Shown piece by piece: positions 1-64,000 of a stretch of DNA of 64,000 nucleotides. The stretch is from Candidatus Nitronauta litoralis. GTDB taxonomy: Bacteria > Nitrospinota > Nitrospinia > Nitrospinales > Nitrospinaceae. The stretch lies in NCBI GenBank assembly GCA_015698285.1, contig CP048685.1, forward strand, positions 1,364,001-1,428,000, given 5' to 3'. The translations under genes and the position numbers were made by a program. Position 1 is the stretch's first letter, and each line of letters starts with the position of its first letter. The notes below the pieces were generated by a model, which did not search any database, was not told the origin of the DNA, and saw only the letters and a list, made by a program, of their open reading frames with translations.

Positions 1-367
1 CAATCCCTATAGGCAACCGATCCCATAGCAGGGTGGCATTATCCGGCGCCAGGTGATAGTAAGCGGAACCCGGCCCAACCAAGGCGATCCCAAAAAACGC
101 AACGGCCCAGTTGATCCATTCGCGTGAATCGTGAAAGACTTCACGGTTATCCCGGTTGTTAATGGTGAACAGTAATCCCCATGTCCCGATCAAAAGGAAC
201 GGCAGGTTGGAAAAAACGTTTCCACAAAACGGCACACCCAGGTAATTCTGGAAATCGGCAAAGTGGTGGTAGTGCACGTCTTGCGGAATGGGATCAGCCA
301 GAAGGGCGAAGATGATACTAACAGCCAGCAGGGATAGTAATATTTCAACACGGCGACGTAGAGCCAT
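1..367 (-). CDS. Alkaline phytoceramidase-like membrane protein, N-terminal part (runs off window)
   Basis: The minus-strand frame opens with ATG at 367-365 and stays open to the window edge, giving about 122 residues without a stop. It starts with a hydrophobic segment (LLSLLAVSIIFALL). It then carries FCGNVFSNLPFLLIG and GSAYYHLAPDNATLLWDRLP, which resemble the alkaline ceramidase/phytoceramidase membrane-hydrolase family, where conserved Ser, Asp and His residues bind the metal. The start overlaps the stop of the upstream hydrolase gene as TAATG, so translation is probably coupled. The family call is from motif memory; the C-terminal half lies outside the window. Confidence 0.7.
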   Translation of the reverse strand, partial: MALRRRVEILLSLLAVSIIFALLADPIPQDVHYHHFADFQNYLGVPFCGNVFSNLPFLLIGTWGLLFTINNRDNREVFHDSREWINWAVAFFGIALVGPGSAYYHLAPDNATLLWDRLPIGI

Positions 368-1029
368 TAGCCTTTATGATCAAACCTGCCATGTTCAAGA
401 AAAAATAATGTCTGGTGGATTACGGGTTTTTTATACATCATCAATGAATGGGTCACTGGCAGGATGATATGGTCGGTCATGCCTTCCAGGCGCGTACTTT
501 CCACAGAAACCTTGCCGTCGTCTTTACCCTTTATGAGGCTGGAGTGAAAGATGTCTACCGTCCGATTACCGGCGATTATCCCAAGTTCATAGTCGGCAAC
601 ATCATTCCAGGCGGAGGGCCCTTGTTCACAGGTCCCCAGTTGCTGGCCGGCAGGACCGTAAAGCGTTTTATATAACCAGTTATTCTTCCAGAAGTCAGTC
701 ACTTCGCTGCCCTGGTTGGGTGGACCCTGCATCACCACCCGACCCAGGTTGGCCGGCTTATGGCGTGCGATATAGGCTCGCGTCAGCAATCCCCCCATGG
801 AATGCGTTACAAAATGAATCTTGCCCTCGAGCGATTTGGCGAAACGATCAATCTTCGGATGCAGACGATCCGCCAGGGCCTCAATGTTGAATCGACTTGA
901 AGGATAGTTGAGATTGAGTGTTCGGTACCCTTCCTTGCGGAACCTGGATTCCAGTCCGATCATGGAAAGGTGGCTGCGCAATATGCCATGCAGCAGAACA
1001 ACCCCATCTTTTTTTTTACCGGGGTTCAT
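367..1029 (-). CDS. Alpha/beta hydrolase, lipase-like
   Basis: A 220-aa protein with the alpha/beta-hydrolase layout: VVLLHG near residue 10 (oxyanion-hole region) and the nucleophile elbow THSMGG around residues 75-80, which supplies the catalytic Ser. A downstream Asp and a late His (VTHSL, near residue 193) could complete the triad. No signal peptide is seen. The gene overlaps the dioxygenase gene upstream by four bases and the ceramidase-like gene downstream by one base, so the three form a tightly coupled operon. It resembles small bacterial triacylglycerol lipases/esterases; the substrate cannot be inferred. Confidence 0.8.
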   Translation of the reverse strand: MNPGKKKDGVVLLHGILRSHLSMIGLESRFRKEGYRTLNLNYPSSRFNIEALADRLHPKIDRFAKSLEGKIHFVTHSMGGLLTRAYIARHKPANLGRVVMQGPPNQGSEVTDFWKNNWLYKTLYGPAGQQLGTCEQGPSAWNDVADYELGIIAGNRTVDIFHSSLIKGKDDGKVSVESTRLEGMTDHIILPVTHSLMMYKKPVIHQTLFFLEHGRFDHKG

Positions 1030-1811
1030 GCAGTTCTTAATTGGAAATCAAAGTGTCCTGTCAAAACACCAGGATCATCTGCTGCAGGTTTATATTCGAT
1101 GATGAGTCGCTCCTGCTCTTCCCTTTTTAATTTCAGATTGCGCAGAACAAAGTCGCGTGCATTCAGTGTTTGAATGAATCGGTTGTCAGGAATGGCATCG
1201 CCTTTGAAATAAGTTTGCGTCACCAGTTCGGGGAGGCCTTCGGCTTTCGCAATAAAATGGATGTGTGGCGGGCGGAACCAGCCGATATCGAGATCGGCGG
1301 GGTAGTACCCGGGGATGATGGTACGGACCCGGTAGGAGCCGGTGGCATCCGTAATGGTATGGCCCCAATATTGAAAATTGGGGTCGAGTTTTCTCTCAAT
1401 CGTTTTTCCTCGCGGATCCTCAAACGTGTTTGCGAATGAATCATCCTGATGGTTGTAACGACCGCTGCTCGATGCCTGCCATAACATTAGGGAAGCATTG
1501 GGTACCGCTTCCCCATTGGGGTTCAGCACTTTCCCTGTCAGTGAAACGATTTGCCCTTCGGCCCTCTTTTGTTTTCCTTTAACCTGGGTCAGGTCCCAGT
1601 CGTTAGACATGGGAAAAGATTTTCCCTTATTACCGAGCTCCCGGATGGGTTCTATCGGGTCGTCAGGGTCTGGAAAGAAAGGTCCGAGGACTTGTTCAAA
1701 AACTCGGTTGGGTCTTTTTAAGCCAACCAGGAAAATCGCAGCAGCCACGGGTCCGCCAACCAGTAAAAGTTTCTTAAAAAGTTGTCGTCTTGAAAGCGTT
1801 GCTTTGCTCAT
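1026..1811 (-). CDS. Tat-exported intradiol ring-cleavage dioxygenase family protein
   Basis: A 261-aa protein with a twin-arginine signal (SRRQLFKKL followed by a hydrophobic stretch with GGPVAAAIFLVG), so it is probably exported folded. The core matches the protocatechuate 3,4-dioxygenase/intradiol fold. It shows SGRYNH and PGYYP for the two Tyr iron ligands and RPPHIHF for the two His ligands, all in the usual order. Family enzymes cleave catechols between the hydroxyls with a non-haem Fe(III). Exported members are poorly characterised and the substrate is unknown. It is the first gene of the three-gene operon that runs down to the window start. Confidence 0.82.
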   Translation of the reverse strand: MSKATLSRRQLFKKLLLVGGPVAAAIFLVGLKRPNRVFEQVLGPFFPDPDDPIEPIRELGNKGKSFPMSNDWDLTQVKGKQKRAEGQIVSLTGKVLNPNGEAVPNASLMLWQASSSGRYNHQDDSFANTFEDPRGKTIERKLDPNFQYWGHTITDATGSYRVRTIIPGYYPADLDIGWFRPPHIHFIAKAEGLPELVTQTYFKGDAIPDNRFIQTLNARDFVLRNLKLKREEQERLIIEYKPAADDPGVLTGHFDFQLRTA

Positions 1812-2215
1812 GAACTAGCTCCGTTTCGATAAGGCGTTTTATGTGTTAATGAAAATGTTTTCCCCTTCAATAACCGCTATTCGCGTTCTTTAATAATTAA
1901 AGAGACCTTTGCATAATTCTAAAAACAAAGTCCATTGCGAGAATCTTCCTCGCCTGGAGGCGAGTCAGAATGTAGTTGGCTTTTTATTTGTCATTCTGAG
2001 TTTAGTTGCGAAGGGGGGTTTCCTTAATTACTTTTACAAAATAAATACCTATTTAAATTTAAAGTTAACCATAATAAAGGAGAGCGGGACAATATTTCTT
2101 TAAAATTAATTTTTTTACAAAATTCTATTTTCAACCATAGGTTTAATTCCTACATAATCTGTTTTTCCCGTCTCCAGTACCGGGGCGGACAATATTTCTT
2201 TTGAATTAACTTTTT
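1812..2215. other. Intergenic region holding repeat fragments
   Basis: There is no convincing gene here between the start of the dioxygenase gene and the end of aas. The stretch at 1870-1924 matches, in part inverted, a region at 8255-8392 (dispersed repeat). The stretch from about 2085 to 2182 is a degraded copy of the 3' end of aas (see the repeat entry). A short open frame at 1909-2103 lies in this repeat-rich DNA and has no protein-like character. Confidence 0.7.
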
Positions 2216-2283
2216 TTACAGATTTCTATTTTCAACCATGGCCTTAATTCCTACATAATCTGTTTTTCCCGTCCCCAGTACCG
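2085..2283. repeat. Imperfect tandem duplication of the aas 3' end (two copies of about 98 bp)
   Basis: Copy 1 (about 2085-2182) and copy 2 (about 2186-2283) share long runs such as ATTCTATTTTCAACCAT, TTAATTCCTACATAATCTG and TTTTTCCCGTC, with scattered differences. Copy 2 contains the real stop and last codons of aas (stop at 2216). Copy 1 is a non-coding relic beyond that stop. Confidence 0.85.
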
Positions 2284-5200
2284 GGACGGTATCGACGACT
2301 TTGATAGCTTTGGGCAGATTGATTTCACCGATCCCCTGGTCTTTTGCATACCTCTGGATTGCGTCGCGTGAAGCTTCCTGATAATCCGTGACCAACACCA
2401 ACTGTTCGCCTTTTTTGGGATCCGGCAAGGAGACGACCGCATGATGGGCTCCGGGCCAAAGATCGGCGATAAAGGTTTCCACGGCGGTGAGAGAAACCAT
2501 TTCCCCCCCCACTTTGGCAAACCGTTTAGCTCGACCCTTGATCGTGATGAAGCCGGTATCGTCGAGCGTCACAATATCCCCTGTGTCGTACCACTTGTCT
2601 TCCGGTGGTTCTAAAATTCCCGGTTTTTCTGCACGCAGGTAACCCGACATCACATTGGGTCCGGAGACCCACAGCTTGCCACCTTCATCGATGCCGGTAA
2701 CCGGTTCGATGCGGTGTTGCATACCGGGTACCAATCTTCCGACGGAACCGGGCAAGTGATGCATGGGTGTATTGAGTGCCAGTACCGGCGCAGTTTCTGT
2801 GGCACCGTAGCCTTCCAAAATTCGGATACCGAACTTGGTCTGCCAGGTCTGGCGGGTTTCTTCCTTTAATTTTTCCGCGCCTGCAAAAACATAACGCAGG
2901 TTGTAGAAGTCATAGGGATTGGCAAATTTTGCATAGCCGGAAAGAAAGGTGTCGGTTCCCAGCAGTATGGTGGCGTTGATGTTGTAACCGACCTCCGGGA
3001 TGATCCGGTAATGCAGGGGAGTCGGGTACAAAAAGGTTCTAATGCCTGAGAGTATGGGGAGTAAGGTTCCCACGGTGAGTCCAAACGAGTGAAACATGGG
3101 GAGAACATTCAACATCACATCGGTTGGACCAAAATCTAAAATCGCACCGACCTGCAGTCGGTTGGCCAATATATTTGCGTGCGAGAGAACAACCCCTTTG
3201 GGAGTTCCTTCGGAACCGGAGGTGAACAGGACTACCGCCGGGTCATCGGGATTCCGCCCCTTTACCCTGTTTTGATAAAACGTTTCCGCAAAGATGGCAT
3301 TGAATACGCCCGACAATTTTTGCCAAAGGGAAATGGTGGGGCGAAGGTCTTCAAGATAACAAAGGGTGACGCCCTCCTTTTCGATGGCTTCGACCATGGT
3401 TTCCAGTTTTCCCATCTGAATAAATCGGCGAGAGGTGTACACCGTTTTAATGCAGGCGGTTTTGCAGGCGATCGCCACATTGCGCGCACCTGTAGAAAAG
3501 TTGAGCATCGCCGGAACACGACCATAAGCCTGCAATCCAAAAAAGCTGATTAACAGTCCCAGCGAATTGGGGAGCAGTAAACCGACTCGCTCGCCCGGTT
3601 CCGAGTTGTTCGCAAAGACCTTTCCCAATACTGAGGAGCGCACCAGCAGTTTGAAATAAGTCAGCGGTTGAAAATCCTGATCCTCCACCACTGTATGACC
3701 ACTGCCCTGCATTGTTTTAGCGTCGAGCAAAGCCTGGTACAAAGTCTGCCGGTACGGTCCGCTTTGAAACAGCATGTCGGTCATCAAGGTGTACAAATGT
3801 TCGCCAGCGAGTCTGCGACGTTTTCGCCCTTTGATTTCATCCGGAAGATTAAATTTTACCGGTGGAAGAAACGTCACCGTTATGCGTGGAAACCAGCGTA
3901 CGCGAACCTTTCCCCTGAGGCGTGTAAACGGGGTGAACTGCGCCCCTTCCAGGCGAACCGGGACGAGGTTGGCATCTGATTTATCCGCGATCATCCCTGG
4001 TCCTTCATAAACCTTCATGAGGGAACCGGTGACTGTGAGCCGACCTTCGGGGAAAATAACGAGGCGGTGACCTTTCTTGACGCGATCGATCAGGGTGCGG
4101 GTGGCCAGGGGATTGGTCGGGTCGAGTGACAGCGTTTCCGCCAGGGACAAAAAGGGTTTGATCCACCAGAGTTTTGCGATGTGAGTGTTGATGGCGAAAG
4201 TGAGTTTGTCCGGTATCCAGGCGGCAATGAGCAGGACATCGAGAAACGAGAGGTGGTTGGCGATGATTACGCGGCGGTCCCCTGCCTCTTCATAATGGTG
4301 TAGTCCTTTGACTTCTACCCGATACAGAAAAAAGAGGACACTGCGGGCGAGGGATTGGATAAGAGCATGGGGCAATAACTTACAGATATAGACCGCGACA
4401 AATGCGTTCATAGTGGCGGCCACCAGAAACACCTGGGGAACGGAAAACCCCTGTGCCAGCATAATAACTGTGGCGATAGCGGCGACGACCATGAACAGGG
4501 CGTTCATGATGTTATTGGCAGCGATGGTGCGGGCTCGGTGAGTGACCTCGGAGCGAGCCTGTAAAATAGCGTAGAGCGGGACGATATAAATACCGCCACA
4601 GGCCGAGATGGCGAAGAGGTCGAACAGAATCCGCCAGGCCGGAAATGTAGATAAAAATTCCGACGCGCCGATGAAGCCCGTGGCCGGTTTGATGAACTCC
4701 GCCTGGCTGGCAAAAAACAGGTCGACCATGAATATCGTCATTCCCAGCGCACCGATGGGTGCGAACGTGGCCGAGACCTGCCCTTTTAAAAGACGGTTGC
4801 AAAACAGGGAACCGACACCAATGCCCACGGAGAACAGGGTGAGGAAAAGAGTGACCACCTGTTCGTTTCCACCAATGATGAATTTTGCGTAGTTGGGAAA
4901 CTGGGACAGGAAGGTGGCCCCAATGAGCCAGAACCAGGAAATGCCCATAATGGACAGGAAGATGTCCTGCTTCTGGTGCGACTCCTTCATCATGACCCAG
5001 GTTTGTTTGAAAATATTGGGTTCAATGGTGAGGTTCGGTACCGCGGGCGTAGTTGAAGGGATCTTCAGGCTGGCGGCCCATCCAGCCAGAGAAACTGAAA
5101 TGATGAATGAGGATACCCAGGTCACCCCTCCGTCGGCCCTTATTAAAAGAGCTCCGAGAATAGTACCGGTGAGAATGGAAATAAATGTTCCCGCTTCGAT

Positions 5201-5647
5201 GAGCGCATTGCCCCCGATTAATTCACTGTCCTCCAGATGATGCGGCAGAATGGCGTACTTCAATGGCCCAAAAAATGAACTCTGGGTGCCCATTAAAAAC
5301 AGGATTGTCAGCAGGAACCAGATGTTACCCCAGATGAATCCGATGGAGGCTCCGACCATCAAAAAGATTTCGACCAGCTTGATGATGCGAATGAGACTGG
5401 CTTTGTCGTAGCGGTCCGCTAATTGACCTGCTGTCGCTGAAAACAGGAAGAAGGGGAAGATAAATATTCCCGCTGCGGCGGTTACCAGAATTTGCGGGTT
5501 GTAACCGGCTTTTTCCGCAGCCTGGTAGGTGATGAGAATGACGAGTGCGTTCTTGAAAAGATTGTCGTTGAACGCTCCCAGAAATTGGGTGAGAAAGAGG
5601 GGCGTGAATCTCCTGGTTTTGAAAAGCCTGTATTGAGATTCAGCCAT
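2216..5647 (-). CDS. aas: Aas-type fusion: LplT-like transporter, PlsC acyltransferase and acyl-ACP/acyl-CoA ligase
   Basis: A 1143-aa three-module protein. Residues about 1-410 form a 10-12-helix MFS transporter of the LplT lysophospholipid-flippase type. Residues about 430-620 are a PlsC acyltransferase with the HX4D motif (NHLSFLDVL, His near residue 465) and FPEGRLT. Residues about 640-1143 are an adenylate-forming ligase with the P-loop-like FTSGSEGTPKG near residue 810 and YDTGDI further on. Together these would import lysophospholipid and re-acylate it at the inner membrane (2-acyl-glycerophosphoethanolamine salvage). The enterobacterial Aas lacks the transporter module, but such fusions are common elsewhere. 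The upstream MarR gene overlaps by 8 bases. A relic of this gene's 3' end lies just downstream. Confidence 0.93.
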   Translation of the reverse strand: MAESQYRLFKTRRFTPLFLTQFLGAFNDNLFKNALVILITYQAAEKAGYNPQILVTAAAGIFIFPFFLFSATAGQLADRYDKASLIRIIKLVEIFLMVGASIGFIWGNIWFLLTILFLMGTQSSFFGPLKYAILPHHLEDSELIGGNALIEAGTFISILTGTILGALLIRADGGVTWVSSFIISVSLAGWAASLKIPSTTPAVPNLTIEPNIFKQTWVMMKESHQKQDIFLSIMGISWFWLIGATFLSQFPNYAKFIIGGNEQVVTLFLTLFSVGIGVGSLFCNRLLKGQVSATFAPIGALGMTIFMVDLFFASQAEFIKPATGFIGASEFLSTFPAWRILFDLFAISACGGIYIVPLYAILQARSEVTHRARTIAANNIMNALFMVVAAIATVIMLAQGFSVPQVFLVAATMNAFVAVYICKLLPHALIQSLARSVLFFLYRVEVKGLHHYEEAGDRRVIIANHLSFLDVLLIAAWIPDKLTFAINTHIAKLWWIKPFLSLAETLSLDPTNPLATRTLIDRVKKGHRLVIFPEGRLTVTGSLMKVYEGPGMIADKSDANLVPVRLEGAQFTPFTRLRGKVRVRWFPRITVTFLPPVKFNLPDEIKGRKRRRLAGEHLYTLMTDMLFQSGPYRQTLYQALLDAKTMQGSGHTVVEDQDFQPLTYFKLLVRSSVLGKVFANNSEPGERVGLLLPNSLGLLISFFGLQAYGRVPAMLNFSTGARNVAIACKTACIKTVYTSRRFIQMGKLETMVEAIEKEGVTLCYLEDLRPTISLWQKLSGVFNAIFAETFYQNRVKGRNPDDPAVVLFTSGSEGTPKGVVLSHANILANRLQVGAILDFGPTDVMLNVLPMFHSFGLTVGTLLPILSGIRTFLYPTPLHYRIIPEVGYNINATILLGTDTFLSGYAKFANPYDFYNLRYVFAGAEKLKEETRQTWQTKFGIRILEGYGATETAPVLALNTPMHHLPGSVGRLVPGMQHRIEPVTGIDEGGKLWVSGPNVMSGYLRAEKPGILEPPEDKWYDTGDIVTLDDTGFITIKGRAKRFAKVGGEMVSLTAVETFIADLWPGAHHAVVSLPDPKKGEQLVLVTDYQEASRDAIQRYAKDQGIGEINLPKAIKVVDTVPVLGTGKTDYVGIKAMVENRNL

Positions 5648-6125
5648 GTTTTGGTCTCCCTTTAGAGCGACTTTTTCCTTTCGATTCCGCTTCGAGGTGC
5701 TCCGATAATTCCTTCAAGGTGGCCGCTGTGGTGGTTAAGTTTTCCAGGGTGAAATTTTTGGAGAAAGCATTGGACCATACGATGTGGTCCTGAACGATGG
5801 CTTCATCCAGGGCATGGCCTTGTTTGGTCAATGCAACTATTGGAGATGTCTTGTGGTCGGGGTTTTCTACATAGCGGGCCAGGCCCTGTTCTACAAGGGA
5901 GTTGGCAATTTTCTGTACCGCCTGGCGGGAGAGGCCCATACGCCTTGCTATCTGGGAAACAGTAAAGTTGTCGCATCCGGCGGCTGTAAGGACCTTCCAG
6001 TTTGAAAGGGTTTGTTTGTGCGGTTTGACAATTTCCTGTCCTTTGGATTCCATGGCACTCGTCAACTCGAGCAGGTTCAGGATCAGGTGGCGGAGTGCTT
6101 CAGCCTTTGGTGTACGTTTGGGCAT
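5640..6125 (-). CDS. MarR-family transcriptional regulator
   Basis: A 161-aa protein with a winged helix-turn-helix: FTVSQIARRMGLSRQAVQKIANSLVEQG around residues 55-82, followed by the wing residues, with helical dimerisation ends. The basic tail (SKGKSRSKGRPK) is unusual. It overlaps the start of aas by 8 bases, so the two are co-transcribed and the protein is a candidate ligand-responsive repressor of lipid salvage. MarR proteins usually bind near their own promoter and respond to phenolic or lipophilic ligands. The regulon is inferred from position only. Confidence 0.87.
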   Translation of the reverse strand: MPKRTPKAEALRHLILNLLELTSAMESKGQEIVKPHKQTLSNWKVLTAAGCDNFTVSQIARRMGLSRQAVQKIANSLVEQGLARYVENPDHKTSPIVALTKQGHALDEAIVQDHIVWSNAFSKNFTLENLTTTAATLKELSEHLEAESKGKSRSKGRPKHG

Positions 6126-6127
6126 GG

Positions 6128-6307
6128 TTAACCGTTAATCAGTGAAAGGGTTTTATTGGATGTGATCAGTGGCCAGGTTTGCACCAGAAGCATGGTGGAT
6201 CCCGAGAAAAAGGAGAACGCCGCATTGGCAAACAGGATGGGACGTATACCTGTTTGCGGGAAAGCAATTTTTATGAGGTGTGATTCAGAGGTTGTTTCGT
6301 CAGGCAT
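6128..6307 (-). CDS. Small membrane protein, possibly a truncated gene
   Basis: A 59-residue frame whose ATG at 6307 is preceded by GGAGAG five bases upstream; a longer reading from 6352 lacks such a site. It contains a hydrophobic, small-residue-rich segment (FANAAFSFFSGSTMLL) resembling the first helix of small membrane proteins. It stops soon after, two bases before the MarR start. Either it is a genuine one-helix leader cistron of the marR-aas operon or the 5' remnant of a longer gene. Function unknown. Confidence 0.45.
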   Translation of the reverse strand: MPDETTSESHLIKIAFPQTGIRPILFANAAFSFFSGSTMLLVQTWPLITSNKTLSLING

Positions 6308-6398
6308 GATGCTCTCCGTCAAGCGATAATCAATATGGTAATAAAATAACAAAATGACAATAAGTTGTCAATAGGCCATTTGATTTGTTTTGTCTGGC

Positions 6399-6427
6399 TT
6401 GACCCTTTTTACGCCATTCGGTATGCT
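6399..6427 (+). promoter_or_regulatory. Predicted sigma70-type promoter of etfA
   Basis: TTGACC at 6399-6404, a 17-base spacer, and TATGCT at 6422-6427. It lies about 80 bases before the etfA start and points away from the divergent marR-aas operon. Confidence 0.6.
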
Positions 6428-6508
6428 CCGGGTCTGGAGAGGGTGTTTGCCCTTTCAATAACTTGGAGTTAATCGGTTTTTGAATAAAGTTTAAATCAGG
6501 ATTGGGAA

Positions 6509-7498
6509 ATGAGTGAAAAAAAAGATGTCTGGGTGATCATTGAGCGTACTGGGGCGGATATAAAAGGCGTTTCATTGGAAGCGTTGAATGCTGCACGCAA
6601 TCTGGCAGAGCAGACAGGTGGCCAGGTGGTGGGAGTGGTTCTGTGTGCTGAACCTGATGCCATTAACAAATCTCTGGAAAATTCCGGAGTGGATCAAGTT
6701 CGAATATTGACCAACGCAGGCCTGGAGGACTACAGTCCACTCGCATATAGGGAAGTCTTGACACCTTTAATTTCTCAAGCTCCGCCATTTTGTGTTTTGA
6801 TGGGGGCCACCAACCACGGCAAAGAGCTCATGCCGGCACTAGCCACCTCTTTGAATTCTGGATGCATAACTGATTGTAATCAAATTAGTTATGATTCCGG
6901 AAGGATTGCTGTCAGGCGATCAACCTACTCCGGGAAGGCAATTTCCACGCTTACTTTTGATTCCCCTCCACCCTATTTTATTACTATCCGACCCAACCAA
7001 TTTCGTGGAGAGGTACAGGTAGCCAGTTCTCCGGAGGTAAAGCAGGAGTCAGTTGAGTTGTCGGAATCTACAGCTAGATTGAAACTTACCGAAAGGAAAG
7101 TAGAGGGAGGTCGCCGGGATATAACCGAGGCCCAGGTTGTGGTTTCCGGCGGAATGGGTATGCAGGGACCGGAGAATTTCAAGATGCTCGAGGATCTTGC
7201 CGACCTTGTTCAAGGAGCAGTTGGGGCCAGTCGTCCGGTAGTGGATGAAGGCTGGCGGCCTTATTCCAACCAGGTGGGACAGACAGGCCGGACCGTTTCC
7301 CCAAATCTTTATATAGCCTGTGGAATTTCCGGAGCTGTTCAGCACCTGGCGGGAATGTCTTCCTCTCAATGTATTGTGGCAATCAATAAAGATGGAGATG
7401 CCCCCATTTATGATGTCGCAGACTACGGTATTGTGGGAGATGCTTTGGAAATAGTCCCCGTCCTGACCGAGGAAATCCGCAAAATAACCCAGAATTGA
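6509..7498 (+). CDS. etfA: Electron transfer flavoprotein alpha subunit
   Basis: A 329-aa protein of normal length for EtfA. The N-terminal alpha/beta domain is followed by the diagnostic FAD-binding region: GASRPVVDEGW, QVGQTGRTVSPNLYIACGISGA, and near the end INKDGDAPIYDVADYGIVGD. EtfA normally pairs with EtfB and passes electrons from acyl-CoA or other dehydrogenases to the quinone pool. No etfB lies next to it here; the promoter is directly upstream and rsmG follows after four bases, so the partner must be elsewhere. The start ATG follows AGGATTGGGAA, a usable ribosome site. Confidence 0.93.
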   Translation: MSEKKDVWVIIERTGADIKGVSLEALNAARNLAEQTGGQVVGVVLCAEPDAINKSLENSGVDQVRILTNAGLEDYSPLAYREVLTPLISQAPPFCVLMGATNHGKELMPALATSLNSGCITDCNQISYDSGRIAVRRSTYSGKAISTLTFDSPPPYFITIRPNQFRGEVQVASSPEVKQESVELSESTARLKLTERKVEGGRRDITEAQVVVSGGMGMQGPENFKMLEDLADLVQGAVGASRPVVDEGWRPYSNQVGQTGRTVSPNLYIACGISGAVQHLAGMSSSQCIVAINKDGDAPIYDVADYGIVGDALEIVPVLTEEIRKITQN

Positions 7499-7502
7499 CC
7501 AG

Positions 7503-8168
7503 GTGTTCCACGTGGAACAATCCTCTCCAGAATATTTTATTGAATCTCTCCTGACGGATCCCCGTCTGCAATTTCTAACAAAATATGATCTCCAAATTGT
7601 TATTCCCAGGCTAGGGACGTTTGCACGTCTCTGGGACAAATGGAATCGGAAGATAAGCCTGACCGCTGAAAAGGAAATGGCTCTATATATAAGGAACCAT
7701 TTTTTTGTCAGTTTTCAATTTTTGAAGGCGCTTGGGAATCCCCAGGGAATTGTTGATATTGGAAGCGGCGCTGGGCTGCCGGGAGTACCTTTAAAAATCA
7801 TTTGGCCAGCCATTCCCATGTTGCTGGTAGAATCCCGTCGGAAGAGAGCCAATTTCTTAAAGCAGGTGGTGCGTGAACTGAGCTTGGAGAATACCGTGGT
7901 AATGGATTCAAAAGTTGAGGATGTCGGCGAAACGCCTTTTCAAATTGACACTGCTCTGTTTCGGGCCGTAGCCGATACAAAGACCTGCCTGGAAATGGCA
8001 TCGGGAATTTTGCAGTCAGAAGGTCGAGTCATTTTGATACGCACTTTAGAAGAAGCCAGTAAAGATTCGCCCCACCCGGAGTACAGCCGAATTGATGCTA
8101 TTGACGTAGAAGATTTCAATTCCAATCCACTTCTCCTGGAATGTTATAAAAAGCATTCAAATAAGTAG
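7503..8168 (+). CDS. rsmG: 16S rRNA (guanine527-N7)-methyltransferase
   Basis: A 221-aa protein of typical RsmG length. The SAM-binding motif VDIGSGAGLPGVPLKI lies near residues 83-98, preceded by LWDKWNRKISLTAE, characteristic of this family. It methylates G527 of 16S rRNA. The GTG start at 7503 lies inside parS, which gives the odd MFHVEQ N-terminus seen in several rsmG genes; a later start cannot be excluded. It follows etfA by four bases and precedes parAB, the usual near-origin neighbourhood. Confidence 0.93.
   Translation: MFHVEQSSPEYFIESLLTDPRLQFLTKYDLQIVIPRLGTFARLWDKWNRKISLTAEKEMALYIRNHFFVSFQFLKALGNPQGIVDIGSGAGLPGVPLKIIWPAIPMLLVESRRKRANFLKQVVRELSLENTVVMDSKVEDVGETPFQIDTALFRAVADTKTCLEMASGILQSEGRVILIRTLEEASKDSPHPEYSRIDAIDVEDFNSNPLLLECYKKHSNK
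7504..7519. promoter_or_regulatory. parS centromere-like site 1
   Basis: A perfect 16-bp palindrome, TGTTCCACGTGGAACA, matching the chromosomal parS consensus. It overlaps the first codons of rsmG, so that protein reads MFHVEQ from its GTG start. ParB encoded at 9358 is the expected binder. Confidence 0.93.
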
Positions 8169-8554
8169 CAGTCCTCCTTTTGCTCGAGGTCTTTTCATAA
8201 GTGCTTTTGGGATGAAAACCGCACTTCGGCTTGAAAAGGACAAGGCCTCCTGTTCAAGAACCGCTATTCGGGTTCTTGAATGTGATACATAAAATCAAAG
8301 AACAGTCATTCAAAGTCCTCCATATTTGCTCAGGATAAACTCCGCGAAGAATCCCGCCTTGATTTTTGATTTTAGAGTTATGCAAAGGGCTCCTTTTGTT
8401 CCACGTGGAACACTTGAATATACGCTCAACCTACAAAATTCTTTTATGTAAGCCACCTTTTTCATATGTCTTTATAAAAATTAGCCTTTAAATGTTCGTT
8501 GTTCCGGTGGGATGAATATGGTATTTTTAATTGTCCTCACAAAAGATACTCACC
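8169..8554. other. Non-coding stretch with hairpin and dispersed repeat, upstream of parA
   Basis: It contains an inverted repeat at 8255-8278 (CAAGAACC ... GGTTCTTG around GCTATTCG), a repeat piece at 8370-8392 that is the inverse of 1902-1924, the common interspersed string CTCAGGATAAACTC at about 8333-8346, and parS site 2. No gene is evident. Confidence 0.65.
8397..8412. promoter_or_regulatory. parS centromere-like site 2
   Basis: A second perfect TGTTCCACGTGGAACA palindrome, identical to site 1 and about 0.9 kb away, between rsmG and parA. Clustered parS copies near parAB are usual. Confidence 0.93.
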
Positions 8555-9361
8555 ATGCCAAAAATAATCAGCATTGCCAATCAAAAGGGAGGGGTGGGAA
8601 AAACCACCACTTCGGTAAACTTATCGGCCTGTGTTGCCCTGGCGGGGCGGTCTGTGTTGCTCATCGATATGGATCCCCAATCCAATGCAACCAGTGGTCT
8701 TGGGGTGGATGTTCAACCCGGCCAGATGGGTATTTATGACCTATTACTCGGTTCTGCTGAACTTGAACAGGTGTGTCACCCGACAGAAATCGAAAACCTG
8801 AAGGTGGTACCCGCAACAGTCGACCTGGCCGGGGCAGAAATTGAGCTGGTCAACCACCAGCAGCGTGAGAAACGCCTCAAAAATAGTTTAGCCCATTCGG
8901 GCGAAAAATTTGAATACATCTTTATCGATTGCCCCCCTTCGCTGGGTCTGTTGACCCTGAACGCGCTGGCGGCCTCGCGCAGTGTGCTCATCCCCATGCA
9001 GTGCGAATATTACTCCCTGCAGGGACTCAGCCATTTATTAAAAACATTGAAAGGTGTCAAGCATTCGGTGAATCCGGAGCTTTCGGTTGAGGGCATATTG
9101 CTCACCATGTTTGACGGACGCACCAGCCTCGCGTCTCAGGTGCGGGACCAGGTGAAAGAGTATTTCAAGGATTATCTTCTGGACACGTACATTCCACGCA
9201 ATGTGCGTTTGAGCGAAGCGCCGAGTCACGGCAAGCCGGTAGTGCTTTATGACGGACGCAGCAAAGGTGCCGATGCCTATATAGGGCTGGCAAAGGAAAT
9301 CATCGCTCGCAATAAAAAATCGGATGCTGCCATGAACGAACAGCAAGGAGGAACGGTATGA
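8555..9361 (+). CDS. parA: Chromosome-partitioning ATPase ParA (Soj)
   Basis: A deviant Walker-A ATPase. From the ATG at 8555 it is 268 aa and begins MPKIISIANQKGGVGKTTT, the conserved ParA start; a TTG at 8531 would add eight residues with no family support. The Walker B region is FIDCPPSLGLLTLNA. ParA forms ATP-dependent dimers on DNA and moves ParB-parS complexes apart before division. Its last four bases overlap the start of parB, so translation is coupled. Confidence 0.96.
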   Translation: MPKIISIANQKGGVGKTTTSVNLSACVALAGRSVLLIDMDPQSNATSGLGVDVQPGQMGIYDLLLGSAELEQVCHPTEIENLKVVPATVDLAGAEIELVNHQQREKRLKNSLAHSGEKFEYIFIDCPPSLGLLTLNALAASRSVLIPMQCEYYSLQGLSHLLKTLKGVKHSVNPELSVEGILLTMFDGRTSLASQVRDQVKEYFKDYLLDTYIPRNVRLSEAPSHGKPVVLYDGRSKGADAYIGLAKEIIARNKKSDAAMNEQQGGTV

Positions 9362-10227
9362 CCCGCAAGCCGTTGGGTAAAGGGCTCAATGCCCTGATCC
9401 CGGATTTTGATCTGGATGAACCCCCTGATGAAAAAGAAGGTCCGGCAGAATTGCCACTGGAAGAAGTGGAGCCCGGATCGCTGCAACCGCGCAAGCATTT
9501 TGATTCTGAAGCCCTGGAGGCGCTGACGGCGTCTATCCGGGAAAACGGAGTGGTGCAGCCAATAGTAGTCCAAATGGGCGCAAAAAATAAATACGAAATA
9601 ATTTGTGGGGAACGGCGTTGGCGTGCATCGCAGAAGGCGGGACTCAAATCCATTCCTGCAGTGGTGCGGGAAGTCACCAGCACGCAGCGTCTGCAGATGG
9701 CTTTGATCGAGAACATCCACCGGCAGGATCTCAACCCGATGGAAGAAGCAGAGGCATTTCAACGACTGGCACAGGAGTTTGGGTTGACGCAGGATGCCAT
9801 CGCGGTAAAGGTGGGGAGGAGTCGGGTGAGCGTGGCGAACCATATGCGTTTGTTGAAACTGCCGCGCGCGATACAGGAGGATTTGCGGGCCAATCGATTA
9901 AGCTTTGGCCATGCCCGCGCGATATTGAGTCAGGAATCGGAGAAGGCTCAGGAAGCACTTCGATCGGCGATAGTGGAAAAGGGTTTGAGTGTACGGCAAG
10001 CCGAAGCCTGGTCTCCACACGACAAAAAAACCACAACGGGTAGTTCTAAACTCAAGGAAGGCAAGCGGGATATTTTTGTCGAGGATCTTGAAAAACAACT
10101 GGGCCGGGCACTCGGAACCAAGGTGGATATTAAAACTTCTGGCAAGGGTGGAAAGGTGATTGTGGCCTATTATTCCAATGATGACTTGACCAGAATTCGT
10201 GATATCATTCTGAAGAGCGACACTTAA
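9358..10227 (+). CDS. parB: Chromosome-partitioning protein ParB (Spo0J)
   Basis: A 289-aa protein with the normal order: basic N-terminus (RKPLGKGLNALIPD) for ParA contact, the CTPase/ParB box with GERRWRA and ENIHRQDLNPMEEA (about residues 82-135), a helix-turn-helix that reads parS (QDAIAVKVGRSRVSVANHMRLLKLP), and a C-terminal dimerisation region. It loads at the two parS sites upstream and spreads along DNA as a CTP-dependent clamp. Starts within parA's stop (4-base overlap). Confidence 0.96.
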   Translation: MTRKPLGKGLNALIPDFDLDEPPDEKEGPAELPLEEVEPGSLQPRKHFDSEALEALTASIRENGVVQPIVVQMGAKNKYEIICGERRWRASQKAGLKSIPAVVREVTSTQRLQMALIENIHRQDLNPMEEAEAFQRLAQEFGLTQDAIAVKVGRSRVSVANHMRLLKLPRAIQEDLRANRLSFGHARAILSQESEKAQEALRSAIVEKGLSVRQAEAWSPHDKKTTTGSSKLKEGKRDIFVEDLEKQLGRALGTKVDIKTSGKGGKVIVAYYSNDDLTRIRDIILKSDT

Positions 10228-10319
10228 AAAGGGGTGGCACGCGCCGTAACGTATGGGAGCAGTCCGATATTTTTACTTGCGCATGAAAGGCTGAAAAATA
10301 TCCTAATGGAGTACACGCG

Positions 10320-10736
10320 ATGTTTAATTCGGGGGGGGAAGCGATGAAGCAGGGAAAGAACGACCAGATCAAAGCCTATATGGGCGAAGACACCTCTTTT
10401 GATGGTTCGCTTTCTTTTAACGGTACTGTCCGTATTGATGGAAGTTTCAAGGGCAAGGTGAGGACCGATGACACACTGATTGTTGGCGAAAAGGGTGTGT
10501 TGGAAGCTGATGTTGAAGCAGGGATTGTGGTTTGCAAAGGCAAGATCCGTGGAACTGTTCAGGCAAAAGAAAAAGTGGAAATCCATAAAGATAGTGAAGT
10601 CGTTGGCAACGTGATCGCCCCCCAATTGTATGTTGAGCTGGGAGCCGTGTTTGATGGTCAATGCGATATGACCAAGAACGGCAAGAAGACGTTACAACTG
10701 GTGCAGGAAGAAAAAAACGCCGCCGAGATGCTTTGA
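10320..10736 (+). CDS. Bactofilin (DUF583) cytoskeletal protein
   Basis: A 138-aa protein made of a bactofilin right-handed beta-helix: FDGSLSFNGTVRIDGSFKGKV, then GVLEADVEAGIVVCKGKIRGTV, then VVGNVIAPQLYVELGAVFDGQC. Bactofilins polymerise without nucleotide into membrane-associated filaments that localise cell-wall or envelope enzymes, and are often encoded beside parAB, as here. The ATG at 10320 has GGAG eight bases upstream; a second ATG at 10344 has a run of G plus GGAAGCG in front and would give a 130-aa form. Either start is possible. Confidence 0.92.
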   Translation: MFNSGGEAMKQGKNDQIKAYMGEDTSFDGSLSFNGTVRIDGSFKGKVRTDDTLIVGEKGVLEADVEAGIVVCKGKIRGTVQAKEKVEIHKDSEVVGNVIAPQLYVELGAVFDGQCDMTKNGKKTLQLVQEEKNAAEML

Positions 10737-11185
10737 CGAAGTCTACAATTTGTTGGAGCGAGATTTACAAAACCAGGAATAAATTTCAGACGTAGAAATA
10801 AGGTTTTCCTTTTAGATCCCGCCTGGTTTTCGCATCTGGACCAGATTTCTGCATTGATTCACCTCTAGAGTTTATCCTGAGATTGTCGAAGTGCTCCGAA
10901 TGAAAAATTGATGAGCTTTCAGGTGAAGTAGAAATTGATTTCAGGGAAATGAAACGCTCTATATTGTTGGTTTGATAACAACCGTTGCAAAAAACCGCCA
11001 CCGCGAGCGACCAGGGGAAGCTCGGCCCAGGTATTTTCCCTAAGGTTTAGTGTCCCGAGGAGGTAGATCCGGAGGTTTTTTCCAGTTTCCTGCGGGTGTT
11101 GCCAGGCTGAATTGGTTCGTCACAAAGGCTCCTCGCAAAGACGGACACTTTGTTCCAAAATATTTCACTTATGTTATGAAAAGCC
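10737..11185. other. Non-coding stretch with interspersed repeat
   Basis: No supported gene. The string GAGTTTATCCTGAG at about 10868-10881 is the reverse complement of one at 8333. The stretch at about 11053-11175 is related to 27875-27990 (shared AGATCC, CTGAATTG.TTCGT, ACTTTGTT and CTTATG blocks). A short minus-strand frame at 10786-11001 runs through the repeat and is not considered a gene. Confidence 0.6.
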
Positions 11186-12022
11186 CTATATAAAGGCGGC
11201 GAGGGTGTCTTCCAGTTTGTTGTTCATTTCTTCCCAGACTTTTTTCAAAGCTTTCTCATCCAGTTTGAGAAGGTTTTTAGCCCTGGGATCCAGGACGGGG
11301 GGATGCATCTCACCACTTCCGCCAAGGCCCATTTCATAAGCCAGGAAATCAGCGAAGTGAATAATGGAAGCCTGGGTCTCCCACTTCGGGTTGCGAAACG
11401 GATCGTGATGCCCTCCCACAACAGCCTGTAAAAATTCCGGAAGGTTCCAGCGTTTGAACAGGGCAGCCCCAACCTGGGCGTGGCTGCAATTGAGGTGCTC
11501 CTCCTCGTAAAACGTCATGGGTTTTTCACCCTGTGCGTGTTCTTCAAATATTTTAAGGGACTGGTCTGGTACGGAAAGGCACAGAACGAGTCGACCGAGA
11601 TCGTGCAATAGCCCGGCAACATAATACCGTTCGGCCTTGTCTTCTTTTTTTATTTCGGCAATCGTACGACTAGCCAGGCCAACGGCTACACTGTGACGCC
11701 AGAACAGGTTCATGTTGAACAGTTCATTAGGGATACCGCGGAATTTTCCGAGAATACTGGTTGCCACCACCAGTTCCATGAGTTGGTCCATGCCTACAAT
11801 GGACAATGCATGGGTGATGGTTTCCACTTTTGACTTGAAGCCATAGTAGGGGCTGTTCACAACTCGCAAGAGCCGGGCTGTAAGAGAGGAGTCGATGCGA
11901 ATGATGGCATCCAGTTCCTGGAAACTGGTGTCTGGGTGATGCATCACCTTTTGAAGTTCACAGTAGATATGAAGCGGAGAACCCAGCAGGCCGTTGGGAA
12001 TAGTATCAAGATTGAATTTCAT
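11186..12022 (-). CDS. HDOD-domain signalling protein
   Basis: A 278-aa protein that is nearly all HDOD domain. Its parts are an N-terminal helical part, DSSLTARLLRVVNSPYYGFKSKVETITHALSIVG-type sequence around residues 45-80, and YYVAGLLHDLGRLVLCL with the HD-like pair near residues 130-146. HDOD proteins are HD-fold relatives, usually without phosphodiesterase activity, that act in c-di-GMP, stress or motility signalling. It lies 27 bases after the LuxR-type gene on the same strand, so they probably form an operon. A role in fibre control is plausible from position, not shown. Confidence 0.88.
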   Translation of the reverse strand: MKFNLDTIPNGLLGSPLHIYCELQKVMHHPDTSFQELDAIIRIDSSLTARLLRVVNSPYYGFKSKVETITHALSIVGMDQLMELVVATSILGKFRGIPNELFNMNLFWRHSVAVGLASRTIAEIKKEDKAERYYVAGLLHDLGRLVLCLSVPDQSLKIFEEHAQGEKPMTFYEEEHLNCSHAQVGAALFKRWNLPEFLQAVVGGHHDPFRNPKWETQASIIHFADFLAYEMGLGGSGEMHPPVLDPRAKNLLKLDEKALKKVWEEMNNKLEDTLAAFI

Positions 12023-12049
12023 GGTACCAAGGATATCTTATTTCAAGGA

Positions 12050-13000
12050 TTAGACAACGTATTTACTTCCGGAATATTGGTTGAGTAGCGCGATTAACTG
12101 GGCCCGGGAGTGAACCCCGCATTTGCGGTATATCCTCTTCAGATAGGTTTTGACCGTGTGTTTGCTGATGAATAACCGATTTGATACCTCGTTGGGGTCG
12201 AGTCCATCGTGGAGCAGGCTGCAAATTTCGACCTCGCGCCAGGACAAACCGACTTTTTGTGCCAACCGGTTCGTCCGGCTGAAAGCGTCAAGAGCGGGTT
12301 GTGTGGTGATAGCCCAGAAAGGTTGAAAACTCTGTGTGGTTTCACCATTCAGTAAACGCACGGTCACCCGATAGTTTTTGTTGTTCCAGTTAAAGAAATT
12401 ATAATCGGTGGTAATCCGTGAAACGTCATCAAGGGGACTGGCTTGCACTTTGGGCGTCGGTTTTTTCTTTACCAGACGGTTGAGAGCTTCAGGCAGGGCT
12501 CCACCATTTTTTATTTCGAATTCCTCGCGCATGACCGCATTGCAATAATTGATTTGCATGTCCATGTCGACAAGGGCAAACCCAAGGCCGGGCTCAACCA
12601 GAATTTCAAGGGCCACCTGAAACTTCCGGGCTTCTTCCAGTAATTCAACCTGGAAATATTTTTTTACCAGGAAAAGAGAAATACAACGCTGAAGCCAAAG
12701 GACGGAGCTTTCACTCTCATCAGGTTTTCCCGGATCTGCAACCAGAATACCCTGAATCGTCTGCGCAAGTTTTTCCAGGTCGTCGGACAATTTGGATAAA
12801 GACGATCCTTTCTCTTTTGAACCCTTTTTTCTCAGGATTTCAAATCCATCAATGGTGGAGATTTCTGATAACTCAAGAAGAGGAGAAGAAAACTCTTTTA
12901 ATGTTTCTTCATAAGCCTTACGGGTATTGCATGTAGAGAGGGCTTTAACAAATTTTTGCAAAGCAGGAAGATTCATGGAAATTAAAGCTGGTTTGGCCAA
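12050..13000 (-). CDS. LuxR-type transcriptional regulator, candidate CsgD-like activator
   Basis: A 316-aa protein. A clear C-terminal LuxR/FixJ HTH occupies about residues 248-310 (LSWREVEICSLLHDGLDPNE and FISKHTVKTYLKRIYRKCGV). The upstream region, about residues 130-200 with FALVDMDMQINYCN, resembles a PAS-like sensor fold, with no receiver Asp cluster. The TTG at 13000 has GAGGA six bases upstream and is preferred; an in-frame ATG at 12976 lacks such a site. It is encoded divergently from the curlin block, and a dyad element upstream of it is repeated in front of the promoter on the other side. CsgD of enteric bacteria is also LuxR-type, hence the candidate role; direct homology to CsgD is not claimed. 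Confidence 0.85.
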   Translation of the reverse strand: MAKPALISMNLPALQKFVKALSTCNTRKAYEETLKEFSSPLLELSEISTIDGFEILRKKGSKEKGSSLSKLSDDLEKLAQTIQGILVADPGKPDESESSVLWLQRCISLFLVKKYFQVELLEEARKFQVALEILVEPGLGFALVDMDMQINYCNAVMREEFEIKNGGALPEALNRLVKKKPTPKVQASPLDDVSRITTDYNFFNWNNKNYRVTVRLLNGETTQSFQPFWAITTQPALDAFSRTNRLAQKVGLSWREVEICSLLHDGLDPNEVSNRLFISKHTVKTYLKRIYRKCGVHSRAQLIALLNQYSGSKYVV

Positions 13001-13038
13001 AAGAATTCCTCAACTAAAATATTAAAATGTCCCTTTAT

Positions 13039-13052
13039 CCCCTTTTGGGGTA
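13039..13052. promoter_or_regulatory. Dyad element, copy 1 (candidate operator)
   Basis: CCCCTTTTGGGGTA, with a CCCC/GGGG dyad around TTTT. It lies 39 bases upstream of the TTG start of the LuxR-type gene. The same pattern recurs at 13311. Confidence 0.5.
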
Positions 13053-13307
13053 GGGGACCTGCCGCAAAATTATGTAAAAGCAAGGCCGACTGGTAAATTA
13101 TATCTAAAATAGTAATTTACAGTTTAAAAAAACCAATTTTCAGGCAGTTTTATTTGGATGAAGACTCAATTCGGAATTACGAAATATTGCGGCTAAGTGG
13201 GCCAAAATCATGGTTTTTTACTATTTTGGTTAATTATATTAACCTTAATTAAATCAATGGTTTCGGCATTTATTAGTTTAATATTTAAAATTTCAATCTC
13301 GAACAAA

Positions 13308-13324
13308 ATACCCCGTTTGGGGTA
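13308..13324. promoter_or_regulatory. Dyad element, copy 2 (candidate operator)
   Basis: ATACCCCGTTTGGGGTAT reads as a 7-bp inverted repeat around GTTT (13308-13325). It abuts the -35 hexamer of the promoter at 13325, the position of a class II activator site. Confidence 0.55.
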
Positions 13325-13354
13325 TTGTGGGTAAGTTGTGATTGTAAATATAAT
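13325..13354 (+). promoter_or_regulatory. Predicted promoter for the zinc-ribbon gene and possibly the curlin operon
   Basis: TTGTGG at 13325-13330, an 18-base spacer, and a perfect TATAAT at 13349-13354. The weak -35 directly next to a dyad fits an activator-dependent promoter. Confidence 0.55.
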
Positions 13355-13436
13355 GGCACCGTTCTTAATAGAAAACTAGGGTTCCGGTCAACCTTTTTCG
13401 GGTCTACCGAATCATACCGATATTTTAGGAATGTAT

Positions 13437-13649
13437 ATGGACAACCAAACCGTCAAATGCAACACGTGTAAACGAAAAATACAATTCCTGAATGCTGAAG
13501 GATTGTTTGTAACTAAAAACTGTAGTGTTCTTGAGTCTGATCCTGAAACGGGGGTCACCTTTGGTACCTGCAAGTTCTGCAAAACCCGCGTTGAATTGAA
13601 CAACCTTCGATATTTAACCGATGCATTTGAAGTTGGAGTTGCATTTTAG
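13437..13649 (+). CDS. Small zinc-ribbon-like protein
   Basis: A 70-residue protein with two CxxC knuckles (CNTCKRKI near residue 7 and CKFCKTRV near residue 44), the pattern of a zinc ribbon. The ATG at 13437 has AGGA six bases upstream; an ATG at 13431 sits directly on that site and is less likely. It lies between the predicted promoter and the terminator preceding the first curlin gene, so it may be the first cistron of the fibre transcript or an independent regulator. Function unknown. Confidence 0.6.
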   Translation: MDNQTVKCNTCKRKIQFLNAEGLFVTKNCSVLESDPETGVTFGTCKFCKTRVELNNLRYLTDAFEVGVAF

Positions 13650-13737
13650 AATCGGAATGAAAGTTTTTTAAAAGAATTACCACATTAAAATCGAGACAGG
13701 TCCAAGAGGGCAAGAGGTCGGTATAGAGCGACAAAAG

Positions 13738-13789
13738 CCGGGGCCGCGAAAGAAACGCAATGCGTTTTTTTCGTGGTCCCGGTTTTTTT
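13738..13789 (+). terminator. Strong intrinsic terminator just upstream of the first curlin gene
   Basis: A 21-bp stem (13738-13758 with 13762-13782, three G-U pairs, no bulge), a 3-base loop AAT, and seven T at 13783-13789. Only 29 bases separate it from the first curlin start codon, too few for a separate promoter, so it probably acts as an attenuator or readthrough control as well as ending the upstream gene. Confidence 0.88.
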
Positions 13790-13818
13790 ATTCACGCATA
13801 CAAAAATTTATAGAGCCC

Positions 13819-15006
13819 ATGAAAATCCAAAAGGATTTATCCCAGCAAACTAAACCCCACAGTCGAGTGAAAAAAATTGCCGCTCTGGCAATGTCATTCA
13901 ACGTGATCCTTTCACAGGCCTTTTGTCTGGCTTTGCCATTCATTGCAATGCCTACCGCAATTGCGCAAGAGGTTGTCGAAAACAACGCCACTGTTTTTCA
14001 AAATGGCGCTATGAACTTTGGGGTCATCACACAACAGGGTGGGACTGGAAATAACACAGAGATTGATCAGCAGGGTAGTTTCAATGAGGCCACAGTGGAA
14101 CAGGATGGTTCGGGTAACCAGGCCTTTGTAAACCAGGTCAACGAACTGGAAGAAGGGGACCAGGGCGTACTTGAGGATCTGTTGATTCTTGATCCGCTGG
14201 CACCCGGTGGTGGCGGCGGTGAGGGTGGTTTTCTCGGCAATCTCGCAGCCAACACAGCCGATATCTCCCAGGTTGGCGACGATAACTTTGCTGAAGTCAA
14301 TCAGGATGGAATGCTCAATGAGGCTACTCTTGAGCAGAATGGATTTTCCAACCATGCCTTAATTGAGCAGGTTGATGAAAACATGTCCATCGAAGTTACC
14401 CAGACCGGAGACAACAACCGGGTTGAATCCAGCCAGACATCCGGCAGCCGCAACGAAGCCACCGTGGTTCAGACGGGTAATAACAATCTCGCCACAATCA
14501 CTCAGGTAGATTTCCAGAACGAAATATTCATTACCCAGCTCTCGGATGATAACGAAGCCACTGTAAGCCAGGATGGTTCGATGAACACAGCCACCGTGGT
14601 GCAGGAAGGTGGAATCGATAACATTTCGCTCATCGAAACCCTGGGGGTCAACAATACCGCTGAGATCACCCAGGACGGTAGCAACAACAATGCCTCCATC
14701 ATGCAGGACGGTACATTTAACGAGGCCATCATCTCGCAGACCGGTAGCGACAATATGGCAAGTATCACTCAGGACGGATTCCGAAATGAAGGGCTGATCG
14801 AGCAGATTGGTATCGGCAACATCGCCAGCATCATCCAGGACGGTTTCAACAACCTGGCTTCCATTCTGCAGACGGGCAACGGGCACAACGCCTCCATCGA
14901 ACAGACCGGAAATAACAATAATGCTGAAATTATCCAGGAAGGTTCGCCCAAAACGATCGCGGTAACTCAGACGGGCAATCAGACCTTCTTTATTCATCAG
15001 CAGTAA
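13819..15006 (+). CDS. Curlin-repeat fibre protein 1
   Basis: A 395-aa secreted protein. A long signal peptide ends near AIAQEV (about residue 49). The mature part is built of curlin strands of the form N-x-A-x-[VI]-x-Q-x-G, for example GNNTEIDQQGSFNEATVEQ and NNLATITQVD. A glycine-rich insertion (PGGGGGEGG, about residues 131-140) interrupts the repeats near a quarter of the length. Curlin strands stack into an amyloid beta-helix secreted through CsgG. It lacks the Cys-containing C-terminal cap of paralogues 3-6 and its repeats are richer in E/N than D. It could be a major subunit or a nucleator. The gene for curlin 2 follows after 18 bases. Confidence 0.9.
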   Translation: MKIQKDLSQQTKPHSRVKKIAALAMSFNVILSQAFCLALPFIAMPTAIAQEVVENNATVFQNGAMNFGVITQQGGTGNNTEIDQQGSFNEATVEQDGSGNQAFVNQVNELEEGDQGVLEDLLILDPLAPGGGGGEGGFLGNLAANTADISQVGDDNFAEVNQDGMLNEATLEQNGFSNHALIEQVDENMSIEVTQTGDNNRVESSQTSGSRNEATVVQTGNNNLATITQVDFQNEIFITQLSDDNEATVSQDGSMNTATVVQEGGIDNISLIETLGVNNTAEITQDGSNNNASIMQDGTFNEAIISQTGSDNMASITQDGFRNEGLIEQIGIGNIASIIQDGFNNLASILQTGNGHNASIEQTGNNNNAEIIQEGSPKTIAVTQTGNQTFFIHQQ

Positions 15007-15024
15007 AGAACGGGGTAACTGAAG

Positions 15025-15501
15025 ATGAAACGTTTACGAAATATTACTCTCGCTACAGCAGCTGCTTTATCGCTGGCTCAATCCGGTGCCGAAGCTGGCA
15101 ATCGTGTTGTGGTCAAGCAGAGCGGTGGCGGAGTGACGGAAGTTAAGCAAAGCGGAAGTAATAACAAGGCGACAATTATTCAAAAGAAAAATAAAGCGCA
15201 AAAGTCCGCAGATAAAAATTCCGGCGATTCACAAATTGCCATAATCCGGCAGGAAGGTGACAACAACAGCGTTGTTCAGGAACAGGAGGGCGGGGACAAC
15301 GTCGCTCTCGTTGACCAGACCGGAGAACACAACTCAGTAGTTCAAACACAGCAAGGCAGGGACAACCTCGCACTCTCCATTCAGGAGGGCGAGGACAATG
15401 TAATTGCTCACACCCAGATTGGGGATGGGCATTCCCGCACCGTGACCCAGTCCGGAAGCGGAAAAAACATGGTCATTACCCAGTCCGAATCAAAAAAGTA
15501 A
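15025..15501 (+). CDS. Short curlin-repeat protein 2, CsgB-like candidate nucleator
   Basis: A 158-aa protein with a signal peptide ending near AEAGN (residue 25). The curlin strands (GSNNKATIIQ, GDNNSVVQEQEGGDNVALVDQ, GHSRTVTQSGSGKNMVITQ) are separated by a lysine-rich stretch (KKNKAQKSADKN). This basic segment and the short length resemble minor curlins such as CsgB, whose basic last repeat anchors and nucleates CsgA fibres. It is co-transcribed with curlin 1 (18-base gap). The nucleator role is inferred. Confidence 0.85.
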   Translation: MKRLRNITLATAAALSLAQSGAEAGNRVVVKQSGGGVTEVKQSGSNNKATIIQKKNKAQKSADKNSGDSQIAIIRQEGDNNSVVQEQEGGDNVALVDQTGEHNSVVQTQQGRDNLALSIQEGEDNVIAHTQIGDGHSRTVTQSGSGKNMVITQSESKK

Positions 15502-15589
15502 AAGACTGGATCTCGATTAGTTTTTTTTAAGTGTTTTTGTTTCTTTTTTTTAAGTTTTTATTAATCACAATAATTTTGGAGAATTCAAA

Positions 15590-16915
15590 ATGGCTAAGAA
15601 AACTCTCAAAGCCCTCGCGATTTTATCCTTGTTGGCGTTTCTGAATGGAACGGCAATGGCGGACAATAACGCGACTTCAACCACAACGGGTAACGACAAT
15701 ACCTCTAACATCACCCAGTCCGGTGATGGTCAGACAGCTGATGTAGATCAGAATGGTGACGACAACACTTCGGATGTTGACCAGTCCAACCTGGACAACA
15801 CCGCAACTGTAAACCAGAGCCAGGGTGAAAACGATTCTGATGTAAATCAGAGTGGTGTGGGCAACGTTGCTACCGTTGACCAGGATGACCTGAACGAGTC
15901 TACAGTTGATCAGTCTGGTGATGACAACATTGCTGATGTTAACCAGATTGGCAATCCTACTGCTCCTGAGAACACCCAGAACATTTCTACCATCAACCAG
16001 TCCGGTAGCGGGAACAGCGCGACAGTTGACCAGGATGACCGCAACATTTCTAACATTGATCAGTCCGGCGATGGCAACACCGCCAACGTCAGCCAGATCA
16101 TTGCTCAGGGTTTTGACGACAACGATTCTGATGTTCAGCAGTCTGGTGATGACAACGTAGCAAACGTTTCTCAGACCGGTCACAATAACACCTCCCTTGT
16201 TAACCAGGAAGGTGACCTGAATGACGCGAACGTTACTCAGGAAGGTGACAACAACGATTCAATTGTTAACCAGTATGGTGATGAGAACCTGGCTGATGTT
16301 TCCCAGACCGGTGACGACAACGTTTCCAATGTTGAGCAGGACGAGCTGAACGACGCGACTGTTAACCAGTCTGGTGACCGCAACAACGCGGACGTAAACC
16401 AGAACGATGCAGTGGCTACTTTTGACGGTTCCGGTGGAAACTCTGCTTCTATTGACCAGAGCGGTAACGACAACCAGGCGACTGTTAACCAGTTTGATCC
16501 TACCGATTTTGGTGGTTCTAAAGGCAACACCGCCGACATCGATCAGAGCGGTGATTTCAACCAGGCGACTGTTAACCAGAACAACGGTTCAGTTCAAACC
16601 AACCTGAACTCTTTCGATAACACGGCTCTAATCGACCAGAGCGGTGACTACAATGTGGCAACCGTATCTCAGGACGATGACAACTCCGCGACTGTACTGC
16701 AGACCGGTTTGGGTACAGCTGTCGATCCGAACACCGTGACCATTACCCAGCACAACGGTGGTGATGTAGCGGATGCAGAACAGCACATTGGTGAAGGCAA
16801 CACCATCACCATCAACCAGGAAGCTTGTTGTTCCGAAAATGCTGGCGCCAACAACTTTGCGACTGCGATTCAGAGTGGTTCTTTCAACACGACCACCATT
16901 ACGCAACTCCCGTAG
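15590..16915 (+). CDS. Large curlin-repeat fibre protein 3
   Basis: A 441-aa protein with a signal peptide (KALAILSLLAFLNGTAMA, cleaved before DNNATS). By hand count it has about 33 strand units ending in x-[VI]-x-Q, roughly 16 two-strand curlin repeats, far more than the five of enteric CsgA. The turns are rich in Asp (QSGDDNTADVNQ), so the fibre would be strongly acidic. The C-terminal cap carries NQEACC, NNFATAIQ and a final TITQLP. Bases 15626-16156 are identical by eye to 18777-19307 in paralogue 5. The start has GGAG nine bases upstream. A GC hairpin follows the gene. Confidence 0.92.
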   Translation: MAKKTLKALAILSLLAFLNGTAMADNNATSTTTGNDNTSNITQSGDGQTADVDQNGDDNTSDVDQSNLDNTATVNQSQGENDSDVNQSGVGNVATVDQDDLNESTVDQSGDDNIADVNQIGNPTAPENTQNISTINQSGSGNSATVDQDDRNISNIDQSGDGNTANVSQIIAQGFDDNDSDVQQSGDDNVANVSQTGHNNTSLVNQEGDLNDANVTQEGDNNDSIVNQYGDENLADVSQTGDDNVSNVEQDELNDATVNQSGDRNNADVNQNDAVATFDGSGGNSASIDQSGNDNQATVNQFDPTDFGGSKGNTADIDQSGDFNQATVNQNNGSVQTNLNSFDNTALIDQSGDYNVATVSQDDDNSATVLQTGLGTAVDPNTVTITQHNGGDVADAEQHIGEGNTITINQEACCSENAGANNFATAIQSGSFNTTTITQLP

Positions 16916-16927
16916 TTTGAATCTGGC

Positions 16928-16953
16928 TTTCCGGGGCCTTGGGGCCCCGGGAA
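16928..16953 (+). other. Intercistronic GC hairpin after curlin 3
   Basis: CCGGGGCC (16931-16938), loop TTGG, GGCCCCGG (16943-16950), extended by three weaker pairs, with no T-tract. It is more likely an mRNA-stabilising or processing structure than a full terminator. Confidence 0.65.
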
Positions 16954-16996
16954 TTCAGTTTACTAATATTGAGTTTCGAAGTTTGGAGACAAAACA

Positions 16997-18619
16997 ATGT
17001 CAAAGAAAGTTTTGAGAGCCCTTACGGTACTAGTGGTAATGGCGTTTATGAACGGCTCTGCATTTGCCGCCAACAACGCCACGTCCACGACCACGGGTTC
17101 CAATAACAATTCGGCTATCACCCAGTCCGGTGATGGTCAGACAGCTGATGTGGATCAGAATGGTGATAACAACGATTCTGATGTACAGCAGTCAGATGCA
17201 GATAACACGGCTGATATTGATCAGGATGGCGATGACAACCTATCAACTGCTAACCAGTCTGGTGCTGGTAATACCGCAAATGTTGATCAGGATGACACGA
17301 ATCAGGATTCCAATGTCGAACAGTCGGGTGATTCAAACCTCGCTAATGTTACGCAATCGGGTGATGGTCAGATCTCTGATGTAAATCAGAGTGGTGACCT
17401 TAATACAGCCGATGTTGTTCAGGCTGGCGCGGATAACTTGTCTACAGTCGATCAAAGTGGTGCTGAAAACCAGGCCACCGTGGATCAGGATGGTGACGAG
17501 AATGATTCAGATGTTAACCAGTCCGGCAATGTCAACACAGCGAATGTTGATCAGGACGGTGAGGATCATGAGTCAACCATCGATCAGTCTGGTGATAGCA
17601 ACAATGCAGAAGTGACCCAGACCACATCTAACAACACATCTGATGTTGATCAGAGTGGTAACGGTAACAACGCCATTGTAAATCAGGTTAACGATCTGGA
17701 CTTCTCTGAAGTTTTCCAGTCCGGTAACGACAACGAAGCTTTTGTTGATCAGGATCGTGGAAACCAGTCCACCGTTGATCAGTCTGGCGATGACAATACC
17801 GCTGATGTAAATCAGATTGGCAACGCTGTTGGCACCAATGTTGGCAATGAGTCCACCATCACTCAGTCTGGTGACTTGAACACCGCGGTTGTTGATCAGG
17901 ATGATAACAACGAGTCCACCATTGAGCAGCAGGGTGACCTGAACCTGGCAACTGTTGATCAGACCGGATTTAGTGGAACCGACACCAACACGTCGGACAT
18001 CCTGCAGATCGGTGACGGCAACATCGCCGATGTGACTCAGAACGGTAACCTCAACGAGTCCAACATCGTTCAGCGTTTTGGGAATGATGCCATTGTTATT
18101 CAGTCTGGTACTGAGAACGTTTCCAATGTTGACCAGGGCGATTCCAACACGGCGGAAGTAACTCAGTCTGGCGACCGGAACCTTTCTGACGTGAATCAGC
18201 ATCATGATCCTTTCGAGTCTGATTCCAATGAAGCATATGTCACGCAGTCTGGTAACGATAACGTTTCTACTGTTAACCAGAACGGTGTAATTCCAAACGG
18301 AAAGTCTGTGGATAACACTGCAACTGTAGAGCAATCTGGAGATTGGAACGTTGCGACTGTTACCCAGGACGATTTCAACACCGCATCGGTATTGCAGACC
18401 GGTTTAGGAACGGCTGGCGATCCGAACACGGTTGATATCACTCAGTTCAACGATGGCGATTTTGCTGAGGCCGAGCAACATGGCGGCGAAGGCAATGCAA
18501 TCACCATCAATCAGGAAGCTTGTTGTAATTCCAATGTAGCTCCATTTGGCGCTAATAACTTTGCGACTGCGATTCAGACCGGTACGTTCAATACGACGAC
18601 CATCACGCAGCTTCCTTAG
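16997..18619 (+). CDS. Largest curlin-repeat fibre protein 4
   Basis: At 540 aa this is the longest member. The signal peptide (VLVVMAFMNGSAFA) is cleaved before ANNATS. Curlin strands run almost without interruption (NQSGAGNTANVDQ, DQSGNGNNAIVNQ, TQSGDLNTAVVDQ), with Asp-rich turns. The C-terminal cap is shared with paralogues 3, 5 and 6: PNTVDITQ, GEGNAITINQ, EACC, NNFATAIQ and TITQLP. Short stretches near the 5' end are base-identical with curlin 3, suggesting local sequence exchange. The start is preceded by GGAG about ten bases upstream. Probably a major structural subunit. Confidence 0.92.
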   Translation: MSKKVLRALTVLVVMAFMNGSAFAANNATSTTTGSNNNSAITQSGDGQTADVDQNGDNNDSDVQQSDADNTADIDQDGDDNLSTANQSGAGNTANVDQDDTNQDSNVEQSGDSNLANVTQSGDGQISDVNQSGDLNTADVVQAGADNLSTVDQSGAENQATVDQDGDENDSDVNQSGNVNTANVDQDGEDHESTIDQSGDSNNAEVTQTTSNNTSDVDQSGNGNNAIVNQVNDLDFSEVFQSGNDNEAFVDQDRGNQSTVDQSGDDNTADVNQIGNAVGTNVGNESTITQSGDLNTAVVDQDDNNESTIEQQGDLNLATVDQTGFSGTDTNTSDILQIGDGNIADVTQNGNLNESNIVQRFGNDAIVIQSGTENVSNVDQGDSNTAEVTQSGDRNLSDVNQHHDPFESDSNEAYVTQSGNDNVSTVNQNGVIPNGKSVDNTATVEQSGDWNVATVTQDDFNTASVLQTGLGTAGDPNTVDITQFNDGDFAEAEQHGGEGNAITINQEACCNSNVAPFGANNFATAIQTGTFNTTTITQLP

Positions 18620-18637
18620 TTACACGGTAAAGCATCC

Positions 18638-18665
18638 GTTTCCCCGGGGTTTTCCCCGGGGAAAC
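18638..18665 (+). other. Intercistronic GC hairpin after curlin 4
   Basis: A perfect 12-bp stem: GTTTCCCCGGGG (18638-18649), loop TTTT, CCCCGGGGAAAC (18654-18665), with no following T-tract. Similar hairpins sit after curlins 3, 5 and 6. Confidence 0.75.
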
Positions 18666-18740
18666 AATCGGGTGTTTAGCAGTATTTGGGGTCAAAATTT
18701 TTACAAACTTGAATTTTGAAATATAAAGGAAAATTTAAAA

Positions 18741-19967
18741 ATGGCTAAAAAAACTTTGAAAGCACTGGCAATCTTATCCTTGTTGGCGTTTCTGAATGGA
18801 ACGGCAATGGCGGACAATAACGCGACTTCAACCACAACGGGTAACGACAATACCTCTAACATCACCCAGTCCGGTGATGGTCAGACAGCTGATGTAGATC
18901 AGAATGGTGACGACAACACTTCGGATGTTGACCAGTCCAACCTGGACAACACCGCAACTGTAAACCAGAGCCAGGGTGAAAACGATTCTGATGTAAATCA
19001 GAGTGGTGTGGGCAACGTTGCTACCGTTGACCAGGATGACCTGAACGAGTCTACAGTTGATCAGTCTGGTGATGACAACATTGCTGATGTTAACCAGATT
19101 GGCAATCCTACTGCTCCTGAGAACACCCAGAACATTTCTACCATCAACCAGTCCGGTAGCGGGAACAGCGCGACAGTTGACCAGGATGACCGCAACATTT
19201 CTAACATTGATCAGTCCGGCGATGGCAACACCGCCAACGTCAGCCAGATCATTGCTCAGGGTTTTGACGACAACGATTCTGATGTTCAGCAGTCTGGTGA
19301 TGACAACACAGCAAACGTTTCCCAGACCGGTCACCTGAACACCTCCCTGGTTAACCAGGAAGGCAACCTGAATGACGCGACTGTTGATCAGACTGGTGAT
19401 AATAACGATTCAGTTATTAATCAGCTTGCTGATGAAAACGTTGCAGATGTGACCCAGTCCGGTATTGACAACGTTTCTACGGTTGATCAGGATTTGCGCA
19501 ACACGGCGACTGTTAATCAGAGCGGTGAACGCAACAGCTCTGATGTGAATCAACTTGGTGGTCAATATGAATCTCGTGACAATACGGCATCAGTTACGCA
19601 GTCTGGTGATGACAACATCGCAACTGTCAACCAGGATAACGGCATCCTTCCGATCGGCATTTCAGTTGACAATGACGCTACGATTGACCAGAGCGGCGAC
19701 TGGAACGTAGCGACCGTTTCTCAGGATGATTTCAACACAGCAAATGTCCTGCAGACCGGTTTGGGTACGGCTGCTGATCCGAACACCGTTACCGTCACTC
19801 AGATTGATGACGACGATGTGGCCAATGCCGAGCAGCATGGCGGCGAAGGCAACGTGATCACCATCACTCAGGACCAGGCTTGTGTTGTCGGCGGTTGTGG
19901 CACTTTCAACAACGCAACTGCAATCCAGACGGGTGCGTTCAACACGACCACGATTAACCAGAACTAA
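18741..19967 (+). CDS. Large curlin-repeat fibre protein 5
   Basis: A 408-aa protein. Its N-terminal part is the same as in curlin 3 at protein and DNA level (identical block 18777-19307), while the first 12 codons differ only silently, a sign of recent gene conversion. The remaining repeats diverge (NQLADENVADVTQ, NQSGERNSSDVNQ). The cap is variant: the vicinal CC pair is replaced by spaced cysteines (QACVVGGC) and the end is TTTINQN. It has a signal peptide as in curlin 3 and an AAGGA ribosome site before the ATG. Confidence 0.92.
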   Translation: MAKKTLKALAILSLLAFLNGTAMADNNATSTTTGNDNTSNITQSGDGQTADVDQNGDDNTSDVDQSNLDNTATVNQSQGENDSDVNQSGVGNVATVDQDDLNESTVDQSGDDNIADVNQIGNPTAPENTQNISTINQSGSGNSATVDQDDRNISNIDQSGDGNTANVSQIIAQGFDDNDSDVQQSGDDNTANVSQTGHLNTSLVNQEGNLNDATVDQTGDNNDSVINQLADENVADVTQSGIDNVSTVDQDLRNTATVNQSGERNSSDVNQLGGQYESRDNTASVTQSGDDNIATVNQDNGILPIGISVDNDATIDQSGDWNVATVSQDDFNTANVLQTGLGTAADPNTVTVTQIDDDDVANAEQHGGEGNVITITQDQACVVGGCGTFNNATAIQTGAFNTTTINQN

Positions 19968-19983
19968 GTAGTGTAATCCCGTT

Positions 19984-20009
19984 TCTCCGGGGCTTTTAAG
20001 CCCCGGAGA
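19984..20009 (+). other. Intercistronic GC hairpin after curlin 5
   Basis: TCTCCGGGGCTT paired with AAGCCCCGGAGA, 11-12 bp with a tight loop and no T-tract. Confidence 0.7.
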
Positions 20010-20047
20010 CCGGTTAACCATAAAAGGTAAAATTGGAGAAACGAATC

Positions 20048-21316
20048 ATGTCTAGGAAAACCCTGAAAGCCCTGGCCGTTCTGGTGGCCCTGGCGTTTTT
20101 GAGCGGCCCAGCTTTAGCCGACAACAACGCCACGTCCAACACAACGGGTACGGGCAATGCCTCCACCATCGACCAGAGTGGTGACGGTCATAATGCCGAT
20201 GTTACTCAGAACGGTGATAATAATGATTCCGATGTTGACCAGAGCGCTTTTGATAACACTGCAACGGTTCAGCAGTTGGATAACGACAGTGTCTCCGTGG
20301 TTGTCCAAAGTGGGAATGGTAATGAAGAAGAGCAAGGCGGCGGTGGTGGAAATAACGCCAATGTCCTCCAGTTTTCAACCGACACCTCAACGATCAACCA
20401 GTCCGGTAACGAAAACGATGCAACCGTTATTCAGGAAATTGCCAACAGCTCTGATGTAGACCAGAGTGGTGATGGCAACACGGCATTTGTCGGTCAGCTT
20501 GGTAACCCGGATCCAGTCAACTACGCCAACATTTCCACCATTGATCAGTCGGGTAATGACAACGATGCAATCGTTCGTCAGGATGATTTCAATGAATCCA
20601 ACATCAACCAGACTGGTGATGGCAACTCTGCAACTGTAGATCAGATCGGCTTTGTTGGATTTGATTTCAACGGTTCTGACGTTCAGCAATCTGGCGATGA
20701 CAACACCGCGGATGTTGACCAGAGTGGTGACTTGAATATTTCCACTGTTGACCAGAGTGGCGACTTGAACCAGGCCAGTGTCAACCAGAGTGGCCAGGCA
20801 AATGGTTCTACCGTTGAACAGTTTGGTGATAACAACGGAGCCAATGTCAGCCAGAGTGGAACGTTGAATAGTTCCCTCGTTCGGCAACAGACAGACAACA
20901 GTGCTTTGGTTGACCAGTCCGGTTTTGCCAACTCATCTACCATTCTGCAGGACGGCAATATCGGCAACGCACCTTCTATTGGCAATGCAGCTAACGTCAA
21001 CCAGTCCGGTGAATGGAACGTAGCCAACGTTTCCCAGGATGACAATAACACTGCGTTTGTAGACCAGAGTGGTGTGGGTACGGATGTTAACCCCAATACG
21101 GTTGATATCAGCCAGTTCAACGATGGGGATACTGCCACTGCAACCCAGCTCATCGGCGAAGGCAACAGCATCGTGGTTGAGCAGGAACAATGTTGTTCCA
21201 GCACGCCTCCAACGGGTGCCAACAACTTTGCTGACGCTCTGCAGGCTGGCAACAACAACTCAACCACCATCATCCAGTTGAGGGACAGCCCTCCTCCGGG
21301 TGGCGGATTGTTCTAG
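20048..21316 (+). CDS. Large curlin-repeat fibre protein 6
   Basis: 422 aa from the ATG at 20048, which has GGAG ten bases upstream; an in-frame TTG at 20033 would add five residues before the signal peptide. The signal is KALAVLVALAFLSGPALA, cut before DNNATS. Curlin strands (DQSGDGHNADVTQ, NQSGQANGSTVEQ) are interrupted by a short glycine/glutamate loop (EEQGGGGGN). The cap has EQEQCCSS and NNFADALQ, and the protein ends with a unique proline/glycine tail (DSPPPGGGLF). The tail could mark a fibre end or anchor; that is speculation. Confidence 0.92.
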   Translation: MSRKTLKALAVLVALAFLSGPALADNNATSNTTGTGNASTIDQSGDGHNADVTQNGDNNDSDVDQSAFDNTATVQQLDNDSVSVVVQSGNGNEEEQGGGGGNNANVLQFSTDTSTINQSGNENDATVIQEIANSSDVDQSGDGNTAFVGQLGNPDPVNYANISTIDQSGNDNDAIVRQDDFNESNINQTGDGNSATVDQIGFVGFDFNGSDVQQSGDDNTADVDQSGDLNISTVDQSGDLNQASVNQSGQANGSTVEQFGDNNGANVSQSGTLNSSLVRQQTDNSALVDQSGFANSSTILQDGNIGNAPSIGNAANVNQSGEWNVANVSQDDNNTAFVDQSGVGTDVNPNTVDISQFNDGDTATATQLIGEGNSIVVEQEQCCSSTPPTGANNFADALQAGNNNSTTIIQLRDSPPPGGGLF

Positions 21317-21486
21317 TTCGAAAATCAGGAGCTTTATGTCCATGCGGAGACGGCCAAAATTTAAGCGAATCAACGTCGTATCCCCAAGTCATTCCAGGGG
21401 CATGAGGGTTCTAGTAAAAATATCATGTTGTCGCACACTCCCCCAGGTTGGGCAGCATGGTAGGCCATGCTTTCAAGGCCATTTAG

Positions 21487-21521
21487 CCCCGGGCTCCTGG
21501 AGTTTTCTCCAGGGCCTGGGG
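21487..21521 (+). other. Intercistronic GC hairpin after curlin 6
   Basis: CTCCTGGAG / CTCCAGGG inner stem with loop TTTT, and an outer CCCCGGG / CCTGGGG stem with one bulged base. No T-tract. It lies in a 285-base gap with no supported gene. Confidence 0.65.
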
Positions 21522-21601
21522 TTTCTAAATTTAAGTTTTACCGGACCCGGGGTGGTGAACTGATGTTCAGGAACGGGTCGGAACAAATGAAGGTGGATTC
21601 C

Positions 21602-22303
21602 ATGAGCCAATTGTTTTTAAAAGCGTGCTTCAGTGCAGCCCTGATAGGTTTTTTTTCTACCCCGGCTGTCGCGGACAACATCGCGGACTCCAGAACTACA
21701 GGAGATGGAAACCTTTCAACGATTGATCAGGCTGGTGATGATGTTACCGGTGCGAGTGAAGCTTTAATTGTCCAGTCTGGTGATAGGAATAGTTCAGAAG
21801 TCGGGCAGGGTAAAAGTACTGGAATAAGGCAACACGGGCCGCGCAGTGCTAACGTGGCACAGACCGGTGATGACAACCAGTCCAGGGTTGAACAAAACGG
21901 TCCGAACAACACCGCAGATGTCGAACAAACAGGTGCCGGAAACGAATCGGATGTTCAGCAGGGCAGTGTCGATTTGGCTGATGACAACGAGGCAAACGTT
22001 GTGCAGATGGGTGATGGAAATCTTTCGACAGTGGTGCAAGCCGAAGGCATACCCACCGGCCGACGCCAGCACGGTTTTCGCCAGGTAACGGTTTTCCAGG
22101 ATGGCATCGACAATGTTTCGATGGTAGTTCAGCAAGGCCCAAACAATTCTGCCAGTGTCGAACAATTTGGAGAATTAAACGAATCTGAAATTTTCCAGGA
22201 TGGTGGCGATGGCACTTCCCAAAACACAGCAACGGTGTTTCAGTCCGGTAGAGGAAACAGGTCCAGGATTGATCAGGCCGGAAAACCGACCGGTAAACGA
22301 TAA
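21602..22303 (+). CDS. Curlin-repeat protein 7 with basic RQHG insertions
   Basis: 233 aa from the ATG at 21602. This start places the signal peptide (FLKACFSAALIGFFSTPAVA) in register with that of curlin 8; upstream in-frame ATGs at 21563 and 21590 add residues without family support. Curlin strands (GDDNQSRVEQNGPNNTADVEQ) alternate with arginine/histidine segments (GIRQHGPR, GRRQHGFR), and the protein ends KPTGKR. No cysteine cap. The basic inserts contrast with the acidic paralogues, so it could be a minor subunit bridging or nucleating acidic fibres, or binding a surface. Curlin 8 follows after 18 bases. Confidence 0.88.
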   Translation: MSQLFLKACFSAALIGFFSTPAVADNIADSRTTGDGNLSTIDQAGDDVTGASEALIVQSGDRNSSEVGQGKSTGIRQHGPRSANVAQTGDDNQSRVEQNGPNNTADVEQTGAGNESDVQQGSVDLADDNEANVVQMGDGNLSTVVQAEGIPTGRRQHGFRQVTVFQDGIDNVSMVVQQGPNNSASVEQFGELNESEIFQDGGDGTSQNTATVFQSGRGNRSRIDQAGKPTGKR

Positions 22304-22321
22304 ACCAGGAGGACCAGAAAA

Positions 22322-23014
22322 ATGAAACAAACGATTTTAAAAGCATTAGCGGGAACAGCTTTAATCGGTTTTTGTTCGACTCCGGTCTTCGCGGATAACA
22401 TTGCTGAATCTGAAAGCACTGGCGACCACAATGTTTCGACGATTAATCAGAGTGGGGATAATCAGGATGGCAAGGTCACTCAAAACGGCAACCACCTGAC
22501 CTCGACCATCAATCAGATTGATTTCGCCAATAAATCGACCGTCAAACAGGCTGGCGAACATAATATTTCCACGATCAACCAGGAAACCGGCAACACGGCG
22601 ATGGTGGATCAGGGGGGAAACCACAACACGTCAACCATCAATCAGGACGCGAACACCAACAACCTTGGTCGGGCATACTCCAGCGGCAATACTGCGGATG
22701 TTACCCAGCGCGGGAAATATAACCAATCGACTGTGAACCAGTATGACACCAATAATGCAGAGGTGGACCAGACGGGAACGGGTACCAGTGAAAACCCCAA
22801 TACTGTGGTGATCAACCAGTTTAAAAACGAAGATACCGCTATTGCCGCCCAGACCGGTGGTGCCGGAAACTCTATCGAGATCAACCAGACTGTTTGTTGT
22901 AATGGAGGAGACCGGTCGGACGTCAAGAATTTCGCCACTGCAGAACAACACGGTAGCTTCAACACAACCCTCATTAATCAACAGGCACTGGAAACTCAGG
23001 GTCAGGAAAGATAA
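22322..23014 (+). CDS. Curlin-repeat fibre protein 8
   Basis: A 230-aa protein with a signal peptide ending VFADN. The curlin strands use HNVSTINQSG and HNTSTINQ forms, with more Thr/Ser/His and less Asp than curlins 3-6. The C-terminal cap carries TVCCNGGD and NFATAEQHGSFNTTLINQ, matching the CC cap of the larger paralogues. GGAGG lies upstream of the ATG. It is the last curlin gene before a terminator. Confidence 0.9.
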   Translation: MKQTILKALAGTALIGFCSTPVFADNIAESESTGDHNVSTINQSGDNQDGKVTQNGNHLTSTINQIDFANKSTVKQAGEHNISTINQETGNTAMVDQGGNHNTSTINQDANTNNLGRAYSSGNTADVTQRGKYNQSTVNQYDTNNAEVDQTGTGTSENPNTVVINQFKNEDTAIAAQTGGAGNSIEINQTVCCNGGDRSDVKNFATAEQHGSFNTTLINQQALETQGQER

Positions 23015-23082
23015 TTCCCGACTCCTCTTCCTGAAAACAGGAAAATTCAGAGTTGGAATCAGAAAATAAGTGGATTTTTAAT

Positions 23083-23128
23083 AAAACAGGCCGATGAGGG
23101 AAAAGGTCCCCTTCGTCCTGTTTTTTTT
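23083..23128 (+). terminator. Intrinsic terminator ending the curlin array
   Basis: AAAACAGG...CGA..GGG pairs with CCC..TTCGTCCTGTTTT, followed by a run of eight T (23121-23128). It separates the fibre genes from the secretion genes. Confidence 0.8.
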
Positions 23129-23183
23129 GACCCTAAGCGTGTTTGTAGGTCAATAAATTTCAAAGGTTTTGCGGTTTTTCATG

Positions 23184-23212
23184 TTGACAGAAATTGTAAT
23201 TGAAAATATGAT
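23184..23212 (+). promoter_or_regulatory. Near-consensus sigma70 promoter of csgEFG
   Basis: Perfect TTGACA (23184-23189), a 17-base spacer, and TATGAT (23207-23212). It is just after the curlin terminator and about 70 bases before the csgE start, giving the secretion genes a separate and probably constitutive input. Confidence 0.85.
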
Positions 23213-23283
23213 GGAGCGCACTGCCTAATGCTTTACCGGCGATAGATCGGTGTTAAAAATCCTGTTGAGCCCAGGTTTTGTGG

Positions 23284-23700
23284 ATGAATAAAATGAAAAA
23301 GTCCTCAACCTTTAATTGGTTGCTCTTACCAGGGTTGGCACTGGTCCTGATTTTCGCTTCAACAGCCCACGGGCAGATGGCCAGTGATGAAGGGTTGGGA
23401 ATTACCGGCCTTATTCTGGACGAGACCAAGACAAAAGGCGGGCACGACTTTTACGATTTTTTCACCATCAACTGGCGAGCTGTAAAAGGGGTAGAGTACA
23501 CCATTCATATTGCGGAGCAGCCGGATCGGGCGCGTGGTAGTTTCATCAAAATTTCGATTAACGAAAAACAGATTTATTTTCAAAGACTAAATCCACGGAC
23601 CGATGCAATTGAAGAAGCTGCCAAGCTGGCAGTACAAAGAACACGATACATACTGGTAAAAAGACTCTTCACCAGCAATGAACTGGACGGAGCGCCTTAA
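23284..23700 (+). CDS. csgE: Curli assembly/transport component CsgE
   Basis: About 138 aa, with a signal peptide ending AHGQ. The CsgE core follows: GLILDETKTKGGHDFYDFF, then YTIHIAEQPDRARGSFIKI and RTRYILVKRL, matching CsgE in order and length. CsgE is a periplasmic nonamer that caps the CsgG pore and directs curlin subunits to it. The ATG at 23284 is preferred; a second ATG at 23293 would still keep the signal. First gene of the secretion operon under the promoter at 23184. Confidence 0.9.
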   Translation: MNKMKKSSTFNWLLLPGLALVLIFASTAHGQMASDEGLGITGLILDETKTKGGHDFYDFFTINWRAVKGVEYTIHIAEQPDRARGSFIKISINEKQIYFQRLNPRTDAIEEAAKLAVQRTRYILVKRLFTSNELDGAP

Positions 23701-23738
23701 TAGAAGAAATAAATCCGTTGAATAACGGGAGTCGCAGG

Positions 23739-24158
23739 ATGAAAAGAACAATACAAAAGACAATTTTGGGAATGCTGGCTGTAGGTTTTTTCAGCACACA
23801 GGTTTGGGCAGGAGAAATTGTTTACACTCCAGTTAATCCGAACTTTGGCGGAAGTCCTTTCAATGGAGCCTACTTATTAAGCAATGCTGGACAACAGAAT
23901 GGTTTTGAAGCCCCGCCCCGTGATGCACGCGATTCGGCAGCAGATTTTGTAGAAAGGCTGGACCGAACCATTCTTAGTAGACTTTCCCGTGCATTAACAT
24001 CCGACATTATTGCAGAGGATGGGAGTATCAATACGGGTGAATTTTCTACTGGGGTAAATACAATTGTGGTATCTCAATCGGGTGGTGCAACCGTTGTTAC
24101 AGTGACCAATTTAATTACAGGCGAAACAACAAACATTACAATTCCTATTGTTCCTTGA
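23739..24158 (+). CDS. csgF: Curli assembly component CsgF
   Basis: 139 aa from the ATG at 23739, which is preceded by GGAG. The signal peptide ends VWAG. The start of the mature protein, EIVYTPVNPNFGGSPFNGAYLLS, is the hallmark CsgF N-terminus that inserts into the CsgG channel as a second constriction. A short curlin-like segment (VVSQSGGATVVTV) lies near the C-terminus. CsgF couples secretion to nucleation at the cell surface. Confidence 0.93.
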   Translation: MKRTIQKTILGMLAVGFFSTQVWAGEIVYTPVNPNFGGSPFNGAYLLSNAGQQNGFEAPPRDARDSAADFVERLDRTILSRLSRALTSDIIAEDGSINTGEFSTGVNTIVVSQSGGATVVTVTNLITGETTNITIPIVP

Positions 24159-24181
24159 ATTTAATGACTGGAAACTCATTG

Positions 24182-25138
24182 ATGTTAAAACTAATTACCG
24201 CTTCCATTCTGGGTTCTTTATTACTTCTTGGTGGGTGCAGTCACAAAATCCAGCCTGTCAAATCTGCCAAGGCGCAACTGGGTTACAAAACACAATCTCA
24301 TCTTGAACTGAGAGCCCTTCCCGAGCCGGCGCAACCCATCATTGTCGTGGTCTACAAGTTCCGGGACCAGACCGGCCAGTACAAGCCGGGGACCGGGACT
24401 ACAGGTTGGTCGACAGCGGTTACTCAGGGTGCAACCTCCATGCTCATCAAAGCCCTGCAGGATGCGGGCGATGGCAAATGGTTCACTGTTCTGGAACGCG
24501 AATCCCTGCCGAATCTACTCAACGAACGTAAAATAATCCGGCAGACCCGTAAAGAATACGACGCTAAAACGAAGGGTGCCAGAGTTCAAAAGTTACCGCC
24601 CCTTCTCTTTGCTCCCATCATGTTGGAAGGCGGTATCATTGCTTATGAAAGCAATTTGATAACCGGCGGTCTTGGCGCACGTTACCTTGGAATTGGTGCG
24701 AATACCAAATACCAGCGGGATATGGTCACCATATACCTGCGAGCCATTTCGGTCAAAAAGGGTCTGGTATTAAAATCGGTCACCACCAATAAAACGATAT
24801 TTTCCATGGGAATGGATGCCGGTGTTTTCAAGTTCGTCGGTTTCCAGGAACTCTTGGAAGTTGAAGCTGGGTTTACAACCAATGAACCACCACAGATGGC
24901 CGTTCTGGAAGCGATTGAAAAAGCAGCCTACAGCCTCATCATGGAAGGGGTGAACGAGGGTCTCTGGAAATTCAAGGATCCCAAGATTCAGGCGAAATTG
25001 ATGAAAAAGTATCTTCGGGAAAAATCAGCAATCGTCACAGCAGAGTTCGATCAGAAAGGGAATCTCATAGCGGTAAGAGATCCTTCCAATCCAAAATATG
25101 GCAAAAAATTTAAGCGCAAAGGTCCGCGCCGAAGATAA
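24182..25138 (+). CDS. csgG: Curli secretion channel lipoprotein CsgG
   Basis: About 318 aa from the ATG at 24182; an ATG at 24164 is an alternative. The lipobox is LLLLGGC. Conserved CsgG stretches follow: VVVYKFRDQTGQYKP, FTVLERESLPNLLNERKI, GARYLGIG and DMVTIYLRAISVKKG. CsgG forms the nonameric outer-membrane pore for unfolded curlins. The C-terminal tail is basic (KKFKRKGPRRR) and longer than usual. It overlaps or abuts csgF and is followed eight bases later by a beta-barrel gene. Confidence 0.95.
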   Translation: MLKLITASILGSLLLLGGCSHKIQPVKSAKAQLGYKTQSHLELRALPEPAQPIIVVVYKFRDQTGQYKPGTGTTGWSTAVTQGATSMLIKALQDAGDGKWFTVLERESLPNLLNERKIIRQTRKEYDAKTKGARVQKLPPLLFAPIMLEGGIIAYESNLITGGLGARYLGIGANTKYQRDMVTIYLRAISVKKGLVLKSVTTNKTIFSMGMDAGVFKFVGFQELLEVEAGFTTNEPPQMAVLEAIEKAAYSLIMEGVNEGLWKFKDPKIQAKLMKKYLREKSAIVTAEFDQKGNLIAVRDPSNPKYGKKFKRKGPRRR

Positions 25139-25146
25139 GTGAAATT

Positions 25147-25866
25147 ATGAAATCTATGAAAAAAATCATACAAAATTTTCCAAAGGTTACTCTAGCCCTA
25201 GGGTTGGTTCTATCTTTTTGTCTTATATCTCCAGCCCAGGCTGGTGATTATGGAAGTTCTGGTCAGCCCTATTTTAGCTTGTCAGCCCAAGTCGTTTCCC
25301 CTGATGCAATAGATGTAGAGTCTGCAATTGGTTTTCCTAATGGTGGGATCTTAACGGCGCGGGATGCGAGCCTTGACTTTGAAGTAGGCTGGGGCGTTAC
25401 CGGTGCCTTTGGCTGGCTTTACGATTCCAACTGGCATTATGAAGTGGAGTTAGGCCACAGGGCTTTTGATTTGGCGGATGGGTTTGCTACAGGAAATGCT
25501 CAACCTGTAACTGGGGAATGGAATACGCAAACATTTTTTATTAATGGTGGCTACGATTTCCGCAGTGACTCATTCATCACTCCTTATTTGGAAGTAGGTC
25601 TTGGGGCGGCATTGCACGAAGTAACGATTGAAGGTTTTAGCAACCTTCCAGTCATTCCAGCAATCAGTGAGCAATTTCAAGTAACCCCTGCTGTTCAGGC
25701 TAAAATGGGTGTCAATCTGGAAGTGGCAGACGACATGGATATTGTATTAGGCTATCGTTTCGTAACAGCCGTAAACCCTGACTTTGATGCAATAGCTTTC
25801 GACCGCTTGGACATCCACAATTTCGAATTAGGTCTGAAGTTCTATATCGAAGACTGGATCAACTGA
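25147..25866 (+). CDS. Outer-membrane beta-barrel protein in the csg operon
   Basis: A 239-aa protein with a signal peptide ending PAQAGD. It then has alternating amphipathic strands typical of an eight-stranded OmpA/OmpW-like or opacity-type barrel (WHYEVELGHRAF, TFFINGGYDF, FITPYLEVGLGAAL, MDIVLGYRF). It ends with a strand that closes the barrel (NFELGLKFYIEDW). It follows csgG by eight bases and precedes the terminator, so it is part of the secretion operon. Barrel proteins are not part of the enteric csg set, so it may serve the fibre export site. Specific role unknown. Confidence 0.85.
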   Translation: MKSMKKIIQNFPKVTLALGLVLSFCLISPAQAGDYGSSGQPYFSLSAQVVSPDAIDVESAIGFPNGGILTARDASLDFEVGWGVTGAFGWLYDSNWHYEVELGHRAFDLADGFATGNAQPVTGEWNTQTFFINGGYDFRSDSFITPYLEVGLGAALHEVTIEGFSNLPVIPAISEQFQVTPAVQAKMGVNLEVADDMDIVLGYRFVTAVNPDFDAIAFDRLDIHNFELGLKFYIEDWIN

Positions 25867-25891
25867 CGCTTTCTTCCGTACAGCAACTCCA

Positions 25892-25921
25892 CCACAGCCC
25901 TTTGGGTTGTGGTTTTTTTTT
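25892..25921 (+). terminator. Intrinsic terminator ending the csgEFG-barrel operon
   Basis: CCACAGCCC (25892-25900), loop TTT, GGGTTGTGG (25904-25912), then nine T. Confidence 0.93.
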
Positions 25922-26007
25922 GTCTGTAATCGCTAAAGAGGCTGGTTTTTCAGTATAATGCCTTTAATCTATTCTTACCCGGGGGGGATAAATTGGGAGA
26001 TGGCTCA

Positions 26008-26379
26008 ATGCTCTTTGGCGAATATCTGGTAAAAAAAGGTCTGGTTGATGAGGAAGCTCTGGTGATCGCTCTCGATCAGCAACGCCAGCAAAAAAGACCT
26101 TTGGGGCAAATAGCCTTGAAATCCGGATTGATCAACAAAAAAGATCTGTTCAAAATTCTTACCGAGCAAAGAAAAACTGAGTCAAAGGATAAAAGTTTTG
26201 GTCTCATTGCACTGGAATTGGAAATTCTGACAATGGAACAGGTTGATGGTCTTGTGGCTTCCCAGTCCGAATCCAATTTTTTGCTGGGTGAAGTTTTGGT
26301 GGAGGATGGAGTGCTCAGCAAAAATCAACTCAACCAGAGTCTGAAAGAATTTTACGGTAACGAAGATGACGGTGATTGA
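26008..26379 (+). CDS. MshEN-like (GspE N-terminal) small protein, possible c-di-GMP binder
   Basis: A 123-aa protein starting at the ATG 26008, with GGGAGA seven bases upstream; a TTG at 25993 would add five residues. It carries repeated MshEN-type motifs, LFGEYLVKKGLVDEEALVIALDQQ, then PLGQIALKSGLINKKDLFKI and LLGEVLVEDGVLSKNQL. In MshE and similar ATPases such paired motifs bind cyclic di-GMP. Here they stand alone without the ATPase. Lying just after the curli genes it could link c-di-GMP to surface attachment; this is inference. Confidence 0.78.
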   Translation: MLFGEYLVKKGLVDEEALVIALDQQRQQKRPLGQIALKSGLINKKDLFKILTEQRKTESKDKSFGLIALELEILTMEQVDGLVASQSESNFLLGEVLVEDGVLSKNQLNQSLKEFYGNEDDGD

Positions 26380-26475
26380 TCAATCATGATAGACCCACGC
26401 AGGATAAATTAAAGCCTGTGCAATTCATTAGATGTTATAGTTTTGATTGCTTGAAAAATTAAGTAAAAAAATTAG

Positions 26476-27774
26476 TTATTGAATATCCAGACCGATCATC
26501 CTCCAGAAAACAGGCTCGGCAAGTATTCTTACCCCCATTTCCTGGGCATCTTCCAGGTCGATTTCACTGTCGTCGCGGTTGGGGACAACCAGAAAATCCA
26601 GATCAGAAGTCAATTGGGAGACAACGGTCAAACCGTTTTCCATGGCAATAGATTGGGCAAACATCTCTGAGGGAATCATGCCGCGTACTTTGCATTGAGG
26701 CGGTCCCGCAAAACAGACTGACATCCCTTGAATTTTTTCCTTCGAGATTAAAAACCCGGCAGGTTCAGGAGAAGCCTGGGCTTCCTTTTTAGCGGTCTGC
26801 ATCAATTCCGCATAATCCTGAAAGGAAATCGAAAGTAGTTTTCTAACGATTTCAAGATCCTCTTTTTCACCCTGGGTTATTTTGCCATCCCGCCAGGCCG
26901 CAATGAATAGTTCTTTCATGTAAGCCTTATGGGCATTTTCGATTTCTGTTTTGAACAGGTTTAATTCCATCGAAAGTTTGTTGAGTGCTTCAGTTTCATC
27001 CTCGGTGATGATACGGTCTTCGAGTATCTGATCGAGTAAAATAAGATATTGATCCAGATTTGCCGTTTCCTGGTGCTTTGCGTCGGCCCGTTCAACAAGG
27101 TTGTGCATTGTTTCTGTATGTTGAGGAGGGGTTTCCTGTTTTGGTGGGGGATCTGCCGCGGGAAATGGTGCCTCCGGAATAAACGCTGCGCCCTTTTTGG
27201 CAATATCCGGCCATTGGTTTTTTTCGGGAGGTTGACCCGTGATACCAAGATCTTTGATCGACTGGATTTTGAGTTGCTTGAGACCTTGTAAAAACACTAG
27301 TCGGGTGGCTTTTGCCTCCTCAAGGGCACTGCGGGTTCCTCCGTACGATAAGCCAAGTTCACGACACACATCCGGCAAGCGACGACTCTTGGGTTCGGGT
27401 ACCAGTCTTCTGGCAAGTTCCAGTGTGCAGATGGAAGACAATTTTGGGAGTGTGTGTCCCAGGCGGTTGAATTCCTCTTTGATAAATAAAAGATCAAACA
27501 CCACATTGTGGCTTATGAGCACGGCTCCAGCCAGGAAATCAATCATTTCGCCGGCGATGTCTCCAAATTCAGGTGCCTTCTTAAAGTCTTCATCATTCCA
27601 TTTCCGATTTCGTGATGGAGGCAGCTCTCGATCGGGATGAATGAGGGTATGAAATGTGCGGAGAATTTTCCCCCGGGTATCCAGGCGCAGAATGGCGACT
27701 TCAATCAGACGATCGTCTTTCTCCGGAAAAAACCCGGTGGTTTCGGCATCGAATACGGCGAATTCCAAGCTCAT
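26476..27774 (-). CDS. DnaQ-like exonuclease fused to TerB-like and BRCT domains
   Basis: 432 aa. Residues 1-170 are a DEDD-type exonuclease with FDAETTG (Asp9, Glu11) and SHNVVFDLLF. The third motif reads GTRSALEEAKAT, with Arg and Glu where DEDDh enzymes have His and Asp, so catalysis may be weakened. Residues about 240-335 are helical and TerB-like (LDQILEDRIITEDETEALN, ELFIAAWRDGKITQGEKEDL). Residues about 345-430 are a BRCT-like domain (GMSVCFAGPPQCKV, VVSQLTSDLDFLVV). It resembles exonuclease-BRCT proteins of DNA metabolism; it is not the replicative epsilon subunit. Confidence 0.82.
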   Translation of the reverse strand: MSLEFAVFDAETTGFFPEKDDRLIEVAILRLDTRGKILRTFHTLIHPDRELPPSRNRKWNDEDFKKAPEFGDIAGEMIDFLAGAVLISHNVVFDLLFIKEEFNRLGHTLPKLSSICTLELARRLVPEPKSRRLPDVCRELGLSYGGTRSALEEAKATRLVFLQGLKQLKIQSIKDLGITGQPPEKNQWPDIAKKGAAFIPEAPFPAADPPPKQETPPQHTETMHNLVERADAKHQETANLDQYLILLDQILEDRIITEDETEALNKLSMELNLFKTEIENAHKAYMKELFIAAWRDGKITQGEKEDLEIVRKLLSISFQDYAELMQTAKKEAQASPEPAGFLISKEKIQGMSVCFAGPPQCKVRGMIPSEMFAQSIAMENGLTVVSQLTSDLDFLVVPNRDDSEIDLEDAQEMGVRILAEPVFWRMIGLDIQ

Positions 27775-28196
27775 TTTTTAGTACGTCTTAAAAATGGTTA
27801 CAGTCTTTCAGGCTCGAAAAGTAAATCGGTTTTTCGTTGGTCTGTCGGAAGAAAAATTCTTAAACTCTCGAGGCCCGAAAGGATAGATCCAGAAGGGTTT
27901 CCTATTTCTTCCAGGGGTTGCCCGACTGAATTGCTTCGTTGCTACCACTCCATGAAATGATGAATACTTTGTTTGAAAACATTCCGCTTATGCAAAGCTT
28001 TCATCCCATAAGGAGGTCACTTTAAAATTATAATTCAACTGGAGAGAATACCGGCAGGAGAAATTTTAAAAGTCGCTTGAGGGACAAATAAAAATATTTT
28101 GCTTTGTGCTGGAAGGGGCTTATCCCACCTGATTTCAATAGATGAAGGGGGGGTGTCAAAAATAATTACAGCCGCTGTTAAAGAAACAAGGTTGCG
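27775..28196. other. Non-coding stretch with dispersed repeat copy
   Basis: No supported gene. About 27875-27990 is related to 11053-11175 in the same orientation, and TTATGCAAAG at about 27988-27997 recurs at 8379 and, inverted, at 1908. Confidence 0.6.
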
Positions 28197-30611
28197 TCAA
28201 TTCAGGTGGGAAACGGAAGGGCGTCGACCGGAAGATTTTGAGGATCCTGATTTTTTTGGAGGAGTTTTCTTTTTGGGTTTCTTAAAGGGTTTGGTGAATG
28301 ACAAGGCGATAACCTCGTCCATGTTTTTTACAGGATGAAAATTAATTTGTTTTCGAATTGATTCGGGAATTTCAGGGAGATCTTTTTCATTCTCCGCCGG
28401 AATGATCACATCTTTAATACCGATACGATTGGCCGCCAGCGATTTTTCCTTGAGTCCACCAATAGCCAGTACGCGCCCGGTGAGGGTCACTTCACCGGTC
28501 ATGGTCAAATCGTTACGAGCCGGGTTGTCGGTAAGGGCTGAGATCAGTGCCACCGCCATCGTGATTCCTGCAGAAGGTCCATCCTTGGGTATTGCACCTT
28601 CTGGAATGTGAATATGAATGTCGATCTTCTGGTAAAAATCTTTGGTCAATTTGAATTGTTTGTAGCGTTTGCGAACATAACTGAGCGCGGCGTGGGCAGA
28701 TTCTTTCATCACATCACCCAGTTTTCCGGTGAGCACCAGTTGGCCTTTGCCGGGAGTCAACACCACCTCAATCGAGAGCAGCTCTCCTCCGAACTCAGTC
28801 CAGGCAAGCCCGGTCACAACGCCGATTTCAGGCTCTTCTCTTTCCAGGTCGTCCGCGAATTTGGGTACGCCCAGAAATTTTGAAAGTTGTTTGGGTTTAA
28901 TATCGACCGTTGTTTTTTTGCCTTTATTAACCACCTCCATGGCAACTTTCCGGCACAGGGTTCCGATCTCGCGTTCCAGGTTTCTTACACCGGATTCTCG
29001 TGTGTATTTTCGGATAACTTCCTTAAGAGCTTTGGAACTGAGCTCAAGGTTCTTGGATGTCAGGCCATGGTCTTCGATTTTTTTCGGGAGTAAAAACTTT
29101 TCCGCAATCGAAAGTTTTTCCGGCTCTGTATAACCGGGCAGGCGAATAACTTCCATCCGGTCTTTAAGTGGTTGCGGGATAGCTTCCAGCACATTTGCGG
29201 TACAGACGAAAAGAACCTGGGAAAGATCGTAATCTATTTCAAGAAAGTGGTCGTTGAAATTACAGTTTTGTTCGGGATCGAGCACTTCCAGAAGAGCCGC
29301 CGAGGGATCTCCTCTGAAGTCCATGCTCATTTTGTCGACTTCATCCAGCAGAAAAACCGGATTGAGTGCTTCGGCTTTTTTCATTCCCTGAATGATTTTT
29401 CCGGGAAGGGCTCCAATATAGGTGCGCCGGTGTCCACGGATTTCGGCTTCATCTCGCACTCCACCAAGCGATACCCGGACGAAAGGTCGGCCCGTTGCAC
29501 GGGCGATGGATTTCCCCAGTGAAGTTTTTCCGACACCGGGTGGTCCGACAAGACAAAGGATCGGGCCTTTCATCTTTTTGACCAGTTTCATTACGGCCAA
29601 GTGTTCGACAATCCGTTCCTTGACTTTTTCCAACCCGTAATGGTCCTGGTCAAGAACCTTGCGGGCTTCGGTTAGGTCGATTTTAGTGGCTTTGGGTTTC
29701 TTCCAGGGCACATCGACCAGCCAGTCGATATAGTTCCGGACAACGGTTGCTTCTGCAGACATCGGCTGCATGGCTTCCAGTCGACGCATTTCCTTCATGG
29801 TTTTTTCATGAATGTCTTTCGGCATCTTGGCTTTTTTGACCTTGGCCATCAGCTCATCGATGTCGCTTTTGAATTCGTCGCGCTTGCCAAGCTCCTTCTG
29901 GATCGCCTTTAACTGCTCGTTGAGATAAAACTCACGTTGCGACCGTTCCATCTGTTTGCGAACCCGGCCGTGAACACGTTTTTCAATCTTGAGGATCTCC
30001 ATTTCCGACTTGAGCGAATTCAGGATTTTGTTCAGTCGATCCGTCGGATTGTAGGTGTCGAGGAGATCCTGCTTGTCCTGCGTGGCAAAGGTAAGATACG
30101 AAGCGATGGTGTCTGCAAACTGATGCGGTTCCTTGATGTTGGTAACGGCAGATACCGACTCCAGGGGGATTTTCTGGTTCAGTTTGACGTACTGCTCAAA
30201 AGTGGTCTCGATGCTGCGCATGAGGGCCTTGACATCGGCAGTGACCTTGATGTTTTCATCAATTCGAATCACCTCGACTTCAACGTATTCGCTTTTCTCG
30301 GTGAACTCATTGATGCGCGCACGTTGGACGCCCTCAACCAGCACCTTCATGGTTCCATCGGTGAGTTTAAGAACCTGCAGGATATTGGCGATAGTCCCCG
30401 TTTCGTATATATCTGTCGGGGACGGGTCGTTATGCCCGGCGTTTCTTTGAGTCGCCAGAAAAATATTCTTATTTTCCGCCATGGATTCTTCGAGGGCCTT
30501 GACGGATTTTTCCCGTCCTACAAAAAGAGGAATAACCATGAACGGGAAAACCACGATGTCCCTCAAGGGAACCATGGGGAGTTTGACTTTCTGGCTGACT
30601 TCTTCAGACAT
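28197..30611 (-). CDS. lon: ATP-dependent protease Lon
   Basis: 804 aa. The LAN substrate-binding domain ([19 protein letters not shown] at the N-terminus) is followed by coiled coil, an AAA+ module with Walker [10 protein letters not shown] and Walker B FLLDEVDK, and a Lon protease domain with [12 protein letters not shown] (catalytic Ser near 680) and Lys about 43 residues later. The C-terminus carries a lysine/serine-rich extension ([16 protein letters not shown]). Lon degrades damaged and regulatory proteins in the cytoplasm. It follows clpX by two bases in a clp-lon operon. Confidence 0.98.
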
Positions 30612-30613
30612 AA

Positions 30614-31861
30614 TTAACTGGCCTGTTTCTGGTTGGCGTAGACCACCAGCGGTTGTTCGTGTTTATTGATGACCTCTTCCGAGATGACCACTTCTTCAAC
30701 ATCGTCGCGCGAGGGCAGATCAAACATGATGTCGAGCATGATGTCTTCGAGGATAGAGCGAAGTCCGCGTGCACCCGTCTTGCGGGTGAATGCTTTTTCC
30801 GCTACCGCCCGAACTGCTCCGTCGGTAAACTTAAGTTTTACATTTTCAAACTCAAACAGCTTGCGATATTGCTTTGTCAACGCGTTCTTCGGTTGGGTCA
30901 ACACTTGAAACAAGGCATCAGTATCGAGTTCGCGTAAGGTGGCCATAACGGAAAGACGACCCACGAATTCGGGAATCAAACCGTATTTAAGCAAGTCCTC
31001 TGGCTGCACCTTTTCAAAAATTTCGGTCATGTCATCGGATTTGGTCGAGACCAGCTCCTGCCCGAAGCCCATGGTTTTTTTGCCGATGCGGTTGCGGATG
31101 ATTTTATCGAGGCCGACAAAGGCACCGCCGCAGATAAACAGAATGTTGGTCGTATTGACCTGCAGGAATTCCTGATGCGGGTGCTTGCGTCCCCCTTGTG
31201 GCGGTACGCTGGCCATGGTGCCTTCGATGATCTTTAACAGCGCTTGTTGCACACCTTCGCCGGAAACATCACGAGTGATGGACGGGTTTTCAGACTTGCG
31301 GCTGATCTTGTCGACTTCATCAATATAGATGATGCCGCGTTCGGCTTTTTCGACATCGTAGTCCGCCGCCTGCAATAGTTTCAGGATAATATTTTCCACA
31401 TCTTCACCCACGTACCCGGCTTCGGTGAGGGTGGTGGCATCCACGATCGTGAACGGGACATCAATAATGCGCGCCAGAGTCTGGGCCATCAGGGTTTTAC
31501 CTGAACCCGTTGGACCGATCAGAAGGACGTTGCTCTTCTGCAGCTCGACATCTTCCATTTCAATAGCAGAATCGACCCGTTTGAAATGGTTGTGGACAGC
31601 AACGGAGAGGATTTTCTTGCAGCGGTCCTGGCCAATGATGTACTGGTCGAGATGTTTGAAGATTTCGTGTGGCTTGAGCAGGTGTTTGAAGTCCTGGCTT
31701 TTTTCCTGAGCCCATTCTTCCACCATAATCTCATTGCACAGTTCAATACACTCGTCGCAGATGTAAACGGTGGGGCCGGCGATCAGTTTTTTAACCTCTT
31801 CCTGGCTTTTCCCGCAAAACGAGCAACGGTAATTACCTGTGGTAGTGGTTTTTTTCGCCAT
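30614..31861 (-). CDS. clpX: ATP-dependent Clp protease ATP-binding subunit ClpX
   Basis: 415 aa from the ATG at 31861, chosen because GGAGG lies just upstream; a longer frame from 31933 adds residues unlike any ClpX. The N-terminal zinc finger CSFCGKSQ...CDECIELC is followed by AAA+ with Walker A GPTGSGKT and Walker [10 protein letters not shown], pore loop GYVGEDVE, and IGF-type loop ([10 protein letters not shown]). ClpX unfolds substrates and feeds ClpP, encoded upstream. Confidence 0.98.
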
Positions 31862-31895
31862 TAGATCCTCCAGTGTGAGTTGGGGGGGGGATGGA

Positions 31896-32546
31896 TTAAT
31901 CCTTGTCTTTCTTTGTTCCGGGTGCTTCCTCACGGCTGGTGATCACGTTATCGATCAGGCCGTATTCTTTTGCGGCTTCACCCGTCATGAAATGGTCGCG
32001 TTCCGTATCCTTGCGGACTTTTTCTTTTTTCTGGCCGGTGTGCTTGGCCAGAATATCGTCGAGAGAGTCGCGCAGTTTTTTGATTTCTTCAGCTTGAATC
32101 TGGATGTCCGTGCTCTGCCCCTGAAAACCGCCGGAGGGCTGATGGATCATGATCCGAGAGTTGGGCAGGGCATAGCGCTTGCCTTTGGCACCCGCCGCAA
32201 GAAGTAAGGCTCCCATGCTTGCTGCCTGACCGAGGCAGATGGTTTGAACATCCGGTTTGATGTATTGCATTGTGTCGTATATGGCCAGGCCAGAGGAGAC
32301 AACGCCGCCCGGACTGTTCACATAAAGATAGATGTCCTGATCGGGCTCGTCGGATTCGAGAAACAGCAATTGGGCAATGATGAGATTGGCCATGTGGTCT
32401 TCCACCTGGCTGCCGATGAAGATGATCCGGTCTTTGAGCAGACGGGAATAAATATCGTAGGAACGTTCGCCACGACTGGTTTGTTCAACCACAATGGGAA
32501 CGAGTTGGTTGGTGATTTGATTATGAATTTCCTGAAGTTGAGTCAT
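31896..32546 (-). CDS. clpP: ATP-dependent Clp protease proteolytic subunit ClpP
   Basis: 216 aa from the ATG at 32546 ([10 protein letters not shown]); an upstream in-frame start at 32615 adds 23 atypical residues. Catalytic Ser is in [11 protein letters not shown] and His in IMIHQPSGG. It forms the double-heptamer peptidase chamber for ClpX. It lies between tig and clpX in the conserved tig-clpP-clpX-lon order. Confidence 0.97.
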
Positions 32547-32664
32547 AAAGGCAATCGATCTCCCGGGATTTAAGTCGTGGCCTTGCAGCCTTAAGAAAAA
32601 ATCCCCACATACCACCTGAAAAGGTGGACAGGGGGGAGCCTAAATATAAGCTTTATAAAGGGTT

Positions 32665-34017
32665 TCACACATTGTCATTATCGGCTTTCACAGATTCCCT
32701 GTCAACCATTTCCTCTTTTACATTGATCTTATCGAACAAGGCATCCAGGGTTTTTTCCCTGCGAAGCCGGGTATGGAGCCTGAGAAGCGCCCCGCTTTGG
32801 GCCCACTCCTGCTTTGTTTTTTGCAGGTCGCCACCTCCCATAACGGTTAGAAACCCTTGTATTTCCTGATCTAATTCGCTATTGGTTACATCCAGATTCC
32901 AGTTTTCCGCCAGTTTTCCTATAACCAGTTCCTGCTGCAATAGCTTGACAGCATCCTCCCGATGCTTCTTTTCATCCTGCGGGGTAACGGGCACCTCATC
33001 GTTGCCAACTTCCTGTCCGGTCCCGGACCCGCCTTGAGGAGCATCTTTCTCCCGTTCTCTTTTGACCATGAACCCGATCTGCTCGCTTACCAGGCGTTCA
33101 GGAATATCAATGGGGTGGAGGGCACCCAGTTGTGCTGCTAAATCTACCCTGCATTTTTTCTGGGCCTGTTCTTTCTCGAACTCTTCCAGACCCTTTCGAA
33201 TACCAGCCCGCATTTCCGCGACATTCTGGTAATTTTTGGAAGGATCAGATTTTTTGGCAAATTCGTCATCAATTTCAGGAGGCTCTTTGATCTGGATTCC
33301 TTTCAGGTTAACGCGGAAATCCATATCCGTTCCAGCCAGCATGGTATTCGGATGCTCGTCTGGCAGTTTGAGGCTGAACTCGAGTACCTCACCCACCTGA
33401 GCCCCCATGAGCTTTTCATCGAATCCCTCGATGAGGTTTTTGGAGCCGATCTGGATCACATAATCCTGCGCGGCACTTCCCGGGACAGGTTTTCCGTCCC
33501 GACTGCCTTCAAAATCGATTTTAACCAGATCACCGGTTTCCACACCCCGGTCCATGATAGGGATCGATTTCGCATTTCGTTCACGGTAAACCTCGATCAC
33601 CTTGTCGATATCTTCTTCAGTGACTTTGGGGATTTTCAGAGTGATATCGATTTTTGAGAAGTCCTGAATTTCAAATTCCGGCACGATTTCAAGGTCGGCT
33701 GTAACGGTGATGTCCGTCCCCTCTTCCGCTTCTATATTGAGACTGCGCGGCTCCCCTATTGCCTTTAGCCCCTTTTCTTCAATAGCTTCGGCAATGCTGT
33801 CTGAGACCAGCTGTGTGAGAACCTCTTTTTTAACCTCCGGGCCAAAGCGCTTTTCCAGCATGGCCTGTGGGACCTTGCCCTTGCGGAAACCCGGAACGTT
33901 GACTTCATTGCCCAGCTTTTTGTAATAGATTTTTAGCGCATCTTTGTAGTTTTTAAGGGGAATTTCCAGCTTCAGTTTTCGGTTACAGGAATCGATGGTT
34001 TCAATGTCAATGTTCAT
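32665..34017 (-). CDS. tig: Trigger factor
   Basis: 450 aa, normal length. The N-terminal ribosome-binding domain has PGFRKGKVP (signature GFRxGKxP), the middle is an FKBP-type PPIase (VETGDLVKIDFEGSRDGKPV), and the C-terminal part is long, helical and substrate-cradling. An acidic/glycine-rich stretch (APQGGSGTGQEVGNDEV) sits in the C-domain. First gene of tig-clpP-clpX-lon. Confidence 0.97.
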   Translation of the reverse strand: MNIDIETIDSCNRKLKLEIPLKNYKDALKIYYKKLGNEVNVPGFRKGKVPQAMLEKRFGPEVKKEVLTQLVSDSIAEAIEEKGLKAIGEPRSLNIEAEEGTDITVTADLEIVPEFEIQDFSKIDITLKIPKVTEEDIDKVIEVYRERNAKSIPIMDRGVETGDLVKIDFEGSRDGKPVPGSAAQDYVIQIGSKNLIEGFDEKLMGAQVGEVLEFSLKLPDEHPNTMLAGTDMDFRVNLKGIQIKEPPEIDDEFAKKSDPSKNYQNVAEMRAGIRKGLEEFEKEQAQKKCRVDLAAQLGALHPIDIPERLVSEQIGFMVKREREKDAPQGGSGTGQEVGNDEVPVTPQDEKKHREDAVKLLQQELVIGKLAENWNLDVTNSELDQEIQGFLTVMGGGDLQKTKQEWAQSGALLRLHTRLRREKTLDALFDKINVKEEMVDRESVKADNDNV

Positions 34018-34368
34018 AAACTCTCAGAAAATTTCGGGGTATTAAGAAACCTGCAGAAACAGGCGCAGTTATCCGGGATGTTGTTCTGTTTTCCTTAAAT
34101 AAAACCGGTACAGGGTAAAAGCAATGGGTTCGGGTCCTTTTATTTTCAAAAGGGGTGTTTTTTTATTCCTGGGAGGAAGATCGGGCGCCCTGTTCCCGGG
34201 GCCGATTTCTCGAGAACACCATATTAACCCAAAGGCGGCTTAGAGGCTATGGGGAAGGGCCGAAATAGACAATAAAATGATGGTACCGACAAGAAGCCAG
34301 GAAGTGGTGTTTTGGGAGCCGCGGTGGTCCGGCGGCAAAAGTTGTCCGTTGGCTCCACGCGGGTTAAT
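34018..34368. other. Non-coding junction between tig and the accessory island
   Basis: No gene seen. It should contain the tig promoter (minus strand). The left 39-bp repeat (34320-34358) and a weaker repeat at 34221-34246, similar to 41657-41682, lie here. Confidence 0.6.
34320..34358 (+). repeat. Island-flanking 39-bp direct repeat, left copy
   Basis: Matches 41424-41462 in the same orientation with two mismatches (positions 34345 and 34348). The first 25 bases, including GCGGTGGTCCGGCGGCAAAA, are identical. It abuts the relaxase remnant. Confidence 0.88.
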
Positions 34369-35245
34369 GGATAGTAAGAAACGTGATCCACGAAACTTTA
34401 CACTGGCCGAGTGGCAACAGGATTTCAGGAGTGTTGGCACACGGCTCAATTTTCAAACTCCGTAATGCTCCCAACAGTGAATGGCCATGCTGCAAAACGT
34501 TCAGCCCGATCGCCCTCCGCGGAGGAGTGCTGGGCCGTATCTGATAGCGGCAAGGCGTTTACCCATGCTTTAAAGGAACGCGGTTTCTATCTGTCCCGAG
34601 GCGATCGGCGCGGATTTGTCGCCGTCGATTACCGGGGAGAAGTGTTCTCTTTTAGCCGCTGGGTGGGCGTTAAAGCAAAGGAACTAAAAAAACGGGCTGG
34701 GCGATCCCAAAAAACTCCCCGGCACAGAACAGGTCAAAACCGAAATCGCCAAAAACATGACCCAAATCCTGGAACTCCATATCAAGGAAGTTCACCAGAA
34801 GATAGAGAAGAAAAAAGAACCCCTACTCAAAACCAGACGAGCCATGCGGGACCATCACAGAAAATACCGTTCCCTTTTGAGGCAAAAACAGGAGGAACGC
34901 TGGAACCAGGAAACCATAGAACGATCAAAACGACTGCCCAGAGGATTGAAAGCCATCTGGTTCCGCCTTACCGGACGATACCAGAAAATCCGCCGCTTAA
35001 ACGAGCGTGAAACCGAGAAATGCCGGGTTCGAGATCAGCAGGAAATGCAGACCCTCCAGGAACGCCAATTCAAGGAACGGCGAAAGCTTCAAGAACTTAT
35101 CCGCCACGGTTTCAAGGAACACAATATGGAGCTATTCGAACTACGTCAGGACATCAGCCGGTATATGGGAATGGCAGACAGGGTTTCCAACCAGGACAGG
35201 TCAAGGAAGGAAAAATACCTCTCTCACGATCATCGCCGTTCATAA
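34369..35245 (+). pseudogene. Broken relaxase/mobilisation protein gene
   Basis: Pieces of a plasmid-type relaxase are read in alternating frames. DSKKRDPRNFTLAEWQQ is in one frame (from 34369). ECWAVSDSGKAFTHAL, GFYLSRGDRRGFVAVD and FSFSRWVGVKAKEL are in a second (about 34522-34690). After a frameshift in a run of seven A near 34690, LGDPKKLPGTEQVKTEIAKN and the long basic coiled-coil C-terminus (to 35245) return to the first frame. The N-terminal catalytic part is absent. Relaxases nick plasmid or ICE DNA at oriT; this copy is dead and marks past transfer. Confidence 0.8.
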
Positions 35246-35530
35246 TTACCTTGGAATTTTATTCGCTATACCTTGACTTTTTAAATTTCGATCTTATTAA
35301 TTTATGGTGCCTTTGAACAATCCTAGAGCCTGACGAGCTTGTTCAGCCCAACCTGCATTATATAGGCAATAAGCTGCTTGGCCTGATCCCCTCCCTCCAA
35401 AATATGTAGGTTTGCGCTTTAAAGTGAAGACTTGATGGTAATTAAATAGCAAATTTAAAACATGTCTCAATAACGAAAAGGTTTCGGGATAGACTAGATT
35501 TTTTAAAAATAACAACTGGAATTGCTACTG

Positions 35531-38500
35531 ATGAAATTGATTCAGAACAACCATATTGAACTAAACCGTACTTTTTTTCAGTTGTCGTCAGACTATGCGC
35601 ATTCTGCGGATACGGACGATCTTGATATTAGGGAAGGGTTGGGGCTGAGAATTGGAACGGCTCTAAGCTGGGATGAGTTACTAAAAGAGCATAGGATTAT
35701 TTTGCTTGCCGAGGCAGGAGCAGGAAAGACAGAGGAAATACGACTCACCACATTAAAACTTCGTTCCCAGGGGAAGCCCGCATTTTTTATTCGATTGGAA
35801 AATATATCAATTGGCTTAGAGAATTCATTTGAAGAGGGAAGCTATGAAGATTTCCAGAAATGGTTGGATTCCAACGACGAAGGCTGGCTACTTTTAGATT
35901 CAGTCGATGAGGCGCGACTAAAAGACCCCAAGGATTTTGAAAGGGCAATAAAATTCCTTTCTGGTCACTTATCTCCCGCCTTGCAAAGAGTAAACCTTAT
36001 TATTACTGGAAGAGTAAATGCATGGAGACCAAAAACCGATTTAGCTCTATGTGAAAAGTTGCTCCCATTTACAGGCCCAACAAAAAAGGAAAAAAACGAG
36101 GTAGATCATGAAAAAGAGCTTACCACGGAAAATGAAATTCTTGCTCCAGAAAACAAACAATATGAAGCAGAATCAAAAGGAGAAAGCGGTGCTTTTAAGG
36201 TTTATTCATTAACCGATTTATCAAAGAGTCAAATTGAAGCCTTCATCCAAGGAAAGGGCATAAATGATACTTCTAAATTTATGGATGATATTGAAAGGCA
36301 CGATGCCTGGGCTTATACAACACGCCCTCAGGACTTGGAAGAACTTATAGAGTTTTGGACGGACAACAAAAGGATCGGTACACGCTTAGAACTAATGCAA
36401 AACAGTATTGAGCGCAGATTAAGTGAGCGCGACCAAGATAGAGCCGACTCAAAACCTATATCTAATGCAAAAGCCCGTGAAGGGGTAAAACTGATTGCGG
36501 CGGCTACAACATTAATCCATGAGTTTAATATTAGGGTGCCTGATGGCAGTGGTAATCCTCATGGAATTTGTACTAAATCAATACTATCAGACTGGGATGA
36601 CAAAGAATGTCTCACTCTTTTGGGCCGCCCCATATTTGATGAAGCCATATATGGTTCCGTTCGGTTCCATCATCGATCTGTCAGGGAATTCTTAACAGCA
36701 GAATGGATATTCGACCTGCTTAAAAAGGAAGCTTTCCGAAGAAATGTTGAAGGTTTGTTTTTTTGGGAACAATATGGAATGGAGGTTGTAAGGCCTTCCC
36801 TGAGACCAATTCTACCTTGGTTAATTCTGTTCGATAAAAAAATAAGGCAAAAGGTTTGTCGTATCGAACCTGAAATTATTTTTGAAGGCGGTGACCCTAG
36901 CAGATTACCTCATGAAATAAGGAGAGAAATATTAAATTCGGTCTGCAAAAAAATCGCCTCGCATGCTTCCAGCCATTCGGTCACAGACTATTCGGCTGTG
37001 CAACGCTTTGCCAACCCTGATATAGCGGATGATATTAAATCCTTACTCGAAGAATATAAAGACAACTCCGAGATTACTTCATTTTTACTGCGTATGGTCT
37101 GGCAAGGGCGCATTAAGGAGGCTCTTTCAAAAACCAAAAGGTTTGCTTTGAACAGTCAGACGGAAAAATACACCCGCATTGCCGCAATTCGCGCCTTGAA
37201 AGAAATTGGGAACGAGCAAGAATTCAAAGAAGTTCTAACTTCCTTTATTTCGGAGAATGGACCACTTGACCGAAGGTTGCTGTCTGAAATCGTAGATCGT
37301 CTGGATGCCTCAGAGGAATCTATGGAATTAGTTTTTGAAGCTTTGGAAAAGGTAAAAGATAAAAAAAAGTATAGCGCTGATGGTTTAAGCCAAGCTTTAA
37401 TAAATTTTTCTAAACGCCTTGATTCTGATTTATTACCCCAATTTATTAGCTTTTCAGCCAAATTGATAAATCAACAGCCTCTAATTGAGCGTAGATACTG
37501 TGAAATTTCGGAGCGGTTTGGCTGGTTAATGAGTTCAACTGTACAAACAATTGAAAGGTTGGTTTTGGACCGCAACCCTGCCTCATTTAATTCTGACTGC
37601 TTGACTATCCTGATAAAGTTGCCAGCTTTCAAAGATTTTGTACCTTTTGAATCTAAATCTATTTCGGAGGATATTTCTAAATTAATTCGCGAATGGGATG
37701 AATTGAACCATGCTTTATTTTGGAAGAATGTTGAGGAAACAAGAAAATCCCTTCACACTAAAAAAGATAAAAAGCTAACGGATGTTTGTCAAGTATCCTT
37801 GTTTGGAAGGTATTGGAGTTTTGATAGAGATGACTTTGAGCGAATAAAGTCAGATATTTCCAAACGTGATGAGCTTGATGATAGGCTTGTTGCTTTATCT
37901 TTGGCTTTTCAAATTTACAAGGAAAACAACCGCCCTAGAAGCTGGCGTGAGAAACTAAAAAAGGTTGTCGCTAATGAGGATGTTTTAAAAGGAAAATTGG
38001 ACGAATTATTAAACTCTGTCCAATCAGATGAATATAAAGAATACAAGAAGGAAGAAGCTCGGTGGAAACGGCAGGATAGAGGGAGAGAAGCAAAAAATCA
38101 AAAATATCATCAAAAATGGTTGGCCTGGTTAAAGGATAACACCGAAAACCTACGCGATAAAACATTGTCCAAGAAAGGAACAATTTCCACTGCTCAATAT
38201 TATTTACATGAGGAAATGCGGGAAAAAAGTGATAACTCCATGTTTTGGACTTCGGGGAACTGGCCAATATTAATTGATAAATTTGGCGAGGAGATCGCTC
38301 AGGCCTTCCGAGATGGGGTTGTAAGTTTTTGGAGAAATTATAAGCCTTCCCTTCGTTCTGAAAAGGAGGAAAATAACAGTACCCCATTTAGGGTGATATT
38401 TGGTTTGACTGGGTTAAAAATTGAATCAAATGAAAATAAAGATTGGCCAAAAAGTCTTAATGAGGAAGAAACCAAATTGGCCTGTAGATATGCTTTTAGT

Positions 38501-39895
38501 GAGTTAAATGGTTTTCCCAACTGGTTTCCACGGCTCTATGAAGAACATCAGAATATAGTCCGTTCATGCATATTAAAGGAAATTGAATGGGAGTTGGGCG
38601 CCGAAGACCCGGAACATGAGAAGCACTACATACTCAGCGACATTAGTTCGAGTGGCCAATGGGTATGGAATGATATAGCCCCAGATTTATTAAAGAAACT
38701 GCAAAATGAACCAAATAACCTACGAAATTTAGACCATTTATTAAATATTGTGCAGAGTAGCGCAACCATTTCAGATAAAGAACTGGCTGACCTGGCCTCA
38801 GAAAAATGTAAATCACTTGATGCTACAGATCACCTAGGGCCTTGGTTTGCTGTTTGGATAGGAGTAGACCCAAATCCTGCGCTAGAAAAATTGTCAAGTT
38901 GCTTAGAAGGCTTTGAAGATAAAACTGCGGCCAATCTTCTTGCCATGAAGGTGATTGTCAATTTGATTGGGGATAGAGGAAGCAGGTCAAATGCAAGGGA
39001 GGGATTTAAAAACCCCAAAGATATTAAAAAACTCTATCTACTCATGCATGCATATATCAAAGTTGAAGATGACATTGACAGAACTGGAGGGGAAGCTTAT
39101 TCCCCCGAATTGAGAGATAACGCCCAAGATGCAAGAGATAGATTGTTTTCAATATTAAAACAAATACCCGGCAAGGAATCATTCCTGGCTTTAGTTGACC
39201 TATCAAAGAACCACCCAGTTGAATCCTATCGAACTTGGATCATGCATAGCGCTAAGGAGCGCGCAGAAATAGATGCAGACCATCTGCCTTTGTCTGCCAA
39301 TAAATTTTGTGAATTTAAACAAACCTTGGAATTCACACCCACAAATCACAGAGAGTTATTTGAATTAGCTTGCCATAGGCTATGGGATTTACAAGACGAT
39401 CTTGAGGAAGGTGACAGTAGCAATTCTGCAATCCTAGATAAAATAAGAGAAGAGAAAGAAGTTAGAAAATACATCGGAAATTGGTGCAGAGAAAAAGCTG
39501 TCGGGAAATACTCAATACCTCAGGAAGAAGAGCTTGCCGATGGAAAAAAACCTGACCTTCGATTCCATGGTTCAGGGCTTGATGCCCCCGTTCCCGTAGA
39601 ATTAAAATTGGCTGACAACTGGACCGGGCCAGAAATTTTTGAACGATTGGAAAATCAATTATGCGGAGATTATTTGCGTGACATTCGATCCAGCCGAGGA
39701 ATTTTCTTGTTAGTTTACCGTGGTAAGAAAACTTCTTGGAAGATTCCAAATGGAAATTCTAGAGCTGGTTTTTCTGAACTAATAGAAGCGCTTGAGAAAC
39801 ATTGGGAGAAAATATCCACCAATTTCAACAATATTGAACAAATTGTTGTTATTGGAATCGACTTAACTAAACGCTCCAAAAGAAAAATAAATTAG
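35531..39895 (+). CDS. NACHT/STAND-like ATPase with C-terminal PD-(D/E)xK nuclease signature
   Basis: 1454 aa from the ATG at 35531 (a TTG at 35522 adds three residues). The N-terminal NTPase has Walker A EAGAGKT (residues 61-67), Walker B WLLLDSVDEA (Asp123, Asp126, Glu127) and a sensor-like IITGRVNAW. A winged-helix-like region with HHRSVREFLTAEW lies near residue 380. A long helical, HEAT-like middle follows. The last 120 residues hold PD (1341-1342), VELK (Glu1357, Lys1359) and QLCGDYL, the order of a PD-(D/E)xK nuclease. STAND ATPases sense phage proteins and trigger effector nucleases in known defence systems such as Avs, but those carry the nuclease at the N-terminus. No signal or membrane segment. 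Function is inferred. Confidence 0.8.
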   Translation: MKLIQNNHIELNRTFFQLSSDYAHSADTDDLDIREGLGLRIGTALSWDELLKEHRIILLAEAGAGKTEEIRLTTLKLRSQGKPAFFIRLENISIGLENSFEEGSYEDFQKWLDSNDEGWLLLDSVDEARLKDPKDFERAIKFLSGHLSPALQRVNLIITGRVNAWRPKTDLALCEKLLPFTGPTKKEKNEVDHEKELTTENEILAPENKQYEAESKGESGAFKVYSLTDLSKSQIEAFIQGKGINDTSKFMDDIERHDAWAYTTRPQDLEELIEFWTDNKRIGTRLELMQNSIERRLSERDQDRADSKPISNAKAREGVKLIAAATTLIHEFNIRVPDGSGNPHGICTKSILSDWDDKECLTLLGRPIFDEAIYGSVRFHHRSVREFLTAEWIFDLLKKEAFRRNVEGLFFWEQYGMEVVRPSLRPILPWLILFDKKIRQKVCRIEPEIIFEGGDPSRLPHEIRREILNSVCKKIASHASSHSVTDYSAVQRFANPDIADDIKSLLEEYKDNSEITSFLLRMVWQGRIKEALSKTKRFALNSQTEKYTRIAAIRALKEIGNEQEFKEVLTSFISENGPLDRRLLSEIVDRLDASEESMELVFEALEKVKDKKKYSADGLSQALINFSKRLDSDLLPQFISFSAKLINQQPLIERRYCEISERFGWLMSSTVQTIERLVLDRNPASFNSDCLTILIKLPAFKDFVPFESKSISEDISKLIREWDELNHALFWKNVEETRKSLHTKKDKKLTDVCQVSLFGRYWSFDRDDFERIKSDISKRDELDDRLVALSLAFQIYKENNRPRSWREKLKKVVANEDVLKGKLDELLNSVQSDEYKEYKKEEARWKRQDRGREAKNQKYHQKWLAWLKDNTENLRDKTLSKKGTISTAQYYLHEEMREKSDNSMFWTSGNWPILIDKFGEEIAQAFRDGVVSFWRNYKPSLRSEKEENNSTPFRVIFGLTGLKIESNENKDWPKSLNEEETKLACRYAFSELNGFPNWFPRLYEEHQNIVRSCILKEIEWELGAEDPEHEKHYILSDISSSGQWVWNDIAPDLLKKLQNEPNNLRNLDHLLNIVQSSATISDKELADLASEKCKSLDATDHLGPWFAVWIGVDPNPALEKLSSCLEGFEDKTAANLLAMKVIVNLIGDRGSRSNAREGFKNPKDIKKLYLLMHAYIKVEDDIDRTGGEAYSPELRDNAQDARDRLFSILKQIPGKESFLALVDLSKNHPVESYRTWIMHSAKERAEIDADHLPLSANKFCEFKQTLEFTPTNHRELFELACHRLWDLQDDLEEGDSSNSAILDKIREEKEVRKYIGNWCREKAVGKYSIPQEEELADGKKPDLRFHGSGLDAPVPVELKLADNWTGPEIFERLENQLCGDYLRDIRSSRGIFLLVYRGKKTSWKIPNGNSRAGFSELIEALEKHWEKISTNFNNIEQIVVIGIDLTKRSKRKIN

Positions 39896-40011
39896 ATACC
39901 TTGCCTTGGTTGATTTAAAGATTCTTTTCTTTTTAGCGAAAGACAATTTTTTTTCTTCCAAGTTTGTAGGTAAGAGCCTCCTAATTTGCCCCTCTTTTCC
40001 ATTTTTGTAAT

Positions 40012-40791
40012 ATGAACCAGCCGATGTTTTCAATACCCAGAATTTCGGAATCTTTTATTGAGGGAATCGCCATTTCCCTTGGATGGAAAAGGTATTTGGA
40101 TATTAAGGAACAAATTGAGGGACGTGCAAATGCAGATTTTATTGCCGAGGGTTCAATCATAGAACTTAAAATTTTGGAAGAGGAAGGGCTTGAAAAGGCT
40201 TATCGCCAAGATAACTTAGCAAGTTTGTTTTGCCATTTAAGTAAAAATGCGACTGAAGTAAATATTGATTTTGACTCTATTCCAGAAGAAATCAGTCATG
40301 AGGCGGAAAAACTCATCGCCAAACCTATCCAGAAAGCAGTTAAAAAGGCCTCAAAACAAATCCGTTGTACGCGAGAGGATATGAACCTCACTCAAAGCAA
40401 AGGCATATTACTTATAATCAATAATGGATATAAATATTTAACTTCGGACAATTTTGAATACTTGGTAAAAAAATGCGCATTAAAAGATTCCTCCCAAATT
40501 GATTTCGTTTATTGCGTTACGGTGGAATATCACCAAGGCGAATTTGATTCCTTTATTTTTTGTATTACTCGATGCCATTTTATCGGGGAAACAAAGACCT
40601 GGAAATATTCGGATTTGATAGAAAAGGCTATTCAAAGTAAATTTTCGGAATCAATGTCCCAAATGATGAAGGACCAAATGAATCCTGAATTCTGGCGTTC
40701 TAATTTAGAACCCGTTTCTGATATTGTTTTTGAAAGGGAGGGAGTTCGATATATTCGACGTGCTCCCCATGTTCCTGACTCAAGAAGCTAA
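40012..40791 (+). CDS. Putative PD-(D/E)xK-type protein of the island
   Basis: A 259-aa soluble protein of no family I can name. NADFIAEGSIIELKIL supplies Asp42, Glu51 and Lys53, spaced as in PD-(D/E)xK nucleases. A following helix (KKASKQIRCTREDM) and beta strand (KGILLIINNGY) match the fold order seen in small restriction-like endonucleases. It stands 116 bases after the ATPase gene and 13 bases before the HEPN gene. Probably an effector or a nucleic-acid-binding partner; activity is not demonstrated. Confidence 0.6.
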   Translation: MNQPMFSIPRISESFIEGIAISLGWKRYLDIKEQIEGRANADFIAEGSIIELKILEEEGLEKAYRQDNLASLFCHLSKNATEVNIDFDSIPEEISHEAEKLIAKPIQKAVKKASKQIRCTREDMNLTQSKGILLIINNGYKYLTSDNFEYLVKKCALKDSSQIDFVYCVTVEYHQGEFDSFIFCITRCHFIGETKTWKYSDLIEKAIQSKFSESMSQMMKDQMNPEFWRSNLEPVSDIVFEREGVRYIRRAPHVPDSRS

Positions 40792-40804
40792 GAGAAATTA
40801 ATTT

Positions 40805-41260
40805 ATGAATTTTCCTACCAAAAAGGAGTTCTTTGAACTCCTATACCAGAATAAAGAATTTTGTAATTCACTCGGGCAAGTAATGTTGGCGGCTAGCAAG
40901 CTTGAATCTACATTAAGAATCTTTTTAATTAACCAGGGACATGATATCCCAGAAAACAAAGCAACTCTCGGGAACCTTGTGAATATTTTGAAAAAGAATA
41001 AGCACTTGTCCAAAAATGGCGAAATGCATTTCGCAGATTTAAAAATGCAGAGGAATTATTTGTCCCACAGCTTGTATGATTTGTTTAATGATAATATTGA
41101 AGAGACAATCCTCCCACGGGAAAACCTTGTACCAGAAGATGTTCAAGTATTTGCAGAGAAAGTCTCGGGAACCGCAAAGAATTTCCTAGGAATAACAAAA
41201 ATAATAATCAATGAAATTGATAAATCTCAAAAAATTAAAGGAACGATGATCTTACTTTAG
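40805..41260 (+). CDS. HEPN-type protein (putative RNase effector)
   Basis: 151 aa, all-helical by appearance. LAASKLESTLRIFLINQG and the motif MQRNYLSHSLYDLF contain R83-N-x3-H88, the R-x4-H signature of HEPN ribonucleases, with the usual Asn after Arg. HEPN proteins act as toxins or defence effectors that cleave RNA, often as dimers. It is the last gene of the island and probably co-transcribed with 40012. The substrate and any antitoxin are unknown. Confidence 0.65.
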   Translation: MNFPTKKEFFELLYQNKEFCNSLGQVMLAASKLESTLRIFLINQGHDIPENKATLGNLVNILKKNKHLSKNGEMHFADLKMQRNYLSHSLYDLFNDNIEETILPRENLVPEDVQVFAEKVSGTAKNFLGITKIIINEIDKSQKIKGTMILL

Positions 41261-41423
41261 AACATTCAATACACTAACTATACAAATGATATTTGTAATA
41301 CCACCCGCACTGCCGCGAATGGTTTATTTTTTGATCTTCAAATAATATCGGGTGCTTTTGTATTGGCCTGTTTTTGTTAGAGTTTTTTTTTCACCAATTC
41401 CGCCAAATCGCGGGTAGTAGTGT

Positions 41424-41462
41424 CGCGGTGGTCCGGCGGCAAAAGTTGCCCATTGGCTCCAC
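41424..41462 (+). repeat. Island-flanking 39-bp direct repeat, right copy
   Basis: Partner of 34320-34358 (two mismatches). It ends 80 bases before the 3' end of tRNA-Leu. The spacer and the flanking short frames have no gene-like features. Confidence 0.88.
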
Positions 41463-41542
41463 CGCCAGGTGGTGCGAGGGAGTTGGTGTTTTAAAAATCC
41501 AGTTGTTTTGCGAAAAGGTTGTACGTTGCTCTCCGCAAGGAG

Positions 41543-41622
<80 letters not shown>

Positions 41623-41684
41623 AATTCGATTTGTTTTATACCAGAAAATTTAACCTATATTAACCCAAAGTGGTCGTAGAGGGG

Positions 41685-42482
41685 TTACCGATTTTTATTG
41701 CGCGGTTTGATGTCACGTGGCAGGAAAATCTGCCGCGGAGGGTAGATCCCTTTGGGCAGGGTAAAGTTTGGATACACCCAGTTATGTGCGCCCAATACCA
41801 CACCCGGACTGAGCACGGCATTGCAGCCTAGTTCCGAGTGGTCTCCAATTATGGAGCCCAGTTTATTCAATCCCGTTTCGATTTCTCCCTTATCGGCTGG
41901 CATATGGATTGGAGGAAAGATCTCCTTCAACTTTTCCTCATCCGTTCGAAACTGGAGGTTGGCCAGTTTGGTCCCGGCCCCAAGATTGACGAAACTGCCG
42001 AGAACGCTGTCGCCAATGTAATTGAAATGTCCGACCTCGGTGTGGTTCATCAGGATGCTGTTTTTGATTTCAGTCGCGTGTCCCAGTGTGCAACGGTCGC
42101 CTGCAATCACACTGCCACGGAGGTAGGCTCCCTGCCGGACATCACATCGATCGCCGATGATGCAGGGTCCCTTAACAATGGCAGAAGGTTCCAGTTTCGT
42201 TCCAGCGCCTAAATATATTCCAAGCTTTGGGAAAAAGGTGGGTGAATCCAGAGAGATCCACTCCTTCACGATAAAACCAGGGTCCGAACCCTGTGTTCCG
42301 TCGGTGATGGTCAGCCCGTCGTGGGATTCAAGCTGGTCTGCACCGTTGCCAATTTGGTGGAGTTGCTCTTTTAGATAGGGTGCCAGTTTCTTCAGCACAT
42401 CCCAGGGAGCAGATACACCTTCGAAAATTGATTGATGACGAAAATCCTTCAGGTGTGGAAATAGTTCAGAAATATCTATCAC
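41685..42482 (-). CDS. Left-handed beta-helix (hexapeptide-repeat) protein, sugar-nucleotide related
   Basis: 265 aa. From about residue 90 it is a left-handed parallel beta-helix of hexapeptide turns (GAGTKLEPSAIVKGPCIIGD, LRGSVIAGDRC, LGAGTKLANL, LSPGVVLGAHNWV), as in the C-terminal half of GlmU and sugar-1-phosphate nucleotidyltransferases. There is no nucleotidyltransferase domain. It stands next to the phosphohexomutase gene on the same strand (36 bases), so a shared role in activated-sugar supply is likely. Acyltransferase activity is possible but the substrate is unknown. Confidence 0.8.
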   Translation of the reverse strand: MIDISELFPHLKDFRHQSIFEGVSAPWDVLKKLAPYLKEQLHQIGNGADQLESHDGLTITDGTQGSDPGFIVKEWISLDSPTFFPKLGIYLGAGTKLEPSAIVKGPCIIGDRCDVRQGAYLRGSVIAGDRCTLGHATEIKNSILMNHTEVGHFNYIGDSVLGSFVNLGAGTKLANLQFRTDEEKLKEIFPPIHMPADKGEIETGLNKLGSIIGDHSELGCNAVLSPGVVLGAHNWVYPNFTLPKGIYPPRQIFLPRDIKPRNKNR

Positions 42483-42518
42483 ACGAAACTCCCCGCAGGT
42501 TTGTCCAATACAAGTTTG

Positions 42519-44639
42519 TTAATACTTTGATTGTTTAAGATACCACGTTCCACGCGGGGTCAGTTGATACCCGTTCTGTGAGTGTGTAGTAAATCCCTGT
42601 TTGCCCATCTCCATCAACACGCGGGGCGCGGGATCTGTCCCCGCCTTGTTTTCCGGGAGCAGCGACGATTTCAATTTTTGGAGTAAAGATTGCTCGACCT
42701 TAAAAAGAGGGTGTTCAGGATCTTTCATTTCCCGCATGAGTAGCCGAACCCCCTCTTCTCCTGCCTGACAAAGAAACTTTTTGTCGCCACGGGCACCGCG
42801 CAGGTTCACACTGATTTTGTTTTCGGTGCCTGAATTACGAACAAAAATGGCGGCAGGTCTTCTCTTTTCTCCGTAGGTCAACGCCAGATACAGCATGTCC
42901 GGGTCGGCAGGGAAGACACGGTGTTTCACGGTGTAGCCATTTTCTTTGGCATATCGACTGAGCAGGTTTTTTATTTTTTTCCAGACGCCTGAATCCTTAT
43001 AAAAAGCCGGTTGGTCAATATAGTAAGCGTAGAAAGTCCCTTTGAATCCAGGAGTGAACGGTTTTCCCAATTGAGCAAAGTAACTCTTAGCAGAAGTGGT
43101 TTTGAAAAGATATTCCGTCGCGGCAAACGTGTTGAGTGCGCTCTTGAGACCGTTACCGCAATGCACCGGTGAATAGTCACCCGGCTGTTTTTCAATATAA
43201 CCCGTTGTGATGTTGTGACCGGTTTCTTCACTGCCGACAGCTAGCGGAATACCGTGTTCCATCTCGAACTCCGGACCCAGTGGGGGCAATCGTTCTTCCA
43301 TTTTATCGAGATCCATGTCGAGAGAGGTCAGGGTTTGAATATCCATGGAATTTTTTTTACTGGCCAGCTTCCATTTTTTTGATACGGATTTTATTTCCTT
43401 CAGGTCTTTTTGGGTGCCCTGGTATTTTGCTTGATGGGTGAGGATTTTGATTCTGTTCAAACTGCTCATTAAAACAATTTTCCAAAGAATCCATTTATCT
43501 CCAACAGGAGATAAATCCCGTTGCAGCCCTAGTGCCTCTGCAGCAACTCCTGTATTGAGGTCACTCTCTACTGTATGGATGTACGAGTCCGCCAGATGTC
43601 TGTCTGGAAATTTTTTAATGAGAAACCTGGCCTGTAAATACGCCGTTTCATCCCCACTCAAAACCAGAATGCGGTCGTTGAAAGGATCATAATCCATACG
43701 ATAGAACCGATCACCATCGGCATCGAACACCGCCGCCGATACGCGCAGTGAACCCTTTTTGATTTTGTCACGATATTTGCGTCCCAGTTCAAATAACGTT
43801 AACGGGGCTTTATGACGTGAAAACTTGCCACCCTTATCGATCATGTCGGCGGATATTAATGGAACCCCTTCAAGATCCGCAACACCCGACAAATGGTTGA
43901 CGTCACCATCCTGTTTCGCGTTGACCTCATGGACTGCTTTGAATCCGATTTTTTTGAAAACATTCGCCGCGATTTTTGCCAGGGAGCCTCGCGCTGGATC
44001 GACCACTAAAATAATTTTGGAAAAGGATTGTTCGTCGGCCCAGGAATTTAATGGAGATAAATGAAACTCTTCAAAAAACCTCAGAGCTTCTTTGCCCAAG
44101 TCCGATTTTCCGCCTTTTACTTTTGTGGATTTTAGTGATCCCTGTTTCAGAACCGCATGGGTCAGGGCGACATCGTTTTCCGGCAACAGTTTCAATCCGC
44201 GATAAGCCAGGAAAATCTTGATCCCGTTCTGATCCTTTGGATTGTGGGAGGCCGTGACCATGAACCCACCTGCGGCATTTTTCAATTGCATGAACATCGG
44301 CACAAGCGGTGTTGGAGCGGTTCCAATGACCCAGGCCTCGGCCCCTGCTTTGCGGATGCCTCGTATAACGGCATCGGTGTAGTGGCCTTTTGGGTCACGC
44401 GGGTCCCACCCGATCACAAAGGCTTTCTCTTTTCCATGCAATTTGTTTTTTAACGTCAGACGTACATGGGCATAAACATATCGTTCCATGAACTCTTCAG
44501 TGATGATTCCTTTTTTAAGAAATACCTGTTGTGGAGAAAGTTTAGGAAACCTGGATTGTAAAGCGACTTCACGCCGAATACCGTCAGTTCCCTGCAAGCG
44601 GAAGGCAGATTTGTCTGATGAAATTTTGGATTGAGTCAT
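42519..44639 (-). CDS. Large phosphoglucomutase/phosphomannomutase family enzyme
   Basis: 706 aa, longer than the usual 450-550. The phosphoserine loop is TASHNPKDQNG, the metal loop DADGDRFYRMD, the sugar-specificity loop GSEETGHN, and the phosphate-binding loop RNSGTENKISV. An insertion between the metal and sugar loops (about residues 375-460, lysine-rich) and a C-terminal extension account for the extra length. It interconverts hexose-1- and hexose-6-phosphates; glucose or mannose specificity cannot be read by eye. Confidence 0.9.
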   Translation of the reverse strand: MTQSKISSDKSAFRLQGTDGIRREVALQSRFPKLSPQQVFLKKGIITEEFMERYVYAHVRLTLKNKLHGKEKAFVIGWDPRDPKGHYTDAVIRGIRKAGAEAWVIGTAPTPLVPMFMQLKNAAGGFMVTASHNPKDQNGIKIFLAYRGLKLLPENDVALTHAVLKQGSLKSTKVKGGKSDLGKEALRFFEEFHLSPLNSWADEQSFSKIILVVDPARGSLAKIAANVFKKIGFKAVHEVNAKQDGDVNHLSGVADLEGVPLISADMIDKGGKFSRHKAPLTLFELGRKYRDKIKKGSLRVSAAVFDADGDRFYRMDYDPFNDRILVLSGDETAYLQARFLIKKFPDRHLADSYIHTVESDLNTGVAAEALGLQRDLSPVGDKWILWKIVLMSSLNRIKILTHQAKYQGTQKDLKEIKSVSKKWKLASKKNSMDIQTLTSLDMDLDKMEERLPPLGPEFEMEHGIPLAVGSEETGHNITTGYIEKQPGDYSPVHCGNGLKSALNTFAATEYLFKTTSAKSYFAQLGKPFTPGFKGTFYAYYIDQPAFYKDSGVWKKIKNLLSRYAKENGYTVKHRVFPADPDMLYLALTYGEKRRPAAIFVRNSGTENKISVNLRGARGDKKFLCQAGEEGVRLLMREMKDPEHPLFKVEQSLLQKLKSSLLPENKAGTDPAPRVLMEMGKQGFTTHSQNGYQLTPRGTWYLKQSKY

Positions 44640-44771
44640 GAAAAGGAATGGGTTGGGACTGAAAATATGAAAAGCAAAACTTTAGCACATTTGATTGAAT
44701 CGAAAAAGCCAGGTAATGGATTCAGGGAGGCTGTTCAGAAGTGTTGGAAAAGAGAGGGGAGGAAAGAACAA

Positions 44772-44972
44772 TCAGTCGTGGAATCTGGTCTTTAAAACTT
44801 CAACAGGACTTTCGTAGCGATCGCAGGCGACAACGGATCGATCAGAGTCAATTGACTCTGAAGGTAATTTTAATTCTCCCGACCGGACAGGATTTGCTTC
44901 GCACGAGGGAAATTCTTTGGTACAAAACCGGCACATATTTATGGTCTGATGCACGACGGTGCGCTGGTCCAT
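44772..44972 (-). CDS. Small Cys-containing protein of unknown function
   Basis: A frame of up to 66 aa from an ATG at 44972 (preceded by AGGA at a distance), or 54 aa from the ATG at 44936. The core is CRFCTKEFPSCEANP, then VVACDRYESPVEVLK, with four cysteines, protein-like and possibly metal-binding. It sits alone in a 430-base gap upstream of the phosphohexomutase gene. Existence is moderately supported. Confidence 0.4.
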   Translation of the reverse strand: MDQRTVVHQTINMCRFCTKEFPSCEANPVRSGELKLPSESIDSDRSVVACDRYESPVEVLKTRFHD

Positions 44973-45068
44973 GCCAGATAATCCTAAAAAGAATTGAAAG
45001 GGGCTAATCACGCTGAATTCAATAATTATGTCAATATTATAAAGCCATCCTCCCCTGGAAGTAACCCC

Positions 45069-45923
45069 TTAATTTGATTGATTCAAAAAAGACCCGGCAT
45101 CACGATAATTTCTTTCGTAATCCGAATCGACGACAGATAATTCGTTTCCATTTTGAGGGAGGTATAGAGCGTCGAATGGATCATCTTCAATTTTTAATGT
45201 TTCAAGTTCTGCAAGTTCAGGAGTGATTTCATCACGCCGAAGTAATTCCAGGGTTCCTCTGTTGAATTGGAACTTTTCATCCGCCATTTTCAGGACTTCC
45301 AGTGGATGAAGTCCGTCGCCCATCTGAGCTTTTACGTAGTCTTCTATGACAAAGTTTCGTTCAAGGAGTTTGGTATGAGAATAATCCGGTTTTGAAAGCA
45401 GCATGAATTCAAGGTGCGGCCAGTGATTGTTGATGAAGTCTTCAAACGCTACCGGGACACCAACACTGAGATGGATGTCGCGGGAAATTTCGAGGCCGTC
45501 CTTTAACGCGCCATTATAAATTTCTACGATATTGTGGGTCGTATCATATAGGACGGCGAGATGCCAGGCTGTGAGTTTCTCGAGTGTCCTGAAAGAATCC
45601 ATCGCCCCGATGAGTCGCACCAATAAACCGTGCATGTCCTCCATAGTCATGAAGGCTGCGGTCCAGGGAAAGCGCTGGTTAAACCATTGTGAAACATCAG
45701 CCGGAAAGTCCTGCCGGGAAACATCCGGAGGGGGTTGATGGTCGTTGTCCACGTATCGGAGGATATCGTCCAGTTCCTTGTAGGCAAAGTCGAGACCCCC
45801 CCGGATAATGGTGTATGGAAACAGTTTTCTCTGGTACTCCATGTATTCACGAAGCTTTGGGTCAAATTCTTCCCTCGCATGGACGTGGTCACGTTTTCTA
45901 ATGTCTTTTGCAAAAATGAGCAT
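45069..45923 (-). CDS. Conserved-looking protein of unknown function
   Basis: A 284-aa soluble, acidic protein, rich in aromatic residues and with no motif I recognise. It has a WFNQRFPWTAAFMTMEDMHG segment and a helical region LEKLTAWHLAVLYDTTHNIVEIY. Codon use is like neighbouring housekeeping genes and there are no frame disruptions, so the gene is real. It lies alongside a CBS-pair gene on the same strand, with an 82-base gap. Confidence 0.7.
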   Translation of the reverse strand: MLIFAKDIRKRDHVHAREEFDPKLREYMEYQRKLFPYTIIRGGLDFAYKELDDILRYVDNDHQPPPDVSRQDFPADVSQWFNQRFPWTAAFMTMEDMHGLLVRLIGAMDSFRTLEKLTAWHLAVLYDTTHNIVEIYNGALKDGLEISRDIHLSVGVPVAFEDFINNHWPHLEFMLLSKPDYSHTKLLERNFVIEDYVKAQMGDGLHPLEVLKMADEKFQFNRGTLELLRRDEITPELAELETLKIEDDPFDALYLPQNGNELSVVDSDYERNYRDAGSFLNQSN

Positions 45924-46005
45924 GGTTGCGTGTGAATCCTTAAATAAAATCAGGTTTGTTTATCTGAAAAGCCAGGAGCAATTGACTAATGCATTTCAGG
46001 GAGCG

Positions 46006-46455
46006 TCATGAAGTTCCCATGAGTTTTTCCAGTTTCTGAACTTTTTCTGCAAGTTTGACAAAGGCGCGCAGGATGTCGGTTGAGGTAATGATGCCCTGCA
46101 AGCGATCACGTTTAACTACCGGCAGACACCCTATTTTATGTTTGGCCATGATTCCTGCTGCATCCGACGCTTTGTCTTCCGGGCCTATGGTGGTCAGTTT
46201 GCGGTTCATGATATTGCGGACCAGACGATTTGGAACTTCAATAATTTCTTTTCCGGCTTCATTGCGTTTGGTGGCTTTTTTAGGGCCCAGTATTTTTTTT
46301 ACGTCGCGGTCGCTGACCATACCGATGACCTTGCCCTTTTCTACAACAGGTAAATGACGGATCGCGTTGAAATGGAACATCACTACAACCCGGTCCAGAG
46401 TATCCTCGGGTCCAATGGTGTAAACCTTGGGACTCATCAGTTCTTTTACTTTCAT
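46006..46455 (-). CDS. CBS-pair domain protein
   Basis: 149 aa made of two CBS motifs: VKELMSPKVYTIGPEDTL...RHLPVVEKGKVIGMVSDRDV and VRNIMNRKLTTIGPEDKA...GCLPVVKRDRLQGIITSTDI. CBS pairs bind adenosyl nucleotides and regulate partner proteins. There is no attached catalytic domain, and a helical tail follows. Its start lies 22 bases after the stop of the upstream 160-aa gene on the same strand. Confidence 0.9.
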   Translation of the reverse strand: MKVKELMSPKVYTIGPEDTLDRVVVMFHFNAIRHLPVVEKGKVIGMVSDRDVKKILGPKKATKRNEAGKEIIEVPNRLVRNIMNRKLTTIGPEDKASDAAGIMAKHKIGCLPVVKRDRLQGIITSTDILRAFVKLAEKVQKLEKLMGTS

Positions 46456-46477
46456 CGTTGCAGACTCCCTTAAGGGT

Positions 46478-46960
46478 TCATTTCTTATCGGGATTGGAGA
46501 ACAGGTTACTGTAAAACTGCATGAGTTTCATTTTTTCTTCCGGGCTCATGTTATCAAAACTATCCTTAAGGCTTTTTAGCTGTTCCGGGGAAAGCTGGCT
46601 CATGGTATTTCCAGCAAGCTTCGTCAGGTCTTCAAGATTTCCCGTGAATCCTGCCGGGTCAGGTGCAGGGTTTTCAGAAGGAGGGGCAATGGGCTCAGGA
46701 TCGGTTTCCTCGGGTTTCGTTTGCTTGATACGTGCACTTTCCGCCGCAAGCTCAGGAGTTTGAAACAGAATATGGTCGCCCGTCAGGGTGCCGATAATTC
46801 CTTCTTCCCCTAGTTGAGTGAGGACTTCCGCCAGTGGCGTGCCGTGTTGCTTGCAACTGGCATAAACGGGACGAAACGGCAGTTTGACCGCCTTGTCAGG
46901 AAAGCCGTTTTTTTCTATGGAGTGACGGATGCTTGCAGCAACCGGGTTTTCAGGGGTCAT
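46478..46960 (-). CDS. Protein of unknown function with proline-rich linker
   Basis: 160 aa. An N-terminal alpha/beta segment (about residues 1-75, with FRPVYASCKQHGTPLAEVL and GIIGTLTGDHILFQT) is followed by a Pro/Glu-rich linker and a helical C-terminus (LSPEQLKSLKDSFDNMSPEEK). No family recognised. Upstream of the CBS-pair gene, likely one operon. Confidence 0.65.
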   Translation of the reverse strand: MTPENPVAASIRHSIEKNGFPDKAVKLPFRPVYASCKQHGTPLAEVLTQLGEEGIIGTLTGDHILFQTPELAAESARIKQTKPEETDPEPIAPPSENPAPDPAGFTGNLEDLTKLAGNTMSQLSPEQLKSLKDSFDNMSPEEKMKLMQFYSNLFSNPDKK

Positions 46961-47170
46961 TTCGGGTCTAAAGTTGCGGATTTTGAAATGGTTTCTGGAA
47001 AGGTCATAATTTTACTGCAATTTGGATGTTTTCGGATGATGGCCTATTTGTGATAATGTGTTTCCGGGTGTCGTTCCAAACAACGACCCTCAAGGCAAAG
47101 CCCGCTGGCTCCGCTTAAAATCTTTGTTGGATCGTTTTATTCTTATTATAAATACATTAGGGGAATATCC

Positions 47171-47941
47171 GTGAAAAAACTAATGGCAATTGTTGTGGTT
47201 TTAAGTTTCCTGGCTGCTTGTAATCAATCTTCTGATGAAAAACTGGCACAGGCGAAACCCGCCAATGCGGCAGAAGCCAAGGCTGAAACCAGGTCGGTAC
47301 CGGAAATGAAGACCGATTTACAAAAAGCCAGTTACGCCATTGGGGCCATGCAGGGGGAGCGGATGGCCAAGGATATCGAACGCATGGAGGAAATCAAACT
47401 GGACAAGGCTCTGGTGGAAAAGGGTTTCACTGACGGGATAAATAATAAAAGCAGCATGACCCAGGAGGAAGTCCAGAAACAGTTGATGGCTTATCAGAAA
47501 ATGATCCAGGAAGTGATGGCCAAGAAACAGGCTGAGGAGGCCAAGGAGGCCAAGTCTGCGGGCGATGCTTTTTTGAAAGAGAATGGTGGCAAAAAAGGGG
47601 TGACGACAACCAAATCCGGTTTGCAATATGAAGTGATCACCAAAGGCGATGGTAAAAACTTCCCCAAAGCGGTTGATACCGTTAAGGTTCATTATGTTGG
47701 AACATTGATTGATGGCACCACTTTCGACAGTTCTGTTGAGCGTGGACAACCAACGGAGTTTCCACTCAACCAGGTGATCCCGGGTTGGACGGAAGGCTTG
47801 CAGCTTATGAGTAAAGGGGCGAAGTTCAAGTTTTTCCTGCCACCGGACCTGGGCTATGGCGCACGGGCGTTGCCGAAGATCCCGGCCAATTCTGTCCTGG
47901 TTTTTGAGGTAGAGCTTCTGGATGTAAAGCCAAAGAATTAA
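47171..47941 (+). CDS. FKBP-type peptidyl-prolyl isomerase lipoprotein
   Basis: 256 aa. Lipoprotein signal VLSFLAAC (Cys at about residue 17) precedes an FkpA-like N-terminal helical dimerisation region with YAIGAMQGERMAKDI, and then a C-terminal FKBP domain: VKVHYVGTLIDGTTFDSS, FPLNQVIPGWTEGLQLM and LPPDLGYGARALPKIPANSVLVFEVEL. Probably a periplasmic, membrane-anchored folding catalyst of the FkpA/Mip type. Confidence 0.93.
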   Translation: MKKLMAIVVVLSFLAACNQSSDEKLAQAKPANAAEAKAETRSVPEMKTDLQKASYAIGAMQGERMAKDIERMEEIKLDKALVEKGFTDGINNKSSMTQEEVQKQLMAYQKMIQEVMAKKQAEEAKEAKSAGDAFLKENGGKKGVTTTKSGLQYEVITKGDGKNFPKAVDTVKVHYVGTLIDGTTFDSSVERGQPTEFPLNQVIPGWTEGLQLMSKGAKFKFFLPPDLGYGARALPKIPANSVLVFEVELLDVKPKN

Positions 47942-48076
47942 AGCTTTCCGGGGGGCCTTCTGCTCTGAATCTGGTTGTGGTTCCGGCTTTGATAAGGCAA
48001 GAGCCTCCCGAAAATATGGTAAAATCACAGGGTTTAAAATGTTCCAAAGAACAATGATTCCAGCGGAGACAAGGCG

Positions 48077-48739
48077 ATGAAAAAGAAGATTGGCGTGGTG
48101 CTGTCGGGTTGTGGTGTTTATGACGGAGCCGAAATCCATGAATCGGTCTTGACGCTTCTTGCGATTGACCGGGCCGGTGCCGAAGCTGTGTGCATGGCAC
48201 CCAATGTTGATCAGCTACATGTGATTAACCACATGACTGGTGATGAAATGGATGAAAAGCGCAATGTGCTGGTGGAAGCATCACGGATCGCCCGGGGTGA
48301 TATCAAAGACATTGCCACCGTCAAGGCAGAAGACATTGACGCCCTGATATTTCCCGGTGGGTTTGGCGCGGCCAAGAACCTCTGCGATTTTGCAGTGAAC
48401 GGTGAAAACTGTAACGTGCACCCCGAAGTCCTGCGCCTGGTAAGGGAGTTCAAGGACAAGCAGAAACCGCAGGCTGCCATGTGCATCGCACCCACTTTAA
48501 TGGCAAAGATTTATGAGGGAACGGATGCCCATCCGGTCCTCACCATTGGAAATGATGAAGGAACCAGTGGAAAAATTGAAGCGATGGGCAGTCGTCACCA
48601 GAATGCCGCAGTCACCGAAACCGTGGTCGATGCCGAAAACAAGATTGTCAGCAATCCGGCCTATATGCTGGGCCAATCCATCGGCGAGGTGGCCCAGGGC
48701 ATTGAAAAAACCGTCGCGGATTTGATGAAACTCCTTTGA
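48077..48739 (+). CDS. elbB: ElbB-type glyoxalase (DJ-1/PfpI superfamily)
   Basis: 220 aa, the usual ElbB length. It has the ElbB start VVLSGCGVYDGAEIHESV, a FPGGFGAAKNLCDFAV segment, and the nucleophile elbow AAMCIAPTLMAKI with the catalytic Cys. ElbB-type proteins were linked to isoprenoid (lycopene) yield and have glyoxalase activity. A purine-rich ribosome site precedes the ATG. Confidence 0.93.
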   Translation: MKKKIGVVLSGCGVYDGAEIHESVLTLLAIDRAGAEAVCMAPNVDQLHVINHMTGDEMDEKRNVLVEASRIARGDIKDIATVKAEDIDALIFPGGFGAAKNLCDFAVNGENCNVHPEVLRLVREFKDKQKPQAAMCIAPTLMAKIYEGTDAHPVLTIGNDEGTSGKIEAMGSRHQNAAVTETVVDAENKIVSNPAYMLGQSIGEVAQGIEKTVADLMKLL

Positions 48740-48988
48740 TATAAGGGGTTAGCAGATCCCCCCTCAATCTTATAGCAAGCCAGACGGCTCGCGGTCTTTT
48801 GTTGGATTGAGCTCACAATATGCTCATCCAGCTTATTCCTTCTTTTTTCATCCCCCGCTCCTGGTCGTTAGAGCCCTTTTTAAAGGGTCCCTTTTCCAGC
48901 CTAAAACCTTTTTTCTAAAGGATTTTCTTCAAATTTCCGAAAAGGAATCAAGCGCTACATCCGTCCCATCACCCGAGGAAGTTTTTTT

Positions 48989-50014
48989 ATGAAAACTGTT
49001 CTTGTCACCGGCGGTGCCGGGTTTATCGGAAGCAATTTCCTCCGCCACCTTCACCAGCGATATCCCGAATATCAAATTCTCCTTCTGGATGCACTGACCT
49101 ATGCCGGCAATCTGGACAACATTCCAGAATCGCTGAAGCATAGTGGGCAGTTTGAATTTTTTCAGGGCAACATAACGCAATCTGAGCTGGTGCAAAAACT
49201 GGTACAACGGTCCGATGTGGTGATCCACTTTGCTGCCGAGTCACACGTCGCGAAATCCATTTACGACAATTCCATTTTTTTCGAGACGGATGTCATCGGT
49301 ACCCATGTCATTGCCGATGCAATTGCAAAGTATCCGGTGGAACGGTTTATTCATATCTCAACCTCGGAAGTTTATGGAACGGCATTGACCGAGCCGATGG
49401 ATGAAAACCATCCGCTCAATCCTATGACCCCTTACGCTGCGGCTAAAGCAGGAGCGGACCGGTTGGTCTATGCCTACAGACAAACCTACGACATTCCGGC
49501 TGTCATCATTCGACCCTTTAACAATTACGGTCCGTGTCAGCACCTGGAAAAAGCCGTCCCGAATTTTATTGTCAGCGCCTTGCTCGATCAGCCTTTAACA
49601 GTTCACGGCATGGGAGAAGCTTCGCGTGACTGGATGTTTGTTGAAGATACCTGCCGGGGGCTGGATGCTGTCATGCACGCACCTATTGACACGGTTTCCG
49701 GACAAACCATCAACCTCGGTACAGGTAGCGATACTTCTGTTCTAGATATTGCACGGCTGGTTCTGGAGTTGACCAACAAGCCGAGTGATCGAATAGAATT
49801 TACATCAGACAGACCCGGGCAGGTGACGCGGCACATTTCTTCGACGGCAAAGGCGCAGGCTCTGTTAGACTGGAAGCATACTGTAAACCTGAAAGACGGG
49901 CTGGCGCGCACCGTTGAATTCTACCGTGATAACCGGAGTTGGTGGGAACGTTTCCTCTGGATGAAAGACGCGTGGAAACCCAAACACGAGCTGGTTCGCA
50001 ACCGGTCAGATTAA
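48989..50014 (+). CDS. NAD-dependent epimerase/dehydratase (RmlB-like)
   Basis: 341 aa. Rossmann motif GGAGFIGSNF at the N-terminus, HFAAESHV, then the catalytic Thr/Ser-Tyr-Lys set (HISTSEVYG and PYAAAKAGADRLV). It resembles dTDP-glucose 4,6-dehydratase and extended SDR sugar enzymes. It starts a seven-gene operon of glycan-type enzymes, so it probably makes an activated deoxy-sugar. Confidence 0.9.
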   Translation: MKTVLVTGGAGFIGSNFLRHLHQRYPEYQILLLDALTYAGNLDNIPESLKHSGQFEFFQGNITQSELVQKLVQRSDVVIHFAAESHVAKSIYDNSIFFETDVIGTHVIADAIAKYPVERFIHISTSEVYGTALTEPMDENHPLNPMTPYAAAKAGADRLVYAYRQTYDIPAVIIRPFNNYGPCQHLEKAVPNFIVSALLDQPLTVHGMGEASRDWMFVEDTCRGLDAVMHAPIDTVSGQTINLGTGSDTSVLDIARLVLELTNKPSDRIEFTSDRPGQVTRHISSTAKAQALLDWKHTVNLKDGLARTVEFYRDNRSWWERFLWMKDAWKPKHELVRNRSD

Positions 50015-50018
50015 ATCA

Positions 50019-50735
50019 ATGCAGATCGCCATTCTTCAGCCTTCGTTTATTCCCTGGCTCGGCTATTTTGATCAAATAGCCCGAACGGACGCGTTTGTTT
50101 TTCTGGACGACGTTCAGTACACGCGGAGAGACTGGCGCAACCGAAACCGAATCCGCACGCCTTCGGGCTGGATGTGGCTCACCGTGCCGGTCCAGACACG
50201 CGGCAAGTTTGATCAATCCCTCCTCGAAACCCGTATCGATCACTCAACAGACTGGCGGGCAAAACACCTGCAGGCTCTTCGCCATAATTACGCACGGGCG
50301 CCCTACTTCGATCTCGTGTTTCCTGAGTTGGAAAACGTTTATAAAAAAGAGTCGGCCATGCTCGTGGATTTATGCCTTGAGCTGTTGGCAGTAGCAAACA
50401 AACTGCTGGGCCTGCAACCGATCACGTACCGTTCTTCCGAATTGGATATTGAGGGTCAAAAGGCTGACAAAATTCTTTCAATCTGTAAAGTAATGAATGC
50501 AGATGAATACCTCACCGGCGATCTCGCAAAAGATTATCTGGATGCGGAGGAATTCAAAAACCAGAATATTTCCCTCAACTACCAGAACTACGACCATCCG
50601 GAATACAGGCAACTGCATCCGGAATTTTACAGTCACCTATCGATAGTAGACCTACTGTTCAATGAGGGGCCACGCAGTCTTGAAATTTTGACAGGGAAGT
50701 GTTCTGAAAAAGAGGAGGTGTTGACCGCCTCATGA
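50019..50735 (+). CDS. WbqC family protein
   Basis: 238 aa, matching the WbqC family: AILQPSFIPWLGYFDQIARTD, LDDVQYTRRDWRNRN, and WLTVPVQ. WbqC-like proteins occur in O-antigen and other glycan clusters and are suspected of modifying or forming sugar amides; the reaction is not settled. It starts four bases after the epimerase and overlaps the next radical SAM gene by four bases. Confidence 0.9.
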   Translation: MQIAILQPSFIPWLGYFDQIARTDAFVFLDDVQYTRRDWRNRNRIRTPSGWMWLTVPVQTRGKFDQSLLETRIDHSTDWRAKHLQALRHNYARAPYFDLVFPELENVYKKESAMLVDLCLELLAVANKLLGLQPITYRSSELDIEGQKADKILSICKVMNADEYLTGDLAKDYLDAEEFKNQNISLNYQNYDHPEYRQLHPEFYSHLSIVDLLFNEGPRSLEILTGKCSEKEEVLTAS

Positions 50736-51832
50736 TGACTTTCAAGAATCTACAAAAATGGCTTCCGCGCCTGTATTCATTTTTTCCGCAACACCTGGCG
50801 ACCCGTTATGCTCTTCCGCCTGCGCATGCGTTTTTCGAAGTGACTTATCGCTGCAACCTGCGTTGCGACATGTGTCATTACCTGGAGATCATTGAGGATA
50901 CGGAAAACAATCGGAAATATCAGCAGGAGCTTTCAACGGACCAGGTCAAACAGGCCATTGACCGGCTTCCCGGTTTCAGTCTCATCACCTTCACAGGTGG
51001 GGAAGCTTTTATGAAAGCGGAATTTCTGGAAATCCTGAAACACGCAACGCAACGGCACAAGGTGCATGTCATCACCAACGGCACCACGCTTGGTGAAAGC
51101 ACGGTGGAATTTCTGGTGTCCAATCGGGTGAAGCGTTGGTGGAAACCGGGAATGTTCTACCTTGGGGTTTCCCTTGAAGGACACGAAGCATTGCATGACA
51201 AGATCACCCAGGTTCCGGGTTCGTTCAGAAAAACGAGAGAAGGACTGGAGCGGTTAATTAAAGCGCGCGGGAAAAACAAATTTCCACTCATCCACGTTAC
51301 CTGTGTGATTGGAAAAGATAATGTGCAGGACCTGGTGCCATTGTATGAATATGTCAGCGGACTCGGTGTTGAGGTCATGAATTTTGCGGTAAAAAACCCA
51401 GCGACCTACAACCATCACGAAGGCTATGACGATGCAGACCAACTCCGAAATCCGGCACCGCAAGTGGAAGAAATCGCACCCAAGTTACTTCGGGATGTCC
51501 TGGATCAACTGGAAGATAAATCCAAACAAGTGGCAACCCGTTTACGGTTTTCACCGAACTACATCACGACAAGCGAAATTGTTCGGTATTACTCGAACAA
51601 AAGTTCTTACCAGGATTATCGCTGTCTGATCCCCTGGACCAAGGTTGCTGTTTCAGCCTATGGAGATGCCTTCAGTTGTCCCCATGTTCCTCTGGGATCG
51701 ATCCATGATAACGGCGGGGAACTGCCGTGGTATGGAGAAAAGGCCAAACAGTTTCGACAGCAATTGAAAGAGGAAAAAATCTTTCCCGGTTGCCTTGGGT
51801 GCTGCCAGTCCGAGTACACGGGTTCTGATTAA
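50732..51832 (+). CDS. Radical SAM protein with C-terminal Cys cluster
   Basis: 366 aa. YRCNLRCDMCHY provides the CxxxCxxC iron-sulfur site. The later TFTGGEAFM and GVSLEGHEALHD are typical partial TIM-barrel strands. A C-terminal set of cysteines (CLIPW, SCPHVP, GCLGCCQ) would bind an auxiliary cluster as in SPASM/twitch enzymes. Substrate unknown; the cluster context suggests a sugar, peptide or lipid modification. Confidence 0.9.
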   Translation: MMTFKNLQKWLPRLYSFFPQHLATRYALPPAHAFFEVTYRCNLRCDMCHYLEIIEDTENNRKYQQELSTDQVKQAIDRLPGFSLITFTGGEAFMKAEFLEILKHATQRHKVHVITNGTTLGESTVEFLVSNRVKRWWKPGMFYLGVSLEGHEALHDKITQVPGSFRKTREGLERLIKARGKNKFPLIHVTCVIGKDNVQDLVPLYEYVSGLGVEVMNFAVKNPATYNHHEGYDDADQLRNPAPQVEEIAPKLLRDVLDQLEDKSKQVATRLRFSPNYITTSEIVRYYSNKSSYQDYRCLIPWTKVAVSAYGDAFSCPHVPLGSIHDNGGELPWYGEKAKQFRQQLKEEKIFPGCLGCCQSEYTGSD

Positions 51833-51882
51833 ATAACACCGGTGCCGGCACACTGCCTGCCCGTTGATAAGGAAAATAGATC

Positions 51883-53325
51883 ATGAAAGTTTTGTTGCTA
51901 AGACCTGCGGCGGAGAAAAAGTCCATGGCGCGTTGCATGCCCCTCGGGTTGCTCGCCATTGCCTCCGTATTAAAACGTGCAGGTCACGAACCGCGCATCC
52001 TCGATTTGCGTATCAGTGAAGACCCGGACCAGGAATTACAAAACACACTCTCCAGTTTTAAACCGGATGCAGTGGGTATCGGTGTGATGACCATTGAGAG
52101 CAAATACGGTTTCATCGATGCTGCCAAAGTCAAACAATTGGCTCCGGGAGTCCCGGTAATTCTTGGCGGACCCCATTGCAAGCATGAACCGCAATACATT
52201 CTCAATCACAAGCAAATCGATGTCATGGTTGTCGGCGAGGGGGACGTGACGATTGTTGAATTGATCAATGCGATGGAAGCAGGGCACCCCCTGGACACGA
52301 TTGCGGGTATTGCATTCCGACGCGATGATGAATATGTCACCACTGAAGCGCGCCCCATCATCCGCAACCTGGATGACTACGAACAGGAGTACGACCTGAT
52401 CGACATGGAAGCGTACTTCAATTTTAAATGCTCCATGGATTTCTTTCCGGTCTATCGCAGCCCCCGGTTTATTCCGCTGGTGACTTCGCGTGGATGCCCG
52501 TTCAAATGCACTTACTGTCACGATATTTTTGCGAAGTCGATCCAGTACCGAACCGCGGAGGTGGTGGTCGATGAAATGGAAATGCTGGTCAATAAATACG
52601 GCATCGAAGAGTTTCACATCGTTGACGATACATTCAATCTTAATATGAAACGCGCCAAGCGCATCATGGACCTGATCCTGGAGCGCGGACTCAAGGTCCA
52701 TCTCTCGTTCCCGAATGGATTGCGCGCTGATTTTTTTGATGATGAGTTGATTGAAAAAATGGAAAAGGCTGGAGCCTATCGTCTTGCACTCGGGATCGAG
52801 TCAGGGTCGCAGCGGATTCAGGACAATATAAAGAAGGACCTCGATATTTCGATCCTTCCAGGCGTGGTGAAAAAACTCAGCAAGGCGCACATCAGTGTAC
52901 ACGGATTTTTCATGCTCGGATTTCCAACGGAGACCCGGGAGGAAATGGAAGGAACGATAGACTTTGCCTGCAAACTGGGATTGACCACCGCGAACTTTTC
53001 ACTGGTCATTCCCAATCCCGGAACGGAATTGCGCGATTCTTTTATTGAAGAAATGGAATTGGCGGAAGACGGATTTTCAGACTACTCATTTGATGCCGCC
53101 GAGTGCAACGCCTCACAGGTGGCTGATGAAGAATTGATAGAACTGAAACGCGAAGCCAATCGTCGATTCTATTTTTCAGGCAAGCGGGTCCGGCATGTTC
53201 TTGAGGCCATTGAGCCTAAATGGCTGGTGCGTTCCATGTTTAAAACGCCGTTCGCTTTGTTGTGGCGAAACGCAATCGCGCCGACTAATGCACCGACCGG
53301 CCACGATTCCCAAATTCAACATTAG
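51883..53325 (+). CDS. B12-binding-domain radical SAM protein
   Basis: 480 aa. The N-terminal cobalamin-binding-like domain has MPLGLLAIASVLKRAGHEP, GIGVMTIESKY and GGPHCKHEP. The radical SAM core has TSRGCPFKCTYCHDIF (CxxxCxxC). The C-terminus continues the barrel (GIESGSQRIQDNIKK, GFFMLGFPTET). Such enzymes carry out methylations or rearrangements, for example in hopanoid or lipid chemistry. Exact reaction unknown. Confidence 0.92.
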   Translation: MKVLLLRPAAEKKSMARCMPLGLLAIASVLKRAGHEPRILDLRISEDPDQELQNTLSSFKPDAVGIGVMTIESKYGFIDAAKVKQLAPGVPVILGGPHCKHEPQYILNHKQIDVMVVGEGDVTIVELINAMEAGHPLDTIAGIAFRRDDEYVTTEARPIIRNLDDYEQEYDLIDMEAYFNFKCSMDFFPVYRSPRFIPLVTSRGCPFKCTYCHDIFAKSIQYRTAEVVVDEMEMLVNKYGIEEFHIVDDTFNLNMKRAKRIMDLILERGLKVHLSFPNGLRADFFDDELIEKMEKAGAYRLALGIESGSQRIQDNIKKDLDISILPGVVKKLSKAHISVHGFFMLGFPTETREEMEGTIDFACKLGLTTANFSLVIPNPGTELRDSFIEEMELAEDGFSDYSFDAAECNASQVADEELIELKREANRRFYFSGKRVRHVLEAIEPKWLVRSMFKTPFALLWRNAIAPTNAPTGHDSQIQH

Positions 53326-53337
53326 TGAAATTGACAA

Positions 53338-54315
53338 GTGAATGACATGACCAAACCTTCGACACGATTGACCTTACGCGGAGAAAAACTGACACCGGTG
53401 AAGGTGTCCGTAGTGGTTCCTGTATTCAACGAAGTGGGAATTCTGAAGGAATTGTATGAACGCTTGACGAAGGTTATGAAACAGCGTGAACCGTATTACG
53501 AACTGGTTTTCGTAGATGACGGAAGCACGGATGGTTCCTATGATGCCTTAAAAAAATTTCGCGAGGACGATGAGCGCGTCAAAGTGGTGCGGTTCACTCG
53601 AAACTTTGGGCAACAGGCGGCTGTCCTGGCCGGTTTTCGTGAAAGCACCGGACCGGTGATGGTGCAGATCGATTCCGACCTTCAGAATCCGCCCGAGGAA
53701 ATCCCAAAACTACTCGACGCGATGACAGACGACGTTGATCTGGTCACGACCGTAACCCGGAAAAGAAAAGACGGACTCATGCGTATTCTGGGTTCGCGCC
53801 TGTTGCTGTGGCTCGGGAAAATGGTGTCGGGTAATCGTTTTGAATTGAATCTCAGTTCGTTTCGCGCGTTCCGCCGCAACGTGCTGGAAAAAATTGAATC
53901 CTGCACGGATCGTTCGCGTTACCTTGCTGTCCTCATGAGCTGGATGGCAGTGCCTTCGGTCGAAATTGAAGTGGATCACCACCCGCGTCCATCAGGCGAT
54001 ACAAAATATCCATTCCTCAATCTGGTGAAACTGGCCTGGGACCTCATCACGGGTTATTCCAACATGCCGCTTCGACTGGTCACCTATATGGGAATTACCG
54101 GTGCCGTTATTGGTTTTTGTCTCACTCTGTTTCTTCTGTACCAACGGTTCGTCAATGGAATTCTGGTGGATGGGCTTGTGGTCATGTGTGCCGTGTTTGC
54201 ATTCTTCGCAGGAGTGCAATTGTTCTCCATTGGAATTCTGGGTGAGTACCTGGGCCGCGTTTACCTGCAGGTGCAGAACCGTCCGGATTACATCATTGAA
54301 AAGGTGCTGGACTGA
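53338..54315 (+). CDS. GT2 family glycosyltransferase, membrane-anchored
   Basis: 325 aa. The GT2 domain has VVVPVFNE, VFVDDGSTDGS and the DxD-type QIDSDLQNPPEE. Two C-terminal transmembrane helices (VTYMGITGAVIGFCLTLFLL and VVMCAVFAFFAGVQLFSIGI) resemble dolichol/undecaprenyl-phosphate sugar transferases of the DPM1/ArnC/GtrB type. Probably loads a sugar onto undecaprenyl phosphate at the inner membrane. The GTG start at 53338 is tentative; an ATG at 53347 is as likely. Confidence 0.92.
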   Translation: MNDMTKPSTRLTLRGEKLTPVKVSVVVPVFNEVGILKELYERLTKVMKQREPYYELVFVDDGSTDGSYDALKKFREDDERVKVVRFTRNFGQQAAVLAGFRESTGPVMVQIDSDLQNPPEEIPKLLDAMTDDVDLVTTVTRKRKDGLMRILGSRLLLWLGKMVSGNRFELNLSSFRAFRRNVLEKIESCTDRSRYLAVLMSWMAVPSVEIEVDHHPRPSGDTKYPFLNLVKLAWDLITGYSNMPLRLVTYMGITGAVIGFCLTLFLLYQRFVNGILVDGLVVMCAVFAFFAGVQLFSIGILGEYLGRVYLQVQNRPDYIIEKVLD

Positions 54316-55163
54316 TGGATATCAAAAAACTCACGTCCCTCATCATTGAACCGACCAACACCTGCAACCTGCGTTGCACGTTTTGCTATGTCACCGAAGG
54401 TATGGAACGTCCCGAAGGTTTTATGGACCTTGACCTGTTCAAAAAAGTGGTCGATGACTGCCCGGACCTGGAACACCTGTGCATGCACAACTGGGGTGAG
54501 CCGTTGCTGCACAAACAAATTTTCGAAATGTTCGACTATGCCCACAACGCCGGTGTGCCGTGGCTGGTGATGAACACCAACGGAACTTTACTGACTTCGA
54601 AGATGATAAAGAAAATTGTGGACAGTCCCCTTTCGATTATCCGGTTTTCAATCGATGGTTCAGCCGAAACATTTAAACGGGTACGCGGGGTCGAGCTGGA
54701 AAAAATTACAGACAACATCCTTCGTCTGAAGAAATTGAAAGAGGAAAACCGTCCGGAACTTTCGATGGGTGTGGTCTTCACAGTTGAAGAAGATACCTGG
54801 GAAGATGCCGAACCCTATGTCGATTACTGGAGTGAGATTGTCGATCACGTCCGCCTGCAACCCAAATTGATTGAAGGACCGCGTGTGGATGCCTGCCCGG
54901 AATTGTTTGGCAAAGACTACGGCAAACTGGTGGTGCTGTGGGATGGCACGGTAATTCCCTGCTGTGTCGATTACAACGCAACGCTCAAGCTGGGCAACGC
55001 CCACGATTCAAAAGTATCCGACTTGTGGCGGGCTAATGAAATGAAGCAACTCCGCGAGCAGCACCTGAATGGGGAATTTCCGACCCGCTGTGAAAACTGT
55101 CAGGAATGCGAAACGCCCGTCACTGAGAAACGTTTCTTTTTCCAACAGCCCGTTTCATCATGA
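54315..55163 (+). CDS. Radical SAM/SPASM domain protein
   Basis: 282 aa. EPTNTCNLRCTFCYV gives the CxxxCxxC site at the N-terminus; HNWGEPLLHKQIFEM follows. The C-terminal Cys-rich region (IPCCVDYNATLKLGNAHD, RCENCQECETP) is a SPASM auxiliary-cluster domain. It begins at the last base of the GT2 gene and overlaps the methyltransferase by four bases. Substrate unknown; it is the second SPASM-type enzyme of the operon. Confidence 0.9.
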   Translation: MDIKKLTSLIIEPTNTCNLRCTFCYVTEGMERPEGFMDLDLFKKVVDDCPDLEHLCMHNWGEPLLHKQIFEMFDYAHNAGVPWLVMNTNGTLLTSKMIKKIVDSPLSIIRFSIDGSAETFKRVRGVELEKITDNILRLKKLKEENRPELSMGVVFTVEEDTWEDAEPYVDYWSEIVDHVRLQPKLIEGPRVDACPELFGKDYGKLVVLWDGTVIPCCVDYNATLKLGNAHDSKVSDLWRANEMKQLREQHLNGEFPTRCENCQECETPVTEKRFFFQQPVSS

Positions 55164-55966
55164 GCGCCCTCCTGGATTCCGAACTTAAAGAACAGGTTCT
55201 GGAAGAAAACCGCCGCGTGCACTCGCTGGAAAACGCCGAGTACCTTTCCCGCCACCCGGAACAGACCAACCGTTTTCAGCAACAGGTTTTAAAAAGTACG
55301 CTCGACAACTTTGCGAATCATTTGGGCAATCCGCATTCTGAAATCCTGGATGTAGGGTGCGGTACGGGCTATCTTTATCTGCCCTTGATGAAGCGGGGGT
55401 TTCGTCTGACAGGAGTCGACCTTTCTCCGACACTACTTGACGTGCTTGAAGAGAAGATCCCTGAGAATAAAAAAGAAACGTGTCGGCTGGTCGCAGATGA
55501 TATTGAAGCGTTCCTTAATAATACAACACAGCAGTTCGATGGCGTGGTTGTGTCCGCCCTGCTTCATCATTTGTTTGATTACGAAGCGGTGGTGAAGCTT
55601 CTGTGCCAGCGCCTTGCGCTTGGCGGAACGCTTTTAATATTTTTTGAGCCACTCAAACAGGAAATAAAATCGCCGCTACGATTCAAACTGCATCGAATGT
55701 TGGGGGGTCTCGACGAAAGCGCTTATGAACGGGGCATGATCCGTCGCGGTGTTCCTCTCATTCAGGACGACTACGAAGTGGCTGACTACCAGCGACAGTT
55801 CGGTGGGATCTGCCCGAAAAGTTTGACTAAGTTGATAGAAGGTCAGGGTCTGCGCGTGCTGGAGACACAAACCTATTGCGCCCGCCGCACTGGCTGGGCC
55901 GCCTGGATCGCCAACAATATTCTCGGCACCTGCAACACGTTCAATATCCTCGCCCAAAAGAATTAA
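55160..55966 (+). CDS. Class I SAM-dependent methyltransferase
   Basis: 268 aa. Motif I ILDVGCGTGYLYLPL, motif II-III region DDIEAFLNNTTQQFDGVVVSALLHHLFDYEAV, and FEPLKQEI. A UbiE/COQ5-like small-molecule methyltransferase by motifs. The last gene of the operon; it probably methylates the product of the preceding radical SAM enzymes or the glycan. Confidence 0.9.
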   Translation: MSALLDSELKEQVLEENRRVHSLENAEYLSRHPEQTNRFQQQVLKSTLDNFANHLGNPHSEILDVGCGTGYLYLPLMKRGFRLTGVDLSPTLLDVLEEKIPENKKETCRLVADDIEAFLNNTTQQFDGVVVSALLHHLFDYEAVVKLLCQRLALGGTLLIFFEPLKQEIKSPLRFKLHRMLGGLDESAYERGMIRRGVPLIQDDYEVADYQRQFGGICPKSLTKLIEGQGLRVLETQTYCARRTGWAAWIANNILGTCNTFNILAQKN

Positions 55967-56025
55967 ACTTCTGCAACTCCCCGAAAGGCTGCAAAAGCGC
56001 CTGATATTGCCCAGAGCACATCCTG

Positions 56026-56514
56026 TTATGAGATTTTTGCACCACCAGCTTTAGCCTTTGCCGCTATGAATGATTTGGATTCTGGTGAAATATCCGTGAC
56101 TGGCAAAGACATAAACTCACCAGCTGAAAAGGACAAAAGCCAAGCATTTTTAAAACACCACACCTGGTCTATTTGTGACCATTTTATTTCTGACGAACCC
56201 GAGTCTGAGGTTACTCGGAAATGTTCATTCCCTAGCTCAAGAGTAGCTTCCGGTGTTTTCATTCTACGAAACCGTTGGAGTGCTCTGTGAAGATGAACAA
56301 AATATCCAATTACCATTATTCCGATACCCAGAATAACAACTGCGCCTAATGCACCAGCGACCCACGAGCGATCACCATTTGTAAGGATATATATCAGGTA
56401 GCCCGCTAGTAACACTGTTATTACTGGAAATACAGGGCCAATTTGTTTCCACCAGTAAGTGCGTATGGCCTCACGAATGAATGGCTCCGAGTATTTGAGT
56501 TTTATAACATCCAT
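56026..56514 (-). CDS. YcxB-like membrane protein
   Basis: 162 aa. Two transmembrane helices (VFPVITVLLAGYLIYIL and GALGAVVILGIGIMVIGYFV) are followed by a cytoplasmic YcxB-like domain (HFRVTSDSGSSEIKWSQIDQVW and WLLSFSAGEFMSLPVTD). YcxB-like proteins are of unknown function and frequent in accessory regions. It sits at the edge of the mosaic patch at 56-59 kb. Confidence 0.75.
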   Translation of the reverse strand: MDVIKLKYSEPFIREAIRTYWWKQIGPVFPVITVLLAGYLIYILTNGDRSWVAGALGAVVILGIGIMVIGYFVHLHRALQRFRRMKTPEATLELGNEHFRVTSDSGSSEIKWSQIDQVWCFKNAWLLSFSAGEFMSLPVTDISPESKSFIAAKAKAGGAKIS

Positions 56515-57205
56515 ATTTGTCTTTTAGTTAGCGCGGTGCCACCTTAAATAAAGTGGAACGCGTCAAATTTAGGAAGGAGGTTTCACTTTGGTTCAATTCG
56601 GCAGATGACCGCTTTGGGTCAAAAGTATCGTTTTTCCTTTTTCGGCCAAAAGCGGAAATAGAAATATAGCCGTTGGCACGAAATAGATTCTTCTCTCAGA
56701 CAGTTTTGTGCAGTTGGAATGAAGTGCGGGCCGTTTCAGCCACAATATCCACGACAACTGCGATTTCTGCGCGTCAATATTTACTCTTCACCCGGATACT
56801 TGATAGGTGGCTATTCTCGGGGATACCTCGAATTTGTAACCAGTACTCTTCGCGCACATCGTCGTCTATTTCGGCCGTGGTGCTGTATAGAGCATCGCGA
56901 CCATCTTTGTGACAACCTGAAATCCAATAGTAATCGCCGGTTTCAACGTCGAAATAATTAGACTTAAAGCCAGTGCCACTCAATGTTTGAAGAGTTTTAC
57001 CCTTATAGTGTACGTACTAGCCAGATTTAAAACAATTCACACGGCCTATCCTGGCGCGGCCGACTAGCCCGTCATCCCCTTTGTGCTCAATGTACATTAT
57101 TCGTGTCGATGGTCTCATTTGTATCTGCACTAAATAGAGGATTTATGTGTCGTTACCGGTTCTCTCGGAATTTTAGTCAAAAAGTTTAATCGCGGTTCCG
57201 AGAGC
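56515..57205. other. Accessory stretch, mostly without intact genes
   Basis: About 690 bases of mosaic DNA. Only the remnant at 56774-57018 (minus) looks protein-like. Just beyond the XRE gene's stop is a 9-bp inverted repeat (CTCTCGGAA at 57162-57170, TTCCGAGAG at 57196-57204). Stretches such as ATTCGGCAGATGACCGCTTTGGG at 56599-56621 resemble strings often seen between accessory genes. Confidence 0.55.
56774..57018 (-). pseudogene. Remnant or very small gene of a conserved-looking protein
   Basis: The minus frame from 57018 to 56774 is open after an upstream stop. It reads VHYKGKTLQTLSGTGF, then YFDVETGDYYWISGCHKDGRD and IDDDVREEYWLQIRGIPEN, well ordered and protein-like. No ATG or GTG start exists in the frame; only a TTG at 56983 without a ribosome site is available. 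I read it as a 5'-truncated gene. Confidence 0.45.
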
Positions 57206-57661
57206 TCACGCCGCCTTTGGCTGGGGTTTCCAGCCGTTAGGGGTGTCCTTAAACACAATTTCCCCCTTTGCCTGCTTGTCCAGTTCGTTGATGCGGTCAA
57301 TCAATTCGCGTAATTGAACAGTCCCCTCGTTATATTCCACATAAAGAGCCCGCAGAAACCGGTCAGCGTATGCCGGTACCGGCCCCTTTTTTTCCCAAAG
57401 GGCGACGGTCTGGTCGGCCAGGCCGATGAGTTCTCCGAACTTTTTCTGCGACAATCCCAATTCTTTTCTAAGAAACCGGAACTCCGCCCCGGTCAATTTC
57501 TGTTTGCTGTGCACCAGTTCGTTGCCGATCGCACGATGCAAACCCTTAACATTCTCAACGGCAGTAGTGTTGCCGTAAGGGCTTTTTCTTTCCTTGTAAC
57601 CATTCACCAGCCAGATATTAGGCAGACCCGCCCCACGGTATCGTATCTTTTTCATGTGCAT
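57206..57661 (-). CDS. XRE-family HTH protein, antitoxin-like
   Basis: 151 aa. The centre (about residues 58-105) is an XRE helix-turn-helix: LTGAEFRFLRKELGLSQKKFGELIGLADQTVALWEKKG. The N-terminus (MKKIRYRGAGLPNIWLVNGY) has a MqsA/HigA-like short strand region. It follows the DUF4258 gene by 61 bases on the same strand, the arrangement of type II toxin-antitoxin pairs in which the antitoxin follows. It probably binds the duplicated dyads at 58037 and 58081. Confidence 0.85.
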   Translation of the reverse strand: MHMKKIRYRGAGLPNIWLVNGYKERKSPYGNTTAVENVKGLHRAIGNELVHSKQKLTGAEFRFLRKELGLSQKKFGELIGLADQTVALWEKKGPVPAYADRFLRALYVEYNEGTVQLRELIDRINELDKQAKGEIVFKDTPNGWKPQPKAA

Positions 57662-57722
57662 CCCCTTGCGCGACAGGGAAGTCGCTTTTATCAGGGAGGA
57701 AGTCGCATGTCCCCGTTATTTT

Positions 57723-58034
57723 TTAAAAAACAGTAACTATAATGACGCCCGTTTGATCCTGCTCAATTGCGACTGGCAGGGTGACGACAGCACCGGAATC
57801 GAAACCTCTTACTGTTAATTCCCAGCTTCCATGCGGGACACTCCATACCGGACCTTCCGTGATCTGGCCAGTTCCTAAGATTCGTAAAACCTGAGTTGCT
57901 GTGATTTCCCGTTCTTCCATTCTGAAAAAAGCATGCTCCGAAAAATGGACTCGGGATGAATCGGCCGCCGCGGCTTCCAAAATCTTTTTAGCTTGCGGCT
58001 TACTCAGTTGCGGGCTATGGTTTCGTTCCGTCAT
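57723..58034 (-). CDS. DUF4258 protein, RelE-like toxin candidate
   Basis: 103 aa. VHFSEHAFFRMEEREITATQVLRIL (about residues 29-54) is the DUF4258 signature, with H/R-E pattern, followed by beta strands SWELTVRGF and GVIIVTVF. DUF4258 proteins are related to RelE/ParE-like mRNA interferases. It precedes an XRE gene in the same operon and directly follows the operator repeats, so it is a toxin candidate; no activity is known. Confidence 0.8.
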   Translation of the reverse strand: MTERNHSPQLSKPQAKKILEAAAADSSRVHFSEHAFFRMEEREITATQVLRILGTGQITEGPVWSVPHGSWELTVRGFDSGAVVTLPVAIEQDQTGVIIVTVF

Positions 58035-58036
58035 TA

Positions 58037-58096
58037 CCTATAAATATTATAGGTTCCAGGTTTGTATATCAAGAAAAAAGCTATAAATATTATAGG
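58037..58096. promoter_or_regulatory. Two near-palindromic operators of the TA operon
   Basis: CCTATAAATATTATAGG at 58037-58053 and CTATAAATATTATAGG at 58081-58096, 43 bases apart centre to centre (about four helical turns). They overlap the expected minus-strand promoter directly before the DUF4258 start (58034), fitting cooperative autorepression. Confidence 0.8.
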
Positions 58097-58251
58097 GTTT
58101 GATGCCTGCTAAGGGGCGGGCTTACCACCAAGAGGGCGAGTTGTTTTAATTGGGCAAGTAATTTAAAGCGTTCACAAATAAAGACTCACCACAAAGGAGA
58201 GTCATGATTATCAGGTTAATGTTTTCAACGTCTGAATTCGGCCATTAGCGG

Positions 58252-58965
58252 TCAGTCAATACCTTGCAATATTTGCTCCCGAGTCACGATAACTTCCCGC
58301 TTCTCGTAGCTAGCAAGTTCATCATTCTCGTCCATTTCATCCTGTTCTTTCTCGGATAGCTGCTTATAGGGACGCTTGTCAGCTGCTCGAACATGAACTT
58401 CTTGCGTCATCCGAAAAGTATCGTTGTTGATCCAACCCTCGCTGTTATCGAGATCGTCTACTCGCAAAAGTTCTTTGTAAGGCAGTAAGTCAGGGTCCTT
58501 GAAGTCAAAAAAAACTACTTCGTAGGGACAGCCCCAGTAGCAACCTTCGACGGCAAGTAAAGTTGAATCTGGAGATTGCCAAGCATTGACCCAGCAGAAC
58601 CCTTCACCGTTATACCCGGATTCGGGAAAGAAGTCTTTTTTCTGCCCTTTGGTTAGGTTAACTACAGTTTGGCCTTGATAGTCTTCACCGCAAATCAGGT
58701 ATTCACTTCCATTTGAATGCTGAACCCAAGCATGGAAGAAATGATCAATGTTTCGCTTAATGTCTGCCACCACGTTATTGTCGCCAGTGCGACGAACAAG
58801 ACCTCGAGAGTATTCCCAAGTTGCAGCGCCTTTGGAATAGATATCAATTGTTAATTGAAAGTTGCCTGATGGCGATATCAACTCCTGGCGCTCATTTGTT
58901 TGGAGATTGCTTAGCTTAAAAATCGCTTCGAAATCCAGTCGGCGTTCTTGGTATCTTTTATCCAT
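58252..58965 (-). CDS. Protein of unknown function, beta-rich
   Basis: 237 aa from the ATG at 58965 (MDKRYQ); an in-frame start at 59001 adds 12 residues. It contains several Trp-rich, beta-strand segments (WVNAWQSPDSTLLAVEGCYWGCPYEVVFFDF and YLICGEDYQGQTVVNL), like one or two propeller blades. No family recognised. Located at the end of the accessory patch beside the TA pair; base use is AT-richer than the flanking genes. Confidence 0.6.
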   Translation of the reverse strand: MDKRYQERRLDFEAIFKLSNLQTNERQELISPSGNFQLTIDIYSKGAATWEYSRGLVRRTGDNNVVADIKRNIDHFFHAWVQHSNGSEYLICGEDYQGQTVVNLTKGQKKDFFPESGYNGEGFCWVNAWQSPDSTLLAVEGCYWGCPYEVVFFDFKDPDLLPYKELLRVDDLDNSEGWINNDTFRMTQEVHVRAADKRPYKQLSEKEQDEMDENDELASYEKREVIVTREQILQGID

Positions 58966-59261
58966 ATTAGAAAATTGATGCAAGCAGGGACCACTTGGCA
59001 ACTCTTAGGTGCAATGTCTAGTTTGTATTGCTACAGCCCATGTTTCTTCTTTTGGCAGAAATCTCAACTGGTCGATAAAGGGTTTTTAGCTTTACATCTT
59101 CATTTAAAAATTAGTTGAGAATATTAAACAATAAATTTGGTCTTTCCCTCAATCGACTCAATCCCTCTATGGCTTTTCCCTGCCATATTTTTGCTATATA
59201 TCATCCATCTTCACTTGTAAGTCCTACTAGCATATCGCAAATAACTCCCGTAAGAGGCGAT

Positions 59262-61475
59262 TCAGGAGTTGTTTGTTTCCTGTTCCAGAACCACTGGAAC
59301 CGATTTAAACGGCGGGGTTTTGGAGCGCTCATCTTTCTGGCGTGGAACCAGAACATTGGCTTCGGGGTAATACATCATCAGGTTGCCTGCCTTGATCGGA
59401 TAGGCAATCAATTGTTGCCGGGTCAGCTTCCCGGTTTCATTTTTGACGGTGATGCGGTCGCCTTCATTCCAGCCCAGTTGTTTTAAATCCTCAGGATTGA
59501 TCAGCACCACATCGCGCGACTTTATGCCTCTGAACTGGTCGAAGTTTTCATAGACCACGGTATTGAACTGTCCTTCTGAACGGATCGTCATCAATTGAAA
59601 ATGATTCTGCGTCGACGCCGGTTCTACGTGGTTGATGGTTTCGGGAATCTTAAAATTGGCTTTCCCGGTGACTGTCGAAAAATGAGGTTCATGCAGGATG
59701 CGGCCGCCGATGTGAAACTCCTGGCGGGTTTGATCTATATCCTTTAATTTTTCGAAGCCCTGGACAACCGAACCGATATCCTGCCGAACATTGGCGGCCT
59801 GTGCCAATGCTTTCCAGTCAACCGGTTTCTGGCCAAGAACCTTTTCCGCCACAGTGGAGATGATTTCAATTTCACTCAGCGGGCCATCAAGACGAGGCAG
59901 TCCGCCGTCACTCATGCGGACGTAACTGAACATGCTTTCCTGGGTGGTCGGTTCCGGTTCTTCATCCCGCGCGAGCACAGGTAGAAGCAGCGTGTTTTTT
60001 CCGCGTCCAAGAAAATGCGAAGGGTTGAGGGTGGTGTTCATGTAAAGGGTGAAATCAATTTCCTTGAACGCTTTTTCCATAAAATCAGAATCAGGGTTGG
60101 CTCCGTATAAATTGCCACCGAGATTCCAGGCGAAATCCACTTTCCCTTGCCGGGCATTTTCCATACAGGTGAGGGTGTCCCATCCTTCGCCGTTGGGCAG
60201 TTGGATTTTATAATGAGTTTCCATCTGCTTTTTAAGATCCGGTTTCAGTTTTGGGGTGACCCCGATGGAACCGATCCCTTGCACATTACTGTGACCGCGC
60301 AACGGGAGAAGTCCGGCGTGGGGTTTGCCCACCATTCCACGCAAGAGGGCCAGGTTCACAAAGGACTGTACATTGTCGACACCGTGGGCGTGATGGGTGA
60401 GCCCCATGGCCCAGGCGAACACCACCTTGTCGGCCTTCGAATATTCCATGGCAGCTTTGCGAATGTCTTTTTCGCTGAGGCCCGATTGCGTTTCGATATC
60501 TTCCCAACTTATTTCACGAATAAATTGTTCATAGTTCTCAAAGTCCATTGTGGAGTTTTCGAGGAACTCACGGTTTAAAACATTTATAGTTGTATCCGAT
60601 AGTTCAAATAATGCCTTAGCGATTCCTGCGGCAAGGGCGACATCGCCTCCGATATTCGGCTGTAGATAGGAACTGGCGATTTGAGACCCAAACGCCAGAC
60701 TGATCGGATCGGAGGGCACATGGAATCGTTCGAGGCCCGGTTCGCGCGCCGGATTGATGACAATGACTTTTCCACCGCGCCTGCGGATATCCATTAAGGT
60801 GGTCATGAACCGTGGATGATTCGATGAGGGATTCGCACCGATCAGGAAAATCAGGTCGGTGTGACGCAGGTCTTCCAGTTCAATGGTCGCGGTGCCGGTG
60901 CCGAGGCTTTCAGTCAGACCCACCCCGGAAGCCTGATGACAGTAGAAGGAACAGTTGTTGACGTTGTTGGTCCCGAGACTGCGCGCAAACAATTGCAAGA
61001 GATAACCCGCTTCGTTGGAGGAACGCCCGCTGGCATAGAAAAAAGTGCGGTCCGAAGCAACAGCTTTCAATCTGGTCACTATGAGTTCAAAAGCTTTTTC
61101 CCAGGAAACAGGACGGTAGTGGCTATCGCCTTCACCGCAGAACATGGGAGTCGACAGGCGTCCCGCATGTTCGAGTTGTCTCGGTGTCCATGACGATAAT
61201 TGCTCGACGCTGTTTTTGCGGAAGAATTCAGGAGTGACAGCGGGTTGAAGATCGGATGCCTGGGCGTAGATGGATTTTTTGCAGACTGCGGGAAATTTCC
61301 CGGCTTCGTCTTTCATGCCGCCCATTTGTCCGCCCATCCCCAGTGCGCAGCTTTTGCAGGAATTTTTCGAAAACAGACTGCGCCACATTTCCCAGAAACC
61401 GAAACGCATGGCAAGTTTCAGGGAATAGCGAATCGAGTGCCAGCCGGCAATAGTTTTAGGAGCGGATCGGGACAT
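59262..61475 (-). CDS. Molybdopterin oxidoreductase of the FdhF/YdeP family
   Basis: 737 aa. The YdeP-type N-terminus carries CKSCALGMGGQMGG, and the Mo-bisPGD domains have GRSSNEAGYLLQLFARSLGTNN, SFYCHQASGVGL, GANPSSNHPRFM and GGKVIVINP, all characteristic of the FdhF/YdeP group. The C-terminal beta-barrel holds RSEGQFNTVVYENFDQFRG and NPEDLKQLGWNEGDRI. It lacks selenocysteine. Family members are linked to acid stress in enteric bacteria, with substrate unclear. Confidence 0.92.
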   Translation of the reverse strand: MSRSAPKTIAGWHSIRYSLKLAMRFGFWEMWRSLFSKNSCKSCALGMGGQMGGMKDEAGKFPAVCKKSIYAQASDLQPAVTPEFFRKNSVEQLSSWTPRQLEHAGRLSTPMFCGEGDSHYRPVSWEKAFELIVTRLKAVASDRTFFYASGRSSNEAGYLLQLFARSLGTNNVNNCSFYCHQASGVGLTESLGTGTATIELEDLRHTDLIFLIGANPSSNHPRFMTTLMDIRRRGGKVIVINPAREPGLERFHVPSDPISLAFGSQIASSYLQPNIGGDVALAAGIAKALFELSDTTINVLNREFLENSTMDFENYEQFIREISWEDIETQSGLSEKDIRKAAMEYSKADKVVFAWAMGLTHHAHGVDNVQSFVNLALLRGMVGKPHAGLLPLRGHSNVQGIGSIGVTPKLKPDLKKQMETHYKIQLPNGEGWDTLTCMENARQGKVDFAWNLGGNLYGANPDSDFMEKAFKEIDFTLYMNTTLNPSHFLGRGKNTLLLPVLARDEEPEPTTQESMFSYVRMSDGGLPRLDGPLSEIEIISTVAEKVLGQKPVDWKALAQAANVRQDIGSVVQGFEKLKDIDQTRQEFHIGGRILHEPHFSTVTGKANFKIPETINHVEPASTQNHFQLMTIRSEGQFNTVVYENFDQFRGIKSRDVVLINPEDLKQLGWNEGDRITVKNETGKLTRQQLIAYPIKAGNLMMYYPEANVLVPRQKDERSKTPPFKSVPVVLEQETNNS

Positions 61476-61615
61476 AACACCTTAGCAAATAAAATGAATA
61501 AGAAATATTCTCATCATACCCCTAGTCTGAATACAAAGGCAAAGGCTCTTAACAGGAGAGTGAAAAAAATTTAAGTGGAAAGAGAGGTTTCGCATTTTTG
61601 GGGGCAGTAGATAAA

Positions 61616-62794
61616 TTAACGCGAGACGACCCGAATTTCTTTTTTAATTAAAGGAGCGAGTTGGGTGGCCAGGTATTGCCCTGTTTTTTCCTGACCTTCC
61701 GCTGTCAGGTGTATAGAATCTTCAAAAAATGAATCACGTGGAACCAGGGCGGTCTGGCTCCACAGGTCGAGGTCGACCAGTTTCAGATCCATTTCCCTGG
61801 CCAGGTTTTTTAAACCCAGATTATAGCGTTCCGTAATTTTTGCTAGGACGTAGGGGTTCTGTGTGAATTCGGGAAGGTGCCCTTTTTGCAGAGCGGCTGG
61901 GCTGGGCGCCTGTTGCATTTGATACAGTCCGGGTATCGTGATGAGAACAACTTTGTTGTTGCCATCCCGGAGGCCCTCGACTATGTCTCGAACGTCATCG
62001 ATAAACCCGGGGACATAATCTTCATAGGATTTTAGTTCAGAAGAATCCGGGTCAGGGATTTTGGGTTTGTTGTAAAGAGACTCTGCGTAGGCTGATGGTC
62101 CGAGCCAGGCCATCTGCACTTGCATAGTTAAATTTCTCAATAGCCACGCCGTCGCAAGTTGAGGACCTGATCCACCACCGGTAAAAATTGAATTCCAGCC
62201 AATATAAAGAGTGATGATTTCAGGTTCCAGTTTTCGAAATTCATCGAGGCGTGGCAAAAGATGGTGGGGGGCGATTCCTTCAAGGCCGGCATTGATCACT
62301 TCCACCAATGGGCCCATCTCGTTTAATTCCTGTTCGATCACACGCGGATAGGTCATTCTGTCGAGAAGTGTGCCAAACGTGCAGGAATCTCCAAGTGAGA
62401 GAATTCGAACTTTGGAATGTGCGCGATCAATTTCCGGTCCTTTAAAACCGTTCCGGTTAATTTGAAACATTCGGGCATTTTCATTCAACTGATACTTTTT
62501 CGCGAGACGATTTAGAATTTTGACGGTTATGTGATAACCGTTTTTCTTTTTGGATTGGATCAACTGATTGAGATTCAGGGAGAGTCCTGGTTTGAGGAGC
62601 AGCCTGCCGGGATTTGCAGGATCCTCTTGCTCATAAATATCCAGGCCTTGCAGGAGGGGAAGACCAATGGCCTGTTTTATGGGTTCGCGTGTCCAGAAAA
62701 TTAACTGAGAAAATCCTTCGAGAATAATCAGGGAAGCGATAAAAGTGGTGCCAATAAAAACTAAGCTGCGATATTTGGGAATGGGGGTGTGCAT
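61616..62794 (-). CDS. SGNH/GDSL-type hydrolase, membrane-anchored
   Basis: 392 aa. One N-terminal transmembrane helix (VFIGTTFIASLIILEGF) precedes an SGNH fold: ILSLGDSCTFG (catalytic Ser), YIGWNS (Asn), and DSIHLTAEGQ (Asp-His). The active site would face the periplasm. Such proteins acetylate or deacetylate polysaccharides or cell-wall sugars. The exact substrate is unknown. Confidence 0.88.
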   Translation of the reverse strand: MHTPIPKYRSLVFIGTTFIASLIILEGFSQLIFWTREPIKQAIGLPLLQGLDIYEQEDPANPGRLLLKPGLSLNLNQLIQSKKKNGYHITVKILNRLAKKYQLNENARMFQINRNGFKGPEIDRAHSKVRILSLGDSCTFGTLLDRMTYPRVIEQELNEMGPLVEVINAGLEGIAPHHLLPRLDEFRKLEPEIITLYIGWNSIFTGGGSGPQLATAWLLRNLTMQVQMAWLGPSAYAESLYNKPKIPDPDSSELKSYEDYVPGFIDDVRDIVEGLRDGNNKVVLITIPGLYQMQQAPSPAALQKGHLPEFTQNPYVLAKITERYNLGLKNLAREMDLKLVDLDLWSQTALVPRDSFFEDSIHLTAEGQEKTGQYLATQLAPLIKKEIRVVSR

Positions 62795-62933
62795 TTTGAG
62801 CCACCATCATATTTTATGGGCTCAGTATACACCTTTCATTGTATGGACTACTTGCCATAGGGTTAAAAACCAGCGAAAAAGGGGTATTTTCGTTTAAAGT
62901 GGCTATTTTCAATGTCTTTAAGGGATTTTACTG

Positions 62934-63797
62934 TCATTCCCATGGGGGGTAGTGGGCCCAGAGTGATTTTTTCCTCCCCGGCAGACCGGAGCCGTCCCAG
63001 GGATCAACCACCGGGCCGTGCAGGTAGTAGCCGCCGGGTCCCCATACTTCAAAGTGCAGGTGAGGGCCGGTAGACCTTCCTGCACTGCCGACCTCTCCAA
63101 TTTTTTGACCCGCCTTGATCCGTTGTCCGGGCCTCACGGTAATGGAACCGCTTTTTAGATGATCGTATCGGGTTCCAAATACATCCTGCATTTGCGGGTG
63201 CAGAATGATGACCACATTGCCGCCGCCAAATACCCAGTAACAACTGCCAAACTGTTCGCCGCCGGTCTGGCAGTAGGGTCCGTACCCTGTTGATACATCG
63301 GTTCCATTGGGCACCGAGCAATCCGGGTGGGTGCGCGGACTGACACAGCGGTCGAAACGGTTGGGGTCATCGAAAACAAATTTAACAACGCCATCGGCAG
63401 CAGCGTAGACATCGACTCCGTCATCCATCTGGTCGAAATTGACGATGATGTCCGTGCCTTCGTGACCACGATACATGGGGCGCTCCCCGTAAGGGGTACG
63501 GCCATCGTTGTCGATATCCGGAAAACCAATCCGACAGTTTATTCCCGGAGTGCAGTCGATGGGCCAGGACAGTAAACGGGATTTCCAGAATTCGGGTTCC
63601 CCGTTCAGCGGATCATTCTGATTCGTGGGTACGGCGCGGTTGCGAAATTTTTCCGGCACTTTTTCGATGGAATCGACGATGTGCCATCGTCCACGATGAT
63701 CCTCCCATTTGTAAAGTATGGCGTGGGAAAGCAGGGGAGTTAATAACATTATCAACCCGACCACAATGCAAAAAAATAAAACCCGTTTAATTCCCAT
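62934..63797 (-). CDS. M23-family peptidase (LytM-like)
   Basis: 287 aa with a signal peptide (FFCIVVGLIMLLTPLLSHA). The M23 fold begins YRGHEGTDI (HxxxD zinc ligands), and continues DVYAAADGVVKFV, NVVIILHPQM and TGPHLHFEVWG (HxH). An unusual Cys-rich insertion (CVSPRTHPDCSVPNG, CQTGGEQFGSCYWV) sits between strands. Probably a periplasmic or secreted peptidoglycan endopeptidase. There is no adjacent partner. Confidence 0.9.
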   Translation of the reverse strand: MGIKRVLFFCIVVGLIMLLTPLLSHAILYKWEDHRGRWHIVDSIEKVPEKFRNRAVPTNQNDPLNGEPEFWKSRLLSWPIDCTPGINCRIGFPDIDNDGRTPYGERPMYRGHEGTDIIVNFDQMDDGVDVYAAADGVVKFVFDDPNRFDRCVSPRTHPDCSVPNGTDVSTGYGPYCQTGGEQFGSCYWVFGGGNVVIILHPQMQDVFGTRYDHLKSGSITVRPGQRIKAGQKIGEVGSAGRSTGPHLHFEVWGPGGYYLHGPVVDPWDGSGLPGRKKSLWAHYPPWE

Positions 63798-63838
63798 TAG
63801 CCAATACGTCCCTGGTCACGCTGGATAAAAATGGACAT

Positions 63839-64000
63839 CTATATTTTAAGGGTCAAACTCAATGGGGCGTGATCGGAAAATTCATGGATCCACTTGTCCT
63901 GATCCTTTACAGAGCACAACTCCGCCCAGCCTCCCACGTGAACATCGGCACCTTGCCCTGCGTTCATGAACTGCAGGTGGTCTGCTGCAAAGACATGGTC
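63839..64000 (-). CDS. Endonuclease/exonuclease/phosphatase-type protein, C-terminal end (partial)
   Basis: 53 codons and a stop (TAG at 63839-63841) on the minus strand, open at the window edge. The frame ends with DHVFAADHLQFMN and FSDHAPLSLTLK; the SDHAPL motif matches the C-terminal catalytic Asp-His of the EEP (exonuclease III-like) fold. The stop lies 42 bases before the M23 start, on the same strand. Confidence 0.75.
   Translation of the reverse strand, partial: DHVFAADHLQFMNAGQGADVHVGGWAELCSVKDQDKWIHEFSDHAPLSLTLKI

Follow-up and report, generated by a model that had tools for sequence, protein, structure and literature searches.

Curli are protein fibres that glue bacterial biofilms. 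The window analysed here, a stretch of 64,000 nucleotides from the genome of Candidatus Nitronauta litoralis EB (Nitrospinota), contains a block of curlin genes followed by csgE, csgF, csgG and a gene for an outer-membrane beta-barrel (Table 1). The eight consecutive curlin ORFs described in the initial annotation all lie on the forward strand at 13819–23014, and 8/8 exceed the Pfam Curlin_rpt cut-off (PF07012, E values from 5e-71 to 3e-13), with 4–18 significant repeat stretches per protein. CsgE, CsgF and CsgG, also annotated there, each score above their Pfam cut-offs, and the barrel gene said to close the gene run matches OMP_b-brl. All 40 of the 40 curlin-repeat matches in a genome-wide search fall inside the block; the same search found one CsgG and one CsgF, and neither curlin nor CsgG outside this locus. 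CsgG is 73% identical to the protein of a Nitrospinaceae MAG and reaches 238 bits against the enteric equivalog model, under its cut-off of 505. CsgC is limited to Enterobacteriales and Aeromonadales and is therefore no general requirement for curli (PMC3521004). Gene identity, order and conservation are established at the level of sequence comparison, and we regard the array with csgEFG as a true curli (type VIII secretion) system that has been expanded and diversified within one Nitrospinota lineage.

Table 1 Features of the curli locus of Candidatus Nitronauta litoralis EB, with positions in the window.
Feature	Position	Strand	Remarks
LuxR-type regulator, divergent from curlins	12050..13000	-	GerE E 3e-14; CsgD-like in C-terminal HTH only
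Palindrome TACCCC-GTTT-GGGGTA, candidate operator	13309..13324	.	~44 nt upstream of putative transcription start
Curlin-operon -10-like TATAAT, putative promoter	13349..13354	+	GTAAATATAATG same in three species
Leader ORF	13437..13649	+	70 aa; two CxxC motifs, zinc-ribbon-like; kept in three species
22-nt leader box GGTCCAAGAGGGCAAGAGGTCG	13699..13720	+	same in three species
Terminator-like hairpin + T run, candidate attenuator	13738..13789	+	ends ~30 nt before first curlin ATG; fold z-score -8.8
Curlin w1, class A	13819..15006	+	395 aa, 23 strands, Ala/Ala core, acidic; PF07012 E 5e-71
Curlin w2, class B	15025..15501	+	158 aa, 11 strands, near-neutral, Lys-rich insertion; PF07012 E 1e-14
Curlin w3, major type	15590..16915	+	441 aa, 32 strands, Ser/Ala alternation, CC pair; PF07012 E 8e-52
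Hairpin between w3 and w4	16928..16953		strong
Curlin w4, major type	16997..18619	+	540 aa, 40 strands, CC pair; PF07012 E 2e-70
Curlin w5, major type	18741..19967	+	408 aa, 30 strands, C-x4-C pair; PF07012 E 1e-39
Curlin w6, major type, Pro/Gly tail	20048..21316	+	~422 aa from ATG, 32 strands, CC pair; PF07012 E 5e-44
Conserved non-coding element between w6 and w7	21425..21490	+	one copy per genome
Curlin w7	21602..22303	+	233 aa from likely start, 14 strands, RQHG inserts, mature part without Cys; PF07012 E 2e-26
Curlin w8	22322..23014	+	230 aa, 13 strands, CC pair; PF07012 E 3e-13
Terminator hairpin ending curlin unit	23083..23128	+	hairpin + T run in three species
csgEFG-barrel promoter TTGACA-17-TATGAT, predicted	23184..23212	+	11/12 consensus
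csgE	23278..23700	+	PF10627 E 2e-20
csgF	23718..24158	+	PF10614 E 8e-27
csgG, outer-membrane curli exporter	24155..25138	+	PF03783 E 5e-64
Outer-membrane beta-barrel	25147..25866	+	PF13505 E 2e-9; 8 nt past csgG; not curli-specific
Terminator after barrel gene	25891..25921	+	sequence prediction

Counted by pattern, w1–w8 comprise 23, 7, 32, 40, 30, 32, 14 and 13 strands, respectively. The AlphaFold2 model of w3 consists of regular strands at middling confidence (pLDDT 74); it shows 34 of them, so the earlier hand count of about 33 for this 441-aa protein was right. The model of w2 has 11 regular strands (pLDDT 73). N-termini resembling signal peptides were recognized on the curlins by eye. The start of w7 is probably 21602, which has a good ribosome site, rather than 21467, and that of w6 is probably 20048. 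Of the eight curlins, only w2 is near neutral (net about -1); w1 and w3–w6 carry a strong negative charge (net -13 to -17 per 100 residues), and w7 and w8 are less acidic, at about -7. The RQHG protein w7, described as basic, has a mature part of net -16 and pI 4.3.

Almost all buried psi1 positions of w1 are Ala, and this position alternates between Ser and Ala in w3–w7 as well as in the distant curlins q4 and q9; w4 has Ser/Ala switches at 36/42 (permutation p 5e-5). Cys residues occur as close pairs. By sequence, the nearest solved structure to w2 is CsgA R15.5 of Pontibacter korlensis (PDB 8c50, E 6e-11). The same entry was the top PDB match in a fold search with the w3 model, at values that are not significant (E 0.09, TM 0.27). 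Like the Pontibacter protein, the long curlins here are predicted to be long regular solenoids, but the core of 8c50 is centrosymmetric (PMC10192328) whereas w3–w7 show the Ser/Ala alternation, most of them with a Cys pair.

Synteny comparison showed that gene order and ordered curlin classes are conserved in relatives. A long curlin with an Ala/Ala core comes first, followed by a single short, near-neutral CsgB-like curlin and then by 2–11 mostly long, acidic curlins. The arrays hold 4, 7, 8 or 13 curlins, and one same-order relative has 13 consecutively. Class A (w1 type) occupies the first place in 6/6 genomes with this array type; as the reciprocal best hit failed in two of three comparisons across families, its assignment across families rests on position and core pattern. 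Class B (w2 type) occurs once per genome in exactly these six genomes (223–254 bits; other curlins ≤55 bits) and is retained in two families of the order, with reciprocal best hits between them. Its members are short and near-neutral to basic, and in several the last motif begins with Lys, which resembles a kind of degeneracy reported for CsgB (PMC10192328).

The protein w2 has the traits of a CsgB minor subunit, namely about five repeats (11 strands), a degenerate terminal repeat with bulky or basic residues (Lys in the last motif of most class B members) and a single copy. As w2 reaches 50.8 bits against the NCBIfam CsgB equivalog model, under the cut-off of 165, we name it CsgB-like and not CsgB. 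Separation of CsgA from CsgB through NCBIfam scores was dropped, since every curlin tested scores better with the CsgB model than with the CsgA model and the score is thus not diagnostic. Taken from its sequence traits, w2 appears as a candidate for the CsgB-type nucleator at the cell surface.

Purifying selection acts on each of the seven curlins that could be compared with an ortholog in the sister species G002 (dN/dS 0.09–0.21); w7 is not in this set, having no counterpart in the G001 or G002 arrays. The same holds for csgG, csgE, the barrel gene and the leader ORF (dN/dS 0.05). Protein identities to the G002 orthologs are 80% for w4/m4 and 76% each for w6/m6 and w8/m8; together with the low dN/dS of each pair, this indicates that w4, w6 and w8 are individually kept. 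The w6 ortholog in G002 ends in a similar Pro/Gly tail, and w8 has the orthologs m8 and n8. The genes w3 and w5 are identical over 534 nt (bases 34–567). Their counterparts m3 and m5 in G002 are 86–98% alike over the same region, in which w3 and w5 each differ by about 12–32% from those orthologs. The greater likeness within a genome than between orthologs points to concerted evolution, and w3 and w5 look like genes homogenised by gene conversion. An assembly artefact, in which a repeat was collapsed or duplicated, could also leave 534 bases without one difference, but this is highly improbable as Illumina and Nanopore reads were combined to assemble the genome into a single contig (PMC8026999), the flanks of w3 and w5 diverge on both sides, gene order is conserved, and the same pair is homogenised, though not identical, in an independent species.

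Homogenisation of w3/w5 and m3/m5 would be expected if the long curlins were interchangeable and kept for output and variety of monomer length, with only the usual CsgA/CsgB split being real. Such a dosage array would also fit the signal peptide style, Ser/Ala core, acidity and C-terminal cap common to w3–w6, and the variable number of further curlins among relatives. The individual retention of w4, w6 and w8, and the maintenance of the w6 Pro/Gly tail and the w8 type across species, argue against it, and we consider it possible but doubtful. Among w3–w6, which look like one type with two members homogenised, tuning of dosage or copy number is as likely as specialisation. The division of labour that was claimed in place of redundancy therefore holds in part: the distinct single-copy class of w2 in two families, the differing core of w1 and purifying selection on 7/7 pairs support it, but the uniformity of w3–w6 does not.

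The operator, leader and promoter region upstream of w1 is conserved in three species. The LuxR-type gene is divergent at the same position in G001 and G002; its best NCBIfam model is CsgD (37 bits in the HTH only, under the cut-off of 250), and its product is 41% identical to E. coli CsgD over 56 aa. The palindrome has a single exact match in each of the three genomes and lies in a conserved block, and the curlin promoter candidate has no consensus -35. The leader ORF gave no family above cut-off in the profile search. The box GGTCCAAGAGGGCAAGAGGTCG occurs once per genome in three species and is absent from 58 other relatives (≤3 mismatches). We treat the curlin promoter, operator and attenuator as predictions. 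In the csgEFG-barrel promoter, TTGACA is identical and the spacing maintained in three species, and two conserved transcription units are predicted, one of the curlins and one of csgEFG with the barrel gene. The array comes with its csgEFG, as the initial annotation stated, but this secretion operon would be a unit apart from the curlins.

The element between w6 and w7 is 90% identical over 67 nt in G001 and 80% over 133 nt in G002; a known riboswitch in this gap or in the leader was rejected, as a search of Rfam up to E 1 gave no match. A strong hairpin adjoins the element, and another lies between w3 and w4. These hairpins, and the core chemistry of w1 unlike that of w3–w6, could fit separate fibres, in which each curlin type polymerises alone under different conditions via internal promoters or terminators. 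We find this improbable, because promoter-like sites in the region are at chance level (16 versus 16.5 expected), most curlin gene gaps measure 18–121 nt, and curlin solenoids are able to stack across species in models (PMC10192328).

The barrel had been taken as a curli partner, a weak claim given its distribution. We rejected it as a dedicated partner, since its homologs are paired with a LuxR homolog in G007 and G011, which have no curlins, and at another locus in G006, and the barrel is missing from G014, whose array is the largest among the relatives. A sequence search of the PDB found no relatives of the barrel. At 25993 lies a gene of the c-di-GMP-binding MshEN type, which comes next after the operon in three congeners; it was rejected as a curli component because curlin-free relatives carry homologs elsewhere.

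The curli system of E. coli (csgDEFG/csgBAC, MG1655 record L156) shares with this locus the curlin repeats, CsgE, CsgF and CsgG, a LuxR-type gene divergent from the first curlin over a long gap (818 nt here, ~750 nt in E. coli) and one short near-neutral or basic minor curlin (E. coli CsgB pI 9.3, CsgA pI 4.5). Whereas E. coli has two curlins, the array has eight, of which five are ~2.6–3.6 times longer; here csgEFG follows the curlins on their strand and has a predicted promoter to itself. The regulator here resembles CsgD in the HTH only; further differences are the hairpin and the ORF of the leader, the paired Cys residues and the barrel. Multiple curlins, up to 6 copies and up to 529 aa, have been described by Dueholm et al. 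2012 (PMC3521004), who suggested that the additional copies tune the properties of the fibres; the extra copies often lie in additional operons, and CsgA and CsgB were separable only in Gammaproteobacteria. Sleutel 2023 reported up to 30 curlin copies per genome and 62 repeats (PMC10192328). Many long curlins per genome and the tuning of fibre properties by copies are already published; in the present locus all eight copies stand in a single array, and its ordered classes are conserved within the taxonomic order. Added here are this class order, the Ser/Ala core with Cys pairs, concerted evolution, purifying selection and a predicted two-unit control region. Multi-copy curlins have been counted in genomes, and the present array lends itself to asking why a bacterium would make one fibre out of several subunits.

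The working explanation that we consider probable overall combines the regulator, the two units, w2 as nucleator, w3–w6 and w8 as fibre body and w1 as a minor subunit. The divergent LuxR-type protein, the simplest activator candidate, would bind the palindrome upstream of the curlin promoter. Curlin transcripts would have to pass the leader terminator to reach the eight curlin genes, and csgE, csgF, csgG and the barrel gene would be expressed from their own promoter. The curlins would cross the inner membrane via their signal peptides and the outer membrane via CsgG with CsgE and CsgF. The single class B protein w2 would then act as the CsgB-type nucleator and anchor. Stacked beta-solenoids of w3–w6, with w8 and perhaps w7, would form the body; in some of these curlins, two Cys residues close to the C-terminus may form a disulphide or bind metal. 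Class A w1, with its different core, might serve as the other minor subunit. We infer both nucleation by w2 and co-polymerisation of the curlins, and it is plausible that all subunits enter one composite fibre.

We tentatively suggest that this could be a multi-component amyloid by design, with a fixed nucleator, a fixed second minor subunit and an expandable body set. Some N-terminal halves would be kept alike by gene conversion, so that the body subunits still stack and are exported together, while the C-terminal ends diverge with Cys-pair and charge modules and the leader attenuator gates output. If so, the number and order of the gene copies would determine what the fibre is made of. The orthologous classes, the candidate nucleator, concerted evolution and the arrays of 4, 7, 8 and 13 genes make the composite-fibre question testable.

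The literature searched contains no description of curli in Nitrospinota; the two words came up together once, incidentally. The authors who described the strain observed no aggregates in culture (PMC8026999), which counts against the working explanation. Candidatus Nitronauta litoralis is a marine nitrite oxidiser of coastal-sediment origin, and in such sediment attachment may distinguish this organism from its curli-free relatives.

The window belongs to the single-contig genome (3,921,641 bases) of Candidatus Nitronauta litoralis EB, a marine nitrite-oxidising bacterium obtained by enrichment from coastal sediment (PMC8026999). All eight open reading frames from 13819 to 23014 (w1 to w8 in order) score far above the Pfam curlin-repeat cut-off, which bears out the eight curlin genes of the initial annotation, and CsgE, CsgF, CsgG and then the outer-membrane barrel gene follow w8 as it had proposed. 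Every curlin-repeat match in the genome, together with the sole CsgG and the sole CsgF, falls inside this w1-to-barrel block. By pattern count, w1 to w8 contain 23, 7, 32, 40, 30, 32, 14 and 13 strands. Proteins w1 and w3–w6 are strongly acidic, with only three or four basic residues apiece. As only w2 is near neutral and w7 and w8 are moderately acidic, the earlier description of one member as basic with RQHG is wrong as to net charge. The analysis establishes an expanded, ordered and selectively maintained curli system, in which a CsgB-like nucleator and several body subunits are likely; the subunits may assemble into one shared fibre, and individual members may be specialised.

Dueholm et al. 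found at most six curlin copies, with the longest curlins reaching 529 aa and 22 motifs, and proposed that additional copies modulate fibre properties (PMC3521004). Sleutel et al. reported maxima of 30 copies per genome and 62 repeats (PMC10192328). In 80 loci that surround the nearest CsgG relatives in the genome collection, a sample rich in Bacteroidota and with flanks limited to 10 kb, the longest adjacent run was six curlins and most loci had one or two. The published counts and this survey therefore place eight curlins in a single array high, yet within the known range. Each of two flavobacterial curli loci (L046, L048) encodes a curlin 1041 aa long with about 65 strands.

Among 61 genomes, mostly of the same order and including the host itself, nine contain curlin repeats and eight contain CsgF. 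The 5' order is identical in all six array genomes: a long gene (class A, 368–411 aa), a short gene (class B, 158–181 aa), then others, mostly long. G014, a member of another family of the same order, carries more curlins outside its main run, and its csgEFG lie on a separate contig. The w6-like curlin of the congener G001 (L104 1711-2422) is broken into two frames by a mutational frameshift or an assembly error.

The class B profile finds exactly one strong copy per array genome (6/6, 223–254 bits) and the next-best curlin anywhere at 55; as the profile was built from the same six proteins, their high scores follow by construction and the empty range below is the informative part. Reciprocal best hits link the short protein across families, and in its size, its near-neutral to basic charge and its degenerate last repeat it is like E. 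coli CsgB, hence the CsgB-like label; against the CsgB model it falls below cut-off. By sequence, w2 matches PDB 8c50 (E 6e-11). AF2 models of w2 (pLDDT 73, 11 strands, Lys-rich loop at low confidence) and w3 (pLDDT 74, 34 strands) fit a solenoid; the top PDB match of the w3 model, CsgA 8c50, is not significant.

All seven curlin pairs comparable with the sister species G002 have dN/dS of 0.09–0.21, approximate values since synonymous sites are near saturation in several pairs. Genes w3 and w5 do not differ at any of bases 34–567; beyond the 3' flank of this tract their identity is 60–76%. Their G002 counterparts are 86–98% alike across the first 240 codons and divergent after, whereas over those codons they are only ~68–88% like their own orthologues. 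This greater likeness within a genome than between orthologues amounts to concerted evolution of the pair, most simply by gene conversion.

The first buried strand position is Ala at most strands in w1 and its positional counterparts, and alternates between Ser and Ala in w3–w7 and the distant curlins q4 and q9. In w4, 36 of 42 steps switch between the two residues (p 5e-5 by permutation); w3 gives p 0.025, and w8 and o4, a relative's curlin, are not significant by the same test. Mature E. coli CsgA and CsgB lack Cys, whereas among 42 curlins analysed from Nitrospinales 25 have it, a count of related proteins that hence supports no statistic. These Cys number two or four, closely paired as CC, CxxC or slightly longer spacings, the sole odd count being w7 with one in its signal-peptide part; 126 of 134 curlins from the CsgG-neighbour loci have none. 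The pairing hints at disulphide bonds or sites for metal. In the neighbouring genus, the class A curlins (L102 9708-10889, L103 11109-12314) contain a His/Cys-rich insertion, HYLHCHGPQHAC, of metal-binding look, and in the class A curlin of G014 a His-rich insertion occupies the matching position.

Three congeners share the control elements predicted in the gap that separates w1 from the divergent LuxR gene (Table).

Predicted regulatory features and a conserved element of the curli locus, and curlin arrays of relatives
Feature	Location	Remarks
Palindrome TACCCC-N4-GGGGTA	13309-13324	sole exact match in each of three genomes
TATAAT, predicted promoter	upstream of w1	in 12-base block identical in three congeners; no consensus -35
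Leader ORF, 70 aa	upstream of w1	two CxxC motifs; dN/dS 0.05
22-nt box	leader upstream of w1	genus-specific; no other occurrence in 61 genomes
Long terminator-like hairpin + T run	ends ~30 nt 5' of w1 start	predicted
Conserved non-coding element, ~65 nt	21425-21490, between w6 and w7	single-copy in three genomes
Hairpin + T run	3' of w8	predicted
Promoter TTGACA-17-TATGAT	5' of csgE	predicted; kept in three species
G002 (congener)		7-gene curlin array
G001 (congener)		at least 8 curlin genes, array split across contigs
G003 and G006 (another genus)		4 curlin genes each
G014 (another family)	C1 ~292.7-311.7 kb (L131/L132)	13 consecutive curlins

The TATAAT element without a -35 fits the expectation for an activator-dependent promoter. 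A looser palindrome copy with two mismatches (13037-13052) lies beside the LuxR gene start and hints at autoregulation. The leader hairpin folds 8.8 standard deviations better than shuffles, and a normal-size promoter hardly fits between it and the w1 start codon; thus, if the hairpin terminates, curlin expression needs read-through. The leader (13437-13789; ORF, box and hairpin), which has no Rfam match, is a possible attenuator. The element between w6 and w7 is better conserved than the genes on either side. A related dyad, CCC-AGTA-GGG, occurs within ACCCAGTAGGGT in the curlin leaders of L102/L103 and is common to both species of the second genus.

The barrel gene starts 8 nt 3' of csgG in N. 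litoralis, and lies upstream of the curlins and divergent in G003 and G006. In G007 and G011, two relatives without curlins, a homologue (matched frames with one stop within) adjoins a LuxR homologue. The barrel may have its link with the regulator instead of with curli export. After the barrel, 25993-26379 encodes a stand-alone two-domain MshEN-type protein (cyclic di-GMP-binding model NF053729), with homologues in relatives without curlins. An HDOD-domain gene (11186-12022) follows the LuxR-type gene immediately and in the same orientation; the two possibly form one operon.
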